From contig JAEINP010000029.1 in NCBI GenBank assembly GCA_016342355.1, positions 1 to 63,016 of the forward strand: DNA of 63,016 nt, given 5' to 3'. The position numbers and the translations under genes were made by a program. Source of the DNA: Desulfatibacillum sp. (lineage in GTDB: Bacteria; Desulfobacterota; Desulfobacteria; Desulfobacterales; Desulfatibacillaceae). Shown one piece after another: positions 1 to 63,016 of this stretch. Every line of letters starts with the position of its first letter. Position 1 is the first letter of the stretch. Under the pieces are notes generated by a model. That model ran no database searches, was not told the origin of the DNA, and saw only the letters and a list, made by a program, of their open reading frames with translations.

Positions 1-1562
1 AAAAACTGTTGATAATCATCGGATTCAATACCATGGCCATTGATATCGATGAAATGGGAATTGAGAGCAGTATTGATTTCGCTGTTCTGATCGGCAAAAT
101 CTCCGATATATACCGAAGGTGCTTTCGCACCAATTTTTCGTTTGTTCAGATGGTCACTTACCAATGTTATATTCATCAAACTGTTACTATCAAGGACGGT
201 TTTTCCTTTGAGATATGCTTTCGGGAAAAAATGGTGATAATTTTTACTGTTAGCCACCTTAAGCCAAGAGTTATCTAAAATCACTTTTCCATTGTCCCGA
301 AAATCTTTAGGTTCCTGATATGCCAACAAGCATAAAATGGCCTTGCAAAAACTATTGCCTGCGCTGAAATTGGTGTCTATAAGAGACTGTGGTGAGTCGA
401 GATAAATTTTAATATCGCTGTATTCAGGGCGCTCACCTGAAAGAATCTTGTCTATCCGTTTAATATCCTGGGCTAAGTTGGATTCCGCAGAGCTTGAATA
501 ACGGAACGAAAGAGACATTCGCCAGAAGAATTCTTCCAGATATTTTCGTTGTCCCGCTTCTGGTTTATCTTGTTTGTAATAAAAAAAGTAGGCAAAAGGA
601 ACCAGAAGAGAGTCATAAGGTAACAGGTGTGATACCGGAATACGGTAGGTAGTTCTGAAGTAATCGATACCATCTTTTAAAGCAGATACAACTTTGCCCC
701 ATGTGTCAATAATTTTCTGTTTATCGAGACTTAGGATTGTTTTACGTTTACACTCTTTTGTGCGGCTTAAAACAAGCGACAAAAGACTAAGAACAACAGT
801 ACTGGAAATGCTTTCATATTTAATTTCCTTGAGTTCTTTGACAAATTTCATCCACTTTTCCTGCATGTCAAAATGCTGATTTTCGTCATATGTTTTTGCC
901 GAAATAATTTCAAACAAGGTTAGAGTCTGGCCACCAGTGTTAATACGTGTAAAAACTTCTATGGCGGATTCGATATCTTCTTTGCGAAGCAGTACTGTTG
1001 AAAAATCGTAAGTGTCAAAGGCACGCGAATAAGCATGTATCTGTTTGAACTGCTCATTACTAAAACGCCCTTGAATGATGGTCATGCGGTCCATAAAGTT
1101 CAAAACATCAGATAAAGAAAGGTAATTTACACCGGTTGGCTCAGGGGTAATCACCTGTTTGTCATTCTCGTCGATATCCACATCAAGGTTGACATAAATA
1201 TTGTTGTAATCGGTGATTTTCTTTTCGCCGACTTTTTGGATTTGTGCGCCCAGATAGGCTGCAAAAAGCGAGGTGATGCGTTGCTGTCCATCAAGCACAT
1301 ACTGCACTTTATTTCCGTCCGGTGTGGGCGGTATATTGAGATTGCCTACATTTTTTATGTCATTTATACGCTCATCAGTTTGCCATAAGATGAAGGTACC
1401 GATAGGATAGCCTTTTAAAATGCTGTCGAGCAATTTAGCCGTTTTATCAATGCTCCAAACAAAATCCCGTTGAAATTTTGGGATTTTGATAATTCCCTTT
1501 TGGATTTCTGAGATAAGGTCAGAATATTTTTTAGAGTCGGGTTTGGGTTGTTCAAAGTTCAT
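1..1562 (-). CDS. DUF262/GmrSD-like protein, 3' end cut by window edge
   Basis: Reading the minus strand from the ATG at 1562 gives 520 uninterrupted codons that run off the left edge, so the C-terminus is missing. The N-terminal half has the DUF262 (GmrSD N-terminal, ParB-like) signature DGQQR at residues 91-95, followed by an INTGGQTL segment. The C-terminal half has an HNH-like stretch beginning HHFFPKAYL at residue 443, followed by an asparagine-rich segment, as in DUF1524. Proteins of this family include type IV restriction enzymes that use NTP to cleave modified DNA, so a defence role is likely but inferred. The gene is visibly more AT-rich than its neighbours, which suggests horizontal acquisition. 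Its start overlaps a short upstream ORF. Confidence 0.85.
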   Translation of the reverse strand, partial: MNFEQPKPDSKKYSDLISEIQKGIIKIPKFQRDFVWSIDKTAKLLDSILKGYPIGTFILWQTDERINDIKNVGNLNIPPTPDGNKVQYVLDGQQRITSLFAAYLGAQIQKVGEKKITDYNNIYVNLDVDIDENDKQVITPEPTGVNYLSLSDVLNFMDRMTIIQGRFSNEQFKQIHAYSRAFDTYDFSTVLLRKEDIESAIEVFTRINTGGQTLTLFEIISAKTYDENQHFDMQEKWMKFVKELKEIKYESISSTVVLSLLSLVLSRTKECKRKTILSLDKQKIIDTWGKVVSALKDGIDYFRTTYRIPVSHLLPYDSLLVPFAYFFYYKQDKPEAGQRKYLEEFFWRMSLSFRYSSSAESNLAQDIKRIDKILSGERPEYSDIKIYLDSPQSLIDTNFSAGNSFCKAILCLLAYQEPKDFRDNGKVILDNSWLKVANSKNYHHFFPKAYLKGKTVLDSNSLMNITLVSDHLNKRKIGAKAPSVYIGDFADQNSEINTALNSHFIDINGHGIESDDYQQF

Positions 1563-1689
1563 TTATTATTTCCCTTAGTTCCTTTAGAAAGATAACAATG
1601 GTTATACAGTCTGTATGTGCCAAATTGCAGGCCACCACCAAACTGTGGACCACGTACCCTCCTTTTGCCTGAATCATGGGGCGAAAGCC

Positions 1690-1812
1690 CTAAAAAAGAT
1701 TATCGTCCTCCGGCAAAAGGCACAACATCTTGTGCCCCGCCAAAACGGCCCACGTTGAGGAAAGTATGCCAATAGCCGTAACCCACCCTCCGGCCCAGAC
1801 CATCGAAAGCAT
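1690..1812 (-). CDS. possible 40-residue small membrane protein
   Basis: An ATG at 1812 is preceded by a strong AAGGAG ribosome-binding site at a 6-nt gap and opens a 40-codon ORF. Residues 1-30 are rich in Trp, Ala, Val and Gly and could form one membrane helix; the tail is PEDDNLF. The frame stops at a TAG (1690-1692) but stays open behind it. An in-frame ATG at 1677 continues to a TGA at 1552-1554, ending in a helical segment (FLKELREIINEL) that overlaps the start of the DUF262 gene. It may be one broken 87-codon gene, two tiny coupled genes, or chance. There is no recognised family, and the main support is the ribosome-binding site. Confidence 0.3.
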   Translation of the reverse strand: MLSMVWAGGWVTAIGILSSTWAVLAGHKMLCLLPEDDNLF

Positions 1813-1926
1813 TTTGAACTCCTTACTTACCATAGACCTAAGGCGTGGGCAATCACGTTAAAAACAGAGGTTCTTCGCCTTAAAGTGTGGAGCGCTGGAA
1901 TGCGCCTTAGAATTCCTAAAGCGCCC

Positions 1927-3117
1927 TTATTTGCGAAACATGGACATGACTCGGGAAGCCAGGTTGCCCGACCCATTGGGACGGGGCAGAATTTTTCCCT
2001 TGGGACGTTGGAACGCACGGGTTTTTCTGTCCCAGTCGACTTGTGCAAAAAGATCCAGGTAGGCGTCAGTGACTTTTTCCGTGGAAAACCGGCTGTCCCG
2101 GATGGTCTCCCGGGCCTTTTCCCCCAATCTGGTGCGCAGCTCCGGGTCGTGAGCCAGGAATTCCAGGCGTTGCGCATAGGTTTCCATGTCTCCCACCTTT
2201 ACCCGGAATCCGTTCACCCCGTCCTCCACCAATTCGGGAATGCCGCTGGGTATGTCGGCCACCACGGGCACGCACCCTGCTGCCATGGCTTCCAACAGGG
2301 ACACGGGGGTTCCTTCGAAATCCGAGGTAAGGACCAGGGCGTCGTGCTCCAACAGGTGGCGCAGGACCTGGTCATTGGGCAGGGTTCCGGTCATGGAGAC
2401 CTTTCCCCGGGCGATTTGGGGTTCCAGGGCTGTTTCAAGCTCGCCAGCCTGGGGGCCTCCGCCGATTATGGTGAGGGTGAAGGGCGCGTTTTTTTCTTCC
2501 AGCTTTTTCACCAGGGGCACAAGGTCCATAACGCGCTTTTGGTGCTGGATCAGCCTGCCTGTATAAACCAGACGCAAGGGTGCGCCGGGTTTGGCCGGAC
2601 CGCGCCGAAGGTTTGTTAAGGATACGCCCGATGGAATCACATGGATGCGCCTTTTCAACGCCGGACATTTTTCCCGGACCCGGGAGGCAATGGCCTGACT
2701 GACGCAGATAACAGCGTTCCAGGAGTCTCCCAGTCTTTGGACGTGTTCGTAGTGCGCGGGATCGTCGCTATGGACCACGCCAATCACCATGACCTTGTTG
2801 GATAAGGCTGGGGTAATGCAGGAATGGTCGAAATCGTAGCCAGGCACATAGAAGCAGGGCTCCAGGCTTTCCAGATAGGCGATGAGGGCTTTTCGTCGGG
2901 CTTTGGGCGAGGCGTCAGGCATGGTCGGGAGGAAATACACGGGAAAATCCGAAGGACCGGGCATGGGCATGGGCATGGGGTCCGGCGCCTTGGGATTGGT
3001 CAGGAGCAACCGGGCCTCCTGATCCTGGTGGTTCAGGCCCCGGATGAGATTGGCCACCGCCGTATTGACTCCGCTCAGGCCGTAGGTGGGAGAACTGAAT
3101 ATAATTCGATACGCCAT
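1927..3117 (-). CDS. GT4-family glycosyltransferase
   Basis: A 396-residue GT-B glycosyltransferase. The N-terminal Rossmann half begins with a typical IIFSSPTYGLSGVNTAVANL nucleotide-sugar transferase opening. The C-terminal half has LVYTGRLIQHQKR and the GT4 donor-binding segment EGTPVSLLEAMAAG followed by SGIPELVEDGVNG (an E-x7-E type motif). There are no membrane segments, so it is probably cytosolic or membrane-associated. The start is placed at the second of two adjacent ATGs because AGGA lies 7 nt upstream; the open frame extends further upstream without support. Acceptor and sugar are unknown. It stands alone on this strand, although other glycosyltransferases lie elsewhere in the window. 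Confidence 0.88.
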   Translation of the reverse strand: MAYRIIFSSPTYGLSGVNTAVANLIRGLNHQDQEARLLLTNPKAPDPMPMPMPGPSDFPVYFLPTMPDASPKARRKALIAYLESLEPCFYVPGYDFDHSCITPALSNKVMVIGVVHSDDPAHYEHVQRLGDSWNAVICVSQAIASRVREKCPALKRRIHVIPSGVSLTNLRRGPAKPGAPLRLVYTGRLIQHQKRVMDLVPLVKKLEEKNAPFTLTIIGGGPQAGELETALEPQIARGKVSMTGTLPNDQVLRHLLEHDALVLTSDFEGTPVSLLEAMAAGCVPVVADIPSGIPELVEDGVNGFRVKVGDMETYAQRLEFLAHDPELRTRLGEKARETIRDSRFSTEKVTDAYLDLFAQVDWDRKTRAFQRPKGKILPRPNGSGNLASRVMSMFRK

Positions 3118-3183
3118 CATGCATCCTTTGTGCAAATAAGGGAAGGGAGCGGGAGTATTCCGCCCCAAAGAGCCTTTTTGCAT

Positions 3184-3764
3184 ACTTTCCCCTAAAATGA
3201 CAAGCAGAGCAAGCCCTTGATGGTAAAAAAGCGAAAAAACGGAACCATGAGAGCGGGAAAGGATGGAAAGCAGAACAGCGAAAAAGCAGGAAGGCCAGCC
3301 TCGGGCATTAGCTGCGGAAAGTCAAAACAACGGAAAAGCGGTACGTCAAAAAAACGGAACAGCCGTACGGCCAGCCTCCGGCGGCCCGCTTTTGTAAAAG
3401 CGGGGCAAAACTTTTAGAATGGAAAAGGATGGAACACGGCGCAATAGGCATCCTCAGCGTGTCCCCGTCTTCAGGCAGGGCAAGCCCTGCGGCTACAAAA
3501 GCAAGGACTGGATTCCCGACAGAAACATTCGGGAATGACAAGACAAAAAACGGGCAGGCACGGGGGCCTGCCCCTACACACACCAGGCAAATGCGGCGCC
3601 CTCGCCCTATCAAACAACAGGCAGGGCAAGCCCTGCGCTGGGCGCAGCAAGCAGCGCCCCTACGCGGCGGATTCAAAAAGGGCGGGGCAAGCCCTGCCCC
3701 TACGCAGCGTCCTTCCCGCCCCACCCGCTATTTTTTGGTCGGAGCGCGGAATCAGGAATTCAAT
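3184..3764. repeat. gene-free stretch with dispersed GC-rich repeats
   Basis: No convincing gene is seen. From about 3470 it holds short palindromic modules that recur near 36 kb. These are GGGCAAGCCC-cored hairpins (around 3477, 3622 and 3686), a GCAGCAAGCAGCGCCCC module (near 3645), and an inverted repeat TTCCCGA...TCGGGAA at 3513-3535 that resembles the widespread ATTCCCG/CGGGAAT intergenic repeat family. Short ORFs crossing these modules are translations of the repeats. The module order (GCGCCCC, CAAGGACTGG, TTCCCGA palindrome) is similar to that in the 35.6-37.0 kb gap, which points to a mosaic intergenic element. Confidence 0.75.
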
Positions 3765-3796
3765 CCGGAGAGGGAATGATGGGATTCCCTCCCCGG
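3765..3796 (-). terminator. stem-loop downstream of the SRPBCC gene
   Basis: GAGGGAAT (3770-3777) and ATTCCCTC (3784-3791) form a perfect 8-bp stem with a 6-nt loop. Outer CCGG/CCGG pairing (3765-3768 with 3793-3796) extends it. It lies just after the stop of the minus-strand SRPBCC gene. No T-run follows on either strand, so it may be an RNA-stabilising hairpin rather than an intrinsic terminator. Confidence 0.4.
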
Positions 3797-3805
3797 TGAA
3801 AATAT

Positions 3806-4267
3806 TTAGCTCAGGGCTTTAATGACGTTATCGCGGAATTTTTCCATGGATTTTTCAAATTCGCGATTGACAAAGGGTTTGATTAGGGGTTTGGCCAGGC
3901 CTGGGAGGGGCAATTCCAAGTCCATGGTGGTGGAGAAATTCACCTGGGTTTTACCGCCTTTGGAAGTGATGACGGATTTTCCCCGGCTGACGCCGTTGCC
4001 GATTCCCGGGATGGAGGTCCATTCCACGATGCCTTTATCCCGGTCAAAGGAGTAATGGGCGCCGTATTCCACCTGGATGGAGTATTTGCCCACGCCTTCC
4101 TTGGTCATGACCCAGTGGTATTTGTTATCTCCCAGGTCCTTGACGGTATCCACTTTGGGAAAGCATTCGGCGGTTTTGGGGACATCCATGAAAAAGTCAA
4201 AGGCCTTGTCTAAATCGCAAGGCAAATCAATGACTTCGCTAAGTTCCAGACTGAGTTTTAAGGCCAT
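3806..4267 (-). CDS. SRPBCC-fold (CoxG/polyketide cyclase-like) protein
   Basis: A 153-residue protein with the START/SRPBCC pattern. It opens with a strand (LSLELSEVIDLPCDLDKAFDFF), followed by the VPKTAECFPKVDTVKDLGDNK region, alternating strands, and a long C-terminal helix (KPLIKPFVNREFEKSMEKF). The fold makes a hydrophobic ligand-binding cavity; family members bind lipids, polyketides or cofactors. No catalytic residues can be assigned. The ATG at 4267 has GGAGGAAA just upstream. It is followed by a stem-loop and preceded on the same strand by a receiver protein about 90 nt upstream. Ligand and pathway are unknown. Confidence 0.8.
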   Translation of the reverse strand: MALKLSLELSEVIDLPCDLDKAFDFFMDVPKTAECFPKVDTVKDLGDNKYHWVMTKEGVGKYSIQVEYGAHYSFDRDKGIVEWTSIPGIGNGVSRGKSVITSKGGKTQVNFSTTMDLELPLPGLAKPLIKPFVNREFEKSMEKFRDNVIKALS

Positions 4268-4358
4268 GGTGTTTCCTCCTGTAGGGCTTGATGCGCCCCC
4301 TCCGTAGGTTGTGGTTAGTCATGGCCCGATCTTACATTCAATGGGTCAAAGTCTCAAG

Positions 4359-4760
4359 TTATTTTGCAGGGGCCAGGGCCTGGCGCAGGGTTTCCACCAT
4401 TTGTTTATGGTAAATGGGTTTTTGGAGATACCCGGCAAGGCCCGCCTCTCTGGCTTTATCCTCGGAAAACAGTTCGGAATACCCGGTGCACATGATAATG
4501 GGAATATCGGGCCGGATTTCCTTCATTCTCATGGAAAGCACGTCCCCGTCCATGTTGGGCATGCACATGTCCGTGAATACGGCGTTGAATGAATAGGGGG
4601 CCTCGCCAAAGATTTCCAGGGCTTCCACGCTGTCTTCCCTGGCCACCACGCTATAGCCGGAAAACTCCAGCATGCGCTTCATTACCTTGAGTACCTGGGG
4701 CTCGTCATCCACAACCAGGATGAGTTCCTTTTCTTCCATATTCTCAGTTTGGCTTTTCAT
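4359..4760 (-). CDS. stand-alone response-regulator receiver protein
   Basis: A 133-residue single REC domain. The acidic pocket Asp18-Asp19 (LVVDDEP), the phospho-acceptor Asp64 (VFTDMCMP), the switch Thr (MCTGYS) and the conserved Lys in YLQKP near residue 113 are all present. There is no output domain, so it probably acts by protein-protein interaction or as a phosphorelay intermediate, as in CheY or Spo0F. The start at 4760 is chosen because GGGGAAG precedes it by about 6 nt; an in-frame ATG lies seven codons upstream at 4781. No kinase is adjacent. The hybrid kinase at 27.5-30.0 kb has its own receiver and is not obviously its partner. Confidence 0.9.
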   Translation of the reverse strand: MKSQTENMEEKELILVVDDEPQVLKVMKRMLEFSGYSVVAREDSVEALEIFGEAPYSFNAVFTDMCMPNMDGDVLSMRMKEIRPDIPIIMCTGYSELFSEDKAREAGLAGYLQKPIYHKQMVETLRQALAPAK

Positions 4761-5034
4761 ATTTGCTTCCCCGGTTTCCATAGTGTCAGGCTGAACAGTT
4801 TGTTTTTAAGCTCCTTGTCAACGATTGGAAAACGACGGCCTTCCACCATTCCCTTTTGTGTGTAGTCGGGGTTTGGGGGAGAAAGGTGACTCTCCCGCCA
4901 AAGAAAAACAAAAGAATGTAAAAAAAACTGGCGCACATGGTTCCCCGCGGCCTGTCAGTGTGAAGGGGGGCCGCTCCTATAAAAATATAGGCGCAGAACC
5001 CCCCATGTTCGGCCATGTATGATTTTAGATGCTG

Positions 5035-6702
5035 TTAGCTTGAATACCTGTCGTGATGATCGGCTCTGATTACCTTTTTATCCGTTTTGCCCACGCTTGT
5101 CTTGGGAATTTCGTCCACAAAGAGCACATCCTCGGGCAATTGCCATTTGGCGAAAGTTTTGGCGAGGTGGTCCCGGATGTCGTCGGCCGAGACCTTGCCT
5201 TTGGCGTCGGCCCGAAGGACCACCAGGGCCAGGGGTCTTTCCTGCCATTTGGGATGGGCCACCCCCACCACGGCGGCGTCCAGGACATCGGGAAAGGAGA
5301 TGATTTCGTTTTCCATGTCCACGGAACTGATCCACTCCCCGCCGCTTTTGATCACGTCCTTCACCCGGTCGGTGATTTTAAGGTAGCCGTTTTGGTCCAT
5401 GGTTCCCACGTCGCCGCTGCACCAGAACCCGTCCGCTGTGAACTGGGCTTCGGAACCCGGGGCGTTGTGGTACTTGCCGGTGATCCATGGGCCGCGGATG
5501 AGGATTTCTCCGGGGGTTTTGCCGTCGTGGGCCACGTCCTTGTGGATGGCGTCCACCACCTTGACGTCCAGGCCGCCTACGGCGAATCCCTGTTTTTTCT
5601 TAAGCTCCCATCGTTGGTCTTCGTTCAATTCCTTTTCCAGCCAGGGCATGAGGCGGTTGATGGTCACCAGGGGGGTGGTTTCGGTGGCGCCGTAGGCATG
5701 GATGATTTCCGCGCCGGTGAGGTCCCAGAAGCCTTTCATCATGGCTACCGGGGGCTCGGTGGCGCCGGAAAGGAGGCGCACGCCTGTGAGGTCGGGTTTT
5801 TCGTCCAGGCCCCGGATGTACTCAAGCAAAGGCATGAAAATGGCCGGCGCTCCGGCGCTGATGGTCACTTTTTCATCCACAATGAGTTTGCTAAGGGTGT
5901 CCAGGGTGTCCAGGGTGTACATGCCGGAAAGGACAATGCGAGACCCCACCAGGGTGGCTGCCTGGGCCAGGCCCCAGCCCAGGGCGTGGAACATGGGCAC
6001 GATCTGGCAGCAGGTGTCCCGGACGCTCATACCCGTGTTCATGCCGATGCAGAGAGAGTGGAGGTATACGTCCCGGTGGGAGTAATAGACTCCCTTGGGT
6101 TTGCCTGTGGTGCCGGTGGTGTAGCAGGCTGCATAGGCGGAGGTTTCTTCCATGAGGGGCCATTCGCAGACCGGGTCGGCTGCGGCCAGGATTTCTTCGT
6201 AGGAATAGGTGTTTTCCAGGGTGGTCTTGACGTCGGCCATTTTCTTGCCGGGCATGGTGATGACCACCACGGCCTTGATTTGGGGGCACAGGGGAACCAC
6301 GGCGTGGGCGATGGGCAGGAGGGTTTCGTCCACAATCAGGTATTCGCACCCGCTATGTTCCACAACGTAGGCCAGGTCCTGGGGGGTCAGGCGCAGGTTG
6401 AGCAGGAGCATAACCGCGCCCATTCCCGGTACGCCAAAATAGATTTCGTAGTTTTCGTAGGTATTCCACGCCAAAACGCCAACCCTGTCTCCCACGTTTA
6501 CACCCAGTTTTTTCAGGCCATTGGCCAGACGTTGCATGCGCTCGTAGGAATCGGCGTAGGTGTACCGGAACATGCTTCCATCCAGGCGTCTGCTGGCGAT
6601 TTCCTGGGGACCGTAATTGCGGACCGAATGTTTGATGATATTGGTGACATTGAGGGGGTACTGATCCTGGCTGGTGGCGGGAAACCCTTTTATAAGATCC
6701 AT
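5035..6702 (-). CDS. AMP-forming fatty acyl-CoA ligase (AlkK/FadD-like)
   Basis: A 555-residue ANL-superfamily enzyme that would adenylate a fatty acid and transfer it to CoA. All hallmark motifs are present: P-loop YTTGTTGKPKGVYYSH, the VPMFHALGWGL substrate-pocket motif typical of medium/long-chain ligases, YGATETTP, WCSGDVGTMD, DRVKDVIKSGGEW, and the C-terminal catalytic lysine in PKTSVGKTDKK. The start at 6702 has AGGAG 9 nt upstream; the open frame continues 18 codons further without a better site. It is probably soluble or peripheral to the membrane. Chain-length preference cannot be read from sequence. A role in fatty acid or alkane catabolism would fit a sulfate reducer, but that is inference. 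Confidence 0.93.
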   Translation of the reverse strand: MDLIKGFPATSQDQYPLNVTNIIKHSVRNYGPQEIASRRLDGSMFRYTYADSYERMQRLANGLKKLGVNVGDRVGVLAWNTYENYEIYFGVPGMGAVMLLLNLRLTPQDLAYVVEHSGCEYLIVDETLLPIAHAVVPLCPQIKAVVVITMPGKKMADVKTTLENTYSYEEILAAADPVCEWPLMEETSAYAACYTTGTTGKPKGVYYSHRDVYLHSLCIGMNTGMSVRDTCCQIVPMFHALGWGLAQAATLVGSRIVLSGMYTLDTLDTLSKLIVDEKVTISAGAPAIFMPLLEYIRGLDEKPDLTGVRLLSGATEPPVAMMKGFWDLTGAEIIHAYGATETTPLVTINRLMPWLEKELNEDQRWELKKKQGFAVGGLDVKVVDAIHKDVAHDGKTPGEILIRGPWITGKYHNAPGSEAQFTADGFWCSGDVGTMDQNGYLKITDRVKDVIKSGGEWISSVDMENEIISFPDVLDAAVVGVAHPKWQERPLALVVLRADAKGKVSADDIRDHLAKTFAKWQLPEDVLFVDEIPKTSVGKTDKKVIRADHHDRYSS

Positions 6703-7193
6703 TACCGTTGCTCCTTGTATTGTAGGTTTTTTGGGGGAATAGGTTAATGGGCACAAACAATAAAACCAGTGGATTTGAAAATCAATTATAGACGGCCCGG
6801 GTTTGGGAAGTCCACAAAAAACGTTATGGTCAGGGTAAAAAGCAGGCGGGAAAGGTTAATGAATTGTATTGCAAATGATAAAGCAGGGAGGAAGGGTATC
6901 TGTTGTTACAAGAAAATATCACGATCCATGAAAAAATGACCGACCGTGGAAAGATTTTCAAAATCAGAGTGTTGGCCAGAGAGCCGGGCTGGACAGACTG
7001 GCATCCCGGGGAGAGTTCATGTCATAATACCCGGTCGATAGCCTGTGTTTGTCCTGGAAGTGAGGCATGGGGTATGGTGGAAAATCTTTATTGACTCACA
7101 AGCACATGGTTGATATGGGCATATATTAAGATTTTAGGTAGTTATAAAAGAAGCAGGGTCATAATTCCATTCAAGATACTGCCCCAATAGGCA
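6703..7193. other. 490-nt gap between divergent genes
   Basis: It contains the divergent control region of the acyl-CoA ligase (minus) and the UbiA-type gene (plus). A TTG-started 63-codon ORF at 6903-7094 has a GGAGGAAGGG sequence 6 nt upstream, but its product resembles nothing known and has no supporting neighbour, so it is left unannotated. A TTGACT box at 7090-7095 could be a -35 element, but no good -10 follows at 16-18 nt. Nothing else is recognised. Confidence 0.4.
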
Positions 7194-8060
7194 GTGCTGG
7201 ATAGTTTTCTTGGGAATGTCTATCAATTGATTAATCATTATATTAAATTTTTCAGGGTAGGGGGATGGGTCCATTTTTTGGGGCTTTATGTCCTGGGAGC
7301 GGCCTATACCGCAGGAAGACTCCCATTGACCTTTGAATCCGCGTTGGGTCTGCTTAGCTGCGTTTTTTACTTGGCCTTTACCTTTGGCTATAACAATTTT
7401 TATGACCGGCATTTGGATGAGCCGGAGAAAAATCCCTTGACGTCAGGGGATATTTCCCTTAAATCGGCCCACCTCCTGGTGTGGGGCACAGGTTTGTTGG
7501 GGTGGAGTCTTTCCTGGGGCCTTTCCCTGCATATTGGTTTCCTGTGTACCGGAATGTTTTTCTTTTCCTGGTTCTACTCCGGGCCAGTCCAGGGAAAACG
7601 AGTATTTGTCCTGGGAAGCCTGATGAACTGCCTGATTTTTATTCCTATTTTTTATGCAGGCATTTTAGTCTTTGGAAAGCCTGTCCCGGGGGGGACATTA
7701 TTATGCCTGGTCCTGGCGCCCAGTGTCCTGATTCCCCAGCTTGCCCATGAGATTCAGGATAGAGACAGTGATTTGGCTGCAGGAATCAACACGGTCGCTG
7801 TTCGCCTGGGGAAAGAAAAAACCATTGGATGCATATGGTTTCTGGCGGGCCTTCGGGCGGCCCTGGCCTGGGCCTGCATTCTACCAGGCTATTTGGCTAT
7901 GCAAGACGCTGTTTTGCTGAGCCTGATTTCCTGCAGCGAAATTGGACTGACCCATCTGTACAAAGGCAAGCCCAGCCTTGCGACTATGCGTTTGGGCTTT
8001 CGTTTTACTAATATTGCCCTGGGCGCAGGACTCCTTATTTCATGGATATTCATTAACTGA
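7194..8060 (+). CDS. UbiA-superfamily prenyltransferase
   Basis: A 288-residue integral membrane protein with about eight hydrophobic segments and both aspartate-rich motifs of the UbiA family: NNFYDRHLD (Asn67, Asn68, Asp71, Asp75) and HEIQDRDSD (Asp189, Asp191 and Asp193). These bind Mg2+ and a prenyl diphosphate, which is transferred to an aromatic or polar lipid acceptor. The start is a GTG with only a weak ribosome-binding site, so the N-terminus is uncertain. It is 15 nt upstream of a radical SAM gene and leads a short run with the two propeller proteins. The acceptor is unknown; quinone, chlorophyll-like and ether-lipid substrates all occur in the family. Confidence 0.85.
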   Translation: MLDSFLGNVYQLINHYIKFFRVGGWVHFLGLYVLGAAYTAGRLPLTFESALGLLSCVFYLAFTFGYNNFYDRHLDEPEKNPLTSGDISLKSAHLLVWGTGLLGWSLSWGLSLHIGFLCTGMFFFSWFYSGPVQGKRVFVLGSLMNCLIFIPIFYAGILVFGKPVPGGTLLCLVLAPSVLIPQLAHEIQDRDSDLAAGINTVAVRLGKEKTIGCIWFLAGLRAALAWACILPGYLAMQDAVLLSLISCSEIGLTHLYKGKPSLATMRLGFRFTNIALGAGLLISWIFIN

Positions 8061-8075
8061 ACTGGGTGAGGCATT

Positions 8076-9080
8076 TTGAAGAAGCAAACGATCATTTCCA
8101 TGGTTGGGCTCCTTTCCGCCATGCTTCAAAAAAGGCGTTTTCCAGCCTCCATGGGAATGATTGTCACCCATCGCTGCAACCTGCGCTGCACCTATTGCGG
8201 ATTTCCCGGGATCCCCGCCAACGAAATGGATACAAGCGACTGGTTGGATGCCATTGATTCCTTTCTCAACGCCGGAACCCTGCGCATGGGATTCAGCGGA
8301 GGCGAGCCCCTGTTGCGGGAGGACCTGGGTGCGTTGTTGAAATCCGCCCATGGCAGAGCCCTGGTCACCCTGAATACCAATGGATTGCTCCTTCCCCAAA
8401 GAAAGGAAGTCTTAAACCATGTGGACGTGGTGGTGATTAGTCTGGATGGGAACCGGGACATCCATGACAGCCTTCGAGGACATGGGGCTTTTGAGGGAGC
8501 GCTCCGGGGAGGGGAAAGCGCCTTGAGCGCCGGAAAACGGCTTGTTTTTTCAACCGTGCTCACCAGGGAGAATCAGGAGCAAATCCCTTTTATAATCCGG
8601 ACGGCCAAGGAGATGGGCGCGCAATGCACCTTTCAACCAGTGACTCCCTGCGATGTCAGCTCCATGGAGGCATCCAAATTTCTCCCTGAAAAAAAGGCTT
8701 TGCTGCATAATGTCAAACAGTTGGCTGCGGCTAAAAGGCGGGGCCTGCCGGTGTGTTGTTCACGCGCCTATCTGGATCTGTTATCGCGGTATCCCGATGT
8801 CTCCGCCATGGGTAAACATTGTCTGCTTGGCAGGTATGGGGCTTTTGTCACTCCATCCGGAAATGTCTGCCGGTGCCATGTGCACATGGATATAACGCCC
8901 ATGCCCCCGGGCAATCCCCCTGGATACCTTGAATCATTTCATGGGATACCCTTGAGGGTTTGCAAGGGCTGTCTGATATACCCATATGTGGAATTTACTC
9001 AAATTTTTAATGGAAATCCCCATGCTCTTTTGAATGTATTGGGGCAAGCCTTTAAGGGGATGGGACACATCGCTAAATGA
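8076..9080 (+). CDS. radical SAM protein (MoaA/PqqE-like core)
   Basis: A 334-residue radical SAM enzyme. The cluster motif THRCNLRCTYC supplies Cys34, Cys38 and Cys41, followed by FSGGEPLLREDLG (SAM-binding GGE) and LNTNGLLL. The C-terminal region has additional cysteines (VCRCHVH and VCKGCLIYP), which may hold an auxiliary cluster, though not in a canonical SPASM spacing. The TTG start at 8076 is chosen because GGGTGAGG ends 4 nt upstream. The stop overlaps the next ATG (ATGA), so it is probably translationally coupled to the first propeller protein. Substrate is unknown; the pairing with a prenyltransferase suggests lipid chemistry, which is inference. Confidence 0.88.
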   Translation: MKKQTIISMVGLLSAMLQKRRFPASMGMIVTHRCNLRCTYCGFPGIPANEMDTSDWLDAIDSFLNAGTLRMGFSGGEPLLREDLGALLKSAHGRALVTLNTNGLLLPQRKEVLNHVDVVVISLDGNRDIHDSLRGHGAFEGALRGGESALSAGKRLVFSTVLTRENQEQIPFIIRTAKEMGAQCTFQPVTPCDVSSMEASKFLPEKKALLHNVKQLAAAKRRGLPVCCSRAYLDLLSRYPDVSAMGKHCLLGRYGAFVTPSGNVCRCHVHMDITPMPPGNPPGYLESFHGIPLRVCKGCLIYPYVEFTQIFNGNPHALLNVLGQAFKGMGHIAK

Positions 9081-10519
9081 GATTTGTAAAAAATCTGGGT
9101 TATTGTTTTTTTGTGCTTTCCGCAACGCTCATTTTTTGTCTTTTTATTGGATACTGCGGCCTGAAAGATGGGTTGGAAAGCACCCGGTTATTGATTATAT
9201 TTTTATCGGGCTCGACCCTGGCTTTTCAGTACTCTTCCTTGCGTGAAAAATCCCTTTTTAAAGGGGCTTCTTTGGCTGTTTTTTTTTCCTGCAACATCGT
9301 GATTCTTTCGTTCCTCGGGATTTTAGCTGTCAACTCACCCGCATGGGGAGTATTTTTTTTTATTGCTCCTGTGTTGATATATGCATTGCTAAAAAATATT
9401 GCCGGCCAATGGCAAATCCAAGTGACGCTCTCTGCCTTAACGGTTATTAATTACGTCTTTTTTGTTATAGCCTTTTCATCTTTTCCATTTCTCAAAAACT
9501 TTGCCTTTGATGGCATGGCCCAGCATGAATGGGACAATAAAGGACTTAACCGCCCTGGCGTGAATTGGGTGGTGAAAGTGGAGCAACAAGAAGGCGGCTT
9601 ACAGCTCATTTATCCCGATGGCGCAAAATACTCTGCAAAGGCCTTTGATCCGTTCATGATTCATTGCCTGGGGCCTGAAACAATCCTTGTCTCCTATGAA
9701 AGGCGGCGGTGCATTGAAAAAATCAACCTGAAAACCCAAACGCTCCAAACGTGGGCTTACAGAAGAGGCCCATGTACGTATTTTTTTCTTTCACCTGATG
9801 AAAAGGTACTTTACACGGGGAGTCTTTATGTACCTTCAGATAGTTCGGATACTTTTGAAATCAAGGTAAGTGACATGACCCTGATTAGGAGCATGCCCTT
9901 AAATGACACTCCATGGGAGAAGAAAAAACAAAACAATGACGGATTTCGAAATGGTAAGATTATTGGGGAAACCAAATACATTTGCACCTTCCGCGGCCGG
10001 GTTTTTGCCTATGGTTTGGATCACACCTCCAAGGCGCAATTGCGCCTTTCAAATTTGTTAGCTTATAATATGGTATCCTTTTCCGATCAAGAAGGCCTGA
10101 TGTATGTCCCCAGCTTTCCCGTGGGCTTTTATGGCATAAGTCTGCCTGAATTGAAGGTGACAGCATGGAAAAACCTTTTTTTGAGCATGTGGGTAGTGCC
10201 TTTGCCGGAGCGAAAGGAAATCCTGGCGAACGGAGCGGCGAGCGTTTATGTGTTGGACTCCCAAACACTGGCAACCAAATGGAAAATTCCCACCGGCTTT
10301 GGAATCCGCTGCCTGGACTTTGACACTAAGCGTAATTGGATCTATGTGGCCAAATATTTTACTGGGGAATTAGAGGTTTATGACTACCACACAGGGGCGT
10401 TGATAGGCGCAATAGAGGTTGGCCCGTTGTTGCGTTTTGTGGGCTATTCTCAGGAAAGGGATTCCATATTTACCGGAAGTTCAGCCGGCATTTTGGAAAT
10501 ATCACCGAAAATATTTTAG
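9077..10519 (+). CDS. membrane-anchored beta-propeller protein, copy 1
   Basis: A 480-residue protein. Residues 1-165 hold about four to five hydrophobic segments. The remainder reads as repeated beta-blades of the YVTN/WD40-like kind, for example NWIYVAKYFTGELEVYDYHTG. It is presumably anchored in the inner membrane with the propeller in the periplasm or cytoplasm, as a scaffold or sensor; no catalytic residues are recognised. Its ATG overlaps the preceding radical SAM stop. The next gene is a paralogue: the last 105 residues differ at only nine positions, whereas the membrane part is more diverged. That pattern indicates tandem duplication with conservation or gene conversion at the 3' end. 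No named family. Confidence 0.75.
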   Translation: MRFVKNLGYCFFVLSATLIFCLFIGYCGLKDGLESTRLLIIFLSGSTLAFQYSSLREKSLFKGASLAVFFSCNIVILSFLGILAVNSPAWGVFFFIAPVLIYALLKNIAGQWQIQVTLSALTVINYVFFVIAFSSFPFLKNFAFDGMAQHEWDNKGLNRPGVNWVVKVEQQEGGLQLIYPDGAKYSAKAFDPFMIHCLGPETILVSYERRRCIEKINLKTQTLQTWAYRRGPCTYFFLSPDEKVLYTGSLYVPSDSSDTFEIKVSDMTLIRSMPLNDTPWEKKKQNNDGFRNGKIIGETKYICTFRGRVFAYGLDHTSKAQLRLSNLLAYNMVSFSDQEGLMYVPSFPVGFYGISLPELKVTAWKNLFLSMWVVPLPERKEILANGAASVYVLDSQTLATKWKIPTGFGIRCLDFDTKRNWIYVAKYFTGELEVYDYHTGALIGAIEVGPLLRFVGYSQERDSIFTGSSAGILEISPKIF

Positions 10520-10530
10520 CAATGAAACAC

Positions 10531-10558
10531 TTGGAATAGCTGGTCACTTCTATTCCAA
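10531..10558 (+). terminator. stem-loop between the two propeller genes
   Basis: TTGGAATAG (10531-10539) and CTATTCCAA (10550-10558) form a perfect 9-bp stem with a 10-nt loop, 12 nt after the stop of copy 1. The following sequence (TACCCTTTTCAGTTTTC) is T-rich but not a clean T-run. It could be a weak terminator or an RNA-processing hairpin that sets the ratio of the two copies. Confidence 0.4.
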
Positions 10559-10668
10559 TACCCTTTTCAGTTTTCTGTCCAGGGTGGGATTGCTCTGCAT
10601 AAGAAAACCACGTCTTATGCGCCTGATTAAATGCCCCCATTAAGAAGAAGAACGGGACTCGTTGCAAA

Positions 10669-12123
10669 ATGAAATTTATCAAATTTTTGACTTACTATAT
10701 TCTTGTGCCTTCTGCCTCCCTCTTCTTCTATGCGTACTTAGGATTTTCCATGTTGGATGGGGACTTGGACAAAACCCGGCTTTTGCTTTTTACTGTGTCT
10801 CTTGGGGTTTTCACTATCCAACAATCGCCATTGAGGAGTAAGATTCTTTTCAAAGGAATGTCCCTGGCTGTATTTTTTTCCTGTAACGGATTAGCTTTTT
10901 CGCTCTTTGGTTTTTTAACTGTCAGTTCTTTCACCTGGGGGGTAATTTTTTTTTCTGCTCCAATTTTAACCTATACTTTGCTAAAAATAGTGGCCACTCG
11001 ATGCAAAATCAAATTGACAGTTCACGCCTTAACTGTAATCAATTGCGTCTTTTTTGTAATTGCTATTCTTCTTTTTCCATTTCTAAAATACTTTCATTTT
11101 GATGGCATGGCGCATCATGAATGGGACCGGAAGAGCCTGGATGTTCCAGGTGTGAATTGGGTGGTAGAAGCCAAACAAGAAGATGGAGGTCTACAACTCC
11201 TTTATCCCGGTGGTGAGAAGTTATCCGCAACCCATTTTGATCCTTACATGATTCATTGCATAGGACCTGACACAATCATAGTGTCCTATGAAAGACGACG
11301 ATGCATCGAGAAAATCAATCTAAAAACTGGGAAAATATATAGATACGATTATAAGGGCGGTACATGTACCTACTTTTTTCCTTCCCTCGACAAAAAGACT
11401 ATCTACACAGGGAGCCATTCAGCCAGCCTTGAAAATAGGATTATTTATGAAATTGATGTAAGTGACATGACCCTGATTAGGGGGTGGCCCCTTTCCGGCA
11501 CAGAACAGGAAGAAACCGCACAAAGCGCGGATGGATTCCGAAGCGGACAGGTTATAGGGAATACCAAATACGTCTGTACTTTCCGAGGAAGGGTGTTTGC
11601 TTATGATTTGGATTACACCCCCAAGGCGCAATTGCGTCTTCCTAATTTGCCAGCCTACAATATTGCATCATTTTCTGAGCAAGAAAGCCTGATGTATACC
11701 CCCAGTTTTCCGTTGGGCTTTTATTGCATAAGCCTGCCTGCACTGCAGGTGACGGCATGGAAAAGTTTATTTTTAAGCATGTGGTCAGTGCCTTTGCCGG
11801 AACGAAAGGAAATCCTGGCAAACGGAGCGGCTATCGTTTATGTGTTGGACTCCCAAACCCTTGCTACCAAACGAAAAATTCCCACCGGTTTTGGAATCCG
11901 CTGTCTGGACTTTGACAGTAAGCGCAACTGGATATATGTGGCCAAATATTTCACTGGTGACTTGGAGGTTTATGACTACCATACCGGGGAGTTAATTGGC
12001 TCCATAGAAGTGGGGCCTTTGCCGCGTTTTGTGGGTTATTCCCCGGAAAGGGATTCCATATTTATCGGGAGTTCAGCGGGCATATTGGAAATTTCGCCCA
12101 AGATTTTTGAATCAAGCCAGTGA
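10669..12123 (+). CDS. membrane-anchored beta-propeller protein, copy 2
   Basis: A 484-residue paralogue of the preceding gene with the same architecture: N-terminal membrane segments to about residue 165, then propeller blades. Conserved landmarks shared with copy 1 include MAHHEWD/MAQHEWD, GVNWVV, SYERRRCIEKINLKT, and the C-terminal GSSAGILEISPKIF. It has a four-residue C-terminal extension (ESSQ). The intergenic gap of 149 nt carries a hairpin. It ends about 80 nt before the convergent stop of a B12-type radical SAM gene. The conserved ERRRC motif and Cys-containing blades may be functional, but no activity can be assigned. Two retained copies suggest a hetero-oligomer or two states of one partner. 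Confidence 0.75.
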   Translation: MKFIKFLTYYILVPSASLFFYAYLGFSMLDGDLDKTRLLLFTVSLGVFTIQQSPLRSKILFKGMSLAVFFSCNGLAFSLFGFLTVSSFTWGVIFFSAPILTYTLLKIVATRCKIKLTVHALTVINCVFFVIAILLFPFLKYFHFDGMAHHEWDRKSLDVPGVNWVVEAKQEDGGLQLLYPGGEKLSATHFDPYMIHCIGPDTIIVSYERRRCIEKINLKTGKIYRYDYKGGTCTYFFPSLDKKTIYTGSHSASLENRIIYEIDVSDMTLIRGWPLSGTEQEETAQSADGFRSGQVIGNTKYVCTFRGRVFAYDLDYTPKAQLRLPNLPAYNIASFSEQESLMYTPSFPLGFYCISLPALQVTAWKSLFLSMWSVPLPERKEILANGAAIVYVLDSQTLATKRKIPTGFGIRCLDFDSKRNWIYVAKYFTGDLEVYDYHTGELIGSIEVGPLPRFVGYSPERDSIFIGSSAGILEISPKIFESSQ

Positions 12124-12205
12124 AAAGAGCGAGGTGTGGCATGTTTTTCAATAAAATTCAAATAGTTGTTGAGACAAGCCACCTCGTCAGGCTGCAGGCA
12201 ATACA

Positions 12206-13486
12206 CTATGCAGCAAAGGAATCGCCCACATTACTGATGACCATATTGGCGCACCGTTCCGCGAGCTTAGGGAACCAGCCATGGAGAGAGATGCCTATCC
12301 TGTAAGCTGCGTTCCACAGGGTGTGTCTATTGGTATCCCTGAGAGATTGTTGGTATTGAGCCTCGGTGCAGGCCCCGTCGGGACCAGGATCCAGATCAGT
12401 ATACCACCAGGTATCCGCACGGCTTAAGGTGCAGCCCGTTGCTTTTTGAACAGACTGAAGAGCCTCTCCATATTGAGGAGAGGAAGAGATAAGTCTTTGA
12501 GCGTAACATACGCGCACGTCATATTTTGTTGTGGCCTGGACCTGTTTAATACAACTGATTAATCTATCCTGGATTTGCAATTCCGTGGAGGAAGCATGCT
12601 TTTGGTCAATGGAGAACTGGACAAGGCCGCCTGAAAATGATTGCATAAGAAGTGATAGAGCTTCTTCAGACGGGAGAGTTACAATATCCCATGCAACAAA
12701 CAAGTTATATTTTCGATCCAGCACGGCTTTGGAATAGTCCAACGGCATGGGACCCACAAAGTCAATAAATGTGGACATGTAGGCGATTTCGGGGTTTTCA
12801 CTCCATGCGGAAATGTCCGCTTTTACCTTTTCAGGAGAACGCATCACCAGATTGCGATTGAATATCCTTTTTTGATTTTTGGGAGCCCCATAGCAATGCT
12901 CACAGTGGAGTGAACAACCTCTTGCAGCCATCAAGTACGGGTATGTAGGGTAGGCGCGGTGGTGGCTTTGCTTGTGTAACCTATCCAAATCCCTTTTCAA
13001 TGAAGGAAAAAACGAAATGTCTTGATAATTGTTTTGGTCGAAATCTTCCCTCGTCAACACATAGGTTTTTTCAGACTCCCACTCCCTGGCCACCAGGTTG
13101 GGCGCCTGTCTCAAATCCGATCCATCCCTCAAGGCTTTGATTAACGCCGCCAGTGGTATATCCCCGTCCCCCCGGATGATGTAATCAATTTTCGAGTCCC
13201 TGAGTATTTGGTGGCGGAACACGCTGGCGGAAACCCCTCCTGCAATCACCTTGGCTTCGGGGTTGATCGCCTTGAACCGGTGCGACAGTTTGATGGCGGA
13301 TTTTATGGCGCTAAACCAATGGATATCCATGACAATAATGTCTACCCCGGCCACTTCCTTTTTGGTCCATTCATCATGGTACCGACCCGAAACTGGTTCT
13401 TCAATCCGGTTGATTACCGCAGGAAGGGACATGGGCAAAATAGGCCGAAGCATCATTTTGGAATCCGGGTGGACAAACAGTATCAC
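12206..13486 (-). CDS. B12-binding-type radical SAM protein
   Basis: A 426-residue protein with an N-terminal Rossmann-like cobalamin-binding-type domain (DIIVMDIHWFSAIKSAIKL, VIAGGVSASVFRH, IDYIIRGDGDIPLAALI) and a radical SAM core. The cluster motif ARGCSLHCEHCYGAP gives Cys191, Cys195 and Cys198. It is shorter than the usual 470-550 residues, and the C-terminal part is compact. Family members methylate unactivated carbons or rearrange carbon skeletons using cobalamin and SAM; the substrate here is unknown. It is transcribed divergently from the next radical SAM gene across a 167-nt region that holds a perfect 17-bp palindrome, a possible shared operator. Confidence 0.85.
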   Translation of the reverse strand: MILFVHPDSKMMLRPILPMSLPAVINRIEEPVSGRYHDEWTKKEVAGVDIIVMDIHWFSAIKSAIKLSHRFKAINPEAKVIAGGVSASVFRHQILRDSKIDYIIRGDGDIPLAALIKALRDGSDLRQAPNLVAREWESEKTYVLTREDFDQNNYQDISFFPSLKRDLDRLHKQSHHRAYPTYPYLMAARGCSLHCEHCYGAPKNQKRIFNRNLVMRSPEKVKADISAWSENPEIAYMSTFIDFVGPMPLDYSKAVLDRKYNLFVAWDIVTLPSEEALSLLMQSFSGGLVQFSIDQKHASSTELQIQDRLISCIKQVQATTKYDVRVCYAQRLISSSPQYGEALQSVQKATGCTLSRADTWWYTDLDPGPDGACTEAQYQQSLRDTNRHTLWNAAYRIGISLHGWFPKLAERCANMVISNVGDSFAA

Positions 13487-13581
13487 AGGCGTTCCTTATT
13501 CAATAGATAGGGTGTATCAGGCAGGAAAATTCCAACAATGACTAAATATAGCAATATGGAGTTTCAATCAAGGGGAGTTTG

Positions 13582-13598
13582 TACTATAAGTTATAGTA
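13582..13598. promoter_or_regulatory. 17-bp perfect palindrome, candidate operator
   Basis: TACTATAAGTTATAGTA is an exact inverted repeat (8-bp arms, 1-nt centre). It lies in the divergent region between the radical SAM genes starting at 13486 (minus) and 13654 (plus). The size and position fit a dimeric repressor or activator site that could serve both promoters. No regulator gene is adjacent, and the binding protein is unknown. Confidence 0.45.
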
Positions 13599-13653
13599 GG
13601 GTGGTAAAAATCTTGCTTGGTCTGATATCTAAAAATTCGATGGGAATATTTTT

Positions 13654-15093
13654 GTGAAAATCGTCTTGATTATTCCGGAAAGCGGACGAAAAGACCTTTT
13701 GGGCCGGTACTCCAATACCATGACTCCTTTTCCTACCATAGGAGTGGCTTATATCGCAGCGGTTTTGGAAAAGGAAGGGCATGACGTGATGGTTATAGAC
13801 CAGTTTGCGCAGAAGCTGGCTCCCCATCAAACCATGTCCTTGCTTCGGGAATTCCGGCCCGGGATAGTGGGGATATCCTGCCTGACGGCCGCTATGCCTT
13901 CGGTGGAAGCTCTCAGTGCTCTCATTCGAAGAGACCTCCCTAATACTAAAATCGTGCTTGGGAATATTCACGCCTGGGCTTTTCATGAGTATCTGCTTAA
14001 AAAGGATGTGGGTGATTTTATTGTCCATGGAGAGGGTGAAATGACCATGGCCAGCCTTGCCAGTGCTTTGGAATGTGGCGCCTCTCCCGAAACCATATCC
14101 GGGCTCAGTTTTTTGGATCAGGGAAAGTGCGTCCATACAGGGCCTGTGGAGCAAATTATGGATTTGGACACCCTCCCCTATCCTGCATGGCATTTGTTGC
14201 CATACCATCTTTACGAATGACATCCCATTTTTGGGGTATCGGGGATATCCCTTCCAGTCATTGCATCCCGAGGCTGCCCGTACAGTTGCTTTTTTTGCGC
14301 CCAAGCCTCTCCGTTTCAAAATGTGCGGGTCAGGAGTATTGGGAATGTTGTGGATGAAATGGAATATTTGGTCGACCGCTTTGGGGTGACCATGACCGGT
14401 CTTGCGGATTGCATGTTCCCCCTTAATAAAAAAATGGGAATGGATTTCTGCCAAGCTCTCATCGATAGAGGAATCCACAAAAAGGCCTGCTGGATTACGG
14501 AAATGCGCGTGGACATGGCGGAGCCCGAACTCCTGAAAGCCATGAAGGATTCCGGGATAGTGCAGATAGCTTACGGCGTGGAATCGGGAAATGAACAAAC
14601 GCTCAAGCGCATAGGTAAAAAGTTCCAGTTGGAAGACGCCAGGAGAGCTATTCGTCTTACAAAAGAGGCTGGCATCTGCACCTGTGCCTTTTTCATGCTT
14701 GGTTTTCCCGGAGAAACCTCCTCCTCGTGCCGGGATACGATACGGTTTGCCAAGGAATTGGATACGGATTTTGCAAAATTCAATATTGCCGTACCTTATC
14801 CTGGGACCCCCTTCTTTGACACCTGGTGGGACGGCGAGCCGGAAAACCTGGAATACCACAAGTTCAGCGCCTGGTTTTTTCCGAAAAATGGCGACACCCT
14901 GCTCCATGTTCCGGAAGGCATGACCCAAAAGGAGTTGTTAAAGTTTCAACATTTGGCCATGGCTGTTTTCTGGATACGCCCCTCAAAGATTTTTCATCAT
15001 CTGAAAAACAGGTCCTTGTCGTTGGGCGTTATGTGGAAAGGGTTCAAGGCCATGATCCTGAGCATGTATGATTCGTTCCGCCATTCCGGATAA
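13654..15093 (+). CDS. B12-binding-type radical SAM protein with in-frame UGA at codon 189
   Basis: The frame from the GTG at 13654 to the stop at 15093 encodes a full-length (479-residue) B12-type radical SAM protein, interrupted once by TGA at 14218-14220. The N-terminal cobalamin-type domain precedes the UGA. The cluster motif RGCPYSCFFC (Cys208, Cys212, Cys215) follows in the same frame. Alignment to the paralogue at 17595-19040 is gap-free across the stop; the aligned residue there is Thr, and in the 15129 paralogue Met. Twelve nt after the UGA a perfect 8-bp stem (14233-14240 with 14244-14251, one G-U pair) has a GGG loop, which meets published bacterial SECIS geometry. It could be a nonsense mutation, a sequencing error, or a UGA-decoded selenoprotein. 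The non-Cys paralogue residues argue against selenocysteine. Confidence 0.7.
14233..14251 (+). promoter_or_regulatory. SECIS-like hairpin 3' of the in-frame UGA
   Basis: GGGGTATC pairs with GATATCCC around a GGG loop. The apical loop starts 20 nt after the UGA and its first bases are G. The known bacterial SECIS consensus asks for a 3-14 nt loop, a G in the first two loop positions and 16-37 nt from UGA to loop, all of which are met. Functional status is untested, and a chance hairpin is possible. Confidence 0.3.
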
Positions 15094-15128
15094 GCACCCC
15101 TTCTATATTGGCAACAAGGGATATTGGT

Positions 15129-16568
15129 ATGCAAGGCTTTTCAAAAGAGTATAAAGTTCTCCTCATTTCTCCCCCCTTATCCAGAATCCGTTTTAACCTG
15201 AGCGGCATCATGCCCATGCAGCCCTTGGGTATGGCTTCCCTGGCGGCCTACCTGCGGGAAAGGAACGTGCAGGTCTCTCTCCTGGACAGCGTGGCCTTGC
15301 GCCATACTGCCGACCAAACCCTTCATGAGATTCTCAGGCGCAATCCGAAGGTGGTCGGCTTTTCCACAACAATTTTTAATATCGCTCACACCCACGCCAT
15401 CATTCGACAGCTTAAAACAATCCGCCCGGAAATTCATACGGTCATAGGGGGCTACGGGGTGGTTTTCCCGCCTGAAATGTTAGGAAACAGACTGGCGGAA
15501 GTGGATTTTTTTATCAAGGGGGAAGGGGAACGGGCGCTTTACGAACTGGTTTGCGCTCTCCAAAGCGGCGGCCCTTTTTCCTCGGTTCCCGGCCTTATAT
15601 GGCGGGAAAACGGGCAAGTGAGGCACAACCCTCCCGGGAAGCCCTTGGACCCTGACAGCCTGCCGCTGCCTGCGCTGGACCTCCTGCCCAAAGCTCCTTA
15701 CGCCATGCACCCTCCTTTCAATGTCAAACCACCTCTTTGCCTGGTGGAGACCGCCAGGGGGTGCGGATGGCATTGCAACTTTTGCAGCCTGTCCCGAGAC
15801 CTTCGTCAAAAAAGTCCCGGAAGAGTGGCGGAGGAAATCGCCTGGGCAAAACGCGTGTTCCAGGCAAGGGAAGTGCACTTTGTGGACCCTACCTTCACTG
15901 CGGGTCGAAAAAGGCTTTACGCGTTGACCGAAATGATTTCCAGGGAATTTCCCGGCCTGGCATGGTCGTGTAAATCCCGGGTGGATCTTATAGACTATGA
16001 AACGGCCCATCAAATGGCAAAGGCAGGGTGTTACATGGTGTCTCTGGGAATTGAATCCGGTTCGCAGAGGATGCTGAACTCCATGAACAAAGCCACCACG
16101 GTGGAGCAATCTGTTAAAGCAGTCCATGCTCTGAAAAAAGCGGGCATCCGTTCCTTGGCGTATATTATGTTTGGAGCTCCGGGAGAGACGGATCAGACAG
16201 TCAGGGAAACCATGGAACTTCTGAAAAGGATCAAGCCGGATTATGCACTATTCGCTGGTCTCATGCCCGATCCACTTTCCGCTTTGCTCAACCAAAAAAA
16301 CAGGGAGGGAGTGGCGAGCCAGGATGACGTTTTCAACCTGTATTATAACAATGACGCCTCTGGCACTCCCTTTGAAAACCAATCTTTTACGGGCATTCCC
16401 ATGGAGGATGTCAACCGTTGGGTCAAGAACGCCTATCTCTCCTTTTATTTGAATCCCCACTATATGGCTGCCAGACTCTTTTCGTCCAAAAGCCTTCGGG
16501 AAATCCGAAACCTTGCTTATGGGGCGGCAATGCTTGCCAAGGACGCTATAATTCCCATGCGGCCATAA
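15129..16568 (+). CDS. B12-binding-type radical SAM protein
   Basis: A 479-residue protein with an N-terminal cobalamin-binding-type fold (KVLLISPPLSRIRF, PMQPLGMASLAAYLRER, HTVIGGYGVVFPPEM) and a radical SAM core whose cluster motif ARGCGWHCNFC gives Cys212, Cys216 and Cys219. The architecture is like BchE, HpnJ and HpnP enzymes that modify tetrapyrroles or hopanoids. The ATG at 15129 is preferred over a TTG 21 nt upstream because AAGGGA precedes it by 7 nt. It follows the UGA-interrupted paralogue by 35 nt and is probably co-transcribed with it. A convergent SGNH-like gene ends 23 nt downstream. Substrate unknown. Confidence 0.88.
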   Translation: MQGFSKEYKVLLISPPLSRIRFNLSGIMPMQPLGMASLAAYLRERNVQVSLLDSVALRHTADQTLHEILRRNPKVVGFSTTIFNIAHTHAIIRQLKTIRPEIHTVIGGYGVVFPPEMLGNRLAEVDFFIKGEGERALYELVCALQSGGPFSSVPGLIWRENGQVRHNPPGKPLDPDSLPLPALDLLPKAPYAMHPPFNVKPPLCLVETARGCGWHCNFCSLSRDLRQKSPGRVAEEIAWAKRVFQAREVHFVDPTFTAGRKRLYALTEMISREFPGLAWSCKSRVDLIDYETAHQMAKAGCYMVSLGIESGSQRMLNSMNKATTVEQSVKAVHALKKAGIRSLAYIMFGAPGETDQTVRETMELLKRIKPDYALFAGLMPDPLSALLNQKNREGVASQDDVFNLYYNNDASGTPFENQSFTGIPMEDVNRWVKNAYLSFYLNPHYMAARLFSSKSLREIRNLAYGAAMLAKDAIIPMRP

Positions 16569-16591
16569 TGAAAAACGGAGACCTGCCCCTT

Positions 16592-17635
16592 TTATTGCAC
16601 TGAGTGGATGGAGCCAGCAGGCTGTGACGCTGTTTTGATGCTTTCCATTTTTGAAAATAGGGGCATGGCCATCTCCCTATACAGAAATGAAGCCAACTCC
16701 CCATGCCCGGCGGCGGAGAGGTGCCCGTCAACCCGAGGGTGCATTTTCATTATGGAATCAATAAACAAGACAGACTCGGGCTTAAAAGCCCGCTTTAGCT
16801 CGGGGATTTTAATCAAAACGTCATAATCCCGGGGCTTTGAAAAGGCCAAAAACAAGGGGATTTTTTTTGAATCGCAAATATTCGATAGTTGGAGGAGTCC
16901 CGTCTTCATCCGCTCAACCTGAACCAGCGAATACCGCGTTCTTTTCTCTCTATTTTCCTTTAACCTTTCGAAAAAGAAATAGCTTTGAAAAACCAGTGCT
17001 GAGCGGAAGCTCTGAAAAACCCTTAAAGACACGAGGCTCTTGGAACGAAAAAAATCATTGGGGTTTACCCAATACAAAACAGCATGGCATGCATATTTTT
17101 CCAGCATTATCTCACCCTGCCAAGCCACATTCTCCGCATTGTAGCCTGGCGCCCCCATGTTTATAACTTCCAACCGATCGTCCATTTTTTCCAAAAGATG
17201 TTGAAAAGTCTGGGTTGAGTTTACAGACCACCCAAATACTTCACTGTCGCCTAACGTAGCGATTCGCAAACGATTTTCAGGAATCTCCGTAAGAACCAAC
17301 CCGTCCTCACGTAAGCCTTGCCCGTTGATTTGGTAATGGACAGGCTCAGGTAAGGTTCCGTGCAATCCCCAAAATAAATAATGCGCGTTGGGCTTAAGGG
17401 CATATCCCCTTTGATCGTTGACTGGCATAATATACTCGCTCATGCGGGGCAAGGGGGGGCAGGTCCACCGCACTATGATCTCCCCCGTGAAAAGCAGGAA
17501 CCCTATCCAAACAATCCATAGTACGGCCTTTTTCCATCTTGAGTTGAACACTGAGTATTCCATACGCATGTTCCCATTTATTTTGCATAGAGAGCTATTT
17601 TGGGGACTTGAAGAGATTTTGAACATTTTCTTCAA
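16592..17635 (-). CDS. membrane-anchored SGNH-hydrolase-like protein
   Basis: About 347 residues if the TTG at 17635 (AAGGAG 5 nt upstream) is the start; ATGs at 17569 and 17563 are alternatives. A single N-terminal anchor (KAVLWIVWIGFLLFTGEIIV) precedes an SGNH-type domain with GDSEVFG (Ser nucleophile block), GAPGYN (Gly/Asn block), VNPND, and a C-terminal DGHLSAAGH supplying the Asp-His pair. Such proteins de-acylate or acetylate cell-surface sugars and lipids (AlgJ/AlgX-like or esterase). The 5' end overlaps the preceding radical SAM gene by about 41 nt, implying coupling. It is likely periplasmic. It could be an acyl-transfer or removal step for the product of the locus, which is inference. 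Confidence 0.75.
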   Translation of the reverse strand: MKKMFKISSSPQNSSLCKINGNMRMEYSVFNSRWKKAVLWIVWIGFLLFTGEIIVRWTCPPLPRMSEYIMPVNDQRGYALKPNAHYLFWGLHGTLPEPVHYQINGQGLREDGLVLTEIPENRLRIATLGDSEVFGWSVNSTQTFQHLLEKMDDRLEVINMGAPGYNAENVAWQGEIMLEKYACHAVLYWVNPNDFFRSKSLVSLRVFQSFRSALVFQSYFFFERLKENREKRTRYSLVQVERMKTGLLQLSNICDSKKIPLFLAFSKPRDYDVLIKIPELKRAFKPESVLFIDSIMKMHPRVDGHLSAAGHGELASFLYREMAMPLFSKMESIKTASQPAGSIHSVQ

Positions 17636-19040
17636 AAAAACTCCTTACAACCACCCCACCGCCCCGCAACATGTTCCAGGGCGAAATTCTTCCCCCGGCA
17701 AGGTGCCTGGCGATCAGTCCCGGACGCACGTAAAACCGAAAAAAAGCCCGCTTGTGAAGCCGGATCAACTCCTGGTCTGTTACGCCCCGGGGCGTGTACA
17801 CAATCCCTTCCCCGTTCCGGGGTTCGTAATTGCTGGAAAACAGTTCCCACGGCGGCATGTCCCGGCCCCTGTATATCTCATCGAAAAACCGGGACCCGGG
17901 GTAAGGAACGGCCCGGTTGAATTTGGCAAAATCCAGGCTGATGCCCCTGGCGAATGCAATGGTTTTTTCCATGGTTTGGCGGGTTTCCCCGGGAAGTCCC
18001 AGCATGAAGAGACCCAGGGTAGTCACCCCCTCGGCCCGGGCTGCAGCCACTGCCTGCTTTCCTGCATCCAGGTCAACCCCGGGTTTGATGCGGGCAAGCA
18101 CCTCCTGGTCCCCGGACTCCAGGCCGAACAATACCATGGAAAGGCCCGCTTGCTTGAGCATCCGCAGCAGGGGACGGTCCACCAGGTCCACCCGGGTTTC
18201 CGTAATCCACTGGATTTTTTTATGAAGGCCCCGTGATGTCATTTCCCGGCAAAAAATCTTGGCGTCCTGCCGGGTCAGGGGAAAAATGGCGTCGCAGAAC
18301 CAGAACAGGTCCACTCCCGTTTTGTTATGAACGGTCTCGATTTCATCCGCCACCTTTACCATGTTCCGTTTACGAAGCGTTGGACTCATGACGTTTTGGG
18401 CGCAAAAATAGCACCGGAACGGGCACCCCCGAGAGGCCAGGATCGGCAGCAAACGTTTTTTAAAGGCAAACAATGGGGGCGTCTGGTAACGATCCAGGTC
18501 AAAAAGATGCCAGGCAGGCAAAGGCAGGGCATCCAGGTCTTGCACAGGCGACCCGGGAGGATTGGTGCAGACTGAGCCGTTATTCAAATAGCTCAATCCC
18601 GGCACGTCCTCCGGGCCTATCCTGCCCTCCAGGCAGTCGTCCAGGGCTTGTATGGCCTTTTCGCCTTCTCCATGAATGACGTAATCGGCAAGATCTTGTT
18701 CCATAAGTTCCCTGGCGAACAGGGTGGCGTGGATGTTGCCTAATACGATCTTTACCCCCGGGACCGCCATTCGAAGGGCAGGCGCCATGGTTTTTAAAGC
18801 GTCGGCGGTAGGCGTAAGGCAGGAGATTCCCACCACCTGGGGCTGGAATAGGGCGGCCTTTTCCACAAGGCTCAGACCGGGGGAGGCAAAACCATCATAA
18901 ATGCCGACCTCAGCGCCCCGTTCCTCAAGGGAGGCTGCCAGGTAGGCCAGACCCATGGGGATGAACGGCACCATCACTTTTTCATACTTTCCCAGGACGG
19001 AGAATTCTTCGGGCCTGGGGTTGACCAGCAGCCATTTCAT
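17595..19040 (-). CDS. B12-binding-type radical SAM protein
   Basis: A 481-residue close paralogue of the UGA-interrupted gene at 13654, alignable without gaps over the central region. The cobalamin-type domain contains VVGISCLTPTADALKTM and VKIVLGNIHATLFA. The cluster motif ASRGCPFRCYFCAQ gives Cys206, Cys210 and Cys213. The C-terminal segment has LFMLGLPGETRQTMEKTI and AVPYPGSRFFDE, typical of the family. Its ATG overlaps the upstream stop (ATGA), and its 3' end overlaps the SGNH gene, so four or five minus-strand genes here form one tightly packed operon. Reaction unknown; probably methylation or ring or chain rearrangement of a lipid-type substrate. Confidence 0.9.
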   Translation of the reverse strand: MKWLLVNPRPEEFSVLGKYEKVMVPFIPMGLAYLAASLEERGAEVGIYDGFASPGLSLVEKAALFQPQVVGISCLTPTADALKTMAPALRMAVPGVKIVLGNIHATLFARELMEQDLADYVIHGEGEKAIQALDDCLEGRIGPEDVPGLSYLNNGSVCTNPPGSPVQDLDALPLPAWHLFDLDRYQTPPLFAFKKRLLPILASRGCPFRCYFCAQNVMSPTLRKRNMVKVADEIETVHNKTGVDLFWFCDAIFPLTRQDAKIFCREMTSRGLHKKIQWITETRVDLVDRPLLRMLKQAGLSMVLFGLESGDQEVLARIKPGVDLDAGKQAVAAARAEGVTTLGLFMLGLPGETRQTMEKTIAFARGISLDFAKFNRAVPYPGSRFFDEIYRGRDMPPWELFSSNYEPRNGEGIVYTPRGVTDQELIRLHKRAFFRFYVRPGLIARHLAGGRISPWNMLRGGGVVVRSFFEENVQNLFKSPK

Positions 19041-20902
19041 GGTTTTTCCTCGGGTTGGGGCGAATCAGAAGTCTGCTCTTTTAGCTCGTTCAAAAGGCAT
19101 TCGCAAGAAATCAGGCTTGCAGTTTCCCCTATTTTTATTTTGCAAGGGCTTTCCAGTTTGTCCAGGTAGTATTTGCTTTGCCTGCGCTGCTCCATGGCCT
19201 GATTATAGGGGTCGAACAGGCGGCCTGTCTCCTCGGGCGTGTACATATCCGGCTCCCCCAGTATATATTTGTTTTTTGGATTTTGCCCGCACCATTGCCG
19301 CAATTTTTCCGGCCCGTTGCTGTATAGAAGATCCACGTCCCTGGCATAGGCCGCAATAATATCCGAGGTATAGGGCTTGGCCCCGATCCGCACCAACTCC
19401 CGGGCTGTAGATGTGCCCTTGCCTGTCATGATCAGCACAAAATCCGCTGTCTGGGGGTGGCATAATACCTCGGCGCCCGGCGGCAGATCCCTTATGGCAC
19501 GCATGACCTTTTCATCGGTATAGGAATGATACCCCAAGTCCAGCGCCCAGCACCCATACAGCACGGCGCAACTCCCCAAAATCGCCCCCAGTTGCCGCCG
19601 GTGCTTGAATTCACCCAGACTAAACAGCCTTGCCACATACAAAACCGTGAGCACCGGGGCCAGAATGGCAAAGGTTTTCTGCAACTGCCTTCCCGGGTCC
19701 AGAACCATGACGAAAATTTTGTAGCTGGCCATATGGACTATGAGAAAGGCGGCCACCGATGAGGGGATTAAAATTTTCAACTCCATGGGAATTGGGGATT
19801 TTCGGGTGTATTTGGGCAAAACCACCCATCCCAGGGAGGCCAGGGCGCAAAACCAGCAGACAGCCAGAAAAAAATACCTCTCTCGGAAAGAAGCGATGCT
19901 TCCGATCGCCAGAAACAAAACCGTTATCCAAAGCATCCATGGCTGTACGGCATGCCTGGGCATCCTGGCGAAAACCAGCCCGGTCGCGCACAGACCCAAA
20001 ATGCAAACTATGATTGTAATCTCAAACTGAAAACCAGTACTGGTCCAGTAATTGAACACATTGAATTGAAACCATTCCACAAGGCTTTGATTACCAAGCC
20101 TGCCAATGAGTTTGGGAATATCCAGGTTGGGGGAAAAGTCACCCCGGACCAGCACAGACAGCATTTCGGAGTAGGACATGGGGTGGAGATTAAAGGCCGC
20201 AAAACTGGTTAAGGATTTTATGACCATATAGGCTGTGGAAGTGACAAACCCCAAAATCAGCACGCCCGCCCGGAACCAGGTTGTTTCCTTGTCCCGCCAA
20301 GCCCAGGCTGTGGCGAAAAACAGGGAAATCCCCAGGACAGGCAGAATCACGGGATACACAATCGAAGTCAGCAACAGAACCCCGGAAATGGCGGCGGGGG
20401 ATCGTTTTCGCAAGGCCATGCACCACAGCCCAAGCAGGAGCACATTACTACTGCGAGCCAGGCCGGAAGGAATGATATGGTTGATGGTGTTGAGCAGGAC
20501 TATGGCCAGGGCGGCCCAAGACCCCAAAACCTGTCCCAGAGGTTTTTTCAGGTACACGGCCCAGACCGCGTAGCTTATGGGCAACATGCAAAACGCCCAA
20601 AATTTGGAAGCTGCAAGAAACGGGTACGCCACCCCCAGGGCTTGAAAAAGCCCGGCCAGGGCTACGAAAATCAGCCGGATTCCCAAAACCACCGCGTGGG
20701 CCGCCTGCAACTCCCCGCCAGGTGTTTTGACAGGAACACCGCCGTTCACATATTGGTGTAGGGAAAAATAATGAGTCAAATCGTCGCAGAAACTGTAGGG
20801 ATGGGCAAGCATGCGGGCCAGGACCGAGGCCATGAGCACAAACAACAGCGCATGGGCAAGGTATTGGGCCGGAAAAGGGCCGCTGCGGGGGTGATTATCC
20901 AT
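19037..20902 (-). CDS. multi-spanning membrane protein, GT-C/GT39-like
   Basis: A 621-residue protein with roughly 10-12 hydrophobic segments. The first loop (PYSFCDDLTHYFSLHQY) carries an Asp-Asp pair near the N-terminus, as expected for the catalytic acid of GT-C glycosyltransferases that use polyprenyl-phosphate sugars. A soluble C-terminal part of about 150 residues follows. The start at 20902 overlaps the GT2 stop by one base (TGATG), with AGGA just upstream; the open frame continues upstream but inside the GT2 gene. The end overlaps the downstream radical SAM start. Assignment to GT-C is by topology and context, not by a family-specific motif. Confidence 0.65.
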   Translation of the reverse strand: MDNHPRSGPFPAQYLAHALLFVLMASVLARMLAHPYSFCDDLTHYFSLHQYVNGGVPVKTPGGELQAAHAVVLGIRLIFVALAGLFQALGVAYPFLAASKFWAFCMLPISYAVWAVYLKKPLGQVLGSWAALAIVLLNTINHIIPSGLARSSNVLLLGLWCMALRKRSPAAISGVLLLTSIVYPVILPVLGISLFFATAWAWRDKETTWFRAGVLILGFVTSTAYMVIKSLTSFAAFNLHPMSYSEMLSVLVRGDFSPNLDIPKLIGRLGNQSLVEWFQFNVFNYWTSTGFQFEITIIVCILGLCATGLVFARMPRHAVQPWMLWITVLFLAIGSIASFRERYFFLAVCWFCALASLGWVVLPKYTRKSPIPMELKILIPSSVAAFLIVHMASYKIFVMVLDPGRQLQKTFAILAPVLTVLYVARLFSLGEFKHRRQLGAILGSCAVLYGCWALDLGYHSYTDEKVMRAIRDLPPGAEVLCHPQTADFVLIMTGKGTSTARELVRIGAKPYTSDIIAAYARDVDLLYSNGPEKLRQWCGQNPKNKYILGEPDMYTPEETGRLFDPYNQAMEQRRQSKYYLDKLESPCKIKIGETASLISCECLLNELKEQTSDSPQPEEKP

Positions 20903-21651
20903 CAATCCTGCTTCCCCCGATCCTGCGCGTTCCCTGCCGTGTCCAGCGGCGCAAAGGTGCGTGACATCAGCCACCGGGCTCCCGCCAGATCCCGGACAAC
21001 CTCGGGCAAGCGATCCCTGACGCCAAAATGGCTGGCGCCCTGCCCTCTTTCCCTATGATTGACACCCATTTGAACCACATGCAACCCTTGCCTCTGGGCG
21101 AAGGGCCCTACAAACCGGTGTCCGCCATGGATGGGCCAGAAGCAACATTCCCTGGCCGTGGTCTTGAAAACCCGCAAGGTGCATCCTGCGTCCTGGATGG
21201 TGTCGGACAACACCTTCCTCCGAACTTTATTGGATATCCTGGATGCCAGGCGTTTTGCCAGGGTGTCTTTCCGATTCCACCGGATGCCGCAGACCATATC
21301 GGCTTTTGAGGACGCCAATACAGCCACCATGCCAGGCAGGTCCGCGGGATCGTTTTGCAAATCTGCGTCCAGGGTGGCGATCACCTCGCCCCGGGCATCC
21401 ATGACCCCCTGGTAAAGGGCCGCGCTCATGCCCCGGTGTTCCAAGACAAGACGGCGCACAAACTCCGGGCCGGAATCAACCACCCGGGCCGTGTTGTCCG
21501 TACTTCCGTCATCCGCGATAACCCATTCCACACTGGCGCACAAGTCTGAGAGCCGGGGAATCTGCCGCGTGATTTCAGGTATAAGGATTCCTAAATTGTC
21601 TCCCTCGTTAAAGGCTGGGGAGACAATGGACAACATTTTGAATTTTTTCAC
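20902..21651 (-). CDS. GT2 glycosyltransferase, polyprenyl-phosphate sugar synthase type
   Basis: A 249-residue GT-A enzyme. The N-terminal nucleotide-binding region (IVSPAFNEGDNLGIL, VEWVIADDGSTDNT) and the metal-binding block DADLQNDPAD match dolichyl/undecaprenyl-phosphate mannose or glucose synthases (ArnC/DPM1-like), without C-terminal membrane helices. The GTG at 21651 is chosen because GGAGGG precedes it by about 6 nt. It begins a minus-strand operon with the GT-C-like protein, a B12 radical SAM enzyme and the SGNH-like protein. It likely transfers a sugar from a nucleotide donor to polyprenyl phosphate on the cytoplasmic face. Sugar identity is unknown. Confidence 0.88.
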   Translation of the reverse strand: MKKFKMLSIVSPAFNEGDNLGILIPEITRQIPRLSDLCASVEWVIADDGSTDNTARVVDSGPEFVRRLVLEHRGMSAALYQGVMDARGEVIATLDADLQNDPADLPGMVAVLASSKADMVCGIRWNRKDTLAKRLASRISNKVRRKVLSDTIQDAGCTLRVFKTTARECCFWPIHGGHRFVGPFAQRQGLHVVQMGVNHRERGQGASHFGVRDRLPEVVRDLAGARWLMSRTFAPLDTAGNAQDRGKQD

Positions 21652-21843
21652 CAAATCCCTCCAAGGGGCGGGAAACACAAGCAACCAAAGGCCTTCCCGC
21701 AGCAGGCTGCACACCCCGCGCGCTTGTTACAGGAATAATCTATTTTCAAACATATATAGTTGTTGTATATAAATCAAGAGGGTTGGGAACAGCTTCAGGC
21801 CAGACAATCCTGGCGTCTTTCCACTACGTGTTGGAGAATCATC

Positions 21844-22173
21844 ATGATAGTAAGTGTGCAGCACTTGTCCGTGCTGGCTGCTCCCTTTTCAGGAAGCGTC
21901 GGCTGGTGGCTGGCTGTGGGATTCCTGGGCCAGGCCCTGTTCGGCAGCCGGTTTTTACTCCAATGGATCGTGAGCGAACTAAAGAAGGAAAGCTCCATTC
22001 CTCTGGCTTTCTGGTATTTGAGCCTGGCTGGCGGCGCCACCCTTTTGGTTTACGCCATTTACAGAAAGGACCCGGTATTCATTGTGGGGCAGGCTGGAGG
22101 CTTGTTTATATATGCCCGGAACCTGGTGCTGATTCACAGAAAACGGGCCGGGCCTGTCAATCAAGGAGGATGA
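21844..22173 (+). CDS. LAB_N (lipid-A-disaccharide synthase N-terminal-like) membrane protein
   Basis: A 109-residue protein with three or four membrane segments, matching the LAB_N family through FLGQALFGSRFLLQWIVSE and AFWYLSLAGGATLLVYAIYR. Stand-alone LAB_N proteins are commonly encoded beside GT2 and GT39 glycosyltransferases and are thought to help move or present polyprenyl-phosphate sugars; the exact role is not settled. The ATG at 21844 has GGAGA about 7 nt upstream. It is divergent from the GT2 operon over a 192-nt AT-rich region and overlaps the next membrane transferase by ATGA. Confidence 0.85.
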   Translation: MIVSVQHLSVLAAPFSGSVGWWLAVGFLGQALFGSRFLLQWIVSELKKESSIPLAFWYLSLAGGATLLVYAIYRKDPVFIVGQAGGLFIYARNLVLIHRKRAGPVNQGG

Positions 22174-23747
22174 ATATTTTTTGCCGTCACGCCTTCAACA
22201 TCCCATTTAGCGTTCAATCGCCCAAAACGGTTGGAATCCTGCTCTTTTTTGCCAGCTTGGCGGCCACGGTTTTGGGAGGTTTGATGACTCCTGGGGGATA
22301 CCATACTTTTTTTGACGAAGGCTCCACGCTCCATGCGGCCCAACGCCTTGCCGACGGGGAGCAATTATACAGCGATCTGCTTTATTTCAAAGGGCCCTTA
22401 TCCTACTATGGCTTGGCGCTGATATTTATTTGCTTTGGGCCAGGGCTGGCCCAGGCCCGTCTATCCGGCGCTGCGCTGGTTTCCCTGGTGTTGGTCCTTT
22501 CCTTTTGTCTGGCATGGCGAATCCGGCCCAGGGAGGCGTGCCAAAGGGGTCTTTCTCCCATAGCCTATGCCGGGATTGTATTTTTATTAGCGGGTGCATT
22601 GATCATACAAAGGGTCAGTTGGCATAATTCCTGGTGCGCCGCCGCCCTTAGCCTCGCGGCCATCCTTGCCTGCCTTTGGGCTGAAAAAAAGAGGCGCCCC
22701 ATGGCCTGGATACTGTCCGGGCTTCTGGTTGGGTTGGCCTTTCTCACCAAGCAATCCTTTGGGCTATGCCTTTTCGGGGGGGTGGTTTTTCATCGCATCC
22801 TCCTGGGATTCCTTACAAAAAATCCCCATGAAGCCAGATTTCTGATCCCCTGGCTGAAAGGCGTGTTCCTTGCCCTGGCCGGATGGGCGCTATTCGCCCT
22901 GATAGCCGGTAATCTTAGGGATTTTCTATATCTTACGATTATCTATCCCCTCACTGCGAAGGGCCTTGTATCCGGACTGGCCCATTCCCTGCCTCCTGTT
23001 GTTTTTGGCAGGGAAACCCTTTTGTTTTACGGATTTCCTCTTTTACTGCTGGCCCTGGCGGTCCATGCAGGATGCAGGACAACCCGGGGAAGCCGCAGCC
23101 ATAGAATCTTATTTGCATACAGTGTGCTGGCTCTTTGCGTTTATGGCGCCTTGTTTCCCCGCTCCGACATGGGACACTTGAGGCCTTTGCTGCCCATAGC
23201 CTTGCCTGCATTGCTTTATGTTGCGGACAATGCCATAGCCCGGATTCCCGGGTGGTGGCGCGTCCTGCCTGTATTGGCTCTGGCGGGGATGTTTGCCGTT
23301 TTCCTGGATGCGCCCCTTGTCCTTTCTCTGTCCAAGGGGGTCCCCCTATCCATGGAAAGGGGCCTGGGAGTTAAAACAGACCCTGAAACCACGGCCATAT
23401 TGAATGAACTGGTTGAGGAAATACAGGCCAGGACTCTTCCCGGAGAGGCCATATTTGTTGTTCCGTGGGCGCCCCTGGTGTATTTGCTGGCAGATCGTCC
23501 CAACCCCACAAGGGTGCGGATTATCTGGCCTGGTCAATGGGACAGCAGGGATTACCAGTTGGAAACTATCCGGGACTTGGAAAAGGCACGGGTCAGGACC
23601 ATCATCCGGGTCCAGGGTCTTAAGGTGATCCACCAACAGGATTTTGCACAATATGCGTCCCTGGTTCATGGGTATATCGGGACAAACTATACCTCGGTCA
23701 AGGCCATAGGACGGTTTGAAATTTTGGACCGAAAACAGGCTGGTTAG
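22170..23747 (+). CDS. GT39-like integral membrane glycosyltransferase
   Basis: A 525-residue protein with about 11 membrane segments and a periplasmic-type tail. The first loop YHTFFDEGSTLHAAQRLADG followed by LYSDLLYFKGPLSYY matches ArnT/PMT-type (GT-C) enzymes, in which an acidic residue pair after the first helix is catalytic. It would take a sugar from polyprenyl phosphate and attach it to an acceptor outside the cytoplasmic membrane. The ATG is part of an ATGA overlap with the LAB_N gene; the AAGGAGG is directly adjacent, so initiation probably depends on coupling. Together with GT2 and LAB_N it makes a typical lipid-sugar transfer trio. Confidence 0.8.
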   Translation: MNIFCRHAFNIPFSVQSPKTVGILLFFASLAATVLGGLMTPGGYHTFFDEGSTLHAAQRLADGEQLYSDLLYFKGPLSYYGLALIFICFGPGLAQARLSGAALVSLVLVLSFCLAWRIRPREACQRGLSPIAYAGIVFLLAGALIIQRVSWHNSWCAAALSLAAILACLWAEKKRRPMAWILSGLLVGLAFLTKQSFGLCLFGGVVFHRILLGFLTKNPHEARFLIPWLKGVFLALAGWALFALIAGNLRDFLYLTIIYPLTAKGLVSGLAHSLPPVVFGRETLLFYGFPLLLLALAVHAGCRTTRGSRSHRILFAYSVLALCVYGALFPRSDMGHLRPLLPIALPALLYVADNAIARIPGWWRVLPVLALAGMFAVFLDAPLVLSLSKGVPLSMERGLGVKTDPETTAILNELVEEIQARTLPGEAIFVVPWAPLVYLLADRPNPTRVRIIWPGQWDSRDYQLETIRDLEKARVRTIIRVQGLKVIHQQDFAQYASLVHGYIGTNYTSVKAIGRFEILDRKQAG

Positions 23748-23820
23748 CCAACGGACTGTTCCCGAGGCTTTCATCACCGGATTTTTGTATTGCGATTTTT
23801 ACACGATTATAAGGGAAAAA

Positions 23821-25410
23821 ATGAACAACCTGTCCAATACTCTTGAAGGAAAATCAGGCATAAAGACCCTGTTTCTCAGGTCTCCACGCCATGTATGGCC
23901 CATTTTGAACGAAAGCGATAACTTTCTCCTGCCCCTGGCCTACCCCACCCTGGCGGCGTATCTGCGGGAGCATGTGCCCGGGGTGGATATCACGATCCTG
24001 GATTGCTGTGTGCAGGAGATGGGCTGGAAATCCCTGGCCAAATATTTGCGTGAAACCCAGCCGGATATCGTGGCCATTGGGGAGAAAACCGTTTATTGCC
24101 ACGAAGGTTTCAAGGCTTTTGAACTGGTAAAAAAGGAAGCGCCCAAGGCGGTCACCATTGCAGGCGGGGTAATGTACACCGCCCTGCCCGACTGGACCCT
24201 GAACACGTGCAAGGCCATTGACTACGTGGTTCTTTTTGAGGGAGAGGAAACCCTGCGGGACCTTGTATCCACACTTCGGGACGGGGGAGATCCGTCAACT
24301 GTCCGGGGGATAGCGTACCGGGACGAGGACGGCGTTCCCGCACTCACCCCGGCCCGACCCCTCATCGAAAATCTGGACGACCTTCCCATGCCCGCCTATG
24401 ACCTGTCCGGGCTGGAGCACTACAAGCCCTTTGGCCATTTGTGGCCCAGAGCCATCACCGTGCAAAGAAGCCGGGGCTGCATTGCCAACTGCAATTTCTG
24501 CTCATGGCGGGTACAGGAAGGAAGGCCCCAACTGGTGGATGGCAAGTACGTCTCCCATCAGGCGTACCGGAGTAAAAGCGTACAACGGATGGCCGATGAA
24601 ATCGAATGGCTCTACAAGGATTTCGGCATCCGCTACCTTTTTTGGGTGGACGGGACATGGAACGCGGATAACGAATGGCTGGCTGCGTTTTCGGAGGAAA
24701 TCCTCCGGCGCGACATCAAGCTCGACGGTTGGTGGGCCTTTGTGCGGGCCGACAAACTGGTGGAACAGGACGCGGCGGGCATTCTGCCCCTCATGGTCAA
24801 GGCGGGATTTCGCCATACCCTCCTGGGCGCGGAGCACGATTCCCAGGAAAGTCTGGACTATGTCAACAAAGGGGTCAAAGATTTCAACGTCACCAAACAG
24901 GCCTTCAGGATACTGGCCGAAAAGCATCCGGAAGTCTTTCGCCAGGCGACCTACATTACCGGACTGCCCAATGATACCGTGGATTCCATCAAGGGACTGC
25001 TAAAACACGCCCATGACTGCAACCTGGATTTCGCCGCGTTTCACCCCATACAACCATTTCCCGGCACCGAATTCTATACCTGGGCCTTGCAGGAAGGATT
25101 GGTGGAGGAAACCAATTTCGAAAAATTCGACATGTTCTACCCTTCCATGCGCACTTACCATTGCAGTAGGGCCGAGGTGGCTGAAGCCACCCAATGGTGC
25201 TACAAGAATTTTGTGGCAAAAAAACCTTTCCAGTACCTTGGCCGCATGTTTTCACCTTATCCCATAAGAAAGGATCTTCATAGGTGGTTTGCGTTCGCCA
25301 TCATGCGGGTTATTCTGAAGGACCTGAAAAACTCCCTGACCCAGGGCACAAGATTCAAGGGTTTTTCGGGCATTGACACCTTATGGAAGCCGGACTGGTA
25401 TGATGAGTGA
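23821..25410 (+). CDS. B12-binding-type radical SAM protein
   Basis: A 529-residue protein with an N-terminal cobalamin-type domain (TLFLRSPRHVWPI, AYPTLAAYLREH, VAIGEKTVYCHEG, AIDYVVLFEGEETL) and the radical SAM motif SRGCIANCNFCSWR (Cys220, Cys224, Cys227). The sequence is of the BchE-like class of anaerobic cyclases and methylases. The ATG at 23821 has AAGGGA 5 nt upstream; the open frame extends 35 codons further but overlaps the GT39 gene. It is the last gene of the plus-strand arm and is only distantly similar to the other four B12-type enzymes in this window, so it probably acts on a different substrate or position. Confidence 0.88.
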   Translation: MNNLSNTLEGKSGIKTLFLRSPRHVWPILNESDNFLLPLAYPTLAAYLREHVPGVDITILDCCVQEMGWKSLAKYLRETQPDIVAIGEKTVYCHEGFKAFELVKKEAPKAVTIAGGVMYTALPDWTLNTCKAIDYVVLFEGEETLRDLVSTLRDGGDPSTVRGIAYRDEDGVPALTPARPLIENLDDLPMPAYDLSGLEHYKPFGHLWPRAITVQRSRGCIANCNFCSWRVQEGRPQLVDGKYVSHQAYRSKSVQRMADEIEWLYKDFGIRYLFWVDGTWNADNEWLAAFSEEILRRDIKLDGWWAFVRADKLVEQDAAGILPLMVKAGFRHTLLGAEHDSQESLDYVNKGVKDFNVTKQAFRILAEKHPEVFRQATYITGLPNDTVDSIKGLLKHAHDCNLDFAAFHPIQPFPGTEFYTWALQEGLVEETNFEKFDMFYPSMRTYHCSRAEVAEATQWCYKNFVAKKPFQYLGRMFSPYPIRKDLHRWFAFAIMRVILKDLKNSLTQGTRFKGFSGIDTLWKPDWYDE

Positions 25411-25811
25411 TCCCCAGATCACAAACCGGAATCATAAGACCCTGCCATGACATGATTGGGGCTGAATTTTCTTTGGAAGAGAAGGCGAAGGAGGGCTATT
25501 TGGCCGTACGCCCTGAATTCTGAATATTTTCCATTTCGATTCATACTCATAAGAATATCATTGTTTAAGGTAATCTTCCGAGGATATCTCGTCCTTCAAA
25601 AGCCAATCAATCGCTTTTTTCCGGCATGGCACGGGAATCAACCTATTTTCATTGCCAAGCAGCCCGGGGCTTTGCTACGACATTAGCAAAAGACCGGTGC
25701 ATGCATCCCATCTTAAACCGGCCAGTCAGACAACGGTTTTTCATTTTGTAAAAGCCGCTTTCACTATTCGCCTAATACACGATGGGCTTAGGCCCGCAGC
25801 AGGAGGGTTGG
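25411..25811. other. 400-nt gap, no gene recognised
   Basis: It separates the radical SAM/glycosyltransferase locus from the DUF2889 pair. The DNA is AT-richer than its flanks. No long hairpin, repeat, RNA gene or well-placed promoter was found by eye. A promoter for the DUF2889 genes must lie here if they are not read through from upstream. Confidence 0.4.
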
Positions 25812-26303
25812 ATGGTCGTAAAATTCCTGAGAAACAAAGTGGTGGAGGTTGAGCCCCGCAAGGACGGAACCCTTGGGGTATCGTGGAGACTTACGGACGA
25901 TTTATTGAAGGCCGAAGTCAACCTTGTGGTTCAACTTCCGGCCATGGAGATTATTGAGGCCACCGCCGATCTGGGCAGGTTTGTGCCCAAAGGCCTGGAA
26001 GACGCTTCCGAGATCATGGAGGACGTGGAGGGGGTCACCATTGGAGCAGGGCTTCGGAAGATTGTCCGCGGGCTCCTGGGAGGGCCTGAAGGCTCGTCCC
26101 TGTTGTCCGAGGCAGTGCTGGAGTGCTGCAATGCCGTTATCCTGCATTTCACCCGTCCGGGCCTGGAAATCGGGGAGGCCCTGGAAAACGACGAGGAAAG
26201 ACTGGAAGCCGTACGGGCCATGGTCAAGAGCAGTCCCCGGCTGGTGCGCAGTTGCATCTCCTTTCAGGACGACAGCCCCATTATGAAAGGCCTGAATCTG
26301 TAG
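25812..26303 (+). CDS. DUF2889-family protein, copy A
   Basis: A 163-residue soluble protein of the DUF2889 kind. It opens with RKDGTLGVSWRLTDDLLKAEVNLVV, and a central helix carries LPAMEIIEATADLGRFVPKG. Near the end the conserved pattern AVLECCNAVILHFTRP corresponds to VIECGRCFDQALKS in the next gene. The function of the family is unknown. The ATG at 25812 has AGGAGGG about 5 nt upstream. It is 59 nt upstream of a second DUF2889 protein and probably co-transcribed with it and the PHP protein. The two copies are diverged, so they may form a heterodimer. Confidence 0.7.
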   Translation: MVVKFLRNKVVEVEPRKDGTLGVSWRLTDDLLKAEVNLVVQLPAMEIIEATADLGRFVPKGLEDASEIMEDVEGVTIGAGLRKIVRGLLGGPEGSSLLSEAVLECCNAVILHFTRPGLEIGEALENDEERLEAVRAMVKSSPRLVRSCISFQDDSPIMKGLNL

Positions 26304-26362
26304 GCCGAAATTTTGGTTTAGGGCGGCTTTTCTTATTCCAGACAAAACAGGGGGAGGAACCC

Positions 26363-26785
26363 ATGATATCATTCAATCGCAGCCAACTTATTGGCGCGGA
26401 GTTCATAGACGACGAAACTGTTCGCTTTAACGGGAACCAGATAGATCACATCTACAATATGGAAATCAACATGGACGTACGCATTGCGGACGGCGTGATT
26501 TTGAAGATCGAAGGCGAGATGAAGCGTTACACCAACTTTGTGTGTCCCCGGGCCGTACCGGTGCTCCAGACTGCGGTGGGCATGTCCTTGCGCCAGGAAG
26601 GGTGGGACAAGGCCATCATGAAGGAAATCGGAAGGAAGGGTTGCGAGCATTTTGCCGAGATCGTCATTGAGTGCGGGCGCTGTTTTGACCAGGCCCTCAA
26701 GTCCCGGGATCTGTACTTGGCGACCTGCCATAATCCCGGCCTGGACCAGGAGGCGTTCCTGGAAAGCTGGCAGCCCCAAAGCTAA
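26363..26785 (+). CDS. DUF2889-family protein, copy B
   Basis: A 140-residue protein of the uncharacterised DUF2889 family. Visible features are MDVRIADGVILKIEGEMKR (an alternating strand hairpin), CPRAVPVLQTAVGM, and a conserved cysteine pair in VIECGRCFDQAL near residue 107-110. Cysteines also occur in copy A, so a metal or thiol function is possible but unproven. GGGGAGGA precedes the ATG by 5 nt. It lies between copy A and a PHP-domain protein, all on the plus strand with short gaps. Confidence 0.8.
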   Translation: MISFNRSQLIGAEFIDDETVRFNGNQIDHIYNMEINMDVRIADGVILKIEGEMKRYTNFVCPRAVPVLQTAVGMSLRQEGWDKAIMKEIGRKGCEHFAEIVIECGRCFDQALKSRDLYLATCHNPGLDQEAFLESWQPQS

Positions 26786-26815
26786 AACCAACCACGGCTT
26801 TGCAAGGAGTAGACG

Positions 26816-27445
26816 GTGATAATCGATTTACACGTCCATACTTGGCCCAGGTCTCAATGCAGCAATATCGAACCCAGGGAGCTGGTGGCCCGGGCAAAAA
26901 AGCTGGGGCTTGACGGGTTTTGTCTTACCGAGCATCAGGTATTGTGGGATTTGGAGGAGGTCCGGGAACTGGCTCTGGACCAGGGCATAAGGATTTTCCG
27001 GGGAAACGAGATCACTACTGCCCAGGGCGATATTCTGGTTTTTGGCCTGGAAAAGGATATTCAGGGGGTGGTCACGGCCCGGGCTCTCCAGAAAGAAGTG
27101 GAAGCCGCCGGGGCGTTTTCCATTGCGGCCCATCCTTTCCGGGGGTTCAAGACCTTTGGTGTGGGGCAATTGGACATGAACCTGGAGCAGGCTTCCCAAA
27201 AAAAGGTTTTCAAGTACGTCCACGCCATTGAAGTCCACAACGGAAAAGTTTCGGAAACGGACAATGCCCTGGCCCGGCAGGTGGCGGAATTGCTTGGCAA
27301 GCCCGGAACGGGCGGAAGCGACGCTCATCTGATTCAGGATCTGGGAACCTATGTGACCATTTTCGAAAAGGATATTGAAGACGACGCACAGTTGTTGGAA
27401 GAACTTCATGCCGGCCGCTTTTCGGCGGGCGTTAATCCCGATTAG
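26816..27445 (+). CDS. PHP-domain metal-dependent phosphoesterase
   Basis: A 209-residue PHP-fold protein. The metal-binding histidines of motif I are in DLHVHTWPRSQCS, motif II is GFCLTEHQ, motif III includes GNEIT, and the late motifs AAHPFRG and TGGSDAHL are present, so the trinuclear site looks complete. Relatives hydrolyse phosphomonoesters, short RNA or nucleotide 3'-phosphates. The GTG at 26816 has AAGGAG 7 nt upstream. It is the last gene of the DUF2889 run and is followed by an intrinsic terminator whose T-run lies in the end of the convergent kinase gene. Confidence 0.88.
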   Translation: MIIDLHVHTWPRSQCSNIEPRELVARAKKLGLDGFCLTEHQVLWDLEEVRELALDQGIRIFRGNEITTAQGDILVFGLEKDIQGVVTARALQKEVEAAGAFSIAAHPFRGFKTFGVGQLDMNLEQASQKKVFKYVHAIEVHNGKVSETDNALARQVAELLGKPGTGGSDAHLIQDLGTYVTIFEKDIEDDAQLLEELHAGRFSAGVNPD

Positions 27446-27453
27446 GCCATCAG

Positions 27454-27499
27454 GCCCCGGGCAGACTTTCAAAGCGTTTGGCCGGGGCTTATTTTTTTT
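27454..27499 (+). terminator. rho-independent terminator after the PHP gene
   Basis: GCCCCGG (27454-27460) pairs with CCGGGGC (27482-27488), followed by TTATTTTTTTT. The T-run doubles as the last codons and stop of the convergent histidine kinase gene, so the 3' ends share DNA. Confidence 0.7.
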
Positions 27500-29969
27500 C
27501 CATGGTCAGGACAGTGCGTATTTTCTGGGACAGGATTTCCACAGTAAATGGTTTTTGAATAAAAGCCTCACACCCTTTGGCCATGATTTCCGCGGCCTGA
27601 CCGTCCAGGCTGTAGCCGCTGGAAAGCAGCACCTTCACCCGGGGGTCAATGGCCTGAATGGCGTCAAACACCTCGCCTCCGTGCATGTCGGGCATGATGA
27701 GGTCCAGAATCACAAGGTCGATCTCTCCGTGCATTTCCCTGTAAATATCCAAGGCCCTTTTTCCCCGGTTCGCCACCAGGGCCTTATACCCAAGGATTGT
27801 GAGGATTTCCTGGCCCGCACGGAGGATGACTTCCTCATCATCCACCAATAGAATGGTTTCCGTACCGTATGCCACCCCTTCCGTGTTTGTGGTCGTTTCC
27901 CGGATATTTTTTTCCGAAGCTGGCAGGAAGATGCTGAAGGTGGACCCTTTGCCGGGTTTGCTGGTCACGTTGATAATTCCCCCATGATTTTTCATGATGC
28001 CATAGGCGGAAGACAGGCCCAGGCCTGTTCCCCGGCTAATATCCTTGGTGGTAAAAAAAGGGTCAAAGACCTTTTGTTGAGTGGACAAATCCATGCCTAT
28101 GCCGGAATCTGTCACCGAGGTCTTGACAAATCGGCCCTCCAGGACTCCGTAGGGCCCCACAAAGGCCCGATCCAGACGGGCGTTTTGGGTGACCACCTTC
28201 AGGGTTCCGCCTGTAGGCATGGCCTGTCCGGCATTGACGTAGAGGTTCAGCAAGACCTGTTCGATCTGGCCCCGATCCACGTCCACGGGCCACACATTTC
28301 CCAGGTCCTTGGTTATGCGGATTCCCTTACGGGTTCTGGCGAAAATATTCAGGGTTTTGGTCGCCAGTTGATTGATATCGGTGGTGGTGACTTCATATTT
28401 GCCCCCCCTTGCAAAGCCCAGCAACTGACGGGTGAGTCCGGTGGCGTCCTTGACGAATCCTTCCAGGTTTTTCATCCGTTCATACAGGGGGTGGGCCTGT
28501 CCCAGTTCCAGGAGCATGAGGCTTACATTGCCCTGGAGTCCCATGAGCAGATTATTGAAGTCGTGGGCCACCCCGCCCGCCAGGGTGCCCATGGCCTCCA
28601 TTTTTTGGGCCTGGAGAAGTTTGAGTTCCAGGTCGCGTTTTTCCTGCTCAGCGGCCCGGCGGTCTGTTATGTCCCGGACCACGCCCCGAAATCCTGTGGG
28701 CTTGTTATGGTTATCCCGGATCAGGGATATGGAAATATTCAGGAAGGCGGTTGCGCCGTCTCTTTTAATCAGCGTGTAGTCTTCCGACTTGGCGGGCTGG
28801 CCGGTCTTGAAAACGCGGTTGAACACCTTGAAAAGACTGGCCGAGGTTTCATCGTCAGTGAGTTTGCGGAAATTGAGGTTTATCAATTCATGGGAGGAAC
28901 AGCCTAAAATGCGGGCCATGGTGGAATTGAAAAAGGTATAATTCCCGACAAGGTCCACTTCGTAGTACCCGTCCTCAATGCTTTCCAGGATGTTCCGGTA
29001 TTTGCTTTCCGACTGGTTGAGGGCTTTTTCCGTGCGCCGGTGTTTTTCAATTTCTTCTTGCAGGTCCTTGTTTTTTGCTTCCAGTTCCCTTGTGCGTTCG
29101 GCCACCCGTTGTTCCAGGCGGGCATGGGCCTCCCGCAGTTGTTCCTCGGCACGGCGCCGGGCTGTAATATCCCTGAAGACTCCTTCCACGCCTTGCACAT
29201 TTCCGTTTTCATCGGTGTAGAACTGGGAGTTGGTGCTTACCCAGACGGTGGTTCCATCCTTACGTTTCAGAAGCACTTCATAGGAGGAGACCTTGCCGGT
29301 TTTTTGAATTTCTTCCAGGAGGCGGGTTCGGTCTTCAGGATTGGCGTAAAAAATACGAGCCACGTTCTTGCCGAGCATCTCTTCTTTTTCAAAACCGAAT
29401 AGTCTGGCCGAGGCGGGGGAGACCCAGATCAGATCCCCCTGTTTGTCAGTCTGGTAAAAGCAGTCCTGGGTGTTTTCCAGGATGTTCCGAAACTGTTCCT
29501 CCCCTTCCTGCCGGGCCTTTTCAAGGCGTTTTCTTTCCGTGATATCCTGGACAACCGCCAGTATTCGCCAAGGCTCGCCATTCTTTCGGATGATGCGGCT
29601 GGCCAGAAGGCCCCAGAGTTTTTTCCCGGACTTGGTAAAAAATGCATATTCCGCAAAGTCGGAAATCTTTTCACCAGCCAAGCTCTGCCGGACCCTTTGG
29701 ACGAACAGGTCCAGGCTTTCAGGCGCCAAGAAATCCTGGGGGGCCATGGCTGCCACTTCATGGGCCTGGTATTCGCCCAATTCGCGCAAGGCTCGGTTTA
29801 TGCCCACAATACGCCCGGTTTCCAGGTCAAAATCCAGAATGCCTATGGGCAATTCCTCGATAAACGCGGTTAACTGATCCAAGGCGTCTTGCTGACTATA
29901 GAGCTGACTCTCCAGGGTGTGGAGGCTTTTAAGGAGGTCTTCCGGGGGTGCGGGATTGTGTTTCTTCAT
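27489..29969 (-). CDS. PAS-rich hybrid sensor histidine kinase with C-terminal receiver
   Basis: About 826 residues, no membrane helices, so a cytoplasmic sensor. In order: PAS near residues 30-140 (LPIGILDFDLETGRIVGIN), PAS/PAC 155-275, a coiled coil 275-325 (LREAHARLEQRVAERTRELE), PAS 325-440, HisKA with the phospho-accepting His in GGVAHDFNN, HATPase (LLNLYVNAGQAM, DSGIGM, GTGLGLSSAYGIM) and a REC domain (LLVDDEEV, LDLIMPDMHGG, SSGYS, QKPFT). All catalytic residues look intact. The start at 29969 has a poor ribosome-binding site; an in-frame ATG lies at 30026. No cognate response regulator adjoins. The signal is unknown; redox or small-ligand sensing by PAS is typical. Confidence 0.92.
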   Translation of the reverse strand: MKKHNPAPPEDLLKSLHTLESQLYSQQDALDQLTAFIEELPIGILDFDLETGRIVGINRALRELGEYQAHEVAAMAPQDFLAPESLDLFVQRVRQSLAGEKISDFAEYAFFTKSGKKLWGLLASRIIRKNGEPWRILAVVQDITERKRLEKARQEGEEQFRNILENTQDCFYQTDKQGDLIWVSPASARLFGFEKEEMLGKNVARIFYANPEDRTRLLEEIQKTGKVSSYEVLLKRKDGTTVWVSTNSQFYTDENGNVQGVEGVFRDITARRRAEEQLREAHARLEQRVAERTRELEAKNKDLQEEIEKHRRTEKALNQSESKYRNILESIEDGYYEVDLVGNYTFFNSTMARILGCSSHELINLNFRKLTDDETSASLFKVFNRVFKTGQPAKSEDYTLIKRDGATAFLNISISLIRDNHNKPTGFRGVVRDITDRRAAEQEKRDLELKLLQAQKMEAMGTLAGGVAHDFNNLLMGLQGNVSLMLLELGQAHPLYERMKNLEGFVKDATGLTRQLLGFARGGKYEVTTTDINQLATKTLNIFARTRKGIRITKDLGNVWPVDVDRGQIEQVLLNLYVNAGQAMPTGGTLKVVTQNARLDRAFVGPYGVLEGRFVKTSVTDSGIGMDLSTQQKVFDPFFTTKDISRGTGLGLSSAYGIMKNHGGIINVTSKPGKGSTFSIFLPASEKNIRETTTNTEGVAYGTETILLVDDEEVILRAGQEILTILGYKALVANRGKRALDIYREMHGEIDLVILDLIMPDMHGGEVFDAIQAIDPRVKVLLSSGYSLDGQAAEIMAKGCEAFIQKPFTVEILSQKIRTVLTMEKK

Positions 29970-30208
29970 TCCAAACTGCTTTCGGCAGCGAAGACGCGCC
30001 GCTCCTTTTGGGTGCATGGGCTGCATACAAGGTTTGCAGGGTTGGTTTGAAACGGTACAGATAAAAAAAATGGTTACGCGATTTTTGGGGATGCCCTCAG
30101 AGATTATGGCAATCTACAATCCCGCAGAGAGAAGAACCCATCCTCGAAAACTGAATTCGTCATTATTAAAAAAAGCTCCCTACCCCTGGAAACCCGGGCC
30201 AAAAAACT

Positions 30209-32350
30209 CTAACGGCTCATTCTTTTGACCAGGGTGACGGAATTGACTTTGCGTATATTGCTCATGACCACGTCAAGGCGGTCTTTACCGGCCACCTGCA
30301 CGCCCAGATATACATTAGCCTGTTGGTCCTCGCCCAGGCGGGTATTGATGGAGGTGATGTTGGACCCGCACTGGCTGACCGCCGCGGTGATGTCCGCCAA
30401 AAAGCCCACCCGGTCGTTGCCCCTCACGTAGAGCCGGACCGGATAGGATTGGTTGCTGTCTTCCGCCCATTCCACTTCAATGGCCCTTTCCGGGTCCAGT
30501 TGCATGGCGTTCACGCAACGGGCCAAATGCACGGTAACCCCGTGGCCCCGGGTAATATACCCAACCACCGGGTCTCCGGGAACAGGATTGCAGCATTTTC
30601 CAAAGCGGATGAGGATATCGTCCATTCCCTTGACCAGGATGCCGGTATCGTCCTTTTTCTTTTTTGGGGCGGCATCGGCATGTGTTGGGAGCTTGTTCTC
30701 TTCTTCGGGCGCCTGCTGGGGGGAGAACTTTCTCATGATTTGCAGGGGGGTGAGTTTGCCATACCCCACTGCGGCCAGCAAGCTGTCTGCATCCCTATAC
30801 CCGAAGTCGGTATAGACTTTTTCCAGGTCCGGGCTGTTGAGCATGGAGGACAAGGCCAGGCGGTGGCGGCGGAAGGTTTTTTCGCACATTTCCCGGCCCA
30901 GGGCCAGGCTTCTTTCCCGCTCCTCGGTCTTGATCCATTGACGAATTCGGGTTCTGGCCTTGACGGTTTTTACATGGAGCAGCCAGTCCTTGCTGGGGTG
31001 GCCCTTTTTTTGGGTCAGGATTTCCACGCTGTCCCCGGTTCTTAGCTCAGTGCGCAGGGGAACCATGCGACCGTTCACCTTGGCGCCCGTGCACCGGGTT
31101 CCCACCTCGGAGTGGATGGCAAAGGCAAAGTCGATGGGGGTGGCCCCCCGGGGCAGGGCTTTCACATCGCCAGCGGGGGTGAACACGTACACCTCGTCCG
31201 GGAAAAGCTCTATGCGGACGTTTTCCAGGAATTCCTCGGGGTCCCGGACATTTTTCTGGTGCTCCACCATGTCCTGAATCCAGGCAAAGGCCTTGCGTGT
31301 TTTTTCGTCGGCCTCCTTGCCCTCCTTGTAACTCCAATGGGCTGCGATGCCCGACTTGGCCACCGCGTCCATCTCGTGGGTGCGGATCTGGATTTCCATC
31401 CGCTCTCCAAAGGGTCCGATGACGGTGGTATGGAGGGACTGGTACATATTGGGCTTTGGATTGCCGATGTAGTCCTTGAATTTTTTGGCGATGGGTTTCC
31501 AGATATTATGGATCAGGCCGAGGGCCTCGTAACATTGGGGCACGGTGTCGAGGATCACCCGGAAGGCGATGATGTCATAGATTTCTTCAAAGGCCAGGTT
31601 CTGTTGGAGCATTTTGATATAGATGCTGTAAAAACTCTTGTACCTGCCTAATATCTGGCCCTTAAGGCCCGATTCCTTGAGTTTGTTCTCCAGGATTCCC
31701 TTGATCTTCTCCACATACCGGTCCCGGTCGTCCCTTTTCTGTTCCTGAAGTTCCTCGATCTCGTGGTATTGCTCCGCATACAGGTACATGGAGGACCGGT
31801 CCTCCAACTCCTGTTTGATCCAGTAAATGCCAAGGCGTCCGGCCAGGGGTGCGTAGATATCCAGGGTTTCCTGGGCTATACGGACCTGTTTGTCCTCCCG
31901 CTGGAATTCCAGGGTGCGCATGTTGTGAACCCGGTCGGCCAGTTTGATGAGGATGACCCGGATGTCATCGGCCATGGCCAGGATCATCTTCCGGATGCTT
32001 TCGGCCTGCCTTTCCTGGCTGGTGCGGAAGCTGAGTTTGGAGAGTTTGGTCACTCCGCTCACAATGTTGGACATGTCTTTACCGAACATGTCTTCCAATT
32101 GCTCGGGGGTGGCGTGGGTGTCCTCCACCACGTCGTGAAGCAATCCCGCCCCAATGCTGGTGACGTCCAGATGCATATCCGCCAGGATTCCCGCCACCTC
32201 AAGGGGGTGGGAGAGATAGGGTTCGCCGGACAGGCGCACCTGTCCATCGTGAACCCTGGCGGAAAAAATATAGGCCCGTTCTATCAGATCCAGGTCTGCT
32301 TCCGGATTGTAATCCATTACCTTGTCAATAATGTCCTGGATGCGAATCAT
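30209..32350 (-). CDS. rel: bifunctional (p)ppGpp synthetase/hydrolase, Rel/SpoT family
   Basis: A 713-residue stringent-response enzyme. The HD hydrolase domain has the intact HDVVEDT motif (near residue 70), indicating an active ppGpp hydrolase. The synthetase domain follows with GRYKSFYSIYIKM and KPNMYQSLHTTVIGP. Then come TGS (VYVFTPAGDVKALPRGATPIDFAFAIH) and a C-terminal ACT domain (RVGFLADITAAVSQCGSNI). The length is typical of long RSH proteins. It lies 53 nt downstream of proS on the same strand and completes the ispG-proS-rel run. It is the probable sole long RSH of the cell, but that cannot be seen from one window. Confidence 0.95.
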   Translation of the reverse strand: MIRIQDIIDKVMDYNPEADLDLIERAYIFSARVHDGQVRLSGEPYLSHPLEVAGILADMHLDVTSIGAGLLHDVVEDTHATPEQLEDMFGKDMSNIVSGVTKLSKLSFRTSQERQAESIRKMILAMADDIRVILIKLADRVHNMRTLEFQREDKQVRIAQETLDIYAPLAGRLGIYWIKQELEDRSSMYLYAEQYHEIEELQEQKRDDRDRYVEKIKGILENKLKESGLKGQILGRYKSFYSIYIKMLQQNLAFEEIYDIIAFRVILDTVPQCYEALGLIHNIWKPIAKKFKDYIGNPKPNMYQSLHTTVIGPFGERMEIQIRTHEMDAVAKSGIAAHWSYKEGKEADEKTRKAFAWIQDMVEHQKNVRDPEEFLENVRIELFPDEVYVFTPAGDVKALPRGATPIDFAFAIHSEVGTRCTGAKVNGRMVPLRTELRTGDSVEILTQKKGHPSKDWLLHVKTVKARTRIRQWIKTEERERSLALGREMCEKTFRRHRLALSSMLNSPDLEKVYTDFGYRDADSLLAAVGYGKLTPLQIMRKFSPQQAPEEENKLPTHADAAPKKKKDDTGILVKGMDDILIRFGKCCNPVPGDPVVGYITRGHGVTVHLARCVNAMQLDPERAIEVEWAEDSNQSYPVRLYVRGNDRVGFLADITAAVSQCGSNITSINTRLGEDQQANVYLGVQVAGKDRLDVVMSNIRKVNSVTLVKRMSR

Positions 32351-32403
32351 TGGGCTGTCACCATTTGAAAAACCACCACTCCGCGTTTGCTATCATGGAC
32401 CTG

Positions 32404-33921
32404 TTAATACGATTTGGCGAATACAACCCGTTTGGTGCTGGGCTTTCCGCAACAAATGCATTGGCCTTCTTCGGCTTCGGCGTCAAAGGGAATCAGGCGG
32501 ATGGTCACGGCCAGGTCCTGTTTGATCTTCCCTTCGCATTCCAGAGCTCCGCACCAATGGGACAGGGCGAATCCTGCGTGCATTTCGGGTTTTTCAGCGT
32601 TTTTGGGGGTGAAGTATTTGTAAAATTCTTCCTTGCCATCCACCTTTTGGGTAAACTCGGCCCGGTGATCCAGGGCTTTTTGGAACATTTTTTGGGACAT
32701 ATCGTCCAGCATGTCCACTATCTGGGCCACAAAGGCGTCCCGGTCCATGGATTCCTTTTTATGGCCCGGCGTGTCCCTCCGGCCCATAAACACGGAGTTC
32801 TTCTCCATATCGCGGGGGCCGATTTCCACCCGAACGGGAACCCCTTTCTTGATCCAATCCCAGGCGCGGCCGGGTTTATCTTTATCATCGATCTCCACGG
32901 AGAGTTTTTCTCCATGGAAATCAAGGCTGCGCAATTCCTTTGCCAGGGCCTGGGTGAAATCCAGTACGGCCTGCCGCGTTTCTTCCTTTTTGGCGATGGG
33001 CATCAAAACCACCTGGGCCGGGGCGACGCGCGGGGGCAGTATCAGGCCGTCGTCGTCGGAGTGGACCATAATCAATCCGCCCATGAGGCGTGTGGAGGCG
33101 CCCCAACTGGTGGTCCAGGCAAATTCCTCCTTGCCTTCGGCGGACTGGAATTTGATTTCGGAAGCCTTGGCGAAATTCTGGCCCAGGAAATGGGACGTGC
33201 CCGCCTGGAGGGCTTTCCGGTCCTGCATCATGGCTTCGATGCACAGGGTGTCCACGGCGCCGGGAAAGCGTTCCGCCGGGCTTTTGGCGCCCCGAAGCAC
33301 GGGAATGGCCAGGAACTCCTCCACAAAATCCGCGTAGATGTTCAGCATCATCTCCGTGCGTTCGATGGCTTCCTGCTCCGTGGCGTGGACCGTATGCCCT
33401 TCCTGCCACAGAAATTCGGAGGTGCGCAAGAACACCCGGGGCCGCATTTCCCAACGCACCACATTGGCCCACTGGTTAAGCAGAATGGGGAGGTCGCGAT
33501 AGCTGGATACCCAACGGGAAAAGGAGTCGCCGATGATGGTTTCGGAGGTGGGCCGCACCACCAGAGGTTCTGTGAGAAGGCCTGCGGGAACCAGGTTGCC
33601 GTTTTCGTCCTTTTCCAGGCGATGGTGGGTCACCACAGCGCATTCCGTGGCGAAACCCTCCACATGGGAGGCCTCTTTCTGGAAAAAACGCAAAGGGATG
33701 AACAAGGGAAAATAGGCGTTTTTCACCCCGGTTTCCTTGAACATGAGGTCCAGGTTTCGGACAATTTTTTCCCAAATGGCATAGCCCCAGGGTTTGATGA
33801 CCATGCATCCCCGAACCGGGGAGTTTTCCGCCAGATCCGAAGCCTTGACCACTTGTTGGTACCACTCGGGATAATCCTCCTCCCGCGTAGGCGTGATTGC
33901 CGTGCTCACATTTTTACCCAT
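32404..33921 (-). CDS. proS: prolyl-tRNA synthetase (archaeal/eukaryote-like type)
   Basis: A 505-residue class II synthetase without the inserted editing domain of the usual bacterial enzyme. Motif 2/3-type blocks are seen: RPTSETIIGDSFSRWVSSYRDLP, NQWANVVRWEMRPRVFLRTSEFLWQEGHT, and TTSWGASTRLMGGLIMVHSDD. The C-terminal tail includes CICCGKPS (paired cysteines) and ends in Tyr, as in the ProS type 3 group. It charges tRNA-Pro with proline. The start at 33921 has AAAGGA 8 nt upstream; an ATG three codons earlier is possible. It overlaps the end of ispG, so the two are translationally coupled. Confidence 0.95.
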   Translation of the reverse strand: MGKNVSTAITPTREEDYPEWYQQVVKASDLAENSPVRGCMVIKPWGYAIWEKIVRNLDLMFKETGVKNAYFPLFIPLRFFQKEASHVEGFATECAVVTHHRLEKDENGNLVPAGLLTEPLVVRPTSETIIGDSFSRWVSSYRDLPILLNQWANVVRWEMRPRVFLRTSEFLWQEGHTVHATEQEAIERTEMMLNIYADFVEEFLAIPVLRGAKSPAERFPGAVDTLCIEAMMQDRKALQAGTSHFLGQNFAKASEIKFQSAEGKEEFAWTTSWGASTRLMGGLIMVHSDDDGLILPPRVAPAQVVLMPIAKKEETRQAVLDFTQALAKELRSLDFHGEKLSVEIDDKDKPGRAWDWIKKGVPVRVEIGPRDMEKNSVFMGRRDTPGHKKESMDRDAFVAQIVDMLDDMSQKMFQKALDHRAEFTQKVDGKEEFYKYFTPKNAEKPEMHAGFALSHWCGALECEGKIKQDLAVTIRLIPFDAEAEEGQCICCGKPSTKRVVFAKSY

Positions 33922-34987
33922 TTGTCGCATCCTTTCCTATTTCTTCCAGGAGGGCCTCCACCAGTTGGGCTTCCTTGACCTTCCTGATAACTTTTCCGTG
34001 CCTGAAAACTATTCCCTGGCCCCGTCCGCCGGCAATGCCCACATCCGCTTCCCGGGCCTCTCCGGGGCCGTTCACCACACAGCCCATAATAGCAATCTTC
34101 ATGGGTTGTGTCATGTTTCCCAATGCACTTTCCACCTGGTCCACAATGGACAATACGTCGATTTCGGTCCTGCCGCAGGTGGGGCACGAAATAATTTCCG
34201 GACCCCGTTCCCTGATTTTCAGGTTCCGCAATATTTCATAGGCCACCCGGACTTCCGTCACCGGATCGCCGGTGAGGGAAACCCTGAGGGTGTCGCCAAT
34301 GCCTTCGAAAAGCAGCAGCCCGATCCCCAGGGCGCTTTTGACCGTTCCCGCGTACCGTGTGCCTGCTTCCGTAATACCCAGGTGCAGGGGCAGGTCCGTT
34401 TTTTTGGACAAGGCCCGGTAGGCCTCGATGGTTTTGAACACGTCCGAAGCCTTGATGGAGACCTTGAGGTCGTGGAAATCCCAGGACCGGATCTGGTCAA
34501 TATGATTTACCGCGCTTTCCACCATGGCTTCCGCCGTGGGGGTTCCGTATTTTTCCAGCAGGCCCTTTTCCAGGGAGCCCGCGTTCACCCCCACCCGGAT
34601 GACCATGCCGTGGTCCTTGGCGGCCTTCACCACTTCCCGGACTTTTTCCCGACTGCCGATGTTGCCGGGATTGATACGCAGGCCGTCGGCGCCGTTCTCT
34701 GCGCTGGCGATGGCCAGTTTGTGGTCAAAGTGAATATCCGCAATAAGAGGGATGGAAATCCGCTCCCGGATGGCCCGGACAGCCCGGGCCGCCTCCATGT
34801 CCGGGACTGCCGCCCGGATGATCTCGCAACCGGCGGCCTCCAGGGCTTGGATCTGGGCCACAGTGGCCTCCACGTCCCCGGTGAAGGTGTTGGTCATGGA
34901 CTGGACCGACACGGGCGCATCGGCGCCCACCAAAACCTCTCCCACCTTGATCTGACGCGTTTGTTTTCTGTCTATATGCAAGGGCAT
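33914..34987 (-). CDS. ispG: 4-hydroxy-3-methylbut-2-enyl diphosphate synthase
   Basis: A 357-residue iron-sulfur enzyme of the MEP isoprenoid pathway that converts MEcPP to HMBPP. The N-terminal TIM-barrel half has VQSMTNTFTGDVEATVAQI and PLIADIHFDHKLA. The C-terminal half binds the 4Fe-4S cluster through cysteines in ISCPTCGRTEID and IMGCVVNGPGEA. The length fits the bacterial single-insert-free type. The ATG at 34987 has AAAGG 7 nt upstream. It heads an operon-like run with proS and rel. Its product would feed polyprenyl lipids, including those used by the UbiA and GT-C systems, by general metabolism. Confidence 0.97.
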   Translation of the reverse strand: MPLHIDRKQTRQIKVGEVLVGADAPVSVQSMTNTFTGDVEATVAQIQALEAAGCEIIRAAVPDMEAARAVRAIRERISIPLIADIHFDHKLAIASAENGADGLRINPGNIGSREKVREVVKAAKDHGMVIRVGVNAGSLEKGLLEKYGTPTAEAMVESAVNHIDQIRSWDFHDLKVSIKASDVFKTIEAYRALSKKTDLPLHLGITEAGTRYAGTVKSALGIGLLLFEGIGDTLRVSLTGDPVTEVRVAYEILRNLKIRERGPEIISCPTCGRTEIDVLSIVDQVESALGNMTQPMKIAIMGCVVNGPGEAREADVGIAGGRGQGIVFRHGKVIRKVKEAQLVEALLEEIGKDATNG

Positions 34988-35082
34988 GACAACCTTTCTT
35001 CAAAAAATACGGACAAACAACTCCATATTAAAATTATAACACGTTTTCCCAATATACTCCATCGTATATTAAGCCAACCGCC

Positions 35083-35111
35083 TTGCCTGTTCGCTGTTTT
35101 TTGAGTATGCT
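35083..35111 (+). promoter_or_regulatory. sigma-70-like promoter
   Basis: TTGCCT and TATGCT are separated by 17 nt and lie 36 nt upstream of the ATG at 35148, in the divergent region with ispG. Four of six bases match the consensus in each box. Confidence 0.4.
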
Positions 35112-35147
35112 TAGGACAATAACAACGCAAGACACAGGAGATCTGAT

Positions 35148-35570
35148 ATGGCTACGGATTTTAAAGACAAGCACGCACCGGATTCCCGCGTGGACCCGGA
35201 GTTGGAACAGGCCTTGAAAAGGGTTTCCGTGAAAGGCGCCCTGCCCTGCGCCGTGGCCTACGCGCTTTCCCGGGAATCGGAGTATTCCATGGGGGATTTG
35301 GGCAGGGCTTCGGATTTGTTGGGAATGCGCCTGGCGAAATGCCAGATGGGCCTGTTCGGGTACCAACCCAATAAAAAAATCGTCAAGCCCGCCACGATCG
35401 TTGCTCCGGAACTGGAGACGGCCATCAAGGGACAGGTGAAGGACGGCAGAATCCCCTGCATCGCTTGTTGGAATATCGCCAAGGATTTGGAAATTTCCAA
35501 AATGTCCGTGAGCGCCGCCTGCGAAACGTTGGGGATCAAGATCAAGCCCTGCCAGTTGGGAGCTTTTTAA
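35148..35570 (+). CDS. small internally duplicated, probably helix-turn-helix protein
   Basis: A 140-residue soluble protein made of two similar halves. Each half has a VDPELEQALK or VAPELETAIK-type start, then LPCAVAYALSRE or IPCIACWNIAKD, a helical segment with LGRASDLLGMRLAKCQMGLF or VSAACETLGIKIKPCQLGAF, and ends in GLFGY or GAF. In each half two cysteines sit at equivalent positions (PCA.../KCQ and PCI.../PCQ), with an extra Cys in the second half. The pattern suggests two winged or HTH modules, possibly with a metal or redox site. AGGAG precedes the ATG by 7 nt. I do not recognise a named family. It stands alone, divergent from ispG. Confidence 0.7.
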   Translation: MATDFKDKHAPDSRVDPELEQALKRVSVKGALPCAVAYALSRESEYSMGDLGRASDLLGMRLAKCQMGLFGYQPNKKIVKPATIVAPELETAIKGQVKDGRIPCIACWNIAKDLEISKMSVSAACETLGIKIKPCQLGAF

Positions 35571-35678
35571 TGACGCTCCCCGCTTTCGGGAGGATGGAAG
35601 ATCTGCGCGGCGCCTATGCCGCCCCTGCCTGCCAATCGCATACATCCTAGGTTTTGGTGGCGTGAAATTGATCCGCGA

Positions 35679-35785
35679 ATTAGGTATTGGTTCCCAGAAT
35701 TCAAACTAAGTATTGCGTTTCCGGAATTCTGTCCGGAATTCTAAAATTAAGTATTGCGTCCCCGGAATTCCGTCCCCGGAATTCC
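35679..35785. repeat. three-copy tandem repeat with GGAATTC core
   Basis: The unit resembles TATTGCGTCCCCGGAATTC, preceded by ATTAAG-type sequence. Copies start near 35681 (TATTGGTTCCCAGAATTC), 35711 (TATTGCGTTTCCGGAATTC) and 35752 (the exact form). Extra GTCCGGAATTC or GTCCCCGGAATTC half-units follow copies two and three. Units of this sort often accompany REP-associated tyrosine transposases, but no transposase is present here. Confidence 0.75.
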
Positions 35786-36033
35786 ATGGAATACGATCCG
35801 CGTTTGGCCAAACTCACTCAATTCAGAATGTCTGAACTAGGGCGCGTCCACAGAAATCCTTTCATGGCGGCAATTAAGTCCTAATGAAAAGGTGTGCCAT
35901 GAAATCGAATCAATTTTGCTAATTCCGAGGGTGGCGCTGTCAGCCCGAAGGGGTAGCAGTTGGGTGGCCCTTGCAGCGTTCTTTGCAACCTATGGGTTTG
36001 GATCAACCGAAAGGTTTTTTGCATTGGTAGGGC

Positions 36034-36161
36034 GCAGGGCTTGCCCTGCCCCGAGGGTTGGGAGACCCAACCCATACAAAACCATAGGGCGCAGCAAGCG
36101 GCGCCCCTGCGGCAAAATGCAAGGATACTGGATTCCAGACAGGGAAATTCGGGAATGACAG
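36034..36161. repeat. composite intergenic repeat, copy 1
   Basis: About 128 nt that match 36744-36872 with scattered substitutions. Modules in order: GCAGGGCTTGCCCTGC hairpin, CCGAGGGTTGG/CCCAACCC hairpin, GGGCGCAGCAAGC(G/A)GCGCCCC hairpin, CAAGGA spacer, and the TTCC(C)GACAGG...TTCGGGAATGAC palindrome. Parts also occur at 3.47-3.71 kb. Confidence 0.8.
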
Positions 36162-36165
36162 ATTT

Positions 36166-36214
36166 CCCCCCATCCTGTCCTTCCCCCGCAAGGGGGGAAG
36201 GGACGAAGACTGGA
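36166..36214. repeat. GNRA-loop hairpin repeat, copy 1
   Basis: A 49-nt module with CCTTCCCCC, a GCAA tetraloop, then GGGGGGAAGG, followed by GACGAAGACTGGA. It is repeated at 40057-40105 with very few changes. In RNA it would make a very stable hairpin. Confidence 0.75.
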
Positions 36215-36743
36215 GAGAAAAGGCCTTCGATTGGCGTAATTCAAGGGTTTGATCCATGATTGTCGGGTTTCGCGGGGCTCTACCCAACCTACTATGCATG
36301 GACACTCGGGAATGATTTTTTAAGTCCCGGGGGCATCGTACCAATGGTAGGGCAGGCCTCTGCGCCCGTCCTTTTCTTGGTGGCTAGCCGTAGCAACTTG
36401 TTGCCAGGGCGCGTGAGCGCATCAGGTGCGGCCAACAATGTTATCGAAGCCGGAAAAGATGGGCGGCAGTGAGGGGCGTGAGGAATCCGTTTTTTTTAAA
36501 CCGGAATCCGGGTTTTCAATAAAAATCAGGTGCGCCGGACAACACCCCATCCATGCCTTTTTCGGTCGACCTATTGGCCTTCGGCCCCGGGCGACCAGGT
36601 GCCCGGGCTGGCCTTCATATGTGGCCGCGTTGCGGCGGTGATTTTAAATGGGCGCAGCAAGCAGCGCCCCTACGTGACCACAAGGCGCTCCATACCGCCG
36701 GGGATTTCAACCATTCGGTTTGTCTTTCATTTTGTTATGTAGC

Positions 36744-36872
36744 CGCAGGGCTTGCCCTGCCCCGAGGGTTGGCAGACCCAACCCCTACAAAACCACAGGG
36801 CGCAGCAAGCAGCGCCCCTACGGTAAAAAGACAAGGACCCTAGATTCCCGACAGGGACGCTCGGGAATGACG
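36744..36872. repeat. composite intergenic repeat, copy 2
   Basis: The second copy of the composite described at 36034-36161, with the same module order and the terminal TTCCCGA...TCGGGAA palindrome intact. Confidence 0.8.
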
Positions 36873-37009
36873 GTGGGTAGGGGGTAGGCGGGGAAAGTGA
36901 TCGGGTGGCGCTGACGCCATAAAACAACAGTAGGGCACCCCAAGTCTGTCATCCCCATCCTATCCTTCCCCGGCAAGGGGGGAATTGTTAAACTATTACT
37001 ATTCTTTAA

Positions 37010-39061
37010 TCAAATCCCTTTTCCTAACATTAAATCCTTTAACTTGAAATACACTTTGGCGGCGATTTGCAGGAGACCCTTGCCGATGCGCTGGAGGCTT
37101 GGATAATTTTCCAGTTCCCTGGCGATGGCGATTGCCGGGGTTTGCTGCATGGCGGCGTAGTCCTGCATGACTCCGGCAAGGCGCAAGGCCTCAAAGGGGG
37201 GTAAGTTCCTGGCGTGACGGGCCAGGGCCATTCCCTGGTGAAAATTTTTGTCTGACCCGGGCCGGGCTTTGCGCTGGGACAGAATTTCAGGAATCACGCC
37301 TATTTTACCTCTTGCGCCCAGGATAGCCGGAAACAGATCCTCGGGCCCTTCCAACTCTGCAATATTTTCCAATTTCAAATCGTCCAGATGGGTCAGGGAA
37401 AATGCCGCTCCCGGATGGCCCAGGCACTCCTCGCAAAGGTTGAGCAGCAATCCGTCTCCCAGGGGGCGGATGATTGCGCCGGAGTGTTTCCGATCAAACG
37501 CCCCGCCCTGCTCCTGGCAATAAGCGGAGACTGCGGCTGTTTGGGGATTGTTCTCCAAATATCGGGCGTGGCTTTGCACAAAAACCGGCTCAGGCAAATA
37601 GTCCGGGTCCAGGGTGATGAGGATCGCCGTTTGATGATTTTTCGCCAAGGCTTCCAGTTGGACCGGGAAGGAACTTCGGGCGATAAACAGGATTTGATCC
37701 GGCTTGCGGGTTTGGTTATCCAGGGCTTGCCGCAGAGACTGAGACGGGTTTTCCGTGCAAACCAGAAGGAGGGTTTTCCGGGGTTCGGGATGGATTGGTT
37801 CGGGTTCGGGATGGATTGGTTCGGGTTCGGGCGCCTTTTTCCCGAAAAGATTCAAATGGGCTTGATTGATGAATTCCTGGGTGACTGAAAACTCCCGCTG
37901 GATGTCTTCGGCCAGATTTTGGCGCTCTTGGGGATTCATGGCCATGGCCCGGACTATGGAGTCCGCCAAAGCGTTTGGATTGGGCTCGCACAGCACCTGT
38001 TGATGAAAGGCCCGGGGAACCAGTTCGGGAATGCCGCCCCGATTGGCGGCGATCATGGGGCAACCGCATGCCATGGCTTCCAGGACCGCATTGGGATGGT
38101 TGTCGCCCGGGTAGGGGAGAACGCACACGGCGCGGGAACGCAGGGCTGTGAGGGTTTCCAGGAGTTTGTGGCGCGGCAGGGAGGCCTCTGTGACTGCGAC
38201 CCGGGATTTCAAGGATTGAACAAAGGCGTTTTCCCGGGCCATGGAAGGATCTTGGGACCCCAGGACGAAGATTTGTTTCAGGCCTTGGCCTGCCTGGCTG
38301 GGCAGGAGTTGTTTAAGGGCTTGGGTGAATATATGGAATCCCTTCATGGAGGTGCGGGCGCCTAAAAAAATCAGGGTATCGGCCTTTTGGAAGACTGTAT
38401 TGACAGGGATCGGAGGCAGAGCAAGGGGGTAACGGAGTTTTTCCACACGGTTCGGGTCAATGGCGTAGCCGGAGTTGAGATACAGGGTATGGAGGAAATC
38501 CGTGGGAAAGCTCACCACGTCGGCCTGCTCCAGGGCCTGTTTTTCCCGGGCCATGAGGCGCAGGTGATATTGATCGGCCCACCATTTTCCGTGGGCCTGC
38601 TCCAGGTACACATAGGTTCCGTGGCACCGGATCTTTACCTTAAGGTTTGCGGGCAAAAGCCCGGCCCTTTTGGCCTGGGCGATGCGGACGCCGAAACCGT
38701 CGCAATCCTGGATTTCCACTGTTTCCAGGTTCGGATAAAGGGGCAAAATCCGCCTGAGGCAATCATAGGCCAGGTCTTCTTTGGGAAGTGCGGCGCAATG
38801 GCTGTGGGAGAAAAACCGGGACGGGACAATCCGTTGTTTTTCCTTGAGAAAGGCTTGGGAAGGAAATTTGTTTGGGGCGTATTCCTTTTCCCCCACAAAA
38901 AAAACGCCCAGGTGGTCCGGTCCCAGGAGGTCTTCCATTTCCTGGGCATAGGAGCCGATGCCGCCCCGGTATTGGAATCCCGCATGCTCGGCGGTGATGA
39001 GTAGGTGCCGGATGGTCCGGGGAGGCAGATAGGGATTTTCCTGAAAATTGGTATTAGGCAT
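37010..39061 (-). CDS. two-domain glycosyltransferase, GT4 fused to GT2-like
   Basis: A 683-residue protein. Residues 1-420 form a GT-B GT4 enzyme (HLLITAEHAGFQYRGGIGSY, FLGARTSMKGFHIF, donor-binding HPNAVLEAMACGCPMIAA). A Pro-Glu-His-rich linker made of a tandem PEPEPIH repeat follows. Residues 450-683 look like a GT2-type domain (LLLVCTENPSQSLRQAL, AILITLDPDYLPEP, TAAVSAYCQEQGG), although the second metal-binding block is weak, so it may be inactive. The start at 39061 is uncertain because no good ribosome-binding site is seen. It is 25 nt downstream of a GT2 gene on the same strand and probably co-expressed with it. It likely builds a surface glycan. Confidence 0.8.
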   Translation of the reverse strand: MPNTNFQENPYLPPRTIRHLLITAEHAGFQYRGGIGSYAQEMEDLLGPDHLGVFFVGEKEYAPNKFPSQAFLKEKQRIVPSRFFSHSHCAALPKEDLAYDCLRRILPLYPNLETVEIQDCDGFGVRIAQAKRAGLLPANLKVKIRCHGTYVYLEQAHGKWWADQYHLRLMAREKQALEQADVVSFPTDFLHTLYLNSGYAIDPNRVEKLRYPLALPPIPVNTVFQKADTLIFLGARTSMKGFHIFTQALKQLLPSQAGQGLKQIFVLGSQDPSMARENAFVQSLKSRVAVTEASLPRHKLLETLTALRSRAVCVLPYPGDNHPNAVLEAMACGCPMIAANRGGIPELVPRAFHQQVLCEPNPNALADSIVRAMAMNPQERQNLAEDIQREFSVTQEFINQAHLNLFGKKAPEPEPIHPEPEPIHPEPRKTLLLVCTENPSQSLRQALDNQTRKPDQILFIARSSFPVQLEALAKNHQTAILITLDPDYLPEPVFVQSHARYLENNPQTAAVSAYCQEQGGAFDRKHSGAIIRPLGDGLLLNLCEECLGHPGAAFSLTHLDDLKLENIAELEGPEDLFPAILGARGKIGVIPEILSQRKARPGSDKNFHQGMALARHARNLPPFEALRLAGVMQDYAAMQQTPAIAIARELENYPSLQRIGKGLLQIAAKVYFKLKDLMLGKGI

Positions 39062-39086
39062 TATGGGCGATCCGTCCTGGCCTTTT

Positions 39087-39989
39087 TCAATGTTTTTCCG
39101 GTCCGAAAATGAGTCCGCAGGCAAAACCCGCCATTAAGGCGGTTTTCAGTTGGTAATAAAACAGATTTTTACCCGGCTGTTTCCTGTGCATGGCCGACTC
39201 GGCGGGATGCTTTATCCTGGTCCCCAGCAGGGGAAGGGTATCCTTAAAAAGAATGTAGGCGGCCATGCGGCCTTGGGTGAACACCCGCCTGCGCCAATGG
39301 GCCTTGGATTTTTCCGCCCAGGTAAAGGGGTGTGTTACCCGTGCCCGGGGCCAGTATGTCATTTTGTAGCCCAGGTAATGAATCCTGCGGCACAGGTCCG
39401 ACTCCTCGCCGCCCAGCTTGTTTGCGCCGCAATGACCGAGTTTTGTGTCAAAGGGACCGGCCTGTTCCAGAACATATTTCCGGAAAGCCATATTGGCGCC
39501 GATGGGGCAGGACCAGGGGGGCTGGTAGGCCAGGGGTTTGTCGCCAAAATCATGGGCCGGGGTGAATCCCGCCACCGCCGGGGTGAACCAGGGCGGCGGA
39601 GGACCCTCCCATTTAGGGAGTATTTTTCCGCCTGCGCCTGCAATTTCCGGGCTTTCAAATGCCTGGTCCAAGGCGGTCAGCCAGTCTGCGTTTAAAGAGA
39701 TGTCGTCGTCGAGAAAGGCTATGATTTCTCCCCGGGATTCCCGGACCCCGGTGTTCAGGGCATGGCTTTTACCGGGGGTGGTTTCGCGTATGTAACGGAT
39801 AATGCGGCCCGGGTGGGATTGGGAAACGCTGTCCACAATGATTTGCGCCGCGCCATGGGCGCTGTTATCCACGGCCAGGACTTCGTATTGGCGGGCCGGA
39901 AAATCCTGGTTCGCCAGGCTTTGAAGCAGGGCGGCGAAGCTGGGCGGCGCGTTATGCGTGCAAAGAATAATGGAAAATTTGACGGATTC
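39087..39989 (-). CDS. GT2-family glycosyltransferase
   Basis: A 300-residue GT-A enzyme. Motifs: FSIILCTHNAPPSFAALLQSL (nucleotide-binding start), VLAVDNSAHG, AFLDDDISLNADWL (the metal-binding DDD), and the late GGEESDLCRRI block that positions the catalytic base. A weakly hydrophobic C-terminal segment (ALMAGFACGLIFGPE) may touch the membrane. The ATG at 39989 has AGGGA about 10 nt upstream, while the open frame extends upstream into a repeat module. It pairs with the downstream two-domain glycosyltransferase. Donor and acceptor are unknown; rhamnosyl or galactosyl transfer to a surface polysaccharide is typical of the group. Confidence 0.9.
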   Translation of the reverse strand, partial: ESVKFSIILCTHNAPPSFAALLQSLANQDFPARQYEVLAVDNSAHGAAQIIVDSVSQSHPGRIIRYIRETTPGKSHALNTGVRESRGEIIAFLDDDISLNADWLTALDQAFESPEIAGAGGKILPKWEGPPPPWFTPAVAGFTPAHDFGDKPLAYQPPWSCPIGANMAFRKYVLEQAGPFDTKLGHCGANKLGGEESDLCRRIHYLGYKMTYWPRARVTHPFTWAEKSKAHWRRRVFTQGRMAAYILFKDTLPLLGTRIKHPAESAMHRKQPGKNLFYYQLKTALMAGFACGLIFGPEKH

Positions 39990-40377
39990 CATGAGTTTTG
40001 ATCCCTGTTGCCGGGTTATATTGGGGGGATGGGTGATTTTCCCGCTCCCTTTGTTACCCCCCATCCTGTCCTTCCCCCGCAAGGTGGGAAGGGACGAAGA
40101 CTGGACGGCTTAGGCCTTCGAAACCGCCCATGCTCCATGCGCATTATCCATAGCAGACCGCACAAAGGCTGCGATAGCGGATCATTCCGTTTTGACGCAA
40201 CCTAAGGCAAGGGGGAAGGACTTTTAGGTTCCAAGGCCGATTAATCTCCATGTGCTTGAAACTATGCCAAATTGAAAGAATATGCAAGCAGGATGCTTGT
40301 AATAGGCAGGCGCGGCATGGTAGGGGTTTATATCGCTCACACCACGTCTCCATTAACCATTCCAAAGAGGAAGCGCC
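39990..40377. other. 388-nt gap between divergent genes
   Basis: It holds one copy of the GNRA-loop hairpin module (40057-40105) and then ordinary DNA up to the AmpG-like gene. No promoter boxes stood out by eye. Confidence 0.4.
40057..40105. repeat. GNRA-loop hairpin repeat, copy 2
   Basis: Matches 36166-36214 over 49 nt with a few substitutions; the CTTCCCCC/GCAA/GGTGGGAAG stem-loop is preserved apart from one changed stem base. It sits just upstream of a glycosyltransferase start. Confidence 0.75.
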
Positions 40378-41640
40378 TTGACCGAAGCCGAAAAAAAATC
40401 CCTGATCAGCCAGATAGGCAGCCCGCGCATGCTGGTTAGCATGTTGATGGGCTTTGCCTGCGGACTACCGTTGCTTTTGACCATCACTGTGCTCCAGGCC
40501 TGGATGAAGGAAGAGGGCGTGGACCTGGGGGCCATAGGCCTTATGAGTTTGGTGGGTCTTCCCTATACCCTGAAATTTTTATGGGCGCCTTTTTTGGACC
40601 GTTTTACGCTTCCCTTTATGGGACGCAGGCGGGGTTGGCTGCTGGTGGCCCAGGTATGCCTGATGCTTGCCATAGCCGGGCTAGGCATGAGCCAGCCTGC
40701 GGCCCGTCCCATGCTCATGGCCTGCGCAGCCATGTTGGTGGCGTTTTTTTCCGCCTCCCAGGATATTGTGGTGGACGCATACCGCCGGGAGGATTTGCGG
40801 GACGAGGAATTGGGCCTGGGTTCTTCCCTGTATGTGAACGGATATCGGGTGGGCATGTTGCTGGCTTCTGGCGGCGGGTTAATCATGGCGGATCACATGC
40901 CCTATTCCCAAGTGTATCTGGTCATGGCGGCTTGCATGCTGCCAAGCATTGTGGTCACCCTTCTGGCTCGGGAGCCCAAGGTTACCGACCCCCACCCCGT
41001 CAATATGATAGAGGCGGGGATTAACCCTTTGATTGAGTATTTCAGCCGCAAAAACGCCTTATGGATGTTGGCGTTCATCCTGTTTTACAAATTGGGCGAT
41101 TCCATGGCCAGCACCATGACCATCCCGTTTTATCTGGAAATCGAATTCACAAAGACGCAAATTGGGGGCGTGGTCAAGCTATTTGGATTTTGGGCCACTA
41201 TTGGAGGGACCATCCTGGGCGGCATCATCATGTTACGTGCGGGAATCAACCGGAGCTTGTGGATTTTCGGGATATTGCAGGCATGTTCCACGGCTTGCTT
41301 CGCCATACTGGTGCATACTGGCCCGAACGTGGAAGTCCTGGCCGGGGTCATTGCCTTTGAAAATTTAAGCTCCGGCATGGGGACCGCCGCTTACATGGGC
41401 TTTATGGCCAGCATCACCAATAAAAAATTCACCGCCACCCAATACGCCCTGCTTACCAGTCTCATGGGAATTCCCCGTGTGTTCGCCTCCATGCCCACGG
41501 GGTATATGGCGAAATATATGGGCTGGGAGGTCTTTTTTGTTGCCTGTTCCCTGGTTGCTATTCCCGGACTGTTGATGCTCATAAAATTTGCCCCCTGGAA
41601 CGGTCCCCGGCAAAATAGCCTTGCCAATTTGGAAGCATGA
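40378..41640 (+). CDS. MFS transporter, AmpG (muropeptide permease)-like
   Basis: A 420-residue membrane protein with about 12 helices. The N-terminal segment LMGFACGLPLLLTITVLQAWM followed by GLPYTLKFLWAPFLDRFTLPFMGRRRGW is characteristic of the AmpG branch of the MFS, as is FSASQDIVVDAYRREDL. AmpG imports GlcNAc-anhydroMurNAc peptides for wall recycling. Some relatives carry acetyl-CoA or other solutes, so the substrate is tentative. The TTG start at 40378 is supported by AGAGGAAG about 5 nt upstream. It stands alone and is followed by a palindromic repeat. Confidence 0.82.
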   Translation: MTEAEKKSLISQIGSPRMLVSMLMGFACGLPLLLTITVLQAWMKEEGVDLGAIGLMSLVGLPYTLKFLWAPFLDRFTLPFMGRRRGWLLVAQVCLMLAIAGLGMSQPAARPMLMACAAMLVAFFSASQDIVVDAYRREDLRDEELGLGSSLYVNGYRVGMLLASGGGLIMADHMPYSQVYLVMAACMLPSIVVTLLAREPKVTDPHPVNMIEAGINPLIEYFSRKNALWMLAFILFYKLGDSMASTMTIPFYLEIEFTKTQIGGVVKLFGFWATIGGTILGGIIMLRAGINRSLWIFGILQACSTACFAILVHTGPNVEVLAGVIAFENLSSGMGTAAYMGFMASITNKKFTATQYALLTSLMGIPRVFASMPTGYMAKYMGWEVFFVACSLVAIPGLLMLIKFAPWNGPRQNSLANLEA

Positions 41641-41704
41641 CTTATTTTTAAAGATTACGGGGTGAAACGATTTACTCCAGAGTTTTTTTGAATTGAATTT
41701 TGTG

Positions 41705-41730
41705 CGTTCCCGCGCAGGAACATGGGAACG
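41705..41730. repeat. CGTTCCC/GGGAACG palindrome
   Basis: A perfect 7-bp inverted repeat with a 12-nt loop (GCGCAGGAACAT). It is very similar to a palindromic intergenic element widespread in proteobacteria (CGTTCCC...GGGAACG). There is no T-run, so it is more likely a repeat than a terminator. Confidence 0.6.
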
Positions 41731-41776
41731 AGACCATAGATAATTGATTTTAAGATTGTTTTCCAAAGGCGATACA

Positions 41777-43462
41777 GTGACCATGGATCTTGAAAAAAAA
41801 CAGCCCCTATCCCTTACCCTTAAGGAAAGCCGGGAAGAAATTCTTGGCATGCCTGGTCAGGAAGCCCTGGACGCTATTATTTCCCATCCCCGGGGCGGGG
41901 AACTGGTCAAGTCGTTTTCGGCCCAGGACCTGTATTTTCTCATGCACGAAATCGGCCTGGACGATTGCCTGCCCATTCTGGCCATGGCTTCCACCCGTCA
42001 ATGGCAATACATGATGGACGTGGACATTTGGAACGGGGACCGGGTGGATTACCGGGCTTTGGTCACCTGGATGGAACGGATGCTGGCGGCGGACCCGGAC
42101 AGGCTGGTGAAGTGGATGGCCACCCGGGAGACCGATTTGCTGGAAATGTGGTTGTACGACAATATTTCCGTGGTTTTTCTGGAGCACGACCAGGAGCCTG
42201 GCGACTTGCCTGACGGGTATTTCACCCTGGACGGCGCCATTTACATCAAGGTCAAGGAATCGGCCCTTTCAGAGGATAAGAACCTGCCGGACCTGGACGC
42301 ACTGACCCTGGATATTCTCAAACGCATTGCGGAATTGGACTACGATTTTTTCCATAAGATGGTATTTGAATTGCACGGCATCATTTCGGCGGAGACCGAG
42401 GAGGATATCTTCAGAATCCGAAATGTCCGGCTGGCGGAGCGAGGTTTTGCGCCTCCCCACGAGGCAGCGGCTGTTTATCACAAGTTGGACGCCCGGGATT
42501 TGCCCAAGCGGCCCCGGAAGGTATTGACGCCCGATGAACCCCTCGGCTATGCCCTGCCCTATTTATCGCCCCATTTCGCCAAGGGGGAAAACCGTTTTTC
42601 CCGATCCCTGGCTGCTGTGGACAACCCGGCCATCGCCCACCAGCTCCAGTCGGAATTTGCGGCCCTGTGCAACCAGGTCATCGCAGCGGACCGGAACAAG
42701 GTGCGGTCCCGAGAGGAACTGGAGCAGGCTGTCAAGAAATGCAGCGGGTATTTGAATATGGGCCTGGAAACCATCCGGATTGAAACCGGTGAGGAGCCCG
42801 GCGCCAGCATCAGGAGCCATCCCCTGACGGAGATTTTCCAGGTGGGATTTGGTCTGGCCCTTTCCCTCAAGTTCAAGGCTTATCAATGGCGTAAAGACGC
42901 TTGGTTTCAAAAAGCGGAGCTGCCCTTGTCGTTCTGGGGAGAGGACCGTCTGGGAGTTCTGGGCGGCCTGTTGCTGGAAAAGCCACTGGTTTTCGACAAT
43001 TATCGGTCGGGCAATCTCTATAGGGATTTTTTAAGCCTGAAAGATGTGGAAGATTGCGGCCGGGTGCTGGAAAGCATCATGGCCCTGGACAGCCTGTTCG
43101 CCCATATGGATTGTGTGCAGTCATGCCCCAAAACCAAGGGCTTGAATTGTGAAAGTCTGCTTCTCACCCCCTGGGCCAATCATTTTTTGAAGAACGAATC
43201 CCTTTGCGCCCCTCTTTCCCTGGATGACCTTAAAAACTTTTTTCAGGAGCTTTTTGACCCGGCCAGCCATTTGGTCCGGGATGTCATGAAGCAAAATTTC
43301 CTGGACTGGCTGGCCTTGCAGACAGGGCGCGACACGGAGGCGATTGGCCGGACGTGGGGCCATGCCCTCACCGGACTGTTTGAAAATGTGGAAGACCTGT
43401 ACGGCAGGGTGGCTTTGGGCGCCCTGGATGCCAGACACATATATATTTTTATGGTTAAATAA
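41777..43462 (+). CDS. DUF6178-family protein
   Basis: About 561 residues, soluble, largely helical, with no recognised catalytic motif. Landmarks include ALDAIISHPRGGELVKSFSAQDLYFL, ASTRQWQYMMDVDIWNGDRVDY, a Cys-containing segment near the C-terminus (MDCVQSCPKTKGLNCE) and a final RHIYIFMVK. The family is found mainly in anaerobic deltaproteobacteria and has no assigned function. The start is taken as the GTG at 41777 (AAAGG 7 nt upstream); the ATG at 41783 is an alternative. It is monocistronic by appearance and is followed 219 nt later by a small exported protein. Confidence 0.75.
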   Translation: MTMDLEKKQPLSLTLKESREEILGMPGQEALDAIISHPRGGELVKSFSAQDLYFLMHEIGLDDCLPILAMASTRQWQYMMDVDIWNGDRVDYRALVTWMERMLAADPDRLVKWMATRETDLLEMWLYDNISVVFLEHDQEPGDLPDGYFTLDGAIYIKVKESALSEDKNLPDLDALTLDILKRIAELDYDFFHKMVFELHGIISAETEEDIFRIRNVRLAERGFAPPHEAAAVYHKLDARDLPKRPRKVLTPDEPLGYALPYLSPHFAKGENRFSRSLAAVDNPAIAHQLQSEFAALCNQVIAADRNKVRSREELEQAVKKCSGYLNMGLETIRIETGEEPGASIRSHPLTEIFQVGFGLALSLKFKAYQWRKDAWFQKAELPLSFWGEDRLGVLGGLLLEKPLVFDNYRSGNLYRDFLSLKDVEDCGRVLESIMALDSLFAHMDCVQSCPKTKGLNCESLLLTPWANHFLKNESLCAPLSLDDLKNFFQELFDPASHLVRDVMKQNFLDWLALQTGRDTEAIGRTWGHALTGLFENVEDLYGRVALGALDARHIYIFMVK

Positions 43463-43681
43463 TGAGATTTTTTTGTAAACTTGGTGCTGTTTCCATCCGG
43501 GTTTTTATATGCATTGACTTTTTCAGTGTTTTTACCTCAGAATAAAAGTATTCTGTCATTCAAAAATACGGATTTCCTGACTTGGCTCATCTGGGGGTGT
43601 TTATTGGTTTTTGCGGGCGGAAAATTTACCTGCGTCGCCTTGAAATATTATGCTTATATTTAAGTAAAAGGAGGAGTAATC

Positions 43682-44155
43682 ATGAAAAAAGTGATGAATG
43701 CATTCATAGTGTTGTTAGGATGTCTGGTAGTGGCCGCGCCTGTCTCATTGGCGGCCCCGGCCCCGATTTTCGGTAACATAGAAGTGACTGTGGACAACGC
43801 CATCATCACTAATGCCGTGGCCGACATTGGAGGCTTTACCAGTGCGGGCGTCCAAACTTCGCCTACCATATGGCAATTCGACACGGGCGGGGCTCGTGAT
43901 GGAGAAACGGTAAGCGTCCGCATTGTTGGCGTGTCCACCGGGGGAGTGCCTGTAGTGGGGGTCAACGACGCAATGAGCGTGGCCAAGGCTATCTGCCGGG
44001 ACAAGACCAACCGGCAGCGGTCCAATGGCGACATCTTTGGGTTTGATCCAACAGAATGCGAGTGCACGGGCATGACTCCGTCCTCCGGGGATAAGCTGGT
44101 CATCCGGTTGACCGGGCGGATTGGAGTAGGAGGAGGAGGAGACGTCCCAAACTGA
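43682..44155 (+). CDS. small exported protein of unknown function
   Basis: 157 residues. Residues 1-25 are a clear Sec signal peptide (MKKVMNAFIVLLGCLVVAAP... cut near LAAPA). The mature part is strand-rich, with GNIEVTVDNAIITNAV and GETVSVRIVGVSTGG, a central CRDK and CECTG cysteine group, and a glycine-rich tail (GGGGDVPN). It is probably periplasmic or secreted, and the cysteines could form disulfides or bind metal. AAAGGAGGAG precedes the ATG with good spacing, suggesting high expression. No family recognised. It is followed within 100 nt by a zinc-ribbon protein. Confidence 0.75.
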   Translation: MKKVMNAFIVLLGCLVVAAPVSLAAPAPIFGNIEVTVDNAIITNAVADIGGFTSAGVQTSPTIWQFDTGGARDGETVSVRIVGVSTGGVPVVGVNDAMSVAKAICRDKTNRQRSNGDIFGFDPTECECTGMTPSSGDKLVIRLTGRIGVGGGGDVPN

Positions 44156-44250
44156 TTCTGACAGGCTTTTCCTGGCCGGATCGTTGCATATAGTTAGTCC
44201 GTACACCTTAGCGTTGCCAGGGTTTGATTGCATGGGGAGGCTTGGCGACC

Positions 44251-44475
44251 ATGACGCCCTTTTTGCAAACAAGAGGTCTGCGCCATTGCCCGGCCTGCGG
44301 CGCCAGGGCCGGAATCCGTATTATTTATGGATCTCCGCCCATGGAGGTGTATTTTCTCCACGAAAGGGGCGAGGTGGTCCTGGGGGAATGCCGCCGGGAC
44401 AAGTCTTCCCCCAACTGGCATTGCAAGGTCTGCGGCCATCGGTGGGTGGAACGGGCCGAAAGGGCCATGCACTGA
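44251..44475 (+). CDS. small double zinc-ribbon protein
   Basis: 74 residues with two Cys-x2-Cys knuckles, HCPACGARAG near the start and WHCKVCGHRW near the end, so one zinc ribbon is likely. The middle holds PPMEVYFLHERGEVVLGECRR. Nucleic-acid or protein contacts are possible, but the role is unknown. GGGGAGG lies 10 nt before the ATG; the frame is open nine codons further upstream. The stop is only 2 nt from the convergent stop of the PLP enzyme gene. Its translated pattern is more protein-like than its shadow frames, which is why it is listed. Confidence 0.6.
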   Translation: MTPFLQTRGLRHCPACGARAGIRIIYGSPPMEVYFLHERGEVVLGECRRDKSSPNWHCKVCGHRWVERAERAMH

Positions 44476-44477
44476 AT

Positions 44478-45404
44478 TTACAGATTAAAATCCTTTTTCC
44501 ACTGCCACATTCTGTTTAAAGTAACCCCAATTCCTCCACACACAATGACCACGACCATCCGGGCCTCCTTGAGGACAGCCAGATTATCGTAGGCCACCGC
44601 CAGGGACGCACCGCAAGCTGGCTCCACCAGGATTTTTCTGTCATCGGCAAAGGCCAGGCAGGCTTTGACAGCGTCCTTATCGGAAACCACCACGGTCCGA
44701 ATTTCGTGGCGGGAAGTCCAGTCCAGGGCCTTTTGGGCGACTGTTTTAGCGCCCAGGCTTTGGGCGATGGAGGTAATGGCGTTTAGGGTAACGAGCCTGC
44801 CCTTTTCCACGGATTGATAAAAGGAGTCGGCGCCCCGGGTTTCGGCGGCAATGACGGGGGTGCGCCATCCCAGGCGCTCCATGCCTTCCAGGACTCCGCA
44901 CATGAGGCCCCCTCCTCCCACGGATAAAACCACGGCGTCGGGCTGGGCGCATTGGGTTTCCAGTTCGTCTATGAGGGTGGAATGGCCGGTCCACAGGTCC
45001 GGGTGGTCAAAGGGGGGGACATAGGCGCATTGTGCGTCCAGGAGGCATTCCTGCGCCCGAAGGTGGGCGTCGTCCCAGGCTAGGCCATGGATGATGAGTT
45101 CGGCTTTTTCCGAACGGATCAGGTCCCTGGCCCGGGGCGAGGAGTTTTCGGGCGTCACGACAGTGACTTTGACGCCCAGTTTGCGTCCCGCATAGGCCAC
45201 GGCGTATCCTGCATTTCCCGCTGAGGAGGAAATGAGATGGGTCGCGCCGGATTCCACGGCTTTTTGGCACAGGTAGCCCACGCCCCGGATCTTGAAAGAG
45301 CCTGGAGGCTGGAGGCATTCCATTTTAAGGAGGATTTTTTTGCCTATGGCCTCGCTAAGCAGACGGTGTTCCAGAAGCGGTGTTGTGATGTGGATGGGGG
45401 GCAT
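44478..45404 (-). CDS. PLP-dependent serine/threonine dehydratase-like enzyme
   Basis: A 308-residue fold-type II PLP enzyme. The Schiff-base lysine lies in PGSFKIRG, the phosphate-binding loop is SSSAGNAGYAVAYAGR, the glycine loop is LSVGGGGLMCGVLEGM, and a late VVIVCGGI motif fits serine/threonine dehydratases and racemases. It could deaminate L-serine to pyruvate or act on threonine; substrate choice cannot be fixed from sequence. No regulatory ACT domain is present, so it resembles a catabolic enzyme. The ATG at 45404 has GGAGAAAG 8-11 nt upstream. It is convergent with the zinc-ribbon gene. Confidence 0.88.
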   Translation of the reverse strand: MPPIHITTPLLEHRLLSEAIGKKILLKMECLQPPGSFKIRGVGYLCQKAVESGATHLISSSAGNAGYAVAYAGRKLGVKVTVVTPENSSPRARDLIRSEKAELIIHGLAWDDAHLRAQECLLDAQCAYVPPFDHPDLWTGHSTLIDELETQCAQPDAVVLSVGGGGLMCGVLEGMERLGWRTPVIAAETRGADSFYQSVEKGRLVTLNAITSIAQSLGAKTVAQKALDWTSRHEIRTVVVSDKDAVKACLAFADDRKILVEPACGASLAVAYDNLAVLKEARMVVVIVCGGIGVTLNRMWQWKKDFNL

Positions 45405-45515
45405 GAGTAGTCTTTCTCCACGGCATGTTATCAAAGTGGACCATTTTTCAATCTATCAATAACCATTTATTGTATGCTTTCCAGACATTTGCTGACAACC
45501 TTTCCGACGGTGGAC

Positions 45516-45547
45516 AAAAACAGGGCTTTTCTTAATGAAAAGCCCTG
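45516..45547 (-). terminator. rho-independent terminator after pfp
   Basis: A perfect 11-bp stem (CAGGGCTTTTC with GAAAAGCCCTG, 5-nt loop). On the minus strand it is followed by five T residues. It lies 30 nt beyond the pfp stop and would end the rho-to-pfp strand. Confidence 0.85.
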
Positions 45548-45576
45548 CGGGTCTTCGTTCAAAAAAACCTAATTGT

Positions 45577-47685
45577 CTATTCCTCCAGGGGGATGGAGCC
45601 CAGGGCGTTGAGGGCCAGGGTAATGGGCCGGTCCTCGGAACGGAGGTCTCCCAGGCAGATGGGGCCGGGCCTGCGGAAATCGTCCTCGCCGGGATGGGCC
45701 GCCAGCCATTTTTCCCGCAGGTTTTTGACCACCTGGAAGGAGGCGGAGTTTACCTGGACCGTGCTTTTTTCAATGACCAGGGTGAGCTTACCCATGCGTT
45801 CCTCTAAATGCATAAGGGGGCCGATGGGAATACCGATGGGCTCCCAGGTTTCAAAATCCCTTTCCAGGTTTCGGATGGAGGCCATCTGGCCGGTGGCGCC
45901 GTTGGCGATGAGGGAGAAGACGGTGAGGCCCAGGTTATAGGTATAGGTGCAGTCAAACCATGTGGGATCGCTGCCCCGGCCGTCATACCCGTAAAAGTGA
46001 ACCTGGGTTTTGAAGCTGGGCTCGCTCTTTTTATAGATGGTTTGCACGGCGGCGGGAATTGCTTCGCCTTCCTTAATGGCCCCGCCCCGGATCAGTTCCT
46101 GGGTGAGGGTTTTCAGGCTCATGATTTCTTCTTTTACGAGGAGGAACTGGCCGTCCTGGAAATTCCGGAACAGGATCGGGCCGAACAGGAAGGGGTCGAG
46201 GCCGCCTTTTTTCATGGTTTTTTCGTAGTAGTCCCTTTTGAGGCCCACCTTGTATTTGCCCTGATCCCGGAGCCAGGCGAGGTAGTCCTGGACCAGACCC
46301 ATGATGACCTTGTCGGTCTCCACCTGGGAGAAGGGGAAGTTGCCGTGGCTGTCTCTTTCCATGAGAAGGCCTTCCTGGAAGAAGATGGGAAGGTCGGAAA
46401 AGAGATCGTCGTCCCGGGTGTTCCAAAGGGTGAAACGGTCGTCTTCGCGGGACCGGCGGGCCAAGCGCCTGAGGTATTCCAATTTTTCTTCAAGGCGCTG
46501 GAATTCCAGATGAAAGGGGCGGTCGTGCATCTCGTTGAAATCGGCGATGATGGTATTGAGTTTGATGATAAAGGTCTGGATTTCGTTGATGAACTCCAGG
46601 ACTCCCTCGGGGATGACCATGACGCCGTAATTCTTTCCCACGGCGGCTCTGCGGATCACGCCATTGCAGATCACGCGGGAGAGGTGTCGGAGGGTCATGC
46701 CGTAGGCGGTGTAGTCGGTGGCGCCTTGGGCTTCGGCCTTTTTAATGCGATCGTAGTCCACGTATTCCGAGAGTTCCTCACCGATAAGGGTGAGGTTGGC
46801 GTGGGTCTGGAGGGCCACTTCCAGGGCCAGGTGGCTGGCCACCCTGCCCATGACCTTGCAGATATGCCAGTATTTTACGTCGGAACTGGCGTCGGTGCAA
46901 AGGTTGCTGATTTCCGAGGCAAAGGCTCGGGCGGCGGTATGGAACCCAAAGGACATGGCGCACAGCACGTTGCCTTCCACGTCCCGCACCTGGATATCTC
47001 CGTCGATGGTTTTAGGAACCCCAATGACCTGGATGCCGTCCCTTTTCAATTCCTGGGCCAGGAAGGCGGCGTTGGTGTTGGAGTCGTCTCCGCCGATGAT
47101 AACCAGGGCGTCCAGCCTCAGATCCTTGCAGGTCTGGCGTGCGCTGGACACCTTATTGACCGAGTCGATTTTGGTGCGGCCGGTCTTGATCATGCCAAAG
47201 CCGCCCAAATTCCGGTAGTTATCAACAATTTCCCTTGTGAGGGCAACATATTCGTTTTCTATGACGCCATCGGGTCCCATGAGAAAGCCCAGGACCCTGG
47301 TTTTAGGGTTGGCCCGGGTGGCGGCGTCATAAATGCCGGCAATGACGTTATGGCCGCCGGGCGCAGGGCCGCCTGAAAAAACCACCCCTATGGCCCGTTC
47401 CCTGCCAAAGGTTGATTTTTGTTCGGAGGAAGGGGAGTCCACGCCTTCCACGGCCTGCACCTGATTATTTATGATATCAGGTAGTTGCCTGGCAGCTTCC
47501 GAATCAATTTCAAACTGGTATTGGTCCCGGGTTGCCAGGATGGTGCAAGGGCAGTCAAATACCTTGCAGTGGGGGGGAATGCTTTCCCGCCTTTTGATAA
47601 GCTGGGGATTGACCTTGTGGGTGACCTTTTCAACGTCCGGATGTTCCAAGAGCGTTTCCAGGCTAATCAGATCCTTTTCAGTCAC
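45577..47685 (-). CDS. pfp: PPi-dependent 6-phosphofructokinase
   Basis: A 702-residue PPi-PFK of the long type. The nucleotide/PPi loop FSGGPAPGGHNVIAG, the diagnostic GGDDSNTNA (Asp in place of the Gly of ATP-dependent enzymes), the catalytic PKTIDGDIQV and the substrate-binding block GFHTAARAFASEI are all present. It interconverts fructose-6-phosphate and fructose-1,6-bisphosphate with pyrophosphate, so the step is reversible and spares ATP. It is downstream of prmC on the same strand, with a strong terminator after it. Together with ppdK nearby it suggests a PPi-linked glycolytic/gluconeogenic route. Confidence 0.95.
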   Translation of the reverse strand: MTEKDLISLETLLEHPDVEKVTHKVNPQLIKRRESIPPHCKVFDCPCTILATRDQYQFEIDSEAARQLPDIINNQVQAVEGVDSPSSEQKSTFGRERAIGVVFSGGPAPGGHNVIAGIYDAATRANPKTRVLGFLMGPDGVIENEYVALTREIVDNYRNLGGFGMIKTGRTKIDSVNKVSSARQTCKDLRLDALVIIGGDDSNTNAAFLAQELKRDGIQVIGVPKTIDGDIQVRDVEGNVLCAMSFGFHTAARAFASEISNLCTDASSDVKYWHICKVMGRVASHLALEVALQTHANLTLIGEELSEYVDYDRIKKAEAQGATDYTAYGMTLRHLSRVICNGVIRRAAVGKNYGVMVIPEGVLEFINEIQTFIIKLNTIIADFNEMHDRPFHLEFQRLEEKLEYLRRLARRSREDDRFTLWNTRDDDLFSDLPIFFQEGLLMERDSHGNFPFSQVETDKVIMGLVQDYLAWLRDQGKYKVGLKRDYYEKTMKKGGLDPFLFGPILFRNFQDGQFLLVKEEIMSLKTLTQELIRGGAIKEGEAIPAAVQTIYKKSEPSFKTQVHFYGYDGRGSDPTWFDCTYTYNLGLTVFSLIANGATGQMASIRNLERDFETWEPIGIPIGPLMHLEERMGKLTLVIEKSTVQVNSASFQVVKNLREKWLAAHPGEDDFRRPGPICLGDLRSEDRPITLALNALGSIPLEE

Positions 47686-47831
47686 TTTCCGCCTCCTGAG
47701 TAAGTATAAGTGCCTAAGCCAAAAGGCTTTTATGCTGGTTTAATTTAATAGATTTACGCAGGGGAAAGTGTAGTAAAAGCAAATGTATCGGTCAAGCCAA
47801 AAAGGACTGTGGGAAGGCATGAAAAAAGGGG

Positions 47832-48701
47832 TTAGGGGTTGGTGCGTTGCATTTTGGCTACCCGGTAGTGTCCGGCTAGATCCTGGATAAAATCCAGGTT
47901 GATGTAGGCCTCTGTACGATTGGCGGCTTCTTCCACGAGTTCTTTCTGGTCGTAGCCCATTTCCAGCATAAGCCATCCGCCCGGGTTGAGGTGTTCCGGG
48001 GCGCGTTCCATGATGTGGGAGAGGTGTTCCATACCCTGGTATCCGCCGTCCAGGGCGGACACGGGTTCATAGAGGGCCACCTCGGGTTGGAGGCCCGGAA
48101 TGTCTAGGGAGGAAATGTAGGGAGGGTTGGAGACCACCAGATCGAATCGTTCCAGGCAACGCACGGCCTCAAACCACGATCCGTCGTAAAAATCCACGGT
48201 CAGGCTATGTGTTTGGGCGTTTTTCCGGGCCGTATCCAGGGCCTTGGGCGAAGCGTCCACGGCCGTATAATGGTTGCCCGGCCTTTCCTTGGCAAGGGCC
48301 AGGATGATGGCGCCGGAGCCGGTCCCCAGGTCCAGGACCCGCATGCCGGAGCTGTCCTTGTGCAGGATTTCCAGGGCTGTTTCCACCAGGGTTTCGGTTT
48401 CGGGCCGGGGGATAAGGACGTGGGGGTTTACGGCCAGTTCCAGGGACCAGAAATCCCTGACACCCACGATATAGGCCACGGGTTCCCGGGCGGCCCGGCG
48501 TTTGACCAGTTCCCGGAACCGGGCGAGTTCGTCCTGGTTAAGAGGCTGGTCGTGGCGGGTATAGAGTTGGATACGGGGGTAGCTGAGGCAATGGGCCAGG
48601 AGGATTTCTGTGGACAGGCGCGGGGCTTCCACCTTTTTTTCAAAGAAGAATTCCGTGGTCCATTTGAGCAATTTTTGAATTGTCCAGGATTCTTGAGTCA
48701 T
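47832..48701 (-). CDS. prmC: release factor glutamine methyltransferase
   Basis: A 289-residue SAM-dependent enzyme that methylates the Gln of the GGQ motif in peptide release factors. The N-terminal helical domain is followed by a Rossmann fold with LDLGTGSGAIILALAKE and the hallmark NPPYIS, then a C-terminal LMLEMGYDQK. The ATG at 48701 has GGGGA about 5 nt upstream. It directly follows prfA, its substrate gene, on the same strand, which is the standard bacterial arrangement. Confidence 0.95.
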   Translation of the reverse strand: MTQESWTIQKLLKWTTEFFFEKKVEAPRLSTEILLAHCLSYPRIQLYTRHDQPLNQDELARFRELVKRRAAREPVAYIVGVRDFWSLELAVNPHVLIPRPETETLVETALEILHKDSSGMRVLDLGTGSGAIILALAKERPGNHYTAVDASPKALDTARKNAQTHSLTVDFYDGSWFEAVRCLERFDLVVSNPPYISSLDIPGLQPEVALYEPVSALDGGYQGMEHLSHIMERAPEHLNPGGWLMLEMGYDQKELVEEAANRTEAYINLDFIQDLAGHYRVAKMQRTNP

Positions 48702-48765
48702 GATTTCCCCTGTTTTGGGCGCCCTTGCAGGTTTCCTGTGAATTTTTCGAGCGCTAATGCCGGGA

Positions 48766-49833
48766 TTACATGCCTCCTTCCTGGAGGGCTACCGCATTGT
48801 AATGGGTGGTGAGGGAGTCCACTATTTCCTGAATCTGTCCGGCCATAATGCTTTCCAGCTTATACAGGGTCAGGCCGATTCGGTGGTCGGTCACCCTGCC
48901 CTGGGGATAATTATAGGTACGAATACGTTCGCTTCTGTCCCCGGAGCCGATCTGGCTTTTGCGTTCGGCGCTGATGGTGTCGTTTTGCTCCTGAATGGCA
49001 TGATCCAGGAGGCGGGCCATGAGCACTTTCATAGCCTTGGCCTTGTTTTTATGCTGGGATTTTTCATCCTGGCAGGTAACCACCAGCCCTGTGGGAAGGT
49101 GGGTCAGACGCACGGCGGAGTCTGTGGTATTGACGCTCTGGCCTCCGGGGCCTGTGGCGCGATACACGTCCACCTTGATGTCCATGGGTTCTATATGGAT
49201 GTCCACATCTTCAGCTTCGGGGAGGACTGCCACCGTACAGGCCGAGGTATGGATTCTGCCTTGGGCTTCGGTGGCGGGCACCCGTTGGACCCTGTGGGTG
49301 CCGCTTTCGTATTTGAAAGCGCTGTATGCAGCCTGGCCGGTGATCATGGCGACAATTTCCTTGACGCCGCCCACGCCGGTCATGTGCTGGGAGAGGATTT
49401 CAATTTTCCATCCCCTGATTTCGGTGTATCGGGAATACATGCGAAAGAGGTCTGCGGCAAAGAGTCCTGCTTCGTCTCCGCCCGTACCAGCCCGGACTTC
49501 CAGGATGACGTTTTTTTCGTCATTGGGGTCTTTGGGCAGGAGGAGGACTTTTAAGCGGTCTTCCAGCCTTTCCTGATCTTGAGAAAGCTGTTCGATTTCC
49601 TCTCTTGCCAGTTCCTTCATTTCCGGGTCCGGGTCTCTGAGGAGTTCCCTGCTTTCCTCCAGGCTTTCCATGACCTGCTTATACTCCCTATAGACCTCCA
49701 CGACCTTGGAGAGTTCGCTGTGCTCCCGGATAAATTTCTGGTAAAGTTTCTGGTCTCCGGCGATTTTGGGGTCGCTGAGAAGGGCTTCCACTTCCAGAAA
49801 ACGTTCTTCTACACCTTCCAGCCTATCTAACAT
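48766..49833 (-). CDS. prfA: peptide chain release factor 1
   Basis: A 355-residue class I release factor for UAA and UAG. The N-terminal coiled domain ([19 protein letters not shown]) precedes the peptidyl-hydrolase GGQ at residues 230-232 and the conserved [18 protein letters not shown]1-type length and order fit prfA rather than prfB. It does not read UGA, so the in-frame UGA at 14218 would depend on RF2. It lies between rpmE and prmC; a terminator in the rpmE-prfA gap suggests partly separate transcription. Confidence 0.96.
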
Positions 49834-49995
49834 GACTCACCAGTTTGCCTCTTTCGTTGAGCAGGTCGTTAACATGCCGGAACAACTCATAATATAGAGA
49901 CATTCCGGCCATGGGTTCAGGAAAAACACAGCCCGGGACGGACATGGAACGGATGGTATCCGGCGGGCGGGGTGTTTACCCCGGAACATGGGGCC

Positions 49996-50030
49996 AAAAA
50001 AAATGCCCGGGGGGCGCGCAGCTCCCCGGG
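49996..50030 (-). terminator. rho-independent terminator after rpmE
   Basis: On the minus strand CCCGGGG and CCCCGGG (50024-50030 with 50006-50012) form a 7-bp stem followed by a run of eight T residues (49996-50003). It lies 53 nt past the rpmE stop and 160 nt before prfA. Confidence 0.8.
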
Positions 50031-50082
50031 ATTCTGGCAAATAGACCTTTGGGCCGTAAACTACGGGCTTAAGGTCAACGAC

Positions 50083-50310
50083 CTATTGTTCCTTTGCTTG
50101 GGTCTGAGCCGTAAATTTTTCGTATTTACGACGAAAGCGTTCAATGCGTCCGGCAGTATCCACCAGCTTTTGCTTGCCGGTGAAGAAGGGATGGCATTGG
50201 GAACAGATTTCCACGCTCAGGTCATCACTGGTGGAACCGGCGTCCACTGTTGCGCCGCAGGCGCAGCGGATGGTGGTTGTTTCGTATTTGGGATGGGTGT
50301 CTTTTTTCAT
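50083..50310 (-). CDS. rpmE: 50S ribosomal protein L31, zinc type
   Basis: 75 residues with the four zinc-binding cysteines Cys16 and Cys18 (RCACG) and Cys36 and Cys39 (ICSQC), and the signature [10 protein letters not shown]. The C+ form indicates that zinc is normally available; no C- paralogue is visible here. It binds the 50S subunit near the 5S rRNA bridge. It sits between rho and prfA on the minus strand, in the classical order, with a terminator after it. Confidence 0.96.
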
Positions 50311-50344
50311 ATCTCATGGCTCCTTAGCTGCCGTTATAATTCCA

Positions 50345-51613
50345 TCAGCCGTTCATCGACTGCAGGAAATCCTCATTATCCTTCGTTCCTTTCATTTTTT
50401 CAAGTAAAAACTCCATGGAATCGATAGGATTGAGGGAAGAAAGCAATTTCCTGAGTATCCAGATGCGGTTGAGGGTTTCCGGAGGCAGCAGGAGTTCTTC
50501 CTTACGGGTTCCGGAGCGGTTAATATCAATGGCCGGGAAGGTACGTTTGTCGGCCAGCCGGCGATCCAGCTGGAGTTCCAAGTTGCCCGTGCCCTTAAAC
50601 TCTTCAAAAATAACTTCGTCCATACGGCTGCCCGTGTCGACGAGAGCCGTGGCGATAATGGTCAGGCTACCGCCTTCCTCCACGTTTCTTGCGGCCCCGA
50701 AAAAGCGTTTGGGGCGATGGAGGGCGTTGGAGTCCACGCCGCCGGAGAGGATCTTTCCGCTGGGGGGAACCACTGTGTTGTATGCGCGGGCCAGCCGGGT
50801 GATGCTATCCAGGAGGATGACTACGTCTTTTTTGTGTTCCACCAGGCGTTTGGCTTTTTCGATGACCATTTCGGCGACCTGGACATGGCGTTGAGCCGGT
50901 TCGTCAAAGGTGCTGGAAATGACCTCGGCCTTGACCGAGCGTTGCATGTCCGTCACTTCTTCGGGCCGTTCATCAATGAGCAGGACAATCAGGAACACGT
51001 CCTTATGGTTAACATTGATGGAATTGGCGATATTCTGGAGGAGCATGGTTTTGCCGCTCCTGGGCGGGGACACGATGAGTCCGCGCTGTCCGAATCCGAT
51101 GGGTGTGAGGAGGTTGATGATCCTGACCGAAAAGTTATCCGCGTTCCTTTCCATGTTCATGCAAACATCAGGATACAGGGGGGTCAGGTTATCAAACAGG
51201 ATTTTATCGCGGGAGACTTCCGGGTCCTCGAAATTGACGGATTCCACCTTGAGGAGGGCGAAATACCGTTCCGATTCCTTGGGCTGACGGATTTGGCCTG
51301 CGACCGTATCGCCTGTCCGCAGGTTGAACCGGCGGATCTGGGAGGGGGACACATAGATATCGTCCGGTCCCGGCAGGTAGTTGTAGTCGGGCGCCCGCAG
51401 GAAGCCAAAGCCATCCGGAAGGATTTCCAAGGTGCCTTCCCCGTGGATCATACCGTTTTTTTCGGTCTGTGCACGGAGAATGGCGAAGATGAGATCCTGC
51501 TTGCGCATGCCAGCGGCGCCTTCAATATTGAAGCCCTTTGCCATGGCTGCAAGCTCGTTGATTTTCAGTTCCTTTAGTGCTCCAAGGTTCATTGGGGCGT
51601 ATTCTTCTTCCAT
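50345..51613 (-). CDS. rho: transcription termination factor Rho
   Basis: A 422-residue hexameric RNA helicase. The N-terminal Rho_N helical part ([16 protein letters not shown]) and the cold-shock RNA-binding domain ([29 protein letters not shown]) precede the ATPase with Walker [13 protein letters not shown], Walker [16 protein letters not shown], and the Q/R loops. AAGGAA lies about 8 nt before the ATG. About 1 kb of gene-free DNA lies upstream, possibly holding an autoregulated leader. It heads the rho-rpmE-prfA-prmC run. Confidence 0.97.
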
Positions 51614-52642
51614 ATGTTTTTTTCCTTAAAAACTCAGATTGCCTGATTTGGGTTATCGGGAGCAGTGAAAAATATTATCGAATTGGAAATGTACCGCATC
51701 CGGATACCGGATAAGCCTGAAAACAGGAAAAACTGCGTCCCCCCCGGGCACTTTCAAATATAAGGCCATCTGCCGACCCCGTTTGCGGGATAAACGCATA
51801 GGCGCCTTAGAACACTTCCTTAAACTGAGCGATGGCGCGGTCTCCGATATCAGAATCTTACAAACAGGGGGTAGTTACCTACTGTTGGCGTATTGTGAAG
51901 GATTACTATGTGACTTGTAATGAGGCCTTAAGTTTACCCTTTAATTTGGTCCTAGTCCTACATGCTGTATGCGGTCCCTATCCTTTGGATAAGGATAAAT
52001 GAAAATTCCAACCATGTCAAGCCATTTTGGGGTATTTTTTAGCAATAAATATCATACTCCTTTTCCAAACGGCTACTAAAATTTATACCAGGGTAAGAAG
52101 CCGGGAGTCAACGAGAATCGCCACCCAAGGAATTTTCCACAGCATATATGAAAGTCCCCATGGTCCTTGTCATACCATAGGAGCAGGATTCAGAGCCATG
52201 CATATATATAAGGTATCTGGCAGTCCCGGTCATATGGGGTAAAATCTCCCGTACAAATGGATCGCCTGGGTATTTTCTTATCGAATCCATGAGATTCCGG
52301 GTAAATTGTTCCCATGGCAAGTTTCAACTCTGTCAGTATTCATACCGGCCCTAGTTTGTTTTTTTTATTCCGAGCGTTGAAAAAACAGAATGAAAGGCCG
52401 CGATCCTACAGAATCAGGATAGGAAGGAGTTCTTGAAGACCATGAGTTGAGATAGCCATTTTTTTATAAAAATTAGATGGTTGTATAAATTCTGTTAGTG
52501 CATTTGGCATTTTTCCTTTTGTGCATGTGCGGCTTCCGGTCTTGACAGGGACCATTTTGGTTGAAAAATGCATGCTTATATGCCACATAAGTCAACCTGT
52601 ATTTCTGGCTAAGAAAGCCAAATAAAAATAAGGAGCTAAGGG
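51614..52642. other. 1.03-kb divergent gene-free region between rho and ppdK
   Basis: AT-rich relative to the flanks. It must contain promoters for rho (minus) and ppdK (plus). Small hairpins are visible: GTAG/CTAC near 51872-51883, and TATCC/GGATA near 51979-51991. A TTGACA at 52542-52547 could be a -35 box for ppdK, but the -10 region 17 nt later is poor. A 70-codon ORF on the minus strand (52108-52320) starts with TTG without a ribosome-binding site and is not accepted. No known RNA family was recognised. Confidence 0.4.
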
Positions 52643-55360
52643 ATGAAGCAGCAATACGTATACTTTTTCGGAGGAGGCATGGCGCAAGGCCGCGCCGACA
52701 TGAACGACCTCTTGGGAGGCAAAGGCGCCAACATTGCCGAAATGGTCAATCTTGGACTCCCAGTGCCCCCTGGTTTTACCCTGACCACCGAATTGTGTAA
52801 CGAGTATAACAAGCGCGCCCGTGAGTACCCCAAGACCCTGGACAAAGAAGTGGAAGTAAACCTGAGGCGCTTGGAAGAGCTTACGAAGAAAAAATTTGGG
52901 GACCCTGTCAATCCCCTGCTTGTCAGTGTCCGGTCCGGCGCCAGGGCCTCCATGCCCGGCATGATGGAGACCGTCCTGAATGTGGGTTTGACCAAGGACA
53001 CCCTTCCCGGCATGATCGCCAAGACCCAAAACCCCCGGTTTGTGTATGATGCATATAGACGGCTCATTGCCATGTATTCGGACGTTGTGATGGAAAAGGC
53101 AGAGGGCATAGAGCCGGAGGACGGGAACGGCATAAGGAATCAGCTTGAGCATATGCTGGAAGCCGTCAAAGAGAAAAACGGTTATGTGAACGACACGGAC
53201 CTCACCGAAGGGGACCTGAAGGCGCTGTGCGCCGCATATAAAATCAAGATAAAAGAAGTTTTGGGCCAGGATTTCCCGGATGACCCCATGAAGCAGCTTT
53301 GGGGCGCCATTGGAGCTGTTTTTCTTTCGTGGAACGGAAAAAGGGCGCTGGCATACCGCCGCATTGAAAGCATTCCCGAAGACTGGGGAACCGCGGTGAG
53401 CGTCCAGGCCATGGTTTTTGGAAACACGGGCAGCAATTCCGCCACGGGAGTGGCGTTCACCCGGAATCCCGCCACCGGTGAAGAGCATTTATATGGGGAA
53501 TGGCTTATCAACGCCCAGGGCGAGGACGTTGTGGCTGGGATCAGGACGCCCTACGCTATCAACAAGCATGCCAAAACAGACGCCAACAAGGATCTTCCCA
53601 CCCTGGAAGAGGCCATGCCCGAACTGTACAAGGAATTAATGGACATCCGGGAAAAGCTGGAGACCCATTACCGGGACATGCAGGATTTGGAATTTACCGT
53701 GGAAGACGGCGTGTTATATATGCTCCAGACACGGGTGGGCAAGCGCAACGGCCCGGCGGCCATCAAGATGGCTGTGGACATGGCAAGGTCCGGCCTTATT
53801 GACAAGGACACGGCTCTCAAGAGGGTCAAGCCCGAGCAGGTGGAGGAAATGCTCCATCCCATGGTGGATCCCGAGGCGGAAAAAGTCGCTGCCAAGCTGG
53901 GCAAGGGTCTTCCCGCGGGACCTGGCGGAGCTATCGGGCAGATTGTTTTGACTGCTGATAAGGCCATGGAATTAGGCGGGCAGGGCCAGAAAGTCATCTT
54001 GGTGAGGGAGGAAACCTCCCCCGAGGACGTACACGGCATGAAACCGGCCCAGGCCATTCTCACCTCCAAAGGGGGCATGACCAGCCATGCGGCGTTGGTT
54101 GCCAGGGGATGGGGCAAATGCTGTATTGTGGGCTGTTCCGCCATGAATGTTGACTTGAAGGCAAAAACAGTCACCTTTGGGAACACGGTGCTCAAGGAAG
54201 GCGACTGGATTACCATGAACGGCACCAAGGGGGTCATCTACGAGGGTCAATTGGGCCTTGTGAAAGTAGATCCCCTGCACCACAAGGAGTACCGGACTCT
54301 CATGACCTGGGCCGACAAGGTCAGGACCCTGAAGATACGCACCAATGCGGATACGCCCGAAGACGCGGCTGCGGCTGTGGCATTCGGCGCCCAGGGCATA
54401 GGTCTTACCCGCACGGAGCATATGTTTTTCGGCGAGCGTATTTGGGCCATGCGGGAGATGATCATGGCTGCTGACGCAGCAGGCCGCAAGGAAGCCCTGA
54501 AGAAGTTGCTGCCCATGCAGCGCCAGGACTTTAAGGGCATTTTCAAGGCCATGGGGAGCCGTCCCGTGACCATTCGCCTGCTGGACCCGCCCCTCCATGA
54601 GTTCATTCCCCATGACAACGAAAGCCAGAAAGAAATGGCTGCGCGTTTGAACACCACGGTCAAAAAAATTACCGCCAAAGCCGAATCCCTCACGGAGTCC
54701 AACCCCATGCTGGGACACCGGGGGTGCCGCCTTGGGACCAGTTTTCCCGAGATCACGGCCATGCAGGCCCGGGCTATTTTCGAGGCGGCGGCCGAGTGCT
54801 GGGCCGAGGACATCAAGGTCAAGCCCGAAGTGATGGTGCCTCTTGTGGGAACAGTCGGGGAATTTGAGAACCAGAAGGCCATCATTGACGTGCAGGCCCG
54901 GAAGGTTATGGAAGAAAAGGGCATCACATTCAAATACATGGTAGGCACCATGATTGAAATTCCCCGAGCCTGCCTCATAGCTGACCAGATTGCCCAACAG
55001 GCGGAGTTTTTTTCTTTTGGGACCAACGATCTGACCCAGATGACGTTTGGTTATTCCCGGGACGATGCCGGGACCTTTTTGCCCGGGTATCTTGAGTCCA
55101 GGATTCTGGCCCACGATCCCTTCCAATCCGTGGATCAAACCGGAGTTGGGGAACTCATGAAAATTGGAACTGAGCGGGGCCGGACCACCCGTCCCAAGCT
55201 CAAAATAGGTATCTGCGGCGAGCACGGAGGCGATCCCAAATCCGTGTGGTTCTGCGATTCCATTGGTCTGGACTATGTAAGCTGTTCCCCGTACCGTGTG
55301 CCCATTGCCCGCCTAGCGGCGGCCCATGCGGCCCTTGCAAACGGACATACGGTGGAATAG
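52643..55360 (+). CDS. ppdK: pyruvate, phosphate dikinase
   Basis: A 905-residue enzyme that interconverts pyruvate + ATP + Pi and PEP + AMP + PPi. The N-terminal ATP-grasp part (LLGGKGANIAEMVNLGLPVP) leads to the phospho-histidine domain TSKGGMTSHAALVARG. The C-terminal PEP/pyruvate barrel contains LTRTEHMFF, GTMIEIPRACL, and SFGTNDLTQMTFGYSRDDAG. The length is that of PPDK and not PEP synthase. AAGGAG is 7 nt before the ATG. It provides reversible, PPi-linked PEP/pyruvate exchange, complementing pfp on the neighbouring strand. Confidence 0.97.
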   Translation: MKQQYVYFFGGGMAQGRADMNDLLGGKGANIAEMVNLGLPVPPGFTLTTELCNEYNKRAREYPKTLDKEVEVNLRRLEELTKKKFGDPVNPLLVSVRSGARASMPGMMETVLNVGLTKDTLPGMIAKTQNPRFVYDAYRRLIAMYSDVVMEKAEGIEPEDGNGIRNQLEHMLEAVKEKNGYVNDTDLTEGDLKALCAAYKIKIKEVLGQDFPDDPMKQLWGAIGAVFLSWNGKRALAYRRIESIPEDWGTAVSVQAMVFGNTGSNSATGVAFTRNPATGEEHLYGEWLINAQGEDVVAGIRTPYAINKHAKTDANKDLPTLEEAMPELYKELMDIREKLETHYRDMQDLEFTVEDGVLYMLQTRVGKRNGPAAIKMAVDMARSGLIDKDTALKRVKPEQVEEMLHPMVDPEAEKVAAKLGKGLPAGPGGAIGQIVLTADKAMELGGQGQKVILVREETSPEDVHGMKPAQAILTSKGGMTSHAALVARGWGKCCIVGCSAMNVDLKAKTVTFGNTVLKEGDWITMNGTKGVIYEGQLGLVKVDPLHHKEYRTLMTWADKVRTLKIRTNADTPEDAAAAVAFGAQGIGLTRTEHMFFGERIWAMREMIMAADAAGRKEALKKLLPMQRQDFKGIFKAMGSRPVTIRLLDPPLHEFIPHDNESQKEMAARLNTTVKKITAKAESLTESNPMLGHRGCRLGTSFPEITAMQARAIFEAAAECWAEDIKVKPEVMVPLVGTVGEFENQKAIIDVQARKVMEEKGITFKYMVGTMIEIPRACLIADQIAQQAEFFSFGTNDLTQMTFGYSRDDAGTFLPGYLESRILAHDPFQSVDQTGVGELMKIGTERGRTTRPKLKIGICGEHGGDPKSVWFCDSIGLDYVSCSPYRVPIARLAAAHAALANGHTVE

Positions 55361-55370
55361 GGAGCCCTTT

Positions 55371-56498
55371 ATGATATATTTGGATCACAACGCCACCACG
55401 CCTGTTGACGAACGGGTTACCCGGGTCATGGACCCGTTTTTCCGGTCTGCATTTGGCAATCCTTCCAGCAGCTACCAGGAGGGCCAGGAGGCCAGGCAGT
55501 CCCTGGAAAACGCCAGGGCCAAGGCAGCCAAGGCTCTGGGGGCCAAGCCCGAGGAAGTGATTTTTACCAGTGGCGGCAGCGAATCCAATAATTGGGTGAT
55601 AAGGAGCCTTGCCGGGTCCCGATCCGGCAAGGGCCATATTATCACCACGGCCATCGAGCATCCTTCCATCACCAATCCTTGCCTGTATTATTTGGACAAG
55701 GGGGTGGATACCACCTTTGCGGGAGTGGATTCCCTGGGTGTGATCCGGGTGGAGGAGATCGAAAAGGCCATCAGACCGGATACTTTTTTAATTTCGGTCA
55801 TGCATGCCAACAATGAAACCGGGGTGATCCAGCCCATTGCCGAAATTTCCAAAATCGCCAAAAAGGCGGGAATACTGTTTCATTCGGATGCTGCCCAGAC
55901 TCTGGGAAAGATTCCCGTGGACGTGAACGCCATGGGCGTGGATTTTCTGTCTGTCGCCGGGCACAAGGTTTATGCTCCAAAAGGCATTGGCCTGCTGTAT
56001 ATTCGGGAAGGGGTGGAATTGGAGCCTCTGATCCTGGGCGGCGGGCAGGAAATGGGCAGGCGGGCAGGTACGGAAAACGTTGCCATGGCCATGGGTTTGG
56101 GTATGGCCTGCGAGTATTTCACCGGGGACATGACCCGTCACACCGAGCGTCTATCCCGTCTTACCGCATTGCTTTTGGAATTGTTGTCTGAAAAAATCCC
56201 GGGTCTTGTTTTGAACGGCCATTCGGACCAACGTCTTCCCAATTGTTTGAGTGTTTCCTTTCCGGGTGTTACAGGCGCCGATCTTTTGGCTGCGGTTCCG
56301 GAGGTGCGTGCTTCCACCGGGGCGGCCTGCCACGACCGGCAGTCGGCCATCAGCCATGTGCTTTCAGCCATGGGGGTTCCCGCGGAGCAGGCCAGGGGCA
56401 CGGTGCGCCTTTCCCTGGGCGTCCACACCAACCAGACGGAGATTGAAAAGGCAGCCAAACTCATAGCCATTGCTTACGAAAAAATGACCCGTCCATGA
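55371..56498 (+). CDS. cysteine desulfurase (NifS/selenocysteine-lyase-like)
   Basis: A 375-residue fold-type I PLP enzyme. It opens MIYLDHNATTP, has the motif MHANNETGVIQPI, the PLP lysine in DFLSVAGHKVYAPKG, and the catalytic Cys loop STGAACHD. That loop is closer to the ACH pattern of selenocysteine lyase and group-II-like enzymes than to the GSAC pattern of IscS, so it could deliver sulfur or act on selenocysteine. The start at 55371 has GGGAG about 6 nt upstream. It lies 10 nt after ppdK and is probably co-transcribed with it. Confidence 0.88.
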   Translation: MIYLDHNATTPVDERVTRVMDPFFRSAFGNPSSSYQEGQEARQSLENARAKAAKALGAKPEEVIFTSGGSESNNWVIRSLAGSRSGKGHIITTAIEHPSITNPCLYYLDKGVDTTFAGVDSLGVIRVEEIEKAIRPDTFLISVMHANNETGVIQPIAEISKIAKKAGILFHSDAAQTLGKIPVDVNAMGVDFLSVAGHKVYAPKGIGLLYIREGVELEPLILGGGQEMGRRAGTENVAMAMGLGMACEYFTGDMTRHTERLSRLTALLLELLSEKIPGLVLNGHSDQRLPNCLSVSFPGVTGADLLAAVPEVRASTGAACHDRQSAISHVLSAMGVPAEQARGTVRLSLGVHTNQTEIEKAAKLIAIAYEKMTRP

Positions 56499-56568
56499 TG
56501 CTTCGGTAAATACCCTTGACGCGGGCCTTGTTTTTACATGAGCCTTGGGATATTCTTGCGCCAGGAGC

Positions 56569-59256
56569 ATGGGACAAAAAAAAACCGTCAAACACTGTGA
56601 AAACCTCACGGTCATCACAACCCACAACAACGCGGATTATGACGCTTTTGCGTCTCTTTTAGCGGCCCAAAAGCTCTATCCCAACTCGGTGGTGGTCTTT
56701 CCAGGAACCAAGGAAGCCAATATCCGCCATTTTTTTATCCAATCCATCATCTATTTGATGAACCTGGAACAAATAGGCAACATAGACATAAACAGCATCG
56801 GCACCCTGGTACTGGTGGACACCCGAAGGAAAGCCCGCATAGGCAAGCTGGCCAAGGCCGTGGGCAAACCCGGGGTCCAGGTCCATATCTATGACCATCA
56901 TCCTGCGATGGAAGGCGACATCCAGGGCGATTTCGAGGCTTGCCGCCCTACCGGCGCCACGGTCACCATTCTGACGGAAATATTGCGGGAACGCGGCGTT
57001 AGCATTACGTCTGACGAGGCCACGCTGTTTTGCCTGGGAATCCATGAGGATACGGGATCGTTCACCTTTTCCTCCACCACCCGGGATGATTTTCTGGCCG
57101 CAGCCTATCTTATGGAGCAAGGCGCCAGCCTGAATATTGTGGCCAGCCTCCTGGCCCGGGAGTATAGCCCGGAGCAAATTTCCGTGCTCAATGATTTAAT
57201 CCGGTCCTCGGTATTCCATCCCATCCATGGCATTGAAGTGGCGATGAGCACCATTTCCACGGAGAATTATTTGTCCGATTTCGCCGTATTGGTTCACAAA
57301 CTCATGAAAATGGAGAACATGGACGCCCTCATCGCCCTGGGGCAAATGGGGGACCGGGTGCATGTGGTGGGCAGAAGCCGCATTCCCGAAGTAAACGTAG
57401 GCCGGGTGATAAGAGCTTTGGGCGGCGGAGGCCATTCCTTTGCGGCCGCAGCCACGGTCAAGGATAAAACCCTTGTACAGTTGGAAGCCGAGGTGTTGGC
57501 CTTATTGCACCAGCATGTACAGCCCCGTCAGAAAGCCGGGGACATCATGACCACTCCGGCGATTTCCACCACCATGGATGTGAATATCAAAAAGGCGGCT
57601 GCCCTGCTTACCCAGTACAATATCAACGCCTTGCTTGTCACCGATCCCCCGGACGAAAACGGTAACAAGGAGCTCAAGGGTTTTATTTCCCGGCAGGTGG
57701 TGGAAAAGGCCATGCACCATAATCTGGCAGAGGTGCCTGTTTGGGAATACATGACCTCGGACCCTGTGACCGTAGGGCCGGAGGCGGATCTTTCTGAAAT
57801 CCAGAAGCTGGTCATCGAGAACAAGCAACGGATTCTTCCGGTCATGGACAAGGGCCATATTGTGGGAGTGATCACCCGTACAGACTTGTTAAATCTTTTG
57901 GTAAGCCGCACTCCCGGGGGGGACGATCCCAAAGAAGGGGATATCCGACCGGATTCCAGAGCCTATGTGCGGCGGGCCGGAAAAATGATGCAGGACCGGT
58001 TGACGCCGGAGTATATGGCGCTTGTGAGGGAGTTGGGGTCCGTGGCGGACGCCATGGGTCTGGAAGCCTTTTTGGTGGGCGGTTTTGTCCGGGATCTGGT
58101 CATGGACCATAAGAATGAGGATTTTGATGTGGTGGTGGAGGGGGATGGCATCGCCTTTGCCCGCCGCTTTGCCTTGGCCCATGGATACCGGGTGCATACG
58201 CATGCGGAATTCGGCACAGCCGTGGTGATTATGGGAGGCGGATTCAAGGTGGACGTGGCCTCAGCCCGGTTTGAGTATTACGCGTCGCCGGCCTCGTTGC
58301 CTGTGGTGGAAACCAGCTCTTTGAAAATGGATTTGTACCGGCGGGATTTTACGGTCAATACCATGGCCATCCAGATCAACGAAAAATCTTTTGGCGCACT
58401 CATCGACTATTTCGGGGCACAGCGGGACATCAAGGCCAAGGCCATCCGGGTATTGCACAACCTGAGTTTTGTGGAGGACCCCACCCGGGTGTTCCGGGCC
58501 ATACGATTTGAGCAGCGTTACGGGTTTGGCATTGGCAAGCTCACGTCCAATCTTGTTAAAAACGCGGTGAAGATGGATTTTTTCCGCCATTTGTCGGGCA
58601 GGCGGTTGTTTTCCGAGCTCAAGCTCATTTTGGAGGAAGAAAATCCCAAGGGCGCGGTCAAAAGAATGGCCGATTATAATTTATTGCCTACAATTCATCC
58701 GGACATGGAATTTGGCACGGCCAAGGAAGCGTTGTTCGAGTCGGTGAAAGAGGTGCTGACCTGGCATGATTTGCAATTTATGGACGATTCCTATATGAAA
58801 TGGGCCGTTCACTTTTTGGCGTTGCTCCACGGTTTTGACCAGGAGCAGGTCGCGACGGTTTTGCAACGGCTGGAAATAGCACCCAAATTCCATGATTTGT
58901 TTTTGGAGCATCGGCAAAACGGACGCCAAAGCCTTTACAAGCTGGAGCGGGAAAAAAGGATGCTCAATAGTGCGTTGCACCGCATGTTGGCGCCCCTGCC
59001 CACGGAAATGCTGTTGTTCATGCTGGCGCGGGCGGAGAGCAAGGAATCCAAACGCAGGATCACCCGATACCTGTCCAAGCTCCGGACTGTGGAATACCTG
59101 ATTTCGGGCAAGACTTTGAAACAAATGGGAATCAAGCCCGGACCGGTGTACAAGAAGGTCCTGGACGCCATCCTGGACGCCCGTCTGGACGGCAAGGTGG
59201 TCACCTTTGAAGATGAAATGGCGTTAGTCATAAGGTTGGTTAACAATGCAGCTTGA
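56569..59256 (+). CDS. DHH-CBS-tRNA nucleotidyltransferase fusion
   Basis: 895 residues in three parts. Residues 1-310 are a DHH/DHHA1 phosphoesterase (THNNADYDAF, YDHHPAMEGD, GGGGHSFAAAAT). Residues 320-460 are a CBS pair (IMTTPAISTTMDVNIKKAA and YMTSDPVTVGPEADLSEI), likely binding an adenine nucleotide. From about 490 on is a poly(A)/CCA polymerase head (VGGFVRDLVMDHKNEDFDVV, RRDFTVNTMA). This architecture occurs in deltaproteobacteria and Aquifex as the A-adding half of a split CCA system; which base it adds cannot be proven here. The ATG at 56569 is close behind an AGGAG, and a TTG at 56545 is an alternative start. It overlaps the M50 gene. Confidence 0.9.
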   Translation: MGQKKTVKHCENLTVITTHNNADYDAFASLLAAQKLYPNSVVVFPGTKEANIRHFFIQSIIYLMNLEQIGNIDINSIGTLVLVDTRRKARIGKLAKAVGKPGVQVHIYDHHPAMEGDIQGDFEACRPTGATVTILTEILRERGVSITSDEATLFCLGIHEDTGSFTFSSTTRDDFLAAAYLMEQGASLNIVASLLAREYSPEQISVLNDLIRSSVFHPIHGIEVAMSTISTENYLSDFAVLVHKLMKMENMDALIALGQMGDRVHVVGRSRIPEVNVGRVIRALGGGGHSFAAAATVKDKTLVQLEAEVLALLHQHVQPRQKAGDIMTTPAISTTMDVNIKKAAALLTQYNINALLVTDPPDENGNKELKGFISRQVVEKAMHHNLAEVPVWEYMTSDPVTVGPEADLSEIQKLVIENKQRILPVMDKGHIVGVITRTDLLNLLVSRTPGGDDPKEGDIRPDSRAYVRRAGKMMQDRLTPEYMALVRELGSVADAMGLEAFLVGGFVRDLVMDHKNEDFDVVVEGDGIAFARRFALAHGYRVHTHAEFGTAVVIMGGGFKVDVASARFEYYASPASLPVVETSSLKMDLYRRDFTVNTMAIQINEKSFGALIDYFGAQRDIKAKAIRVLHNLSFVEDPTRVFRAIRFEQRYGFGIGKLTSNLVKNAVKMDFFRHLSGRRLFSELKLILEEENPKGAVKRMADYNLLPTIHPDMEFGTAKEALFESVKEVLTWHDLQFMDDSYMKWAVHFLALLHGFDQEQVATVLQRLEIAPKFHDLFLEHRQNGRQSLYKLEREKRMLNSALHRMLAPLPTEMLLFMLARAESKESKRRITRYLSKLRTVEYLISGKTLKQMGIKPGPVYKKVLDAILDARLDGKVVTFEDEMALVIRLVNNAA

Positions 59257-59887
59257 TGTGATTATACAAATCGCGGCTCTTGTCCTGGCCATGGCCGCCC
59301 ATGAAGCGGCCCACGCGGGAATGGCTTTTGGGTTGGGCGATCCCACGGCCCAGAGGATGGGCAGGTTGACCTTGAATCCCATCAAGCACATAGATCCCAT
59401 AGGGACTATCCTGGTGCCGGGGGTCTTGTTGCTTACCGGGTCCTCCTTTGTATTTGGCTGGGCCAAGCCTGTACCTGTGAATTATTCAAACCTGAAAAGC
59501 CGACAGGACGCCATGCTGGTATCCTTGGCTGGAGTGGTGGTGAACCTGGCCCTGGCCATGTTGGCGGGTTTCATTTTGCAAATCCTTTGGGCCAATGGGT
59601 GGGTGGACCGGCGCGGCATTGTATTTCTGTTTTTGTTCTGGAGCGTGATCATCAACGGCGTCCTGGGGATATTCAACCTCATTCCCCTGCCTCCGTTGGA
59701 CGGCAGCCATGTGGTCAGCCTGTCACTGCCCCCGAATTTGAGCGCCCGTTATACGCGTATGCAGCCATACGCCATTGTTATTCTTGTCATCCTCATGGCC
59801 ACTGGCGCCCTTTGGACGGTCATGGACTTTTTTGTCCGGCCTGTCTGGAGAATCGCCCTGGGAGACCTGGCCTGGATGATTCAATAA
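59246..59887 (+). CDS. site-2 protease family (M50) membrane metalloprotease
   Basis: A 213-residue membrane protein of the small M50 type (no PDZ domain). The zinc-binding HEAAH is in the first helix (MAAHEAAHAGMAFGLGD), and the third ligand is in NLIPLPPLDGSHV. Five to six membrane helices are visible. It probably cleaves membrane substrates within the bilayer, but none is known. Its ATG overlaps the end of the nucleotidyltransferase fusion by 11 nt. It leads into trpS, scpA and scpB, a gene order seen in many deltaproteobacteria. Confidence 0.9.
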   Translation: MQLDVIIQIAALVLAMAAHEAAHAGMAFGLGDPTAQRMGRLTLNPIKHIDPIGTILVPGVLLLTGSSFVFGWAKPVPVNYSNLKSRQDAMLVSLAGVVVNLALAMLAGFILQILWANGWVDRRGIVFLFLFWSVIINGVLGIFNLIPLPPLDGSHVVSLSLPPNLSARYTRMQPYAIVILVILMATGALWTVMDFFVRPVWRIALGDLAWMIQ

Positions 59888-59915
59888 ACTATCAGATAAT
59901 AGGAAAAGCAACATC

Positions 59916-60899
59916 ATGAGCAAGCAGAGAATTTTAAGCGGTATGCGTCCCACCGGCCCCCTTCACCTGGGCAATCTTCACGGCGCCCTGGCCAACTGGA
60001 AAGAAATGCAGGAGACGTTCGACTGTTTCTTTTTCATTGCCGACTGGCACGCCCTTACCAGTGATTATGAAGATACGGGCAAGGTGGATTCTTATCGGGA
60101 AGAAATGCTGATCGACTGGCTGTCCGTGGGTCTGGACCCCAACAAGTGCACCTTTTTCATCCAGTCCCATGTGAAGGAGCATGCGGAGTTGTTCCTGTTG
60201 TTGTCCATGATCACGCCTGTGCCGTGGCTGGAACGGAATCCCACGTACAAGGAACAGATCATCCAGATTGAGAACAAGGATCTCTCCACCTTCGGGTTTT
60301 TGGGATACCCCGTGCTCCAGGCGGCGGACATCATCATGTACAAGGCCCATGGCGTGCCCGTGGGCATTGACCAGGTTCCCCATGTGGAGCTGACCCGGGA
60401 GATTGTAAGGCGCTTCAATTATATTTTTGGAGAGGTTTTTGTGGAGCCCAAGGCCATCCTCACGGAAACTCCCAAGATTCTGGGCGCTGACAACCGGAAA
60501 ATGAGCAAGAGTTACGGCAACGCCATTTACCTGGCGGACTCCCCGGACGTGGTGGCATCCAAGGTGTCCGAGATGATCACGGACCCCCAGAGGATGCGCA
60601 AAAAGGACCCGGGCGATCCGGATATCTGCAATGTGTTTTCGTTCCACAAGCTGTACAGCAGCCAGGACGTGGTGGACCAGATGAACCGGGAATGCCGGTC
60701 TGCGGAAATCGGCTGCGTCCAGTGCAAGAAGCTCATGGCTGCGAATCTGGTGGCTCATCTGGAGCCCATTTATGAAAAACGCCTTCATTTCGCCAGTAAT
60801 CGGGACGAGGTTCGGGATATTATCCTGGCCGGAGGTGAAAAGGCCAGGGAAGTGGCCCGGGCCACCATGGAGGAAGTGCGGGCAGCCGTCAAAATATAG
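59916..60899 (+). CDS. trpS: tryptophanyl-tRNA synthetase
   Basis: A 327-residue class I synthetase. The HIGH equivalent is HLGNLHG in GMRPTGPLHLGNLHGAL, and the KMSKS loop is intact in DNRKMSKSYGN. It charges tRNA-Trp. The ATG at 59916 has AGGAA about 10 nt upstream. It is 28 nt after the M50 gene and 33 nt before scpA, within one plus-strand run. Confidence 0.96.
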   Translation: MSKQRILSGMRPTGPLHLGNLHGALANWKEMQETFDCFFFIADWHALTSDYEDTGKVDSYREEMLIDWLSVGLDPNKCTFFIQSHVKEHAELFLLLSMITPVPWLERNPTYKEQIIQIENKDLSTFGFLGYPVLQAADIIMYKAHGVPVGIDQVPHVELTREIVRRFNYIFGEVFVEPKAILTETPKILGADNRKMSKSYGNAIYLADSPDVVASKVSEMITDPQRMRKKDPGDPDICNVFSFHKLYSSQDVVDQMNRECRSAEIGCVQCKKLMAANLVAHLEPIYEKRLHFASNRDEVRDIILAGGEKAREVARATMEEVRAAVKI

Positions 60900-60932
60900 C
60901 GTATAAAGTTATCCCGCAAGGGCCGGGGGCGG

Positions 60933-61640
60933 ATGGAAGAGGATCGTTACCACATTCACCTGGATGTTTTTGAAGGTCCCATGGATCTGTTGGTCCACCT
61001 TATTCGGAAGAACGAGGTGGACGTTTACGACATTCCCATCGCGGTCATAGCGGACCAGTACCTCCGATATGTGGAAATGATGCAGGCCATGAACGTGGAT
61101 CTGGCCGGGGATTTTCTGGTCATGGCCGCTACCTTGATGCAGATCAAGTCGCGCCTTTTGTTGCCCCGGCATTTTGAGGACGAAGACGAAGAAGACCCCC
61201 GCATGGAGATTGTGCGGCCGCTGGCCGAGTATCTCCAACTCAAGGAGGCGGCCGAGTCCATGGGAACCCGGCACCTCCTGGGGGATTCGGTTTTCGCCAG
61301 GAATCCCGAGCCCATGGCATTTGATGACCGGGAGGACGAGGTCATTATGGTGGGGCTCTTTGAACTGATTGAGGCCTTTGCCAAAATTCTGGATAACGTG
61401 AACAAGGAGGAATTGGTGACCGTGACGGCGGAGACGGTTTCCGTCAAGGACAAGATCAACCAGATCGTGGATATATTGGAGGAAAAACAGACCATCACCT
61501 TTTCGGAGCTTTTTGAAAAGGGATGCACCAAAATGGACGTCATCGTCACCTTCCTGGCCTTGCTTGAAATGACCAAACTGAGCATTATCACTATTGCGCA
61601 GCATTTACATTCCGGAATAATTCGTATATTTTATGCTTGA
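60933..61640 (+). CDS. scpA: segregation and condensation protein A (kleisin)
   Basis: A 235-residue kleisin. The N-terminal SMC-neck-binding part HLDVFEGPMDLLVHLIRKN and the following AIADQYLRYVEMM and ATLMQIKSRLLLP are diagnostic. The C-terminal winged helix (VIVTFLALLEMTKL) binds the SMC head. With ScpB and SMC it makes the bacterial condensin. The start lies in a GGGGGCGG context just before the ATG. scpB follows about 130 nt later. Confidence 0.95.
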   Translation: MEEDRYHIHLDVFEGPMDLLVHLIRKNEVDVYDIPIAVIADQYLRYVEMMQAMNVDLAGDFLVMAATLMQIKSRLLLPRHFEDEDEEDPRMEIVRPLAEYLQLKEAAESMGTRHLLGDSVFARNPEPMAFDDREDEVIMVGLFELIEAFAKILDNVNKEELVTVTAETVSVKDKINQIVDILEEKQTITFSELFEKGCTKMDVIVTFLALLEMTKLSIITIAQHLHSGIIRIFYA

Positions 61641-61769
61641 TTCCCTGTGTTGACGGGTGGTTTTTCGACGTTGGACTCTGTTGGGTTTTCCCTTCCCATA
61701 GGCTGGGGGTTGTCGGGCGAAGCCTGAGACATTGGAGTCAAAACATACCCGGAGTATGCGGCAAACTCT

Positions 61770-62831
61770 ATGGATAATTTAAAATACATTATTGAGTCCC
61801 TGTTGTTCGTGTCGTCCACGCCATTGTCCATGGAGCGGCTGCGCCAGGCCGTGCCCGAGGCGGATTCCAAAATGGTCCGGGAAGCCCTGGACGCCCTGAG
61901 CCGGGAATACGAGGCAAGGGGCGGAGGATTCGCCCTGACCCATGTGGCCGGGGGATACCAGTTGCGCACCCGTCCGGAGTTCGCCCAATGGATCAAACGC
62001 CTGCACCAAACCCAGCCTGTCCGACTTTCCAAGCCAGCCCTGGAGACCTTGGCCATCATCGCCTATCGCCAGCCTGTGTTGCGGAGCGACGTAGAATACA
62101 TCCGGGGCGTGGATTGCGGGGGCGTGTTGAAAATGCTCCTGGAAAAACAGTTGATCCGGGTCCTTGGCCGGGATACGGAAAAGGCTGGCAGACCTATTAT
62201 CTACTCCACCACCAAGCGTTTTCTGGAGATTTTCGACCTGAAGGATCTTTCCGAACTGCCCACCCTCAAGGAACTGGAGGAAATGGGTCTGTCCAAAAAG
62301 CAGGGCCAAGAGGGCGACATGGACCCGGACGATCTGGTCCCGGCCCTCGCGGACGGGGCTGGATTCGCCGAATTCAGCAATCTGCGCAATTACGCCCCCC
62401 TGGACTCGCCTGGGCCGGGTAAGTTGGAGGCCCTTCATTTCCCCTCTGATTATGAGAATGAGGAAGGTGAGGAAGAAGTCTATCCCAAGGAATTCGCCGT
62501 GGATGGGGATCGCTTTCCCGAAGACATAACGATGGGGGAAGAGAGCGGGGATGTGATCCCGGATGGGGATGTGGAAGAATCCCAGTGGAAAAGTGATTCT
62601 CCGGGAGAGGATTCAGAAGAGGATTGGAAAAACAGGGAAGAGGCCGGGGAGGATTGGGAAAACCCGGATGGGGGAGATGATCTCCCGGACGACAAAGAGG
62701 ATTTCCCGGGTGAGGGCATGGCATTCCCGGACGAGGGCGACGATGATGGGGACTATGAGGAGGATTATCCTAATCAGGAAGAGGATTTGGATGAAGATTT
62801 TTCCTCCGGGGATGAGGAGGAATGGGACTGA
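61770..62831 (+). CDS. scpB: segregation and condensation protein B with long acidic tail
   Basis: 353 residues. Residues 1-175 are a normal ScpB pair of winged helices (IIESLLFVSSTPLSMERL, LETLAIIAYRQPVLRSDVE, RGVDCGGVLKMLLEKQLIR, KRFLEIFDLKDLSELP). Residues 175-353 are a low-complexity tail dominated by Asp, Glu, Gly and Pro, nearly as long as the core and far beyond the usual size. The core binds ScpA in the SMC-ScpAB complex. The tail is probably disordered and could mimic DNA or buffer protein contacts, which is inference. It is the last protein gene before the tRNA. Confidence 0.93.
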   Translation: MDNLKYIIESLLFVSSTPLSMERLRQAVPEADSKMVREALDALSREYEARGGGFALTHVAGGYQLRTRPEFAQWIKRLHQTQPVRLSKPALETLAIIAYRQPVLRSDVEYIRGVDCGGVLKMLLEKQLIRVLGRDTEKAGRPIIYSTTKRFLEIFDLKDLSELPTLKELEEMGLSKKQGQEGDMDPDDLVPALADGAGFAEFSNLRNYAPLDSPGPGKLEALHFPSDYENEEGEEEVYPKEFAVDGDRFPEDITMGEESGDVIPDGDVEESQWKSDSPGEDSEEDWKNREEAGEDWENPDGGDDLPDDKEDFPGEGMAFPDEGDDDGDYEEDYPNQEEDLDEDFSSGDEEEWD

Positions 62832-62897
62832 ATGGGGCACTGATTGGGAAAGGCCCTGGTTCCCTGCATCAAATGTGGGAAAAACCTCAAAAAAGAC

Positions 62898-62927
62898 TTG
62901 ACGGATCTAACCCTAAGCCATTATACA
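62898..62927 (+). promoter_or_regulatory. sigma-70-like promoter of the tRNA gene
   Basis: TTGACG and TATACA are separated by 18 nt, ending 14 nt before the first base of tRNA-Val. Confidence 0.5.
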
Positions 62928-62941
62928 GAGCACCAGACGCG

Positions 62942-63016
62942 GGGCGATTAACTCAGCGGGAGAGTGCTACCTTCACACGGTAGAAGTCACTGGTTCAATC
63001 CCAGTATCGCCCACCA
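62942..63016 (+). tRNA. tRNA-Val (anticodon CAC)
   Basis: A 75-nt cloverleaf. The acceptor stem GGGCGAT pairs with ATCGCCC. The D arm is ACTC...GAGT. The anticodon stem CTACC/GGTAG holds the loop TTCACAC with anticodon CAC (reads GTG). The T arm is ACTGG-TTCAATC-CCAGT, with a discriminator A and an encoded CCA. The last base coincides with the window end. The 3' end of a tRNA is also a common integration site. Confidence 0.95.

Follow-up and report, generated by a model that had tools for sequence, protein, structure and literature searches.

An in-frame UGA shared by two Desulfatibacillum species in a cobalamin-type radical SAM gene, very probably read as selenocysteine at a site without a cysteine counterpart among the homologues sampled

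The window analysed here is the whole stretch of 63,016 nucleotides of Desulfatibacillum sp. contig JAEINP010000029.1, and the gene under study is a single frame at 13654-15093 (+) that starts with GTG at 13654 and has TGA 14218-14220, codon 189, as its sole internal stop. This frame with its lone TGA had been described in the initial annotation and was borne out by translation. The alignment to the paralogue at 17595-19040, described there as gapless on both sides, is indeed ungapped around the UGA but contains gaps of one to four residues elsewhere. The features of the locus are the following:

13654-15093, + strand: B12-binding/radical SAM gene, 479 residues and a terminal TAA if UGA 189 is read through
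13729-14058, + strand: B12-binding domain, residues 26-135 (Pfam PF02310, E 4.4e-22)
14197-14268, + strand: block of synonymous constraint, codons 182-205, dS 0.11
14217-14261, + strand: possible extended SECIS with a weak lower helix (14217-14221 with 14257-14261), uncertain, a competing fold being predicted as more stable for the naked 48-mer
14218-14220, + strand: in-frame UGA, codon 189, proposed selenocysteine (Sec); the same codon is TGA 3565-3567 in D. alkenivorans (locus L050)
14233-14251, + strand: SECIS-like apical hairpin of 8 bp, loop GGG, -8.9 kcal/mol, with identical letters in D. alkenivorans
14260-14751, + strand: radical SAM domain, residues 203-366 (Pfam PF04055, E 5.3e-22)
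14275-14298, + strand: CxxxCxxC in the translation, Cys 208, 212 and 215, all three kept in 152 of 152 aligned rows
15108-16568, + strand: neighbouring B12 radical SAM paralogue, Met at the Sec189 position and Cys 11 residues further on
17595-19040, - strand: closest paralogue in the genome (38% identity), Thr at the Sec189 position

Given the extent of the two domains and the CxxxCxxC motif at residues 208-215, UGA 189 falls in the inter-domain linker, between the B12-binding and the radical SAM domain and with the first cluster cysteine 19 residues further on. In radical SAM proteins the cysteines of this motif hold the [4Fe-4S] cluster. A cobalamin-dependent radical SAM enzyme is recognised by a B12-binding domain, a radical SAM domain and CxxxCxxC, all of which are present here, and by domains, motif and predicted fold the product is classed as a cobalamin-type radical SAM protein. 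The AlphaFold2 model, made from an alignment of 13 sequences that omitted the loci from the genome searches as well as the partial L057, has a mean pLDDT of 85.7 and a pTM of 0.87. Its closest solved folds are AprD4 (Z 32.6), MgmA (30.4), CysS (28.9), OxsB (28.6) and TsrM (28.0), which share the fold over nearly the whole model, B12 domain and radical SAM core included, but are just 14-22% identical to the query. We know of no Sec in any of these proteins, and in AprD4 a Phe is aligned with Sec189 of the query. None of the best 25 of 34 NCBIfam matches of the query scored above its own cut-off. BchE (TIGR02026), the top NCBIfam match among the matches listed, is alike in architecture and matches residues 25-450 with 244.6 bits, but its cut-off is 481.35 bits and the query is not a member.

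The gene was searched for in 59 genomes, comprising the window's own and those of relatives, and one other genome had a TGA inside the gene, which there was of full length and 85% identical. That second genome is D. alkenivorans DSM 16219 and its UGA lies at exactly codon 189. The two sequences are identical in 408 of 478 residues, counting the UGA pair, with zero gaps, and codon 189 is the lone UGA in each; the UGA, the open frame and the hairpin are all three kept in the second species. Because it is placed in the same genus, the genome of the window presumably belongs to another, separate Desulfatibacillum species. Nei-Gojobori estimates between the query and D. alkenivorans were dS 1.16 and dN 0.135 for codons 1-181, and dS 1.82 and dN 0.075 for codons 206-478, giving dN/dS of about 0.12 before and about 0.04 after the UGA. 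Both halves are under strong purifying selection, and the part behind the UGA more so. Since synonymous sites are near saturation while the frame has been kept, the gene is not dead, which agrees with the earlier view that an intact downstream frame speaks for a gene that has not decayed.

Degenerate codons around the UGA are conserved far above the level of the rest of the gene. In codons 182-205 they are identical at 21 of 22 positions versus 206 of 383 gene-wide (hypergeometric 1.5e-5; 0.003 after a scan of all positions at the same width), the limits of this block having been chosen after the data were seen. With other widths the scan-corrected p was 0.014 (codons 183-203), 0.15 (190-205, 14/15) and 0.11 (180-206). 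The block begins seven codons ahead of the UGA, in a part where a SECIS needs no constraint. The control consisted of 13 ORFs compared between both genomes, each of at least 200 codons and at least 65% identity over at least 150 residues, with the rest dropped, and one of these 13 is the downstream half of the query gene itself. Windows of 22 codons with 21 or 22 identical occurred in a single control ORF, from 26090 onwards, where it largely overlaps another frame. Two more control ORFs peaked at 20/22, of which one has a better conserved gene opposite it and is possibly spurious. As the UGA, the frame and the flanking nucleotides are all kept in a second species, the occurrence of the hairpin together with the UGA is far beyond chance.

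The stem of the hairpin is formed by 14233-14240 and 14244-14251 through seven Watson-Crick pairs and one G-U pair. The initial annotation had reported a perfect 8-bp stem with a GGG loop; hairpin and loop exist, but the G-U pair makes the stem less than perfect. Its spacings, 12 nt from the UGA to the stem and 20 nt from the UGA to the loop, were obtained again when re-measured. The 2026 review PMC13188914 gives as constraints on bacterial SECIS elements a loop of 3-9 nt, a G in the first two loop positions, a stem of 4-16 bp, a distance of 16-37 nt from the UGA and a minimum free energy of at most -7.5, and the hairpin at 14233-14251 agrees with every one of them. The two strands of the window contain 1813 TGA triplets; a conforming unbroken stem of at least 8 pairs follows 50 of them and one of at least 6 pairs follows 291, and 35 of these 291 are at least as stable as the hairpin at 14233-14251. 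Shuffled sequences fold as stably as the 64-nt stretch (z -0.34), and the hairpin by itself is a weak signal, mildly beyond chance. For the naked 48-mer another fold is predicted, with -14.5/-14.9 versus -10.9 kcal/mol for the fold that contains the 8-bp hairpin. For the RNA starting at about +9 nt, the situation of a ribosome sitting on the UGA, the prediction for both species is the hairpin (-10.1). The letters of the hairpin are invariant between the two species and it accordingly displays no covariation. An Rfam scan of the window at gathering scores returned one tRNA and nothing else; to our knowledge Rfam holds no general bacterial SECIS model, which makes the scan uninformative on the hairpin.

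The presence of selA, selB and selC in the genome had been proposed as a check on the Sec reading, and all three were found above their cut-offs, as was selD. The scores were 614 bits for selA (cut-off 268; passed by 1 of 14 control genomes), 392 for selB (cut-off 242; 2 of 14), 76 for tRNA-Sec, selC (gathering 47; 5 of 14) and 357 for selD (cut-off 125; 2 of 14), so that the tRNA-Sec model, passed by the most controls, is the least specific of the four. A selB is likewise present in D. alkenivorans. The selD of the window's own genome (L101, G000:C40:14689-15612) is itself a gene of selenoprotein type, with an in-frame UGA near its start. The hairpin of this selD has 8 pairs, a 3-nt loop GGA closed by C-G and a spacing of 17 nt. 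The query gene shares this layout: its in-frame UGA, too, precedes a hairpin of 8 pairs whose 3-nt loop fits GGR and is closed by C-G. The two differ in that Sec/Cys pairs are known for SelD, for which Sec-to-Cys cases are given in the accessible text of PMC13188914, while none was found for the query gene.

Very probably UGA 189 is read as Sec by means of SelB, tRNA-Sec and the downstream SECIS hairpin, and the product of the gene is a full-length cobalamin-type radical SAM protein. Both the identity of the inserted residue as Sec and the role of the hairpin as the SECIS bound by SelB are inferred from the sequences. Of the two options put forward in the initial annotation, that of a new selenoprotein type is strongly supported by the Sec machinery, the conserved SECIS-like hairpin and the synonymous constraint. 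In the mechanism proposed, SelB and Sec-tRNA-Sec would bind the hairpin while the ribosome stands at UGA 189, Sec would be inserted, and the full enzyme would then fold with its B12 and [4Fe-4S] domains. Without selenium, translation would end after the B12 domain and leave a free B12-binding domain only. As to the role of Sec189, it may be guessed that a selenolate near the cobalamin/SAM cavity, for example by ligating cobalt, tunes or joins the radical or methyl-transfer chemistry.

The other option, a fresh nonsense mutation, and with it an early pseudogene or a sequencing error, could appeal to the sense codons that the nearest homologues have at the site. It was rejected because the UGA is common to two assemblies of two species whose synonymous distance is near saturation, and because purifying selection acts before and after it (dN/dS about 0.12 and 0.04), which practically excludes all three. 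That the UGA is instead a true stop, dividing the gene into a free 188-aa B12-binding protein and a separately started radical SAM protein with the frozen nucleotides as a reinitiation site, would suit its place in the linker between Pfam domains 26-135 and 203-366, the selection on each half and the extension of the frozen block over seven codons upstream of the UGA as well. Such a split is nevertheless improbable, as the stretch from the UGA to CxxxCxxC contains no in-frame ATG, GTG or TTG in either species, the only shared codons usable as a start there being the rare ATA 198 and ATT 203. The first in-frame start after the UGA in the window is GTG 14323, past CxxxCxxC, and an ATG that overlaps the UGA is out of frame, its ORF measuring 46 codons in the window and 22 codons in D. 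alkenivorans. For want of a suitable start, in frame or overlapping, reinitiation was rejected. The other 150 aligned rows, moreover, cross the linker as one frame.

Readthrough by an ordinary near-cognate tRNA (Trp, Cys or Arg), with the hairpin as a stimulator of readthrough and not a SECIS, fits homologous residues that are plain amino acids and not Cys. It is considered highly improbable in a genome with the complete Sec machinery and with a hairpin that fits the bacterial SECIS model and resembles that of selD; were an ordinary residue enough, a one-base change to a sense codon would also be expected, at dS above 1, in one or other lineage.

For the residue at position 189 a homologue table of 169 aligned rows was reduced to 152 by removing duplicates and rows not spanning the linker. 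Its rows are the best matches among the matches listed and 60 further listed matches, so that its counts apply to homologues other than distant ones. The searches at order, class and phylum level drew on 389, 389 and 395 sampled genomes, applied strict E limits and scored few candidates in each genome. The linker is variable around the site, and column 189 contained Ala 41 times, a gap 15, Leu 14, Tyr 14, Ser 11, Thr 9, Lys 9, Gly 7, Glu 5, Pro 5, Ile 4, Met 4, Asn 3, Phe 3, U 2 (the query and D. alkenivorans), His 2, and Gln, Arg, Cys and Asp once each. The single Cys among the 150 other rows belongs to a remote match of 78 bits with doubtful alignment, and no close homologue has Cys in this column; Cys homologues at the Sec site, a usual though not defining trait of selenoproteins, were accordingly not seen among the near rows. 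The Thr and Met reported initially in two paralogues, in place of Cys, were confirmed by the alignment. Orthologues with non-Cys residues only had been named as evidence against Sec, and taken literally this does not apply, the D. alkenivorans orthologue carrying UGA. UGA was carried by two species only, and the nearest orthologues without it, in the genomes G117 (49% identity) and G008 (51%), both have Ala. The selB of G117 scores above the cut-off, so its Ala is not explained by missing Sec decoding. Elsewhere in the linker (184-206) Cys was found in 19 of 152 rows, including the neighbouring paralogue at 15108, and in the group L070-L074 (242-262 bits) it lies about 11 residues after the Sec position; a Cys at another place in the linker could play a similar part in those homologues. 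Apart from the two U rows, the ten top-scoring rows lack Cys throughout the linker.

The simplest history suggested by this distribution, with two species as carriers, would be that Sec was acquired within the genus at a position that was not Cys and is Ala in the nearest orthologues, loss elsewhere being possible. The further proposal that Sec189 arose de novo at an Ala-type linker position, with no catalytic Cys as ancestor, and either acts as a selenolate directly on cobalamin/SAM chemistry, with cobalt ligation as one example, or serves as a selenium gate is tentative and rather doubtful. Such a gate would yield a fused B12 radical SAM enzyme with selenium and a free B12-binding domain without it.

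Among known selenoproteins, the family of CUAEP/CCAEP-tail radical SAM (seleno)proteins (NF040546) includes a Sec form by its name and weakly matches residues 29-369 of the query, spanning both domains, with 54.8 bits, but its cut-off is 500 bits and the query is not a member. Judged by the name alone, its Sec lies in a tail motif, CUAEP, whose Cys form is CCAEP, whereas the Sec of the query would lie in the inter-domain linker. TIGR04167 (GxxU) and TrsS (NF045646) are radical SAM proteins with Sec according to the accessible text of PMC13188914, but both are absent from the best 25 of the 34 NCBIfam matches of the query, and the stated motif of TIGR04167 differs from the query. A parallel that may be suggested for a selenolate beside cobalamin is HgcA, which is not a radical SAM enzyme. 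Analysis of sequences and codons has led to the suggestion of Sec forms of this corrinoid protein of mercury methylation (Haft and Gwadz 2023, as cited in the accessible part of PMC11588087), and since Cys93 of HgcA is a known key residue (same part of PMC11588087) a Sec/Cys pair is plausible there; for the query there is no such pair.

No report of the gene, of a Desulfatibacillum selenoprotein or of a linker Sec in a B12 radical SAM protein was found in the literature searched, which consisted mostly of open papers without their supplementary tables, and none in the accessible parts of PMC13188914, PMC8318568, PMC9312934, PMC1794560, PMC12013277, PMC2933860, PMC9723677, PMC5109826 and PMC11588087. 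The discovery of prokaryotic selenoproteins leans on Sec/Cys pairs. The deep-Sep paper states, in its accessible text, that all known selenoproteins now seem to have Cys homologues (PMC12013277, 2025), and its homology filter may, from the same text, discard selenoproteins without them (PMC12013277). What appears unusual in the present gene is a Sec without a Cys counterpart, as far as sampled, in a predicted cobalamin-type radical SAM protein. If true, it would be a counterexample to the Cys-homologue rule, implying that Sec can arise where no Cys stood, and would represent a class of selenoproteins without Cys counterpart that homology-based finders drop by design. It would further suggest that similar genes are overlooked or labelled as pseudogenes. 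It would also place a selenolate between both cofactor domains of a cobalamin-type radical SAM enzyme, of which no case was seen in the literature searched.

The neighbourhood at 7194-25410 contains B12-binding/radical SAM genes at 12206 (-), 13654 (+), 15108 (+), 17595 (-) and 23716 (+), together with a UbiA prenyltransferase, a radical SAM gene at 8076, a GT2 and a PMT_2 match below cut-off. The first of these, 12206-13486, has a B12-binding domain, no Pfam Radical_SAM match at E 0.001 and partial NCBIfam matches to B12 radical SAM families. The surroundings of the G117 orthologue (L093) hold several ORFs of B12 radical SAM type and one glycosyltransferase-like ORF. The neighbourhood hints at a lipid- or glycan-modifying pathway. 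A PADLOC scan of five ORFs of the window gave nothing.

In G008, the paralogue adjoining the orthologue (L096, C428:330-1685) and a partial selB match (L109, C427:901-2109) each contain one in-frame TAG, which may reflect UAG recoding, decay or assembly error. Pyrrolysine was considered for these and rejected, PylS being above cut-off in none of four genomes, G008 among them at 83% completeness. Elsewhere in the window the frames 25782-26303 and 26123-26785 (+) overlap and both match DUF2889, the first below cut-off; they may be tandem copies or the product of a frameshift. From 26090 on the 22-codon windows are fully identical to D. alkenivorans, as expected from overlapping coding. Two long open frames, 5035-6756 (-) with 573 aa and 5053-6747 (+) with 564 aa, cover almost the same stretch on opposite strands, and the frame at 5035-6756 (-) has 87% identity in D. 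alkenivorans.
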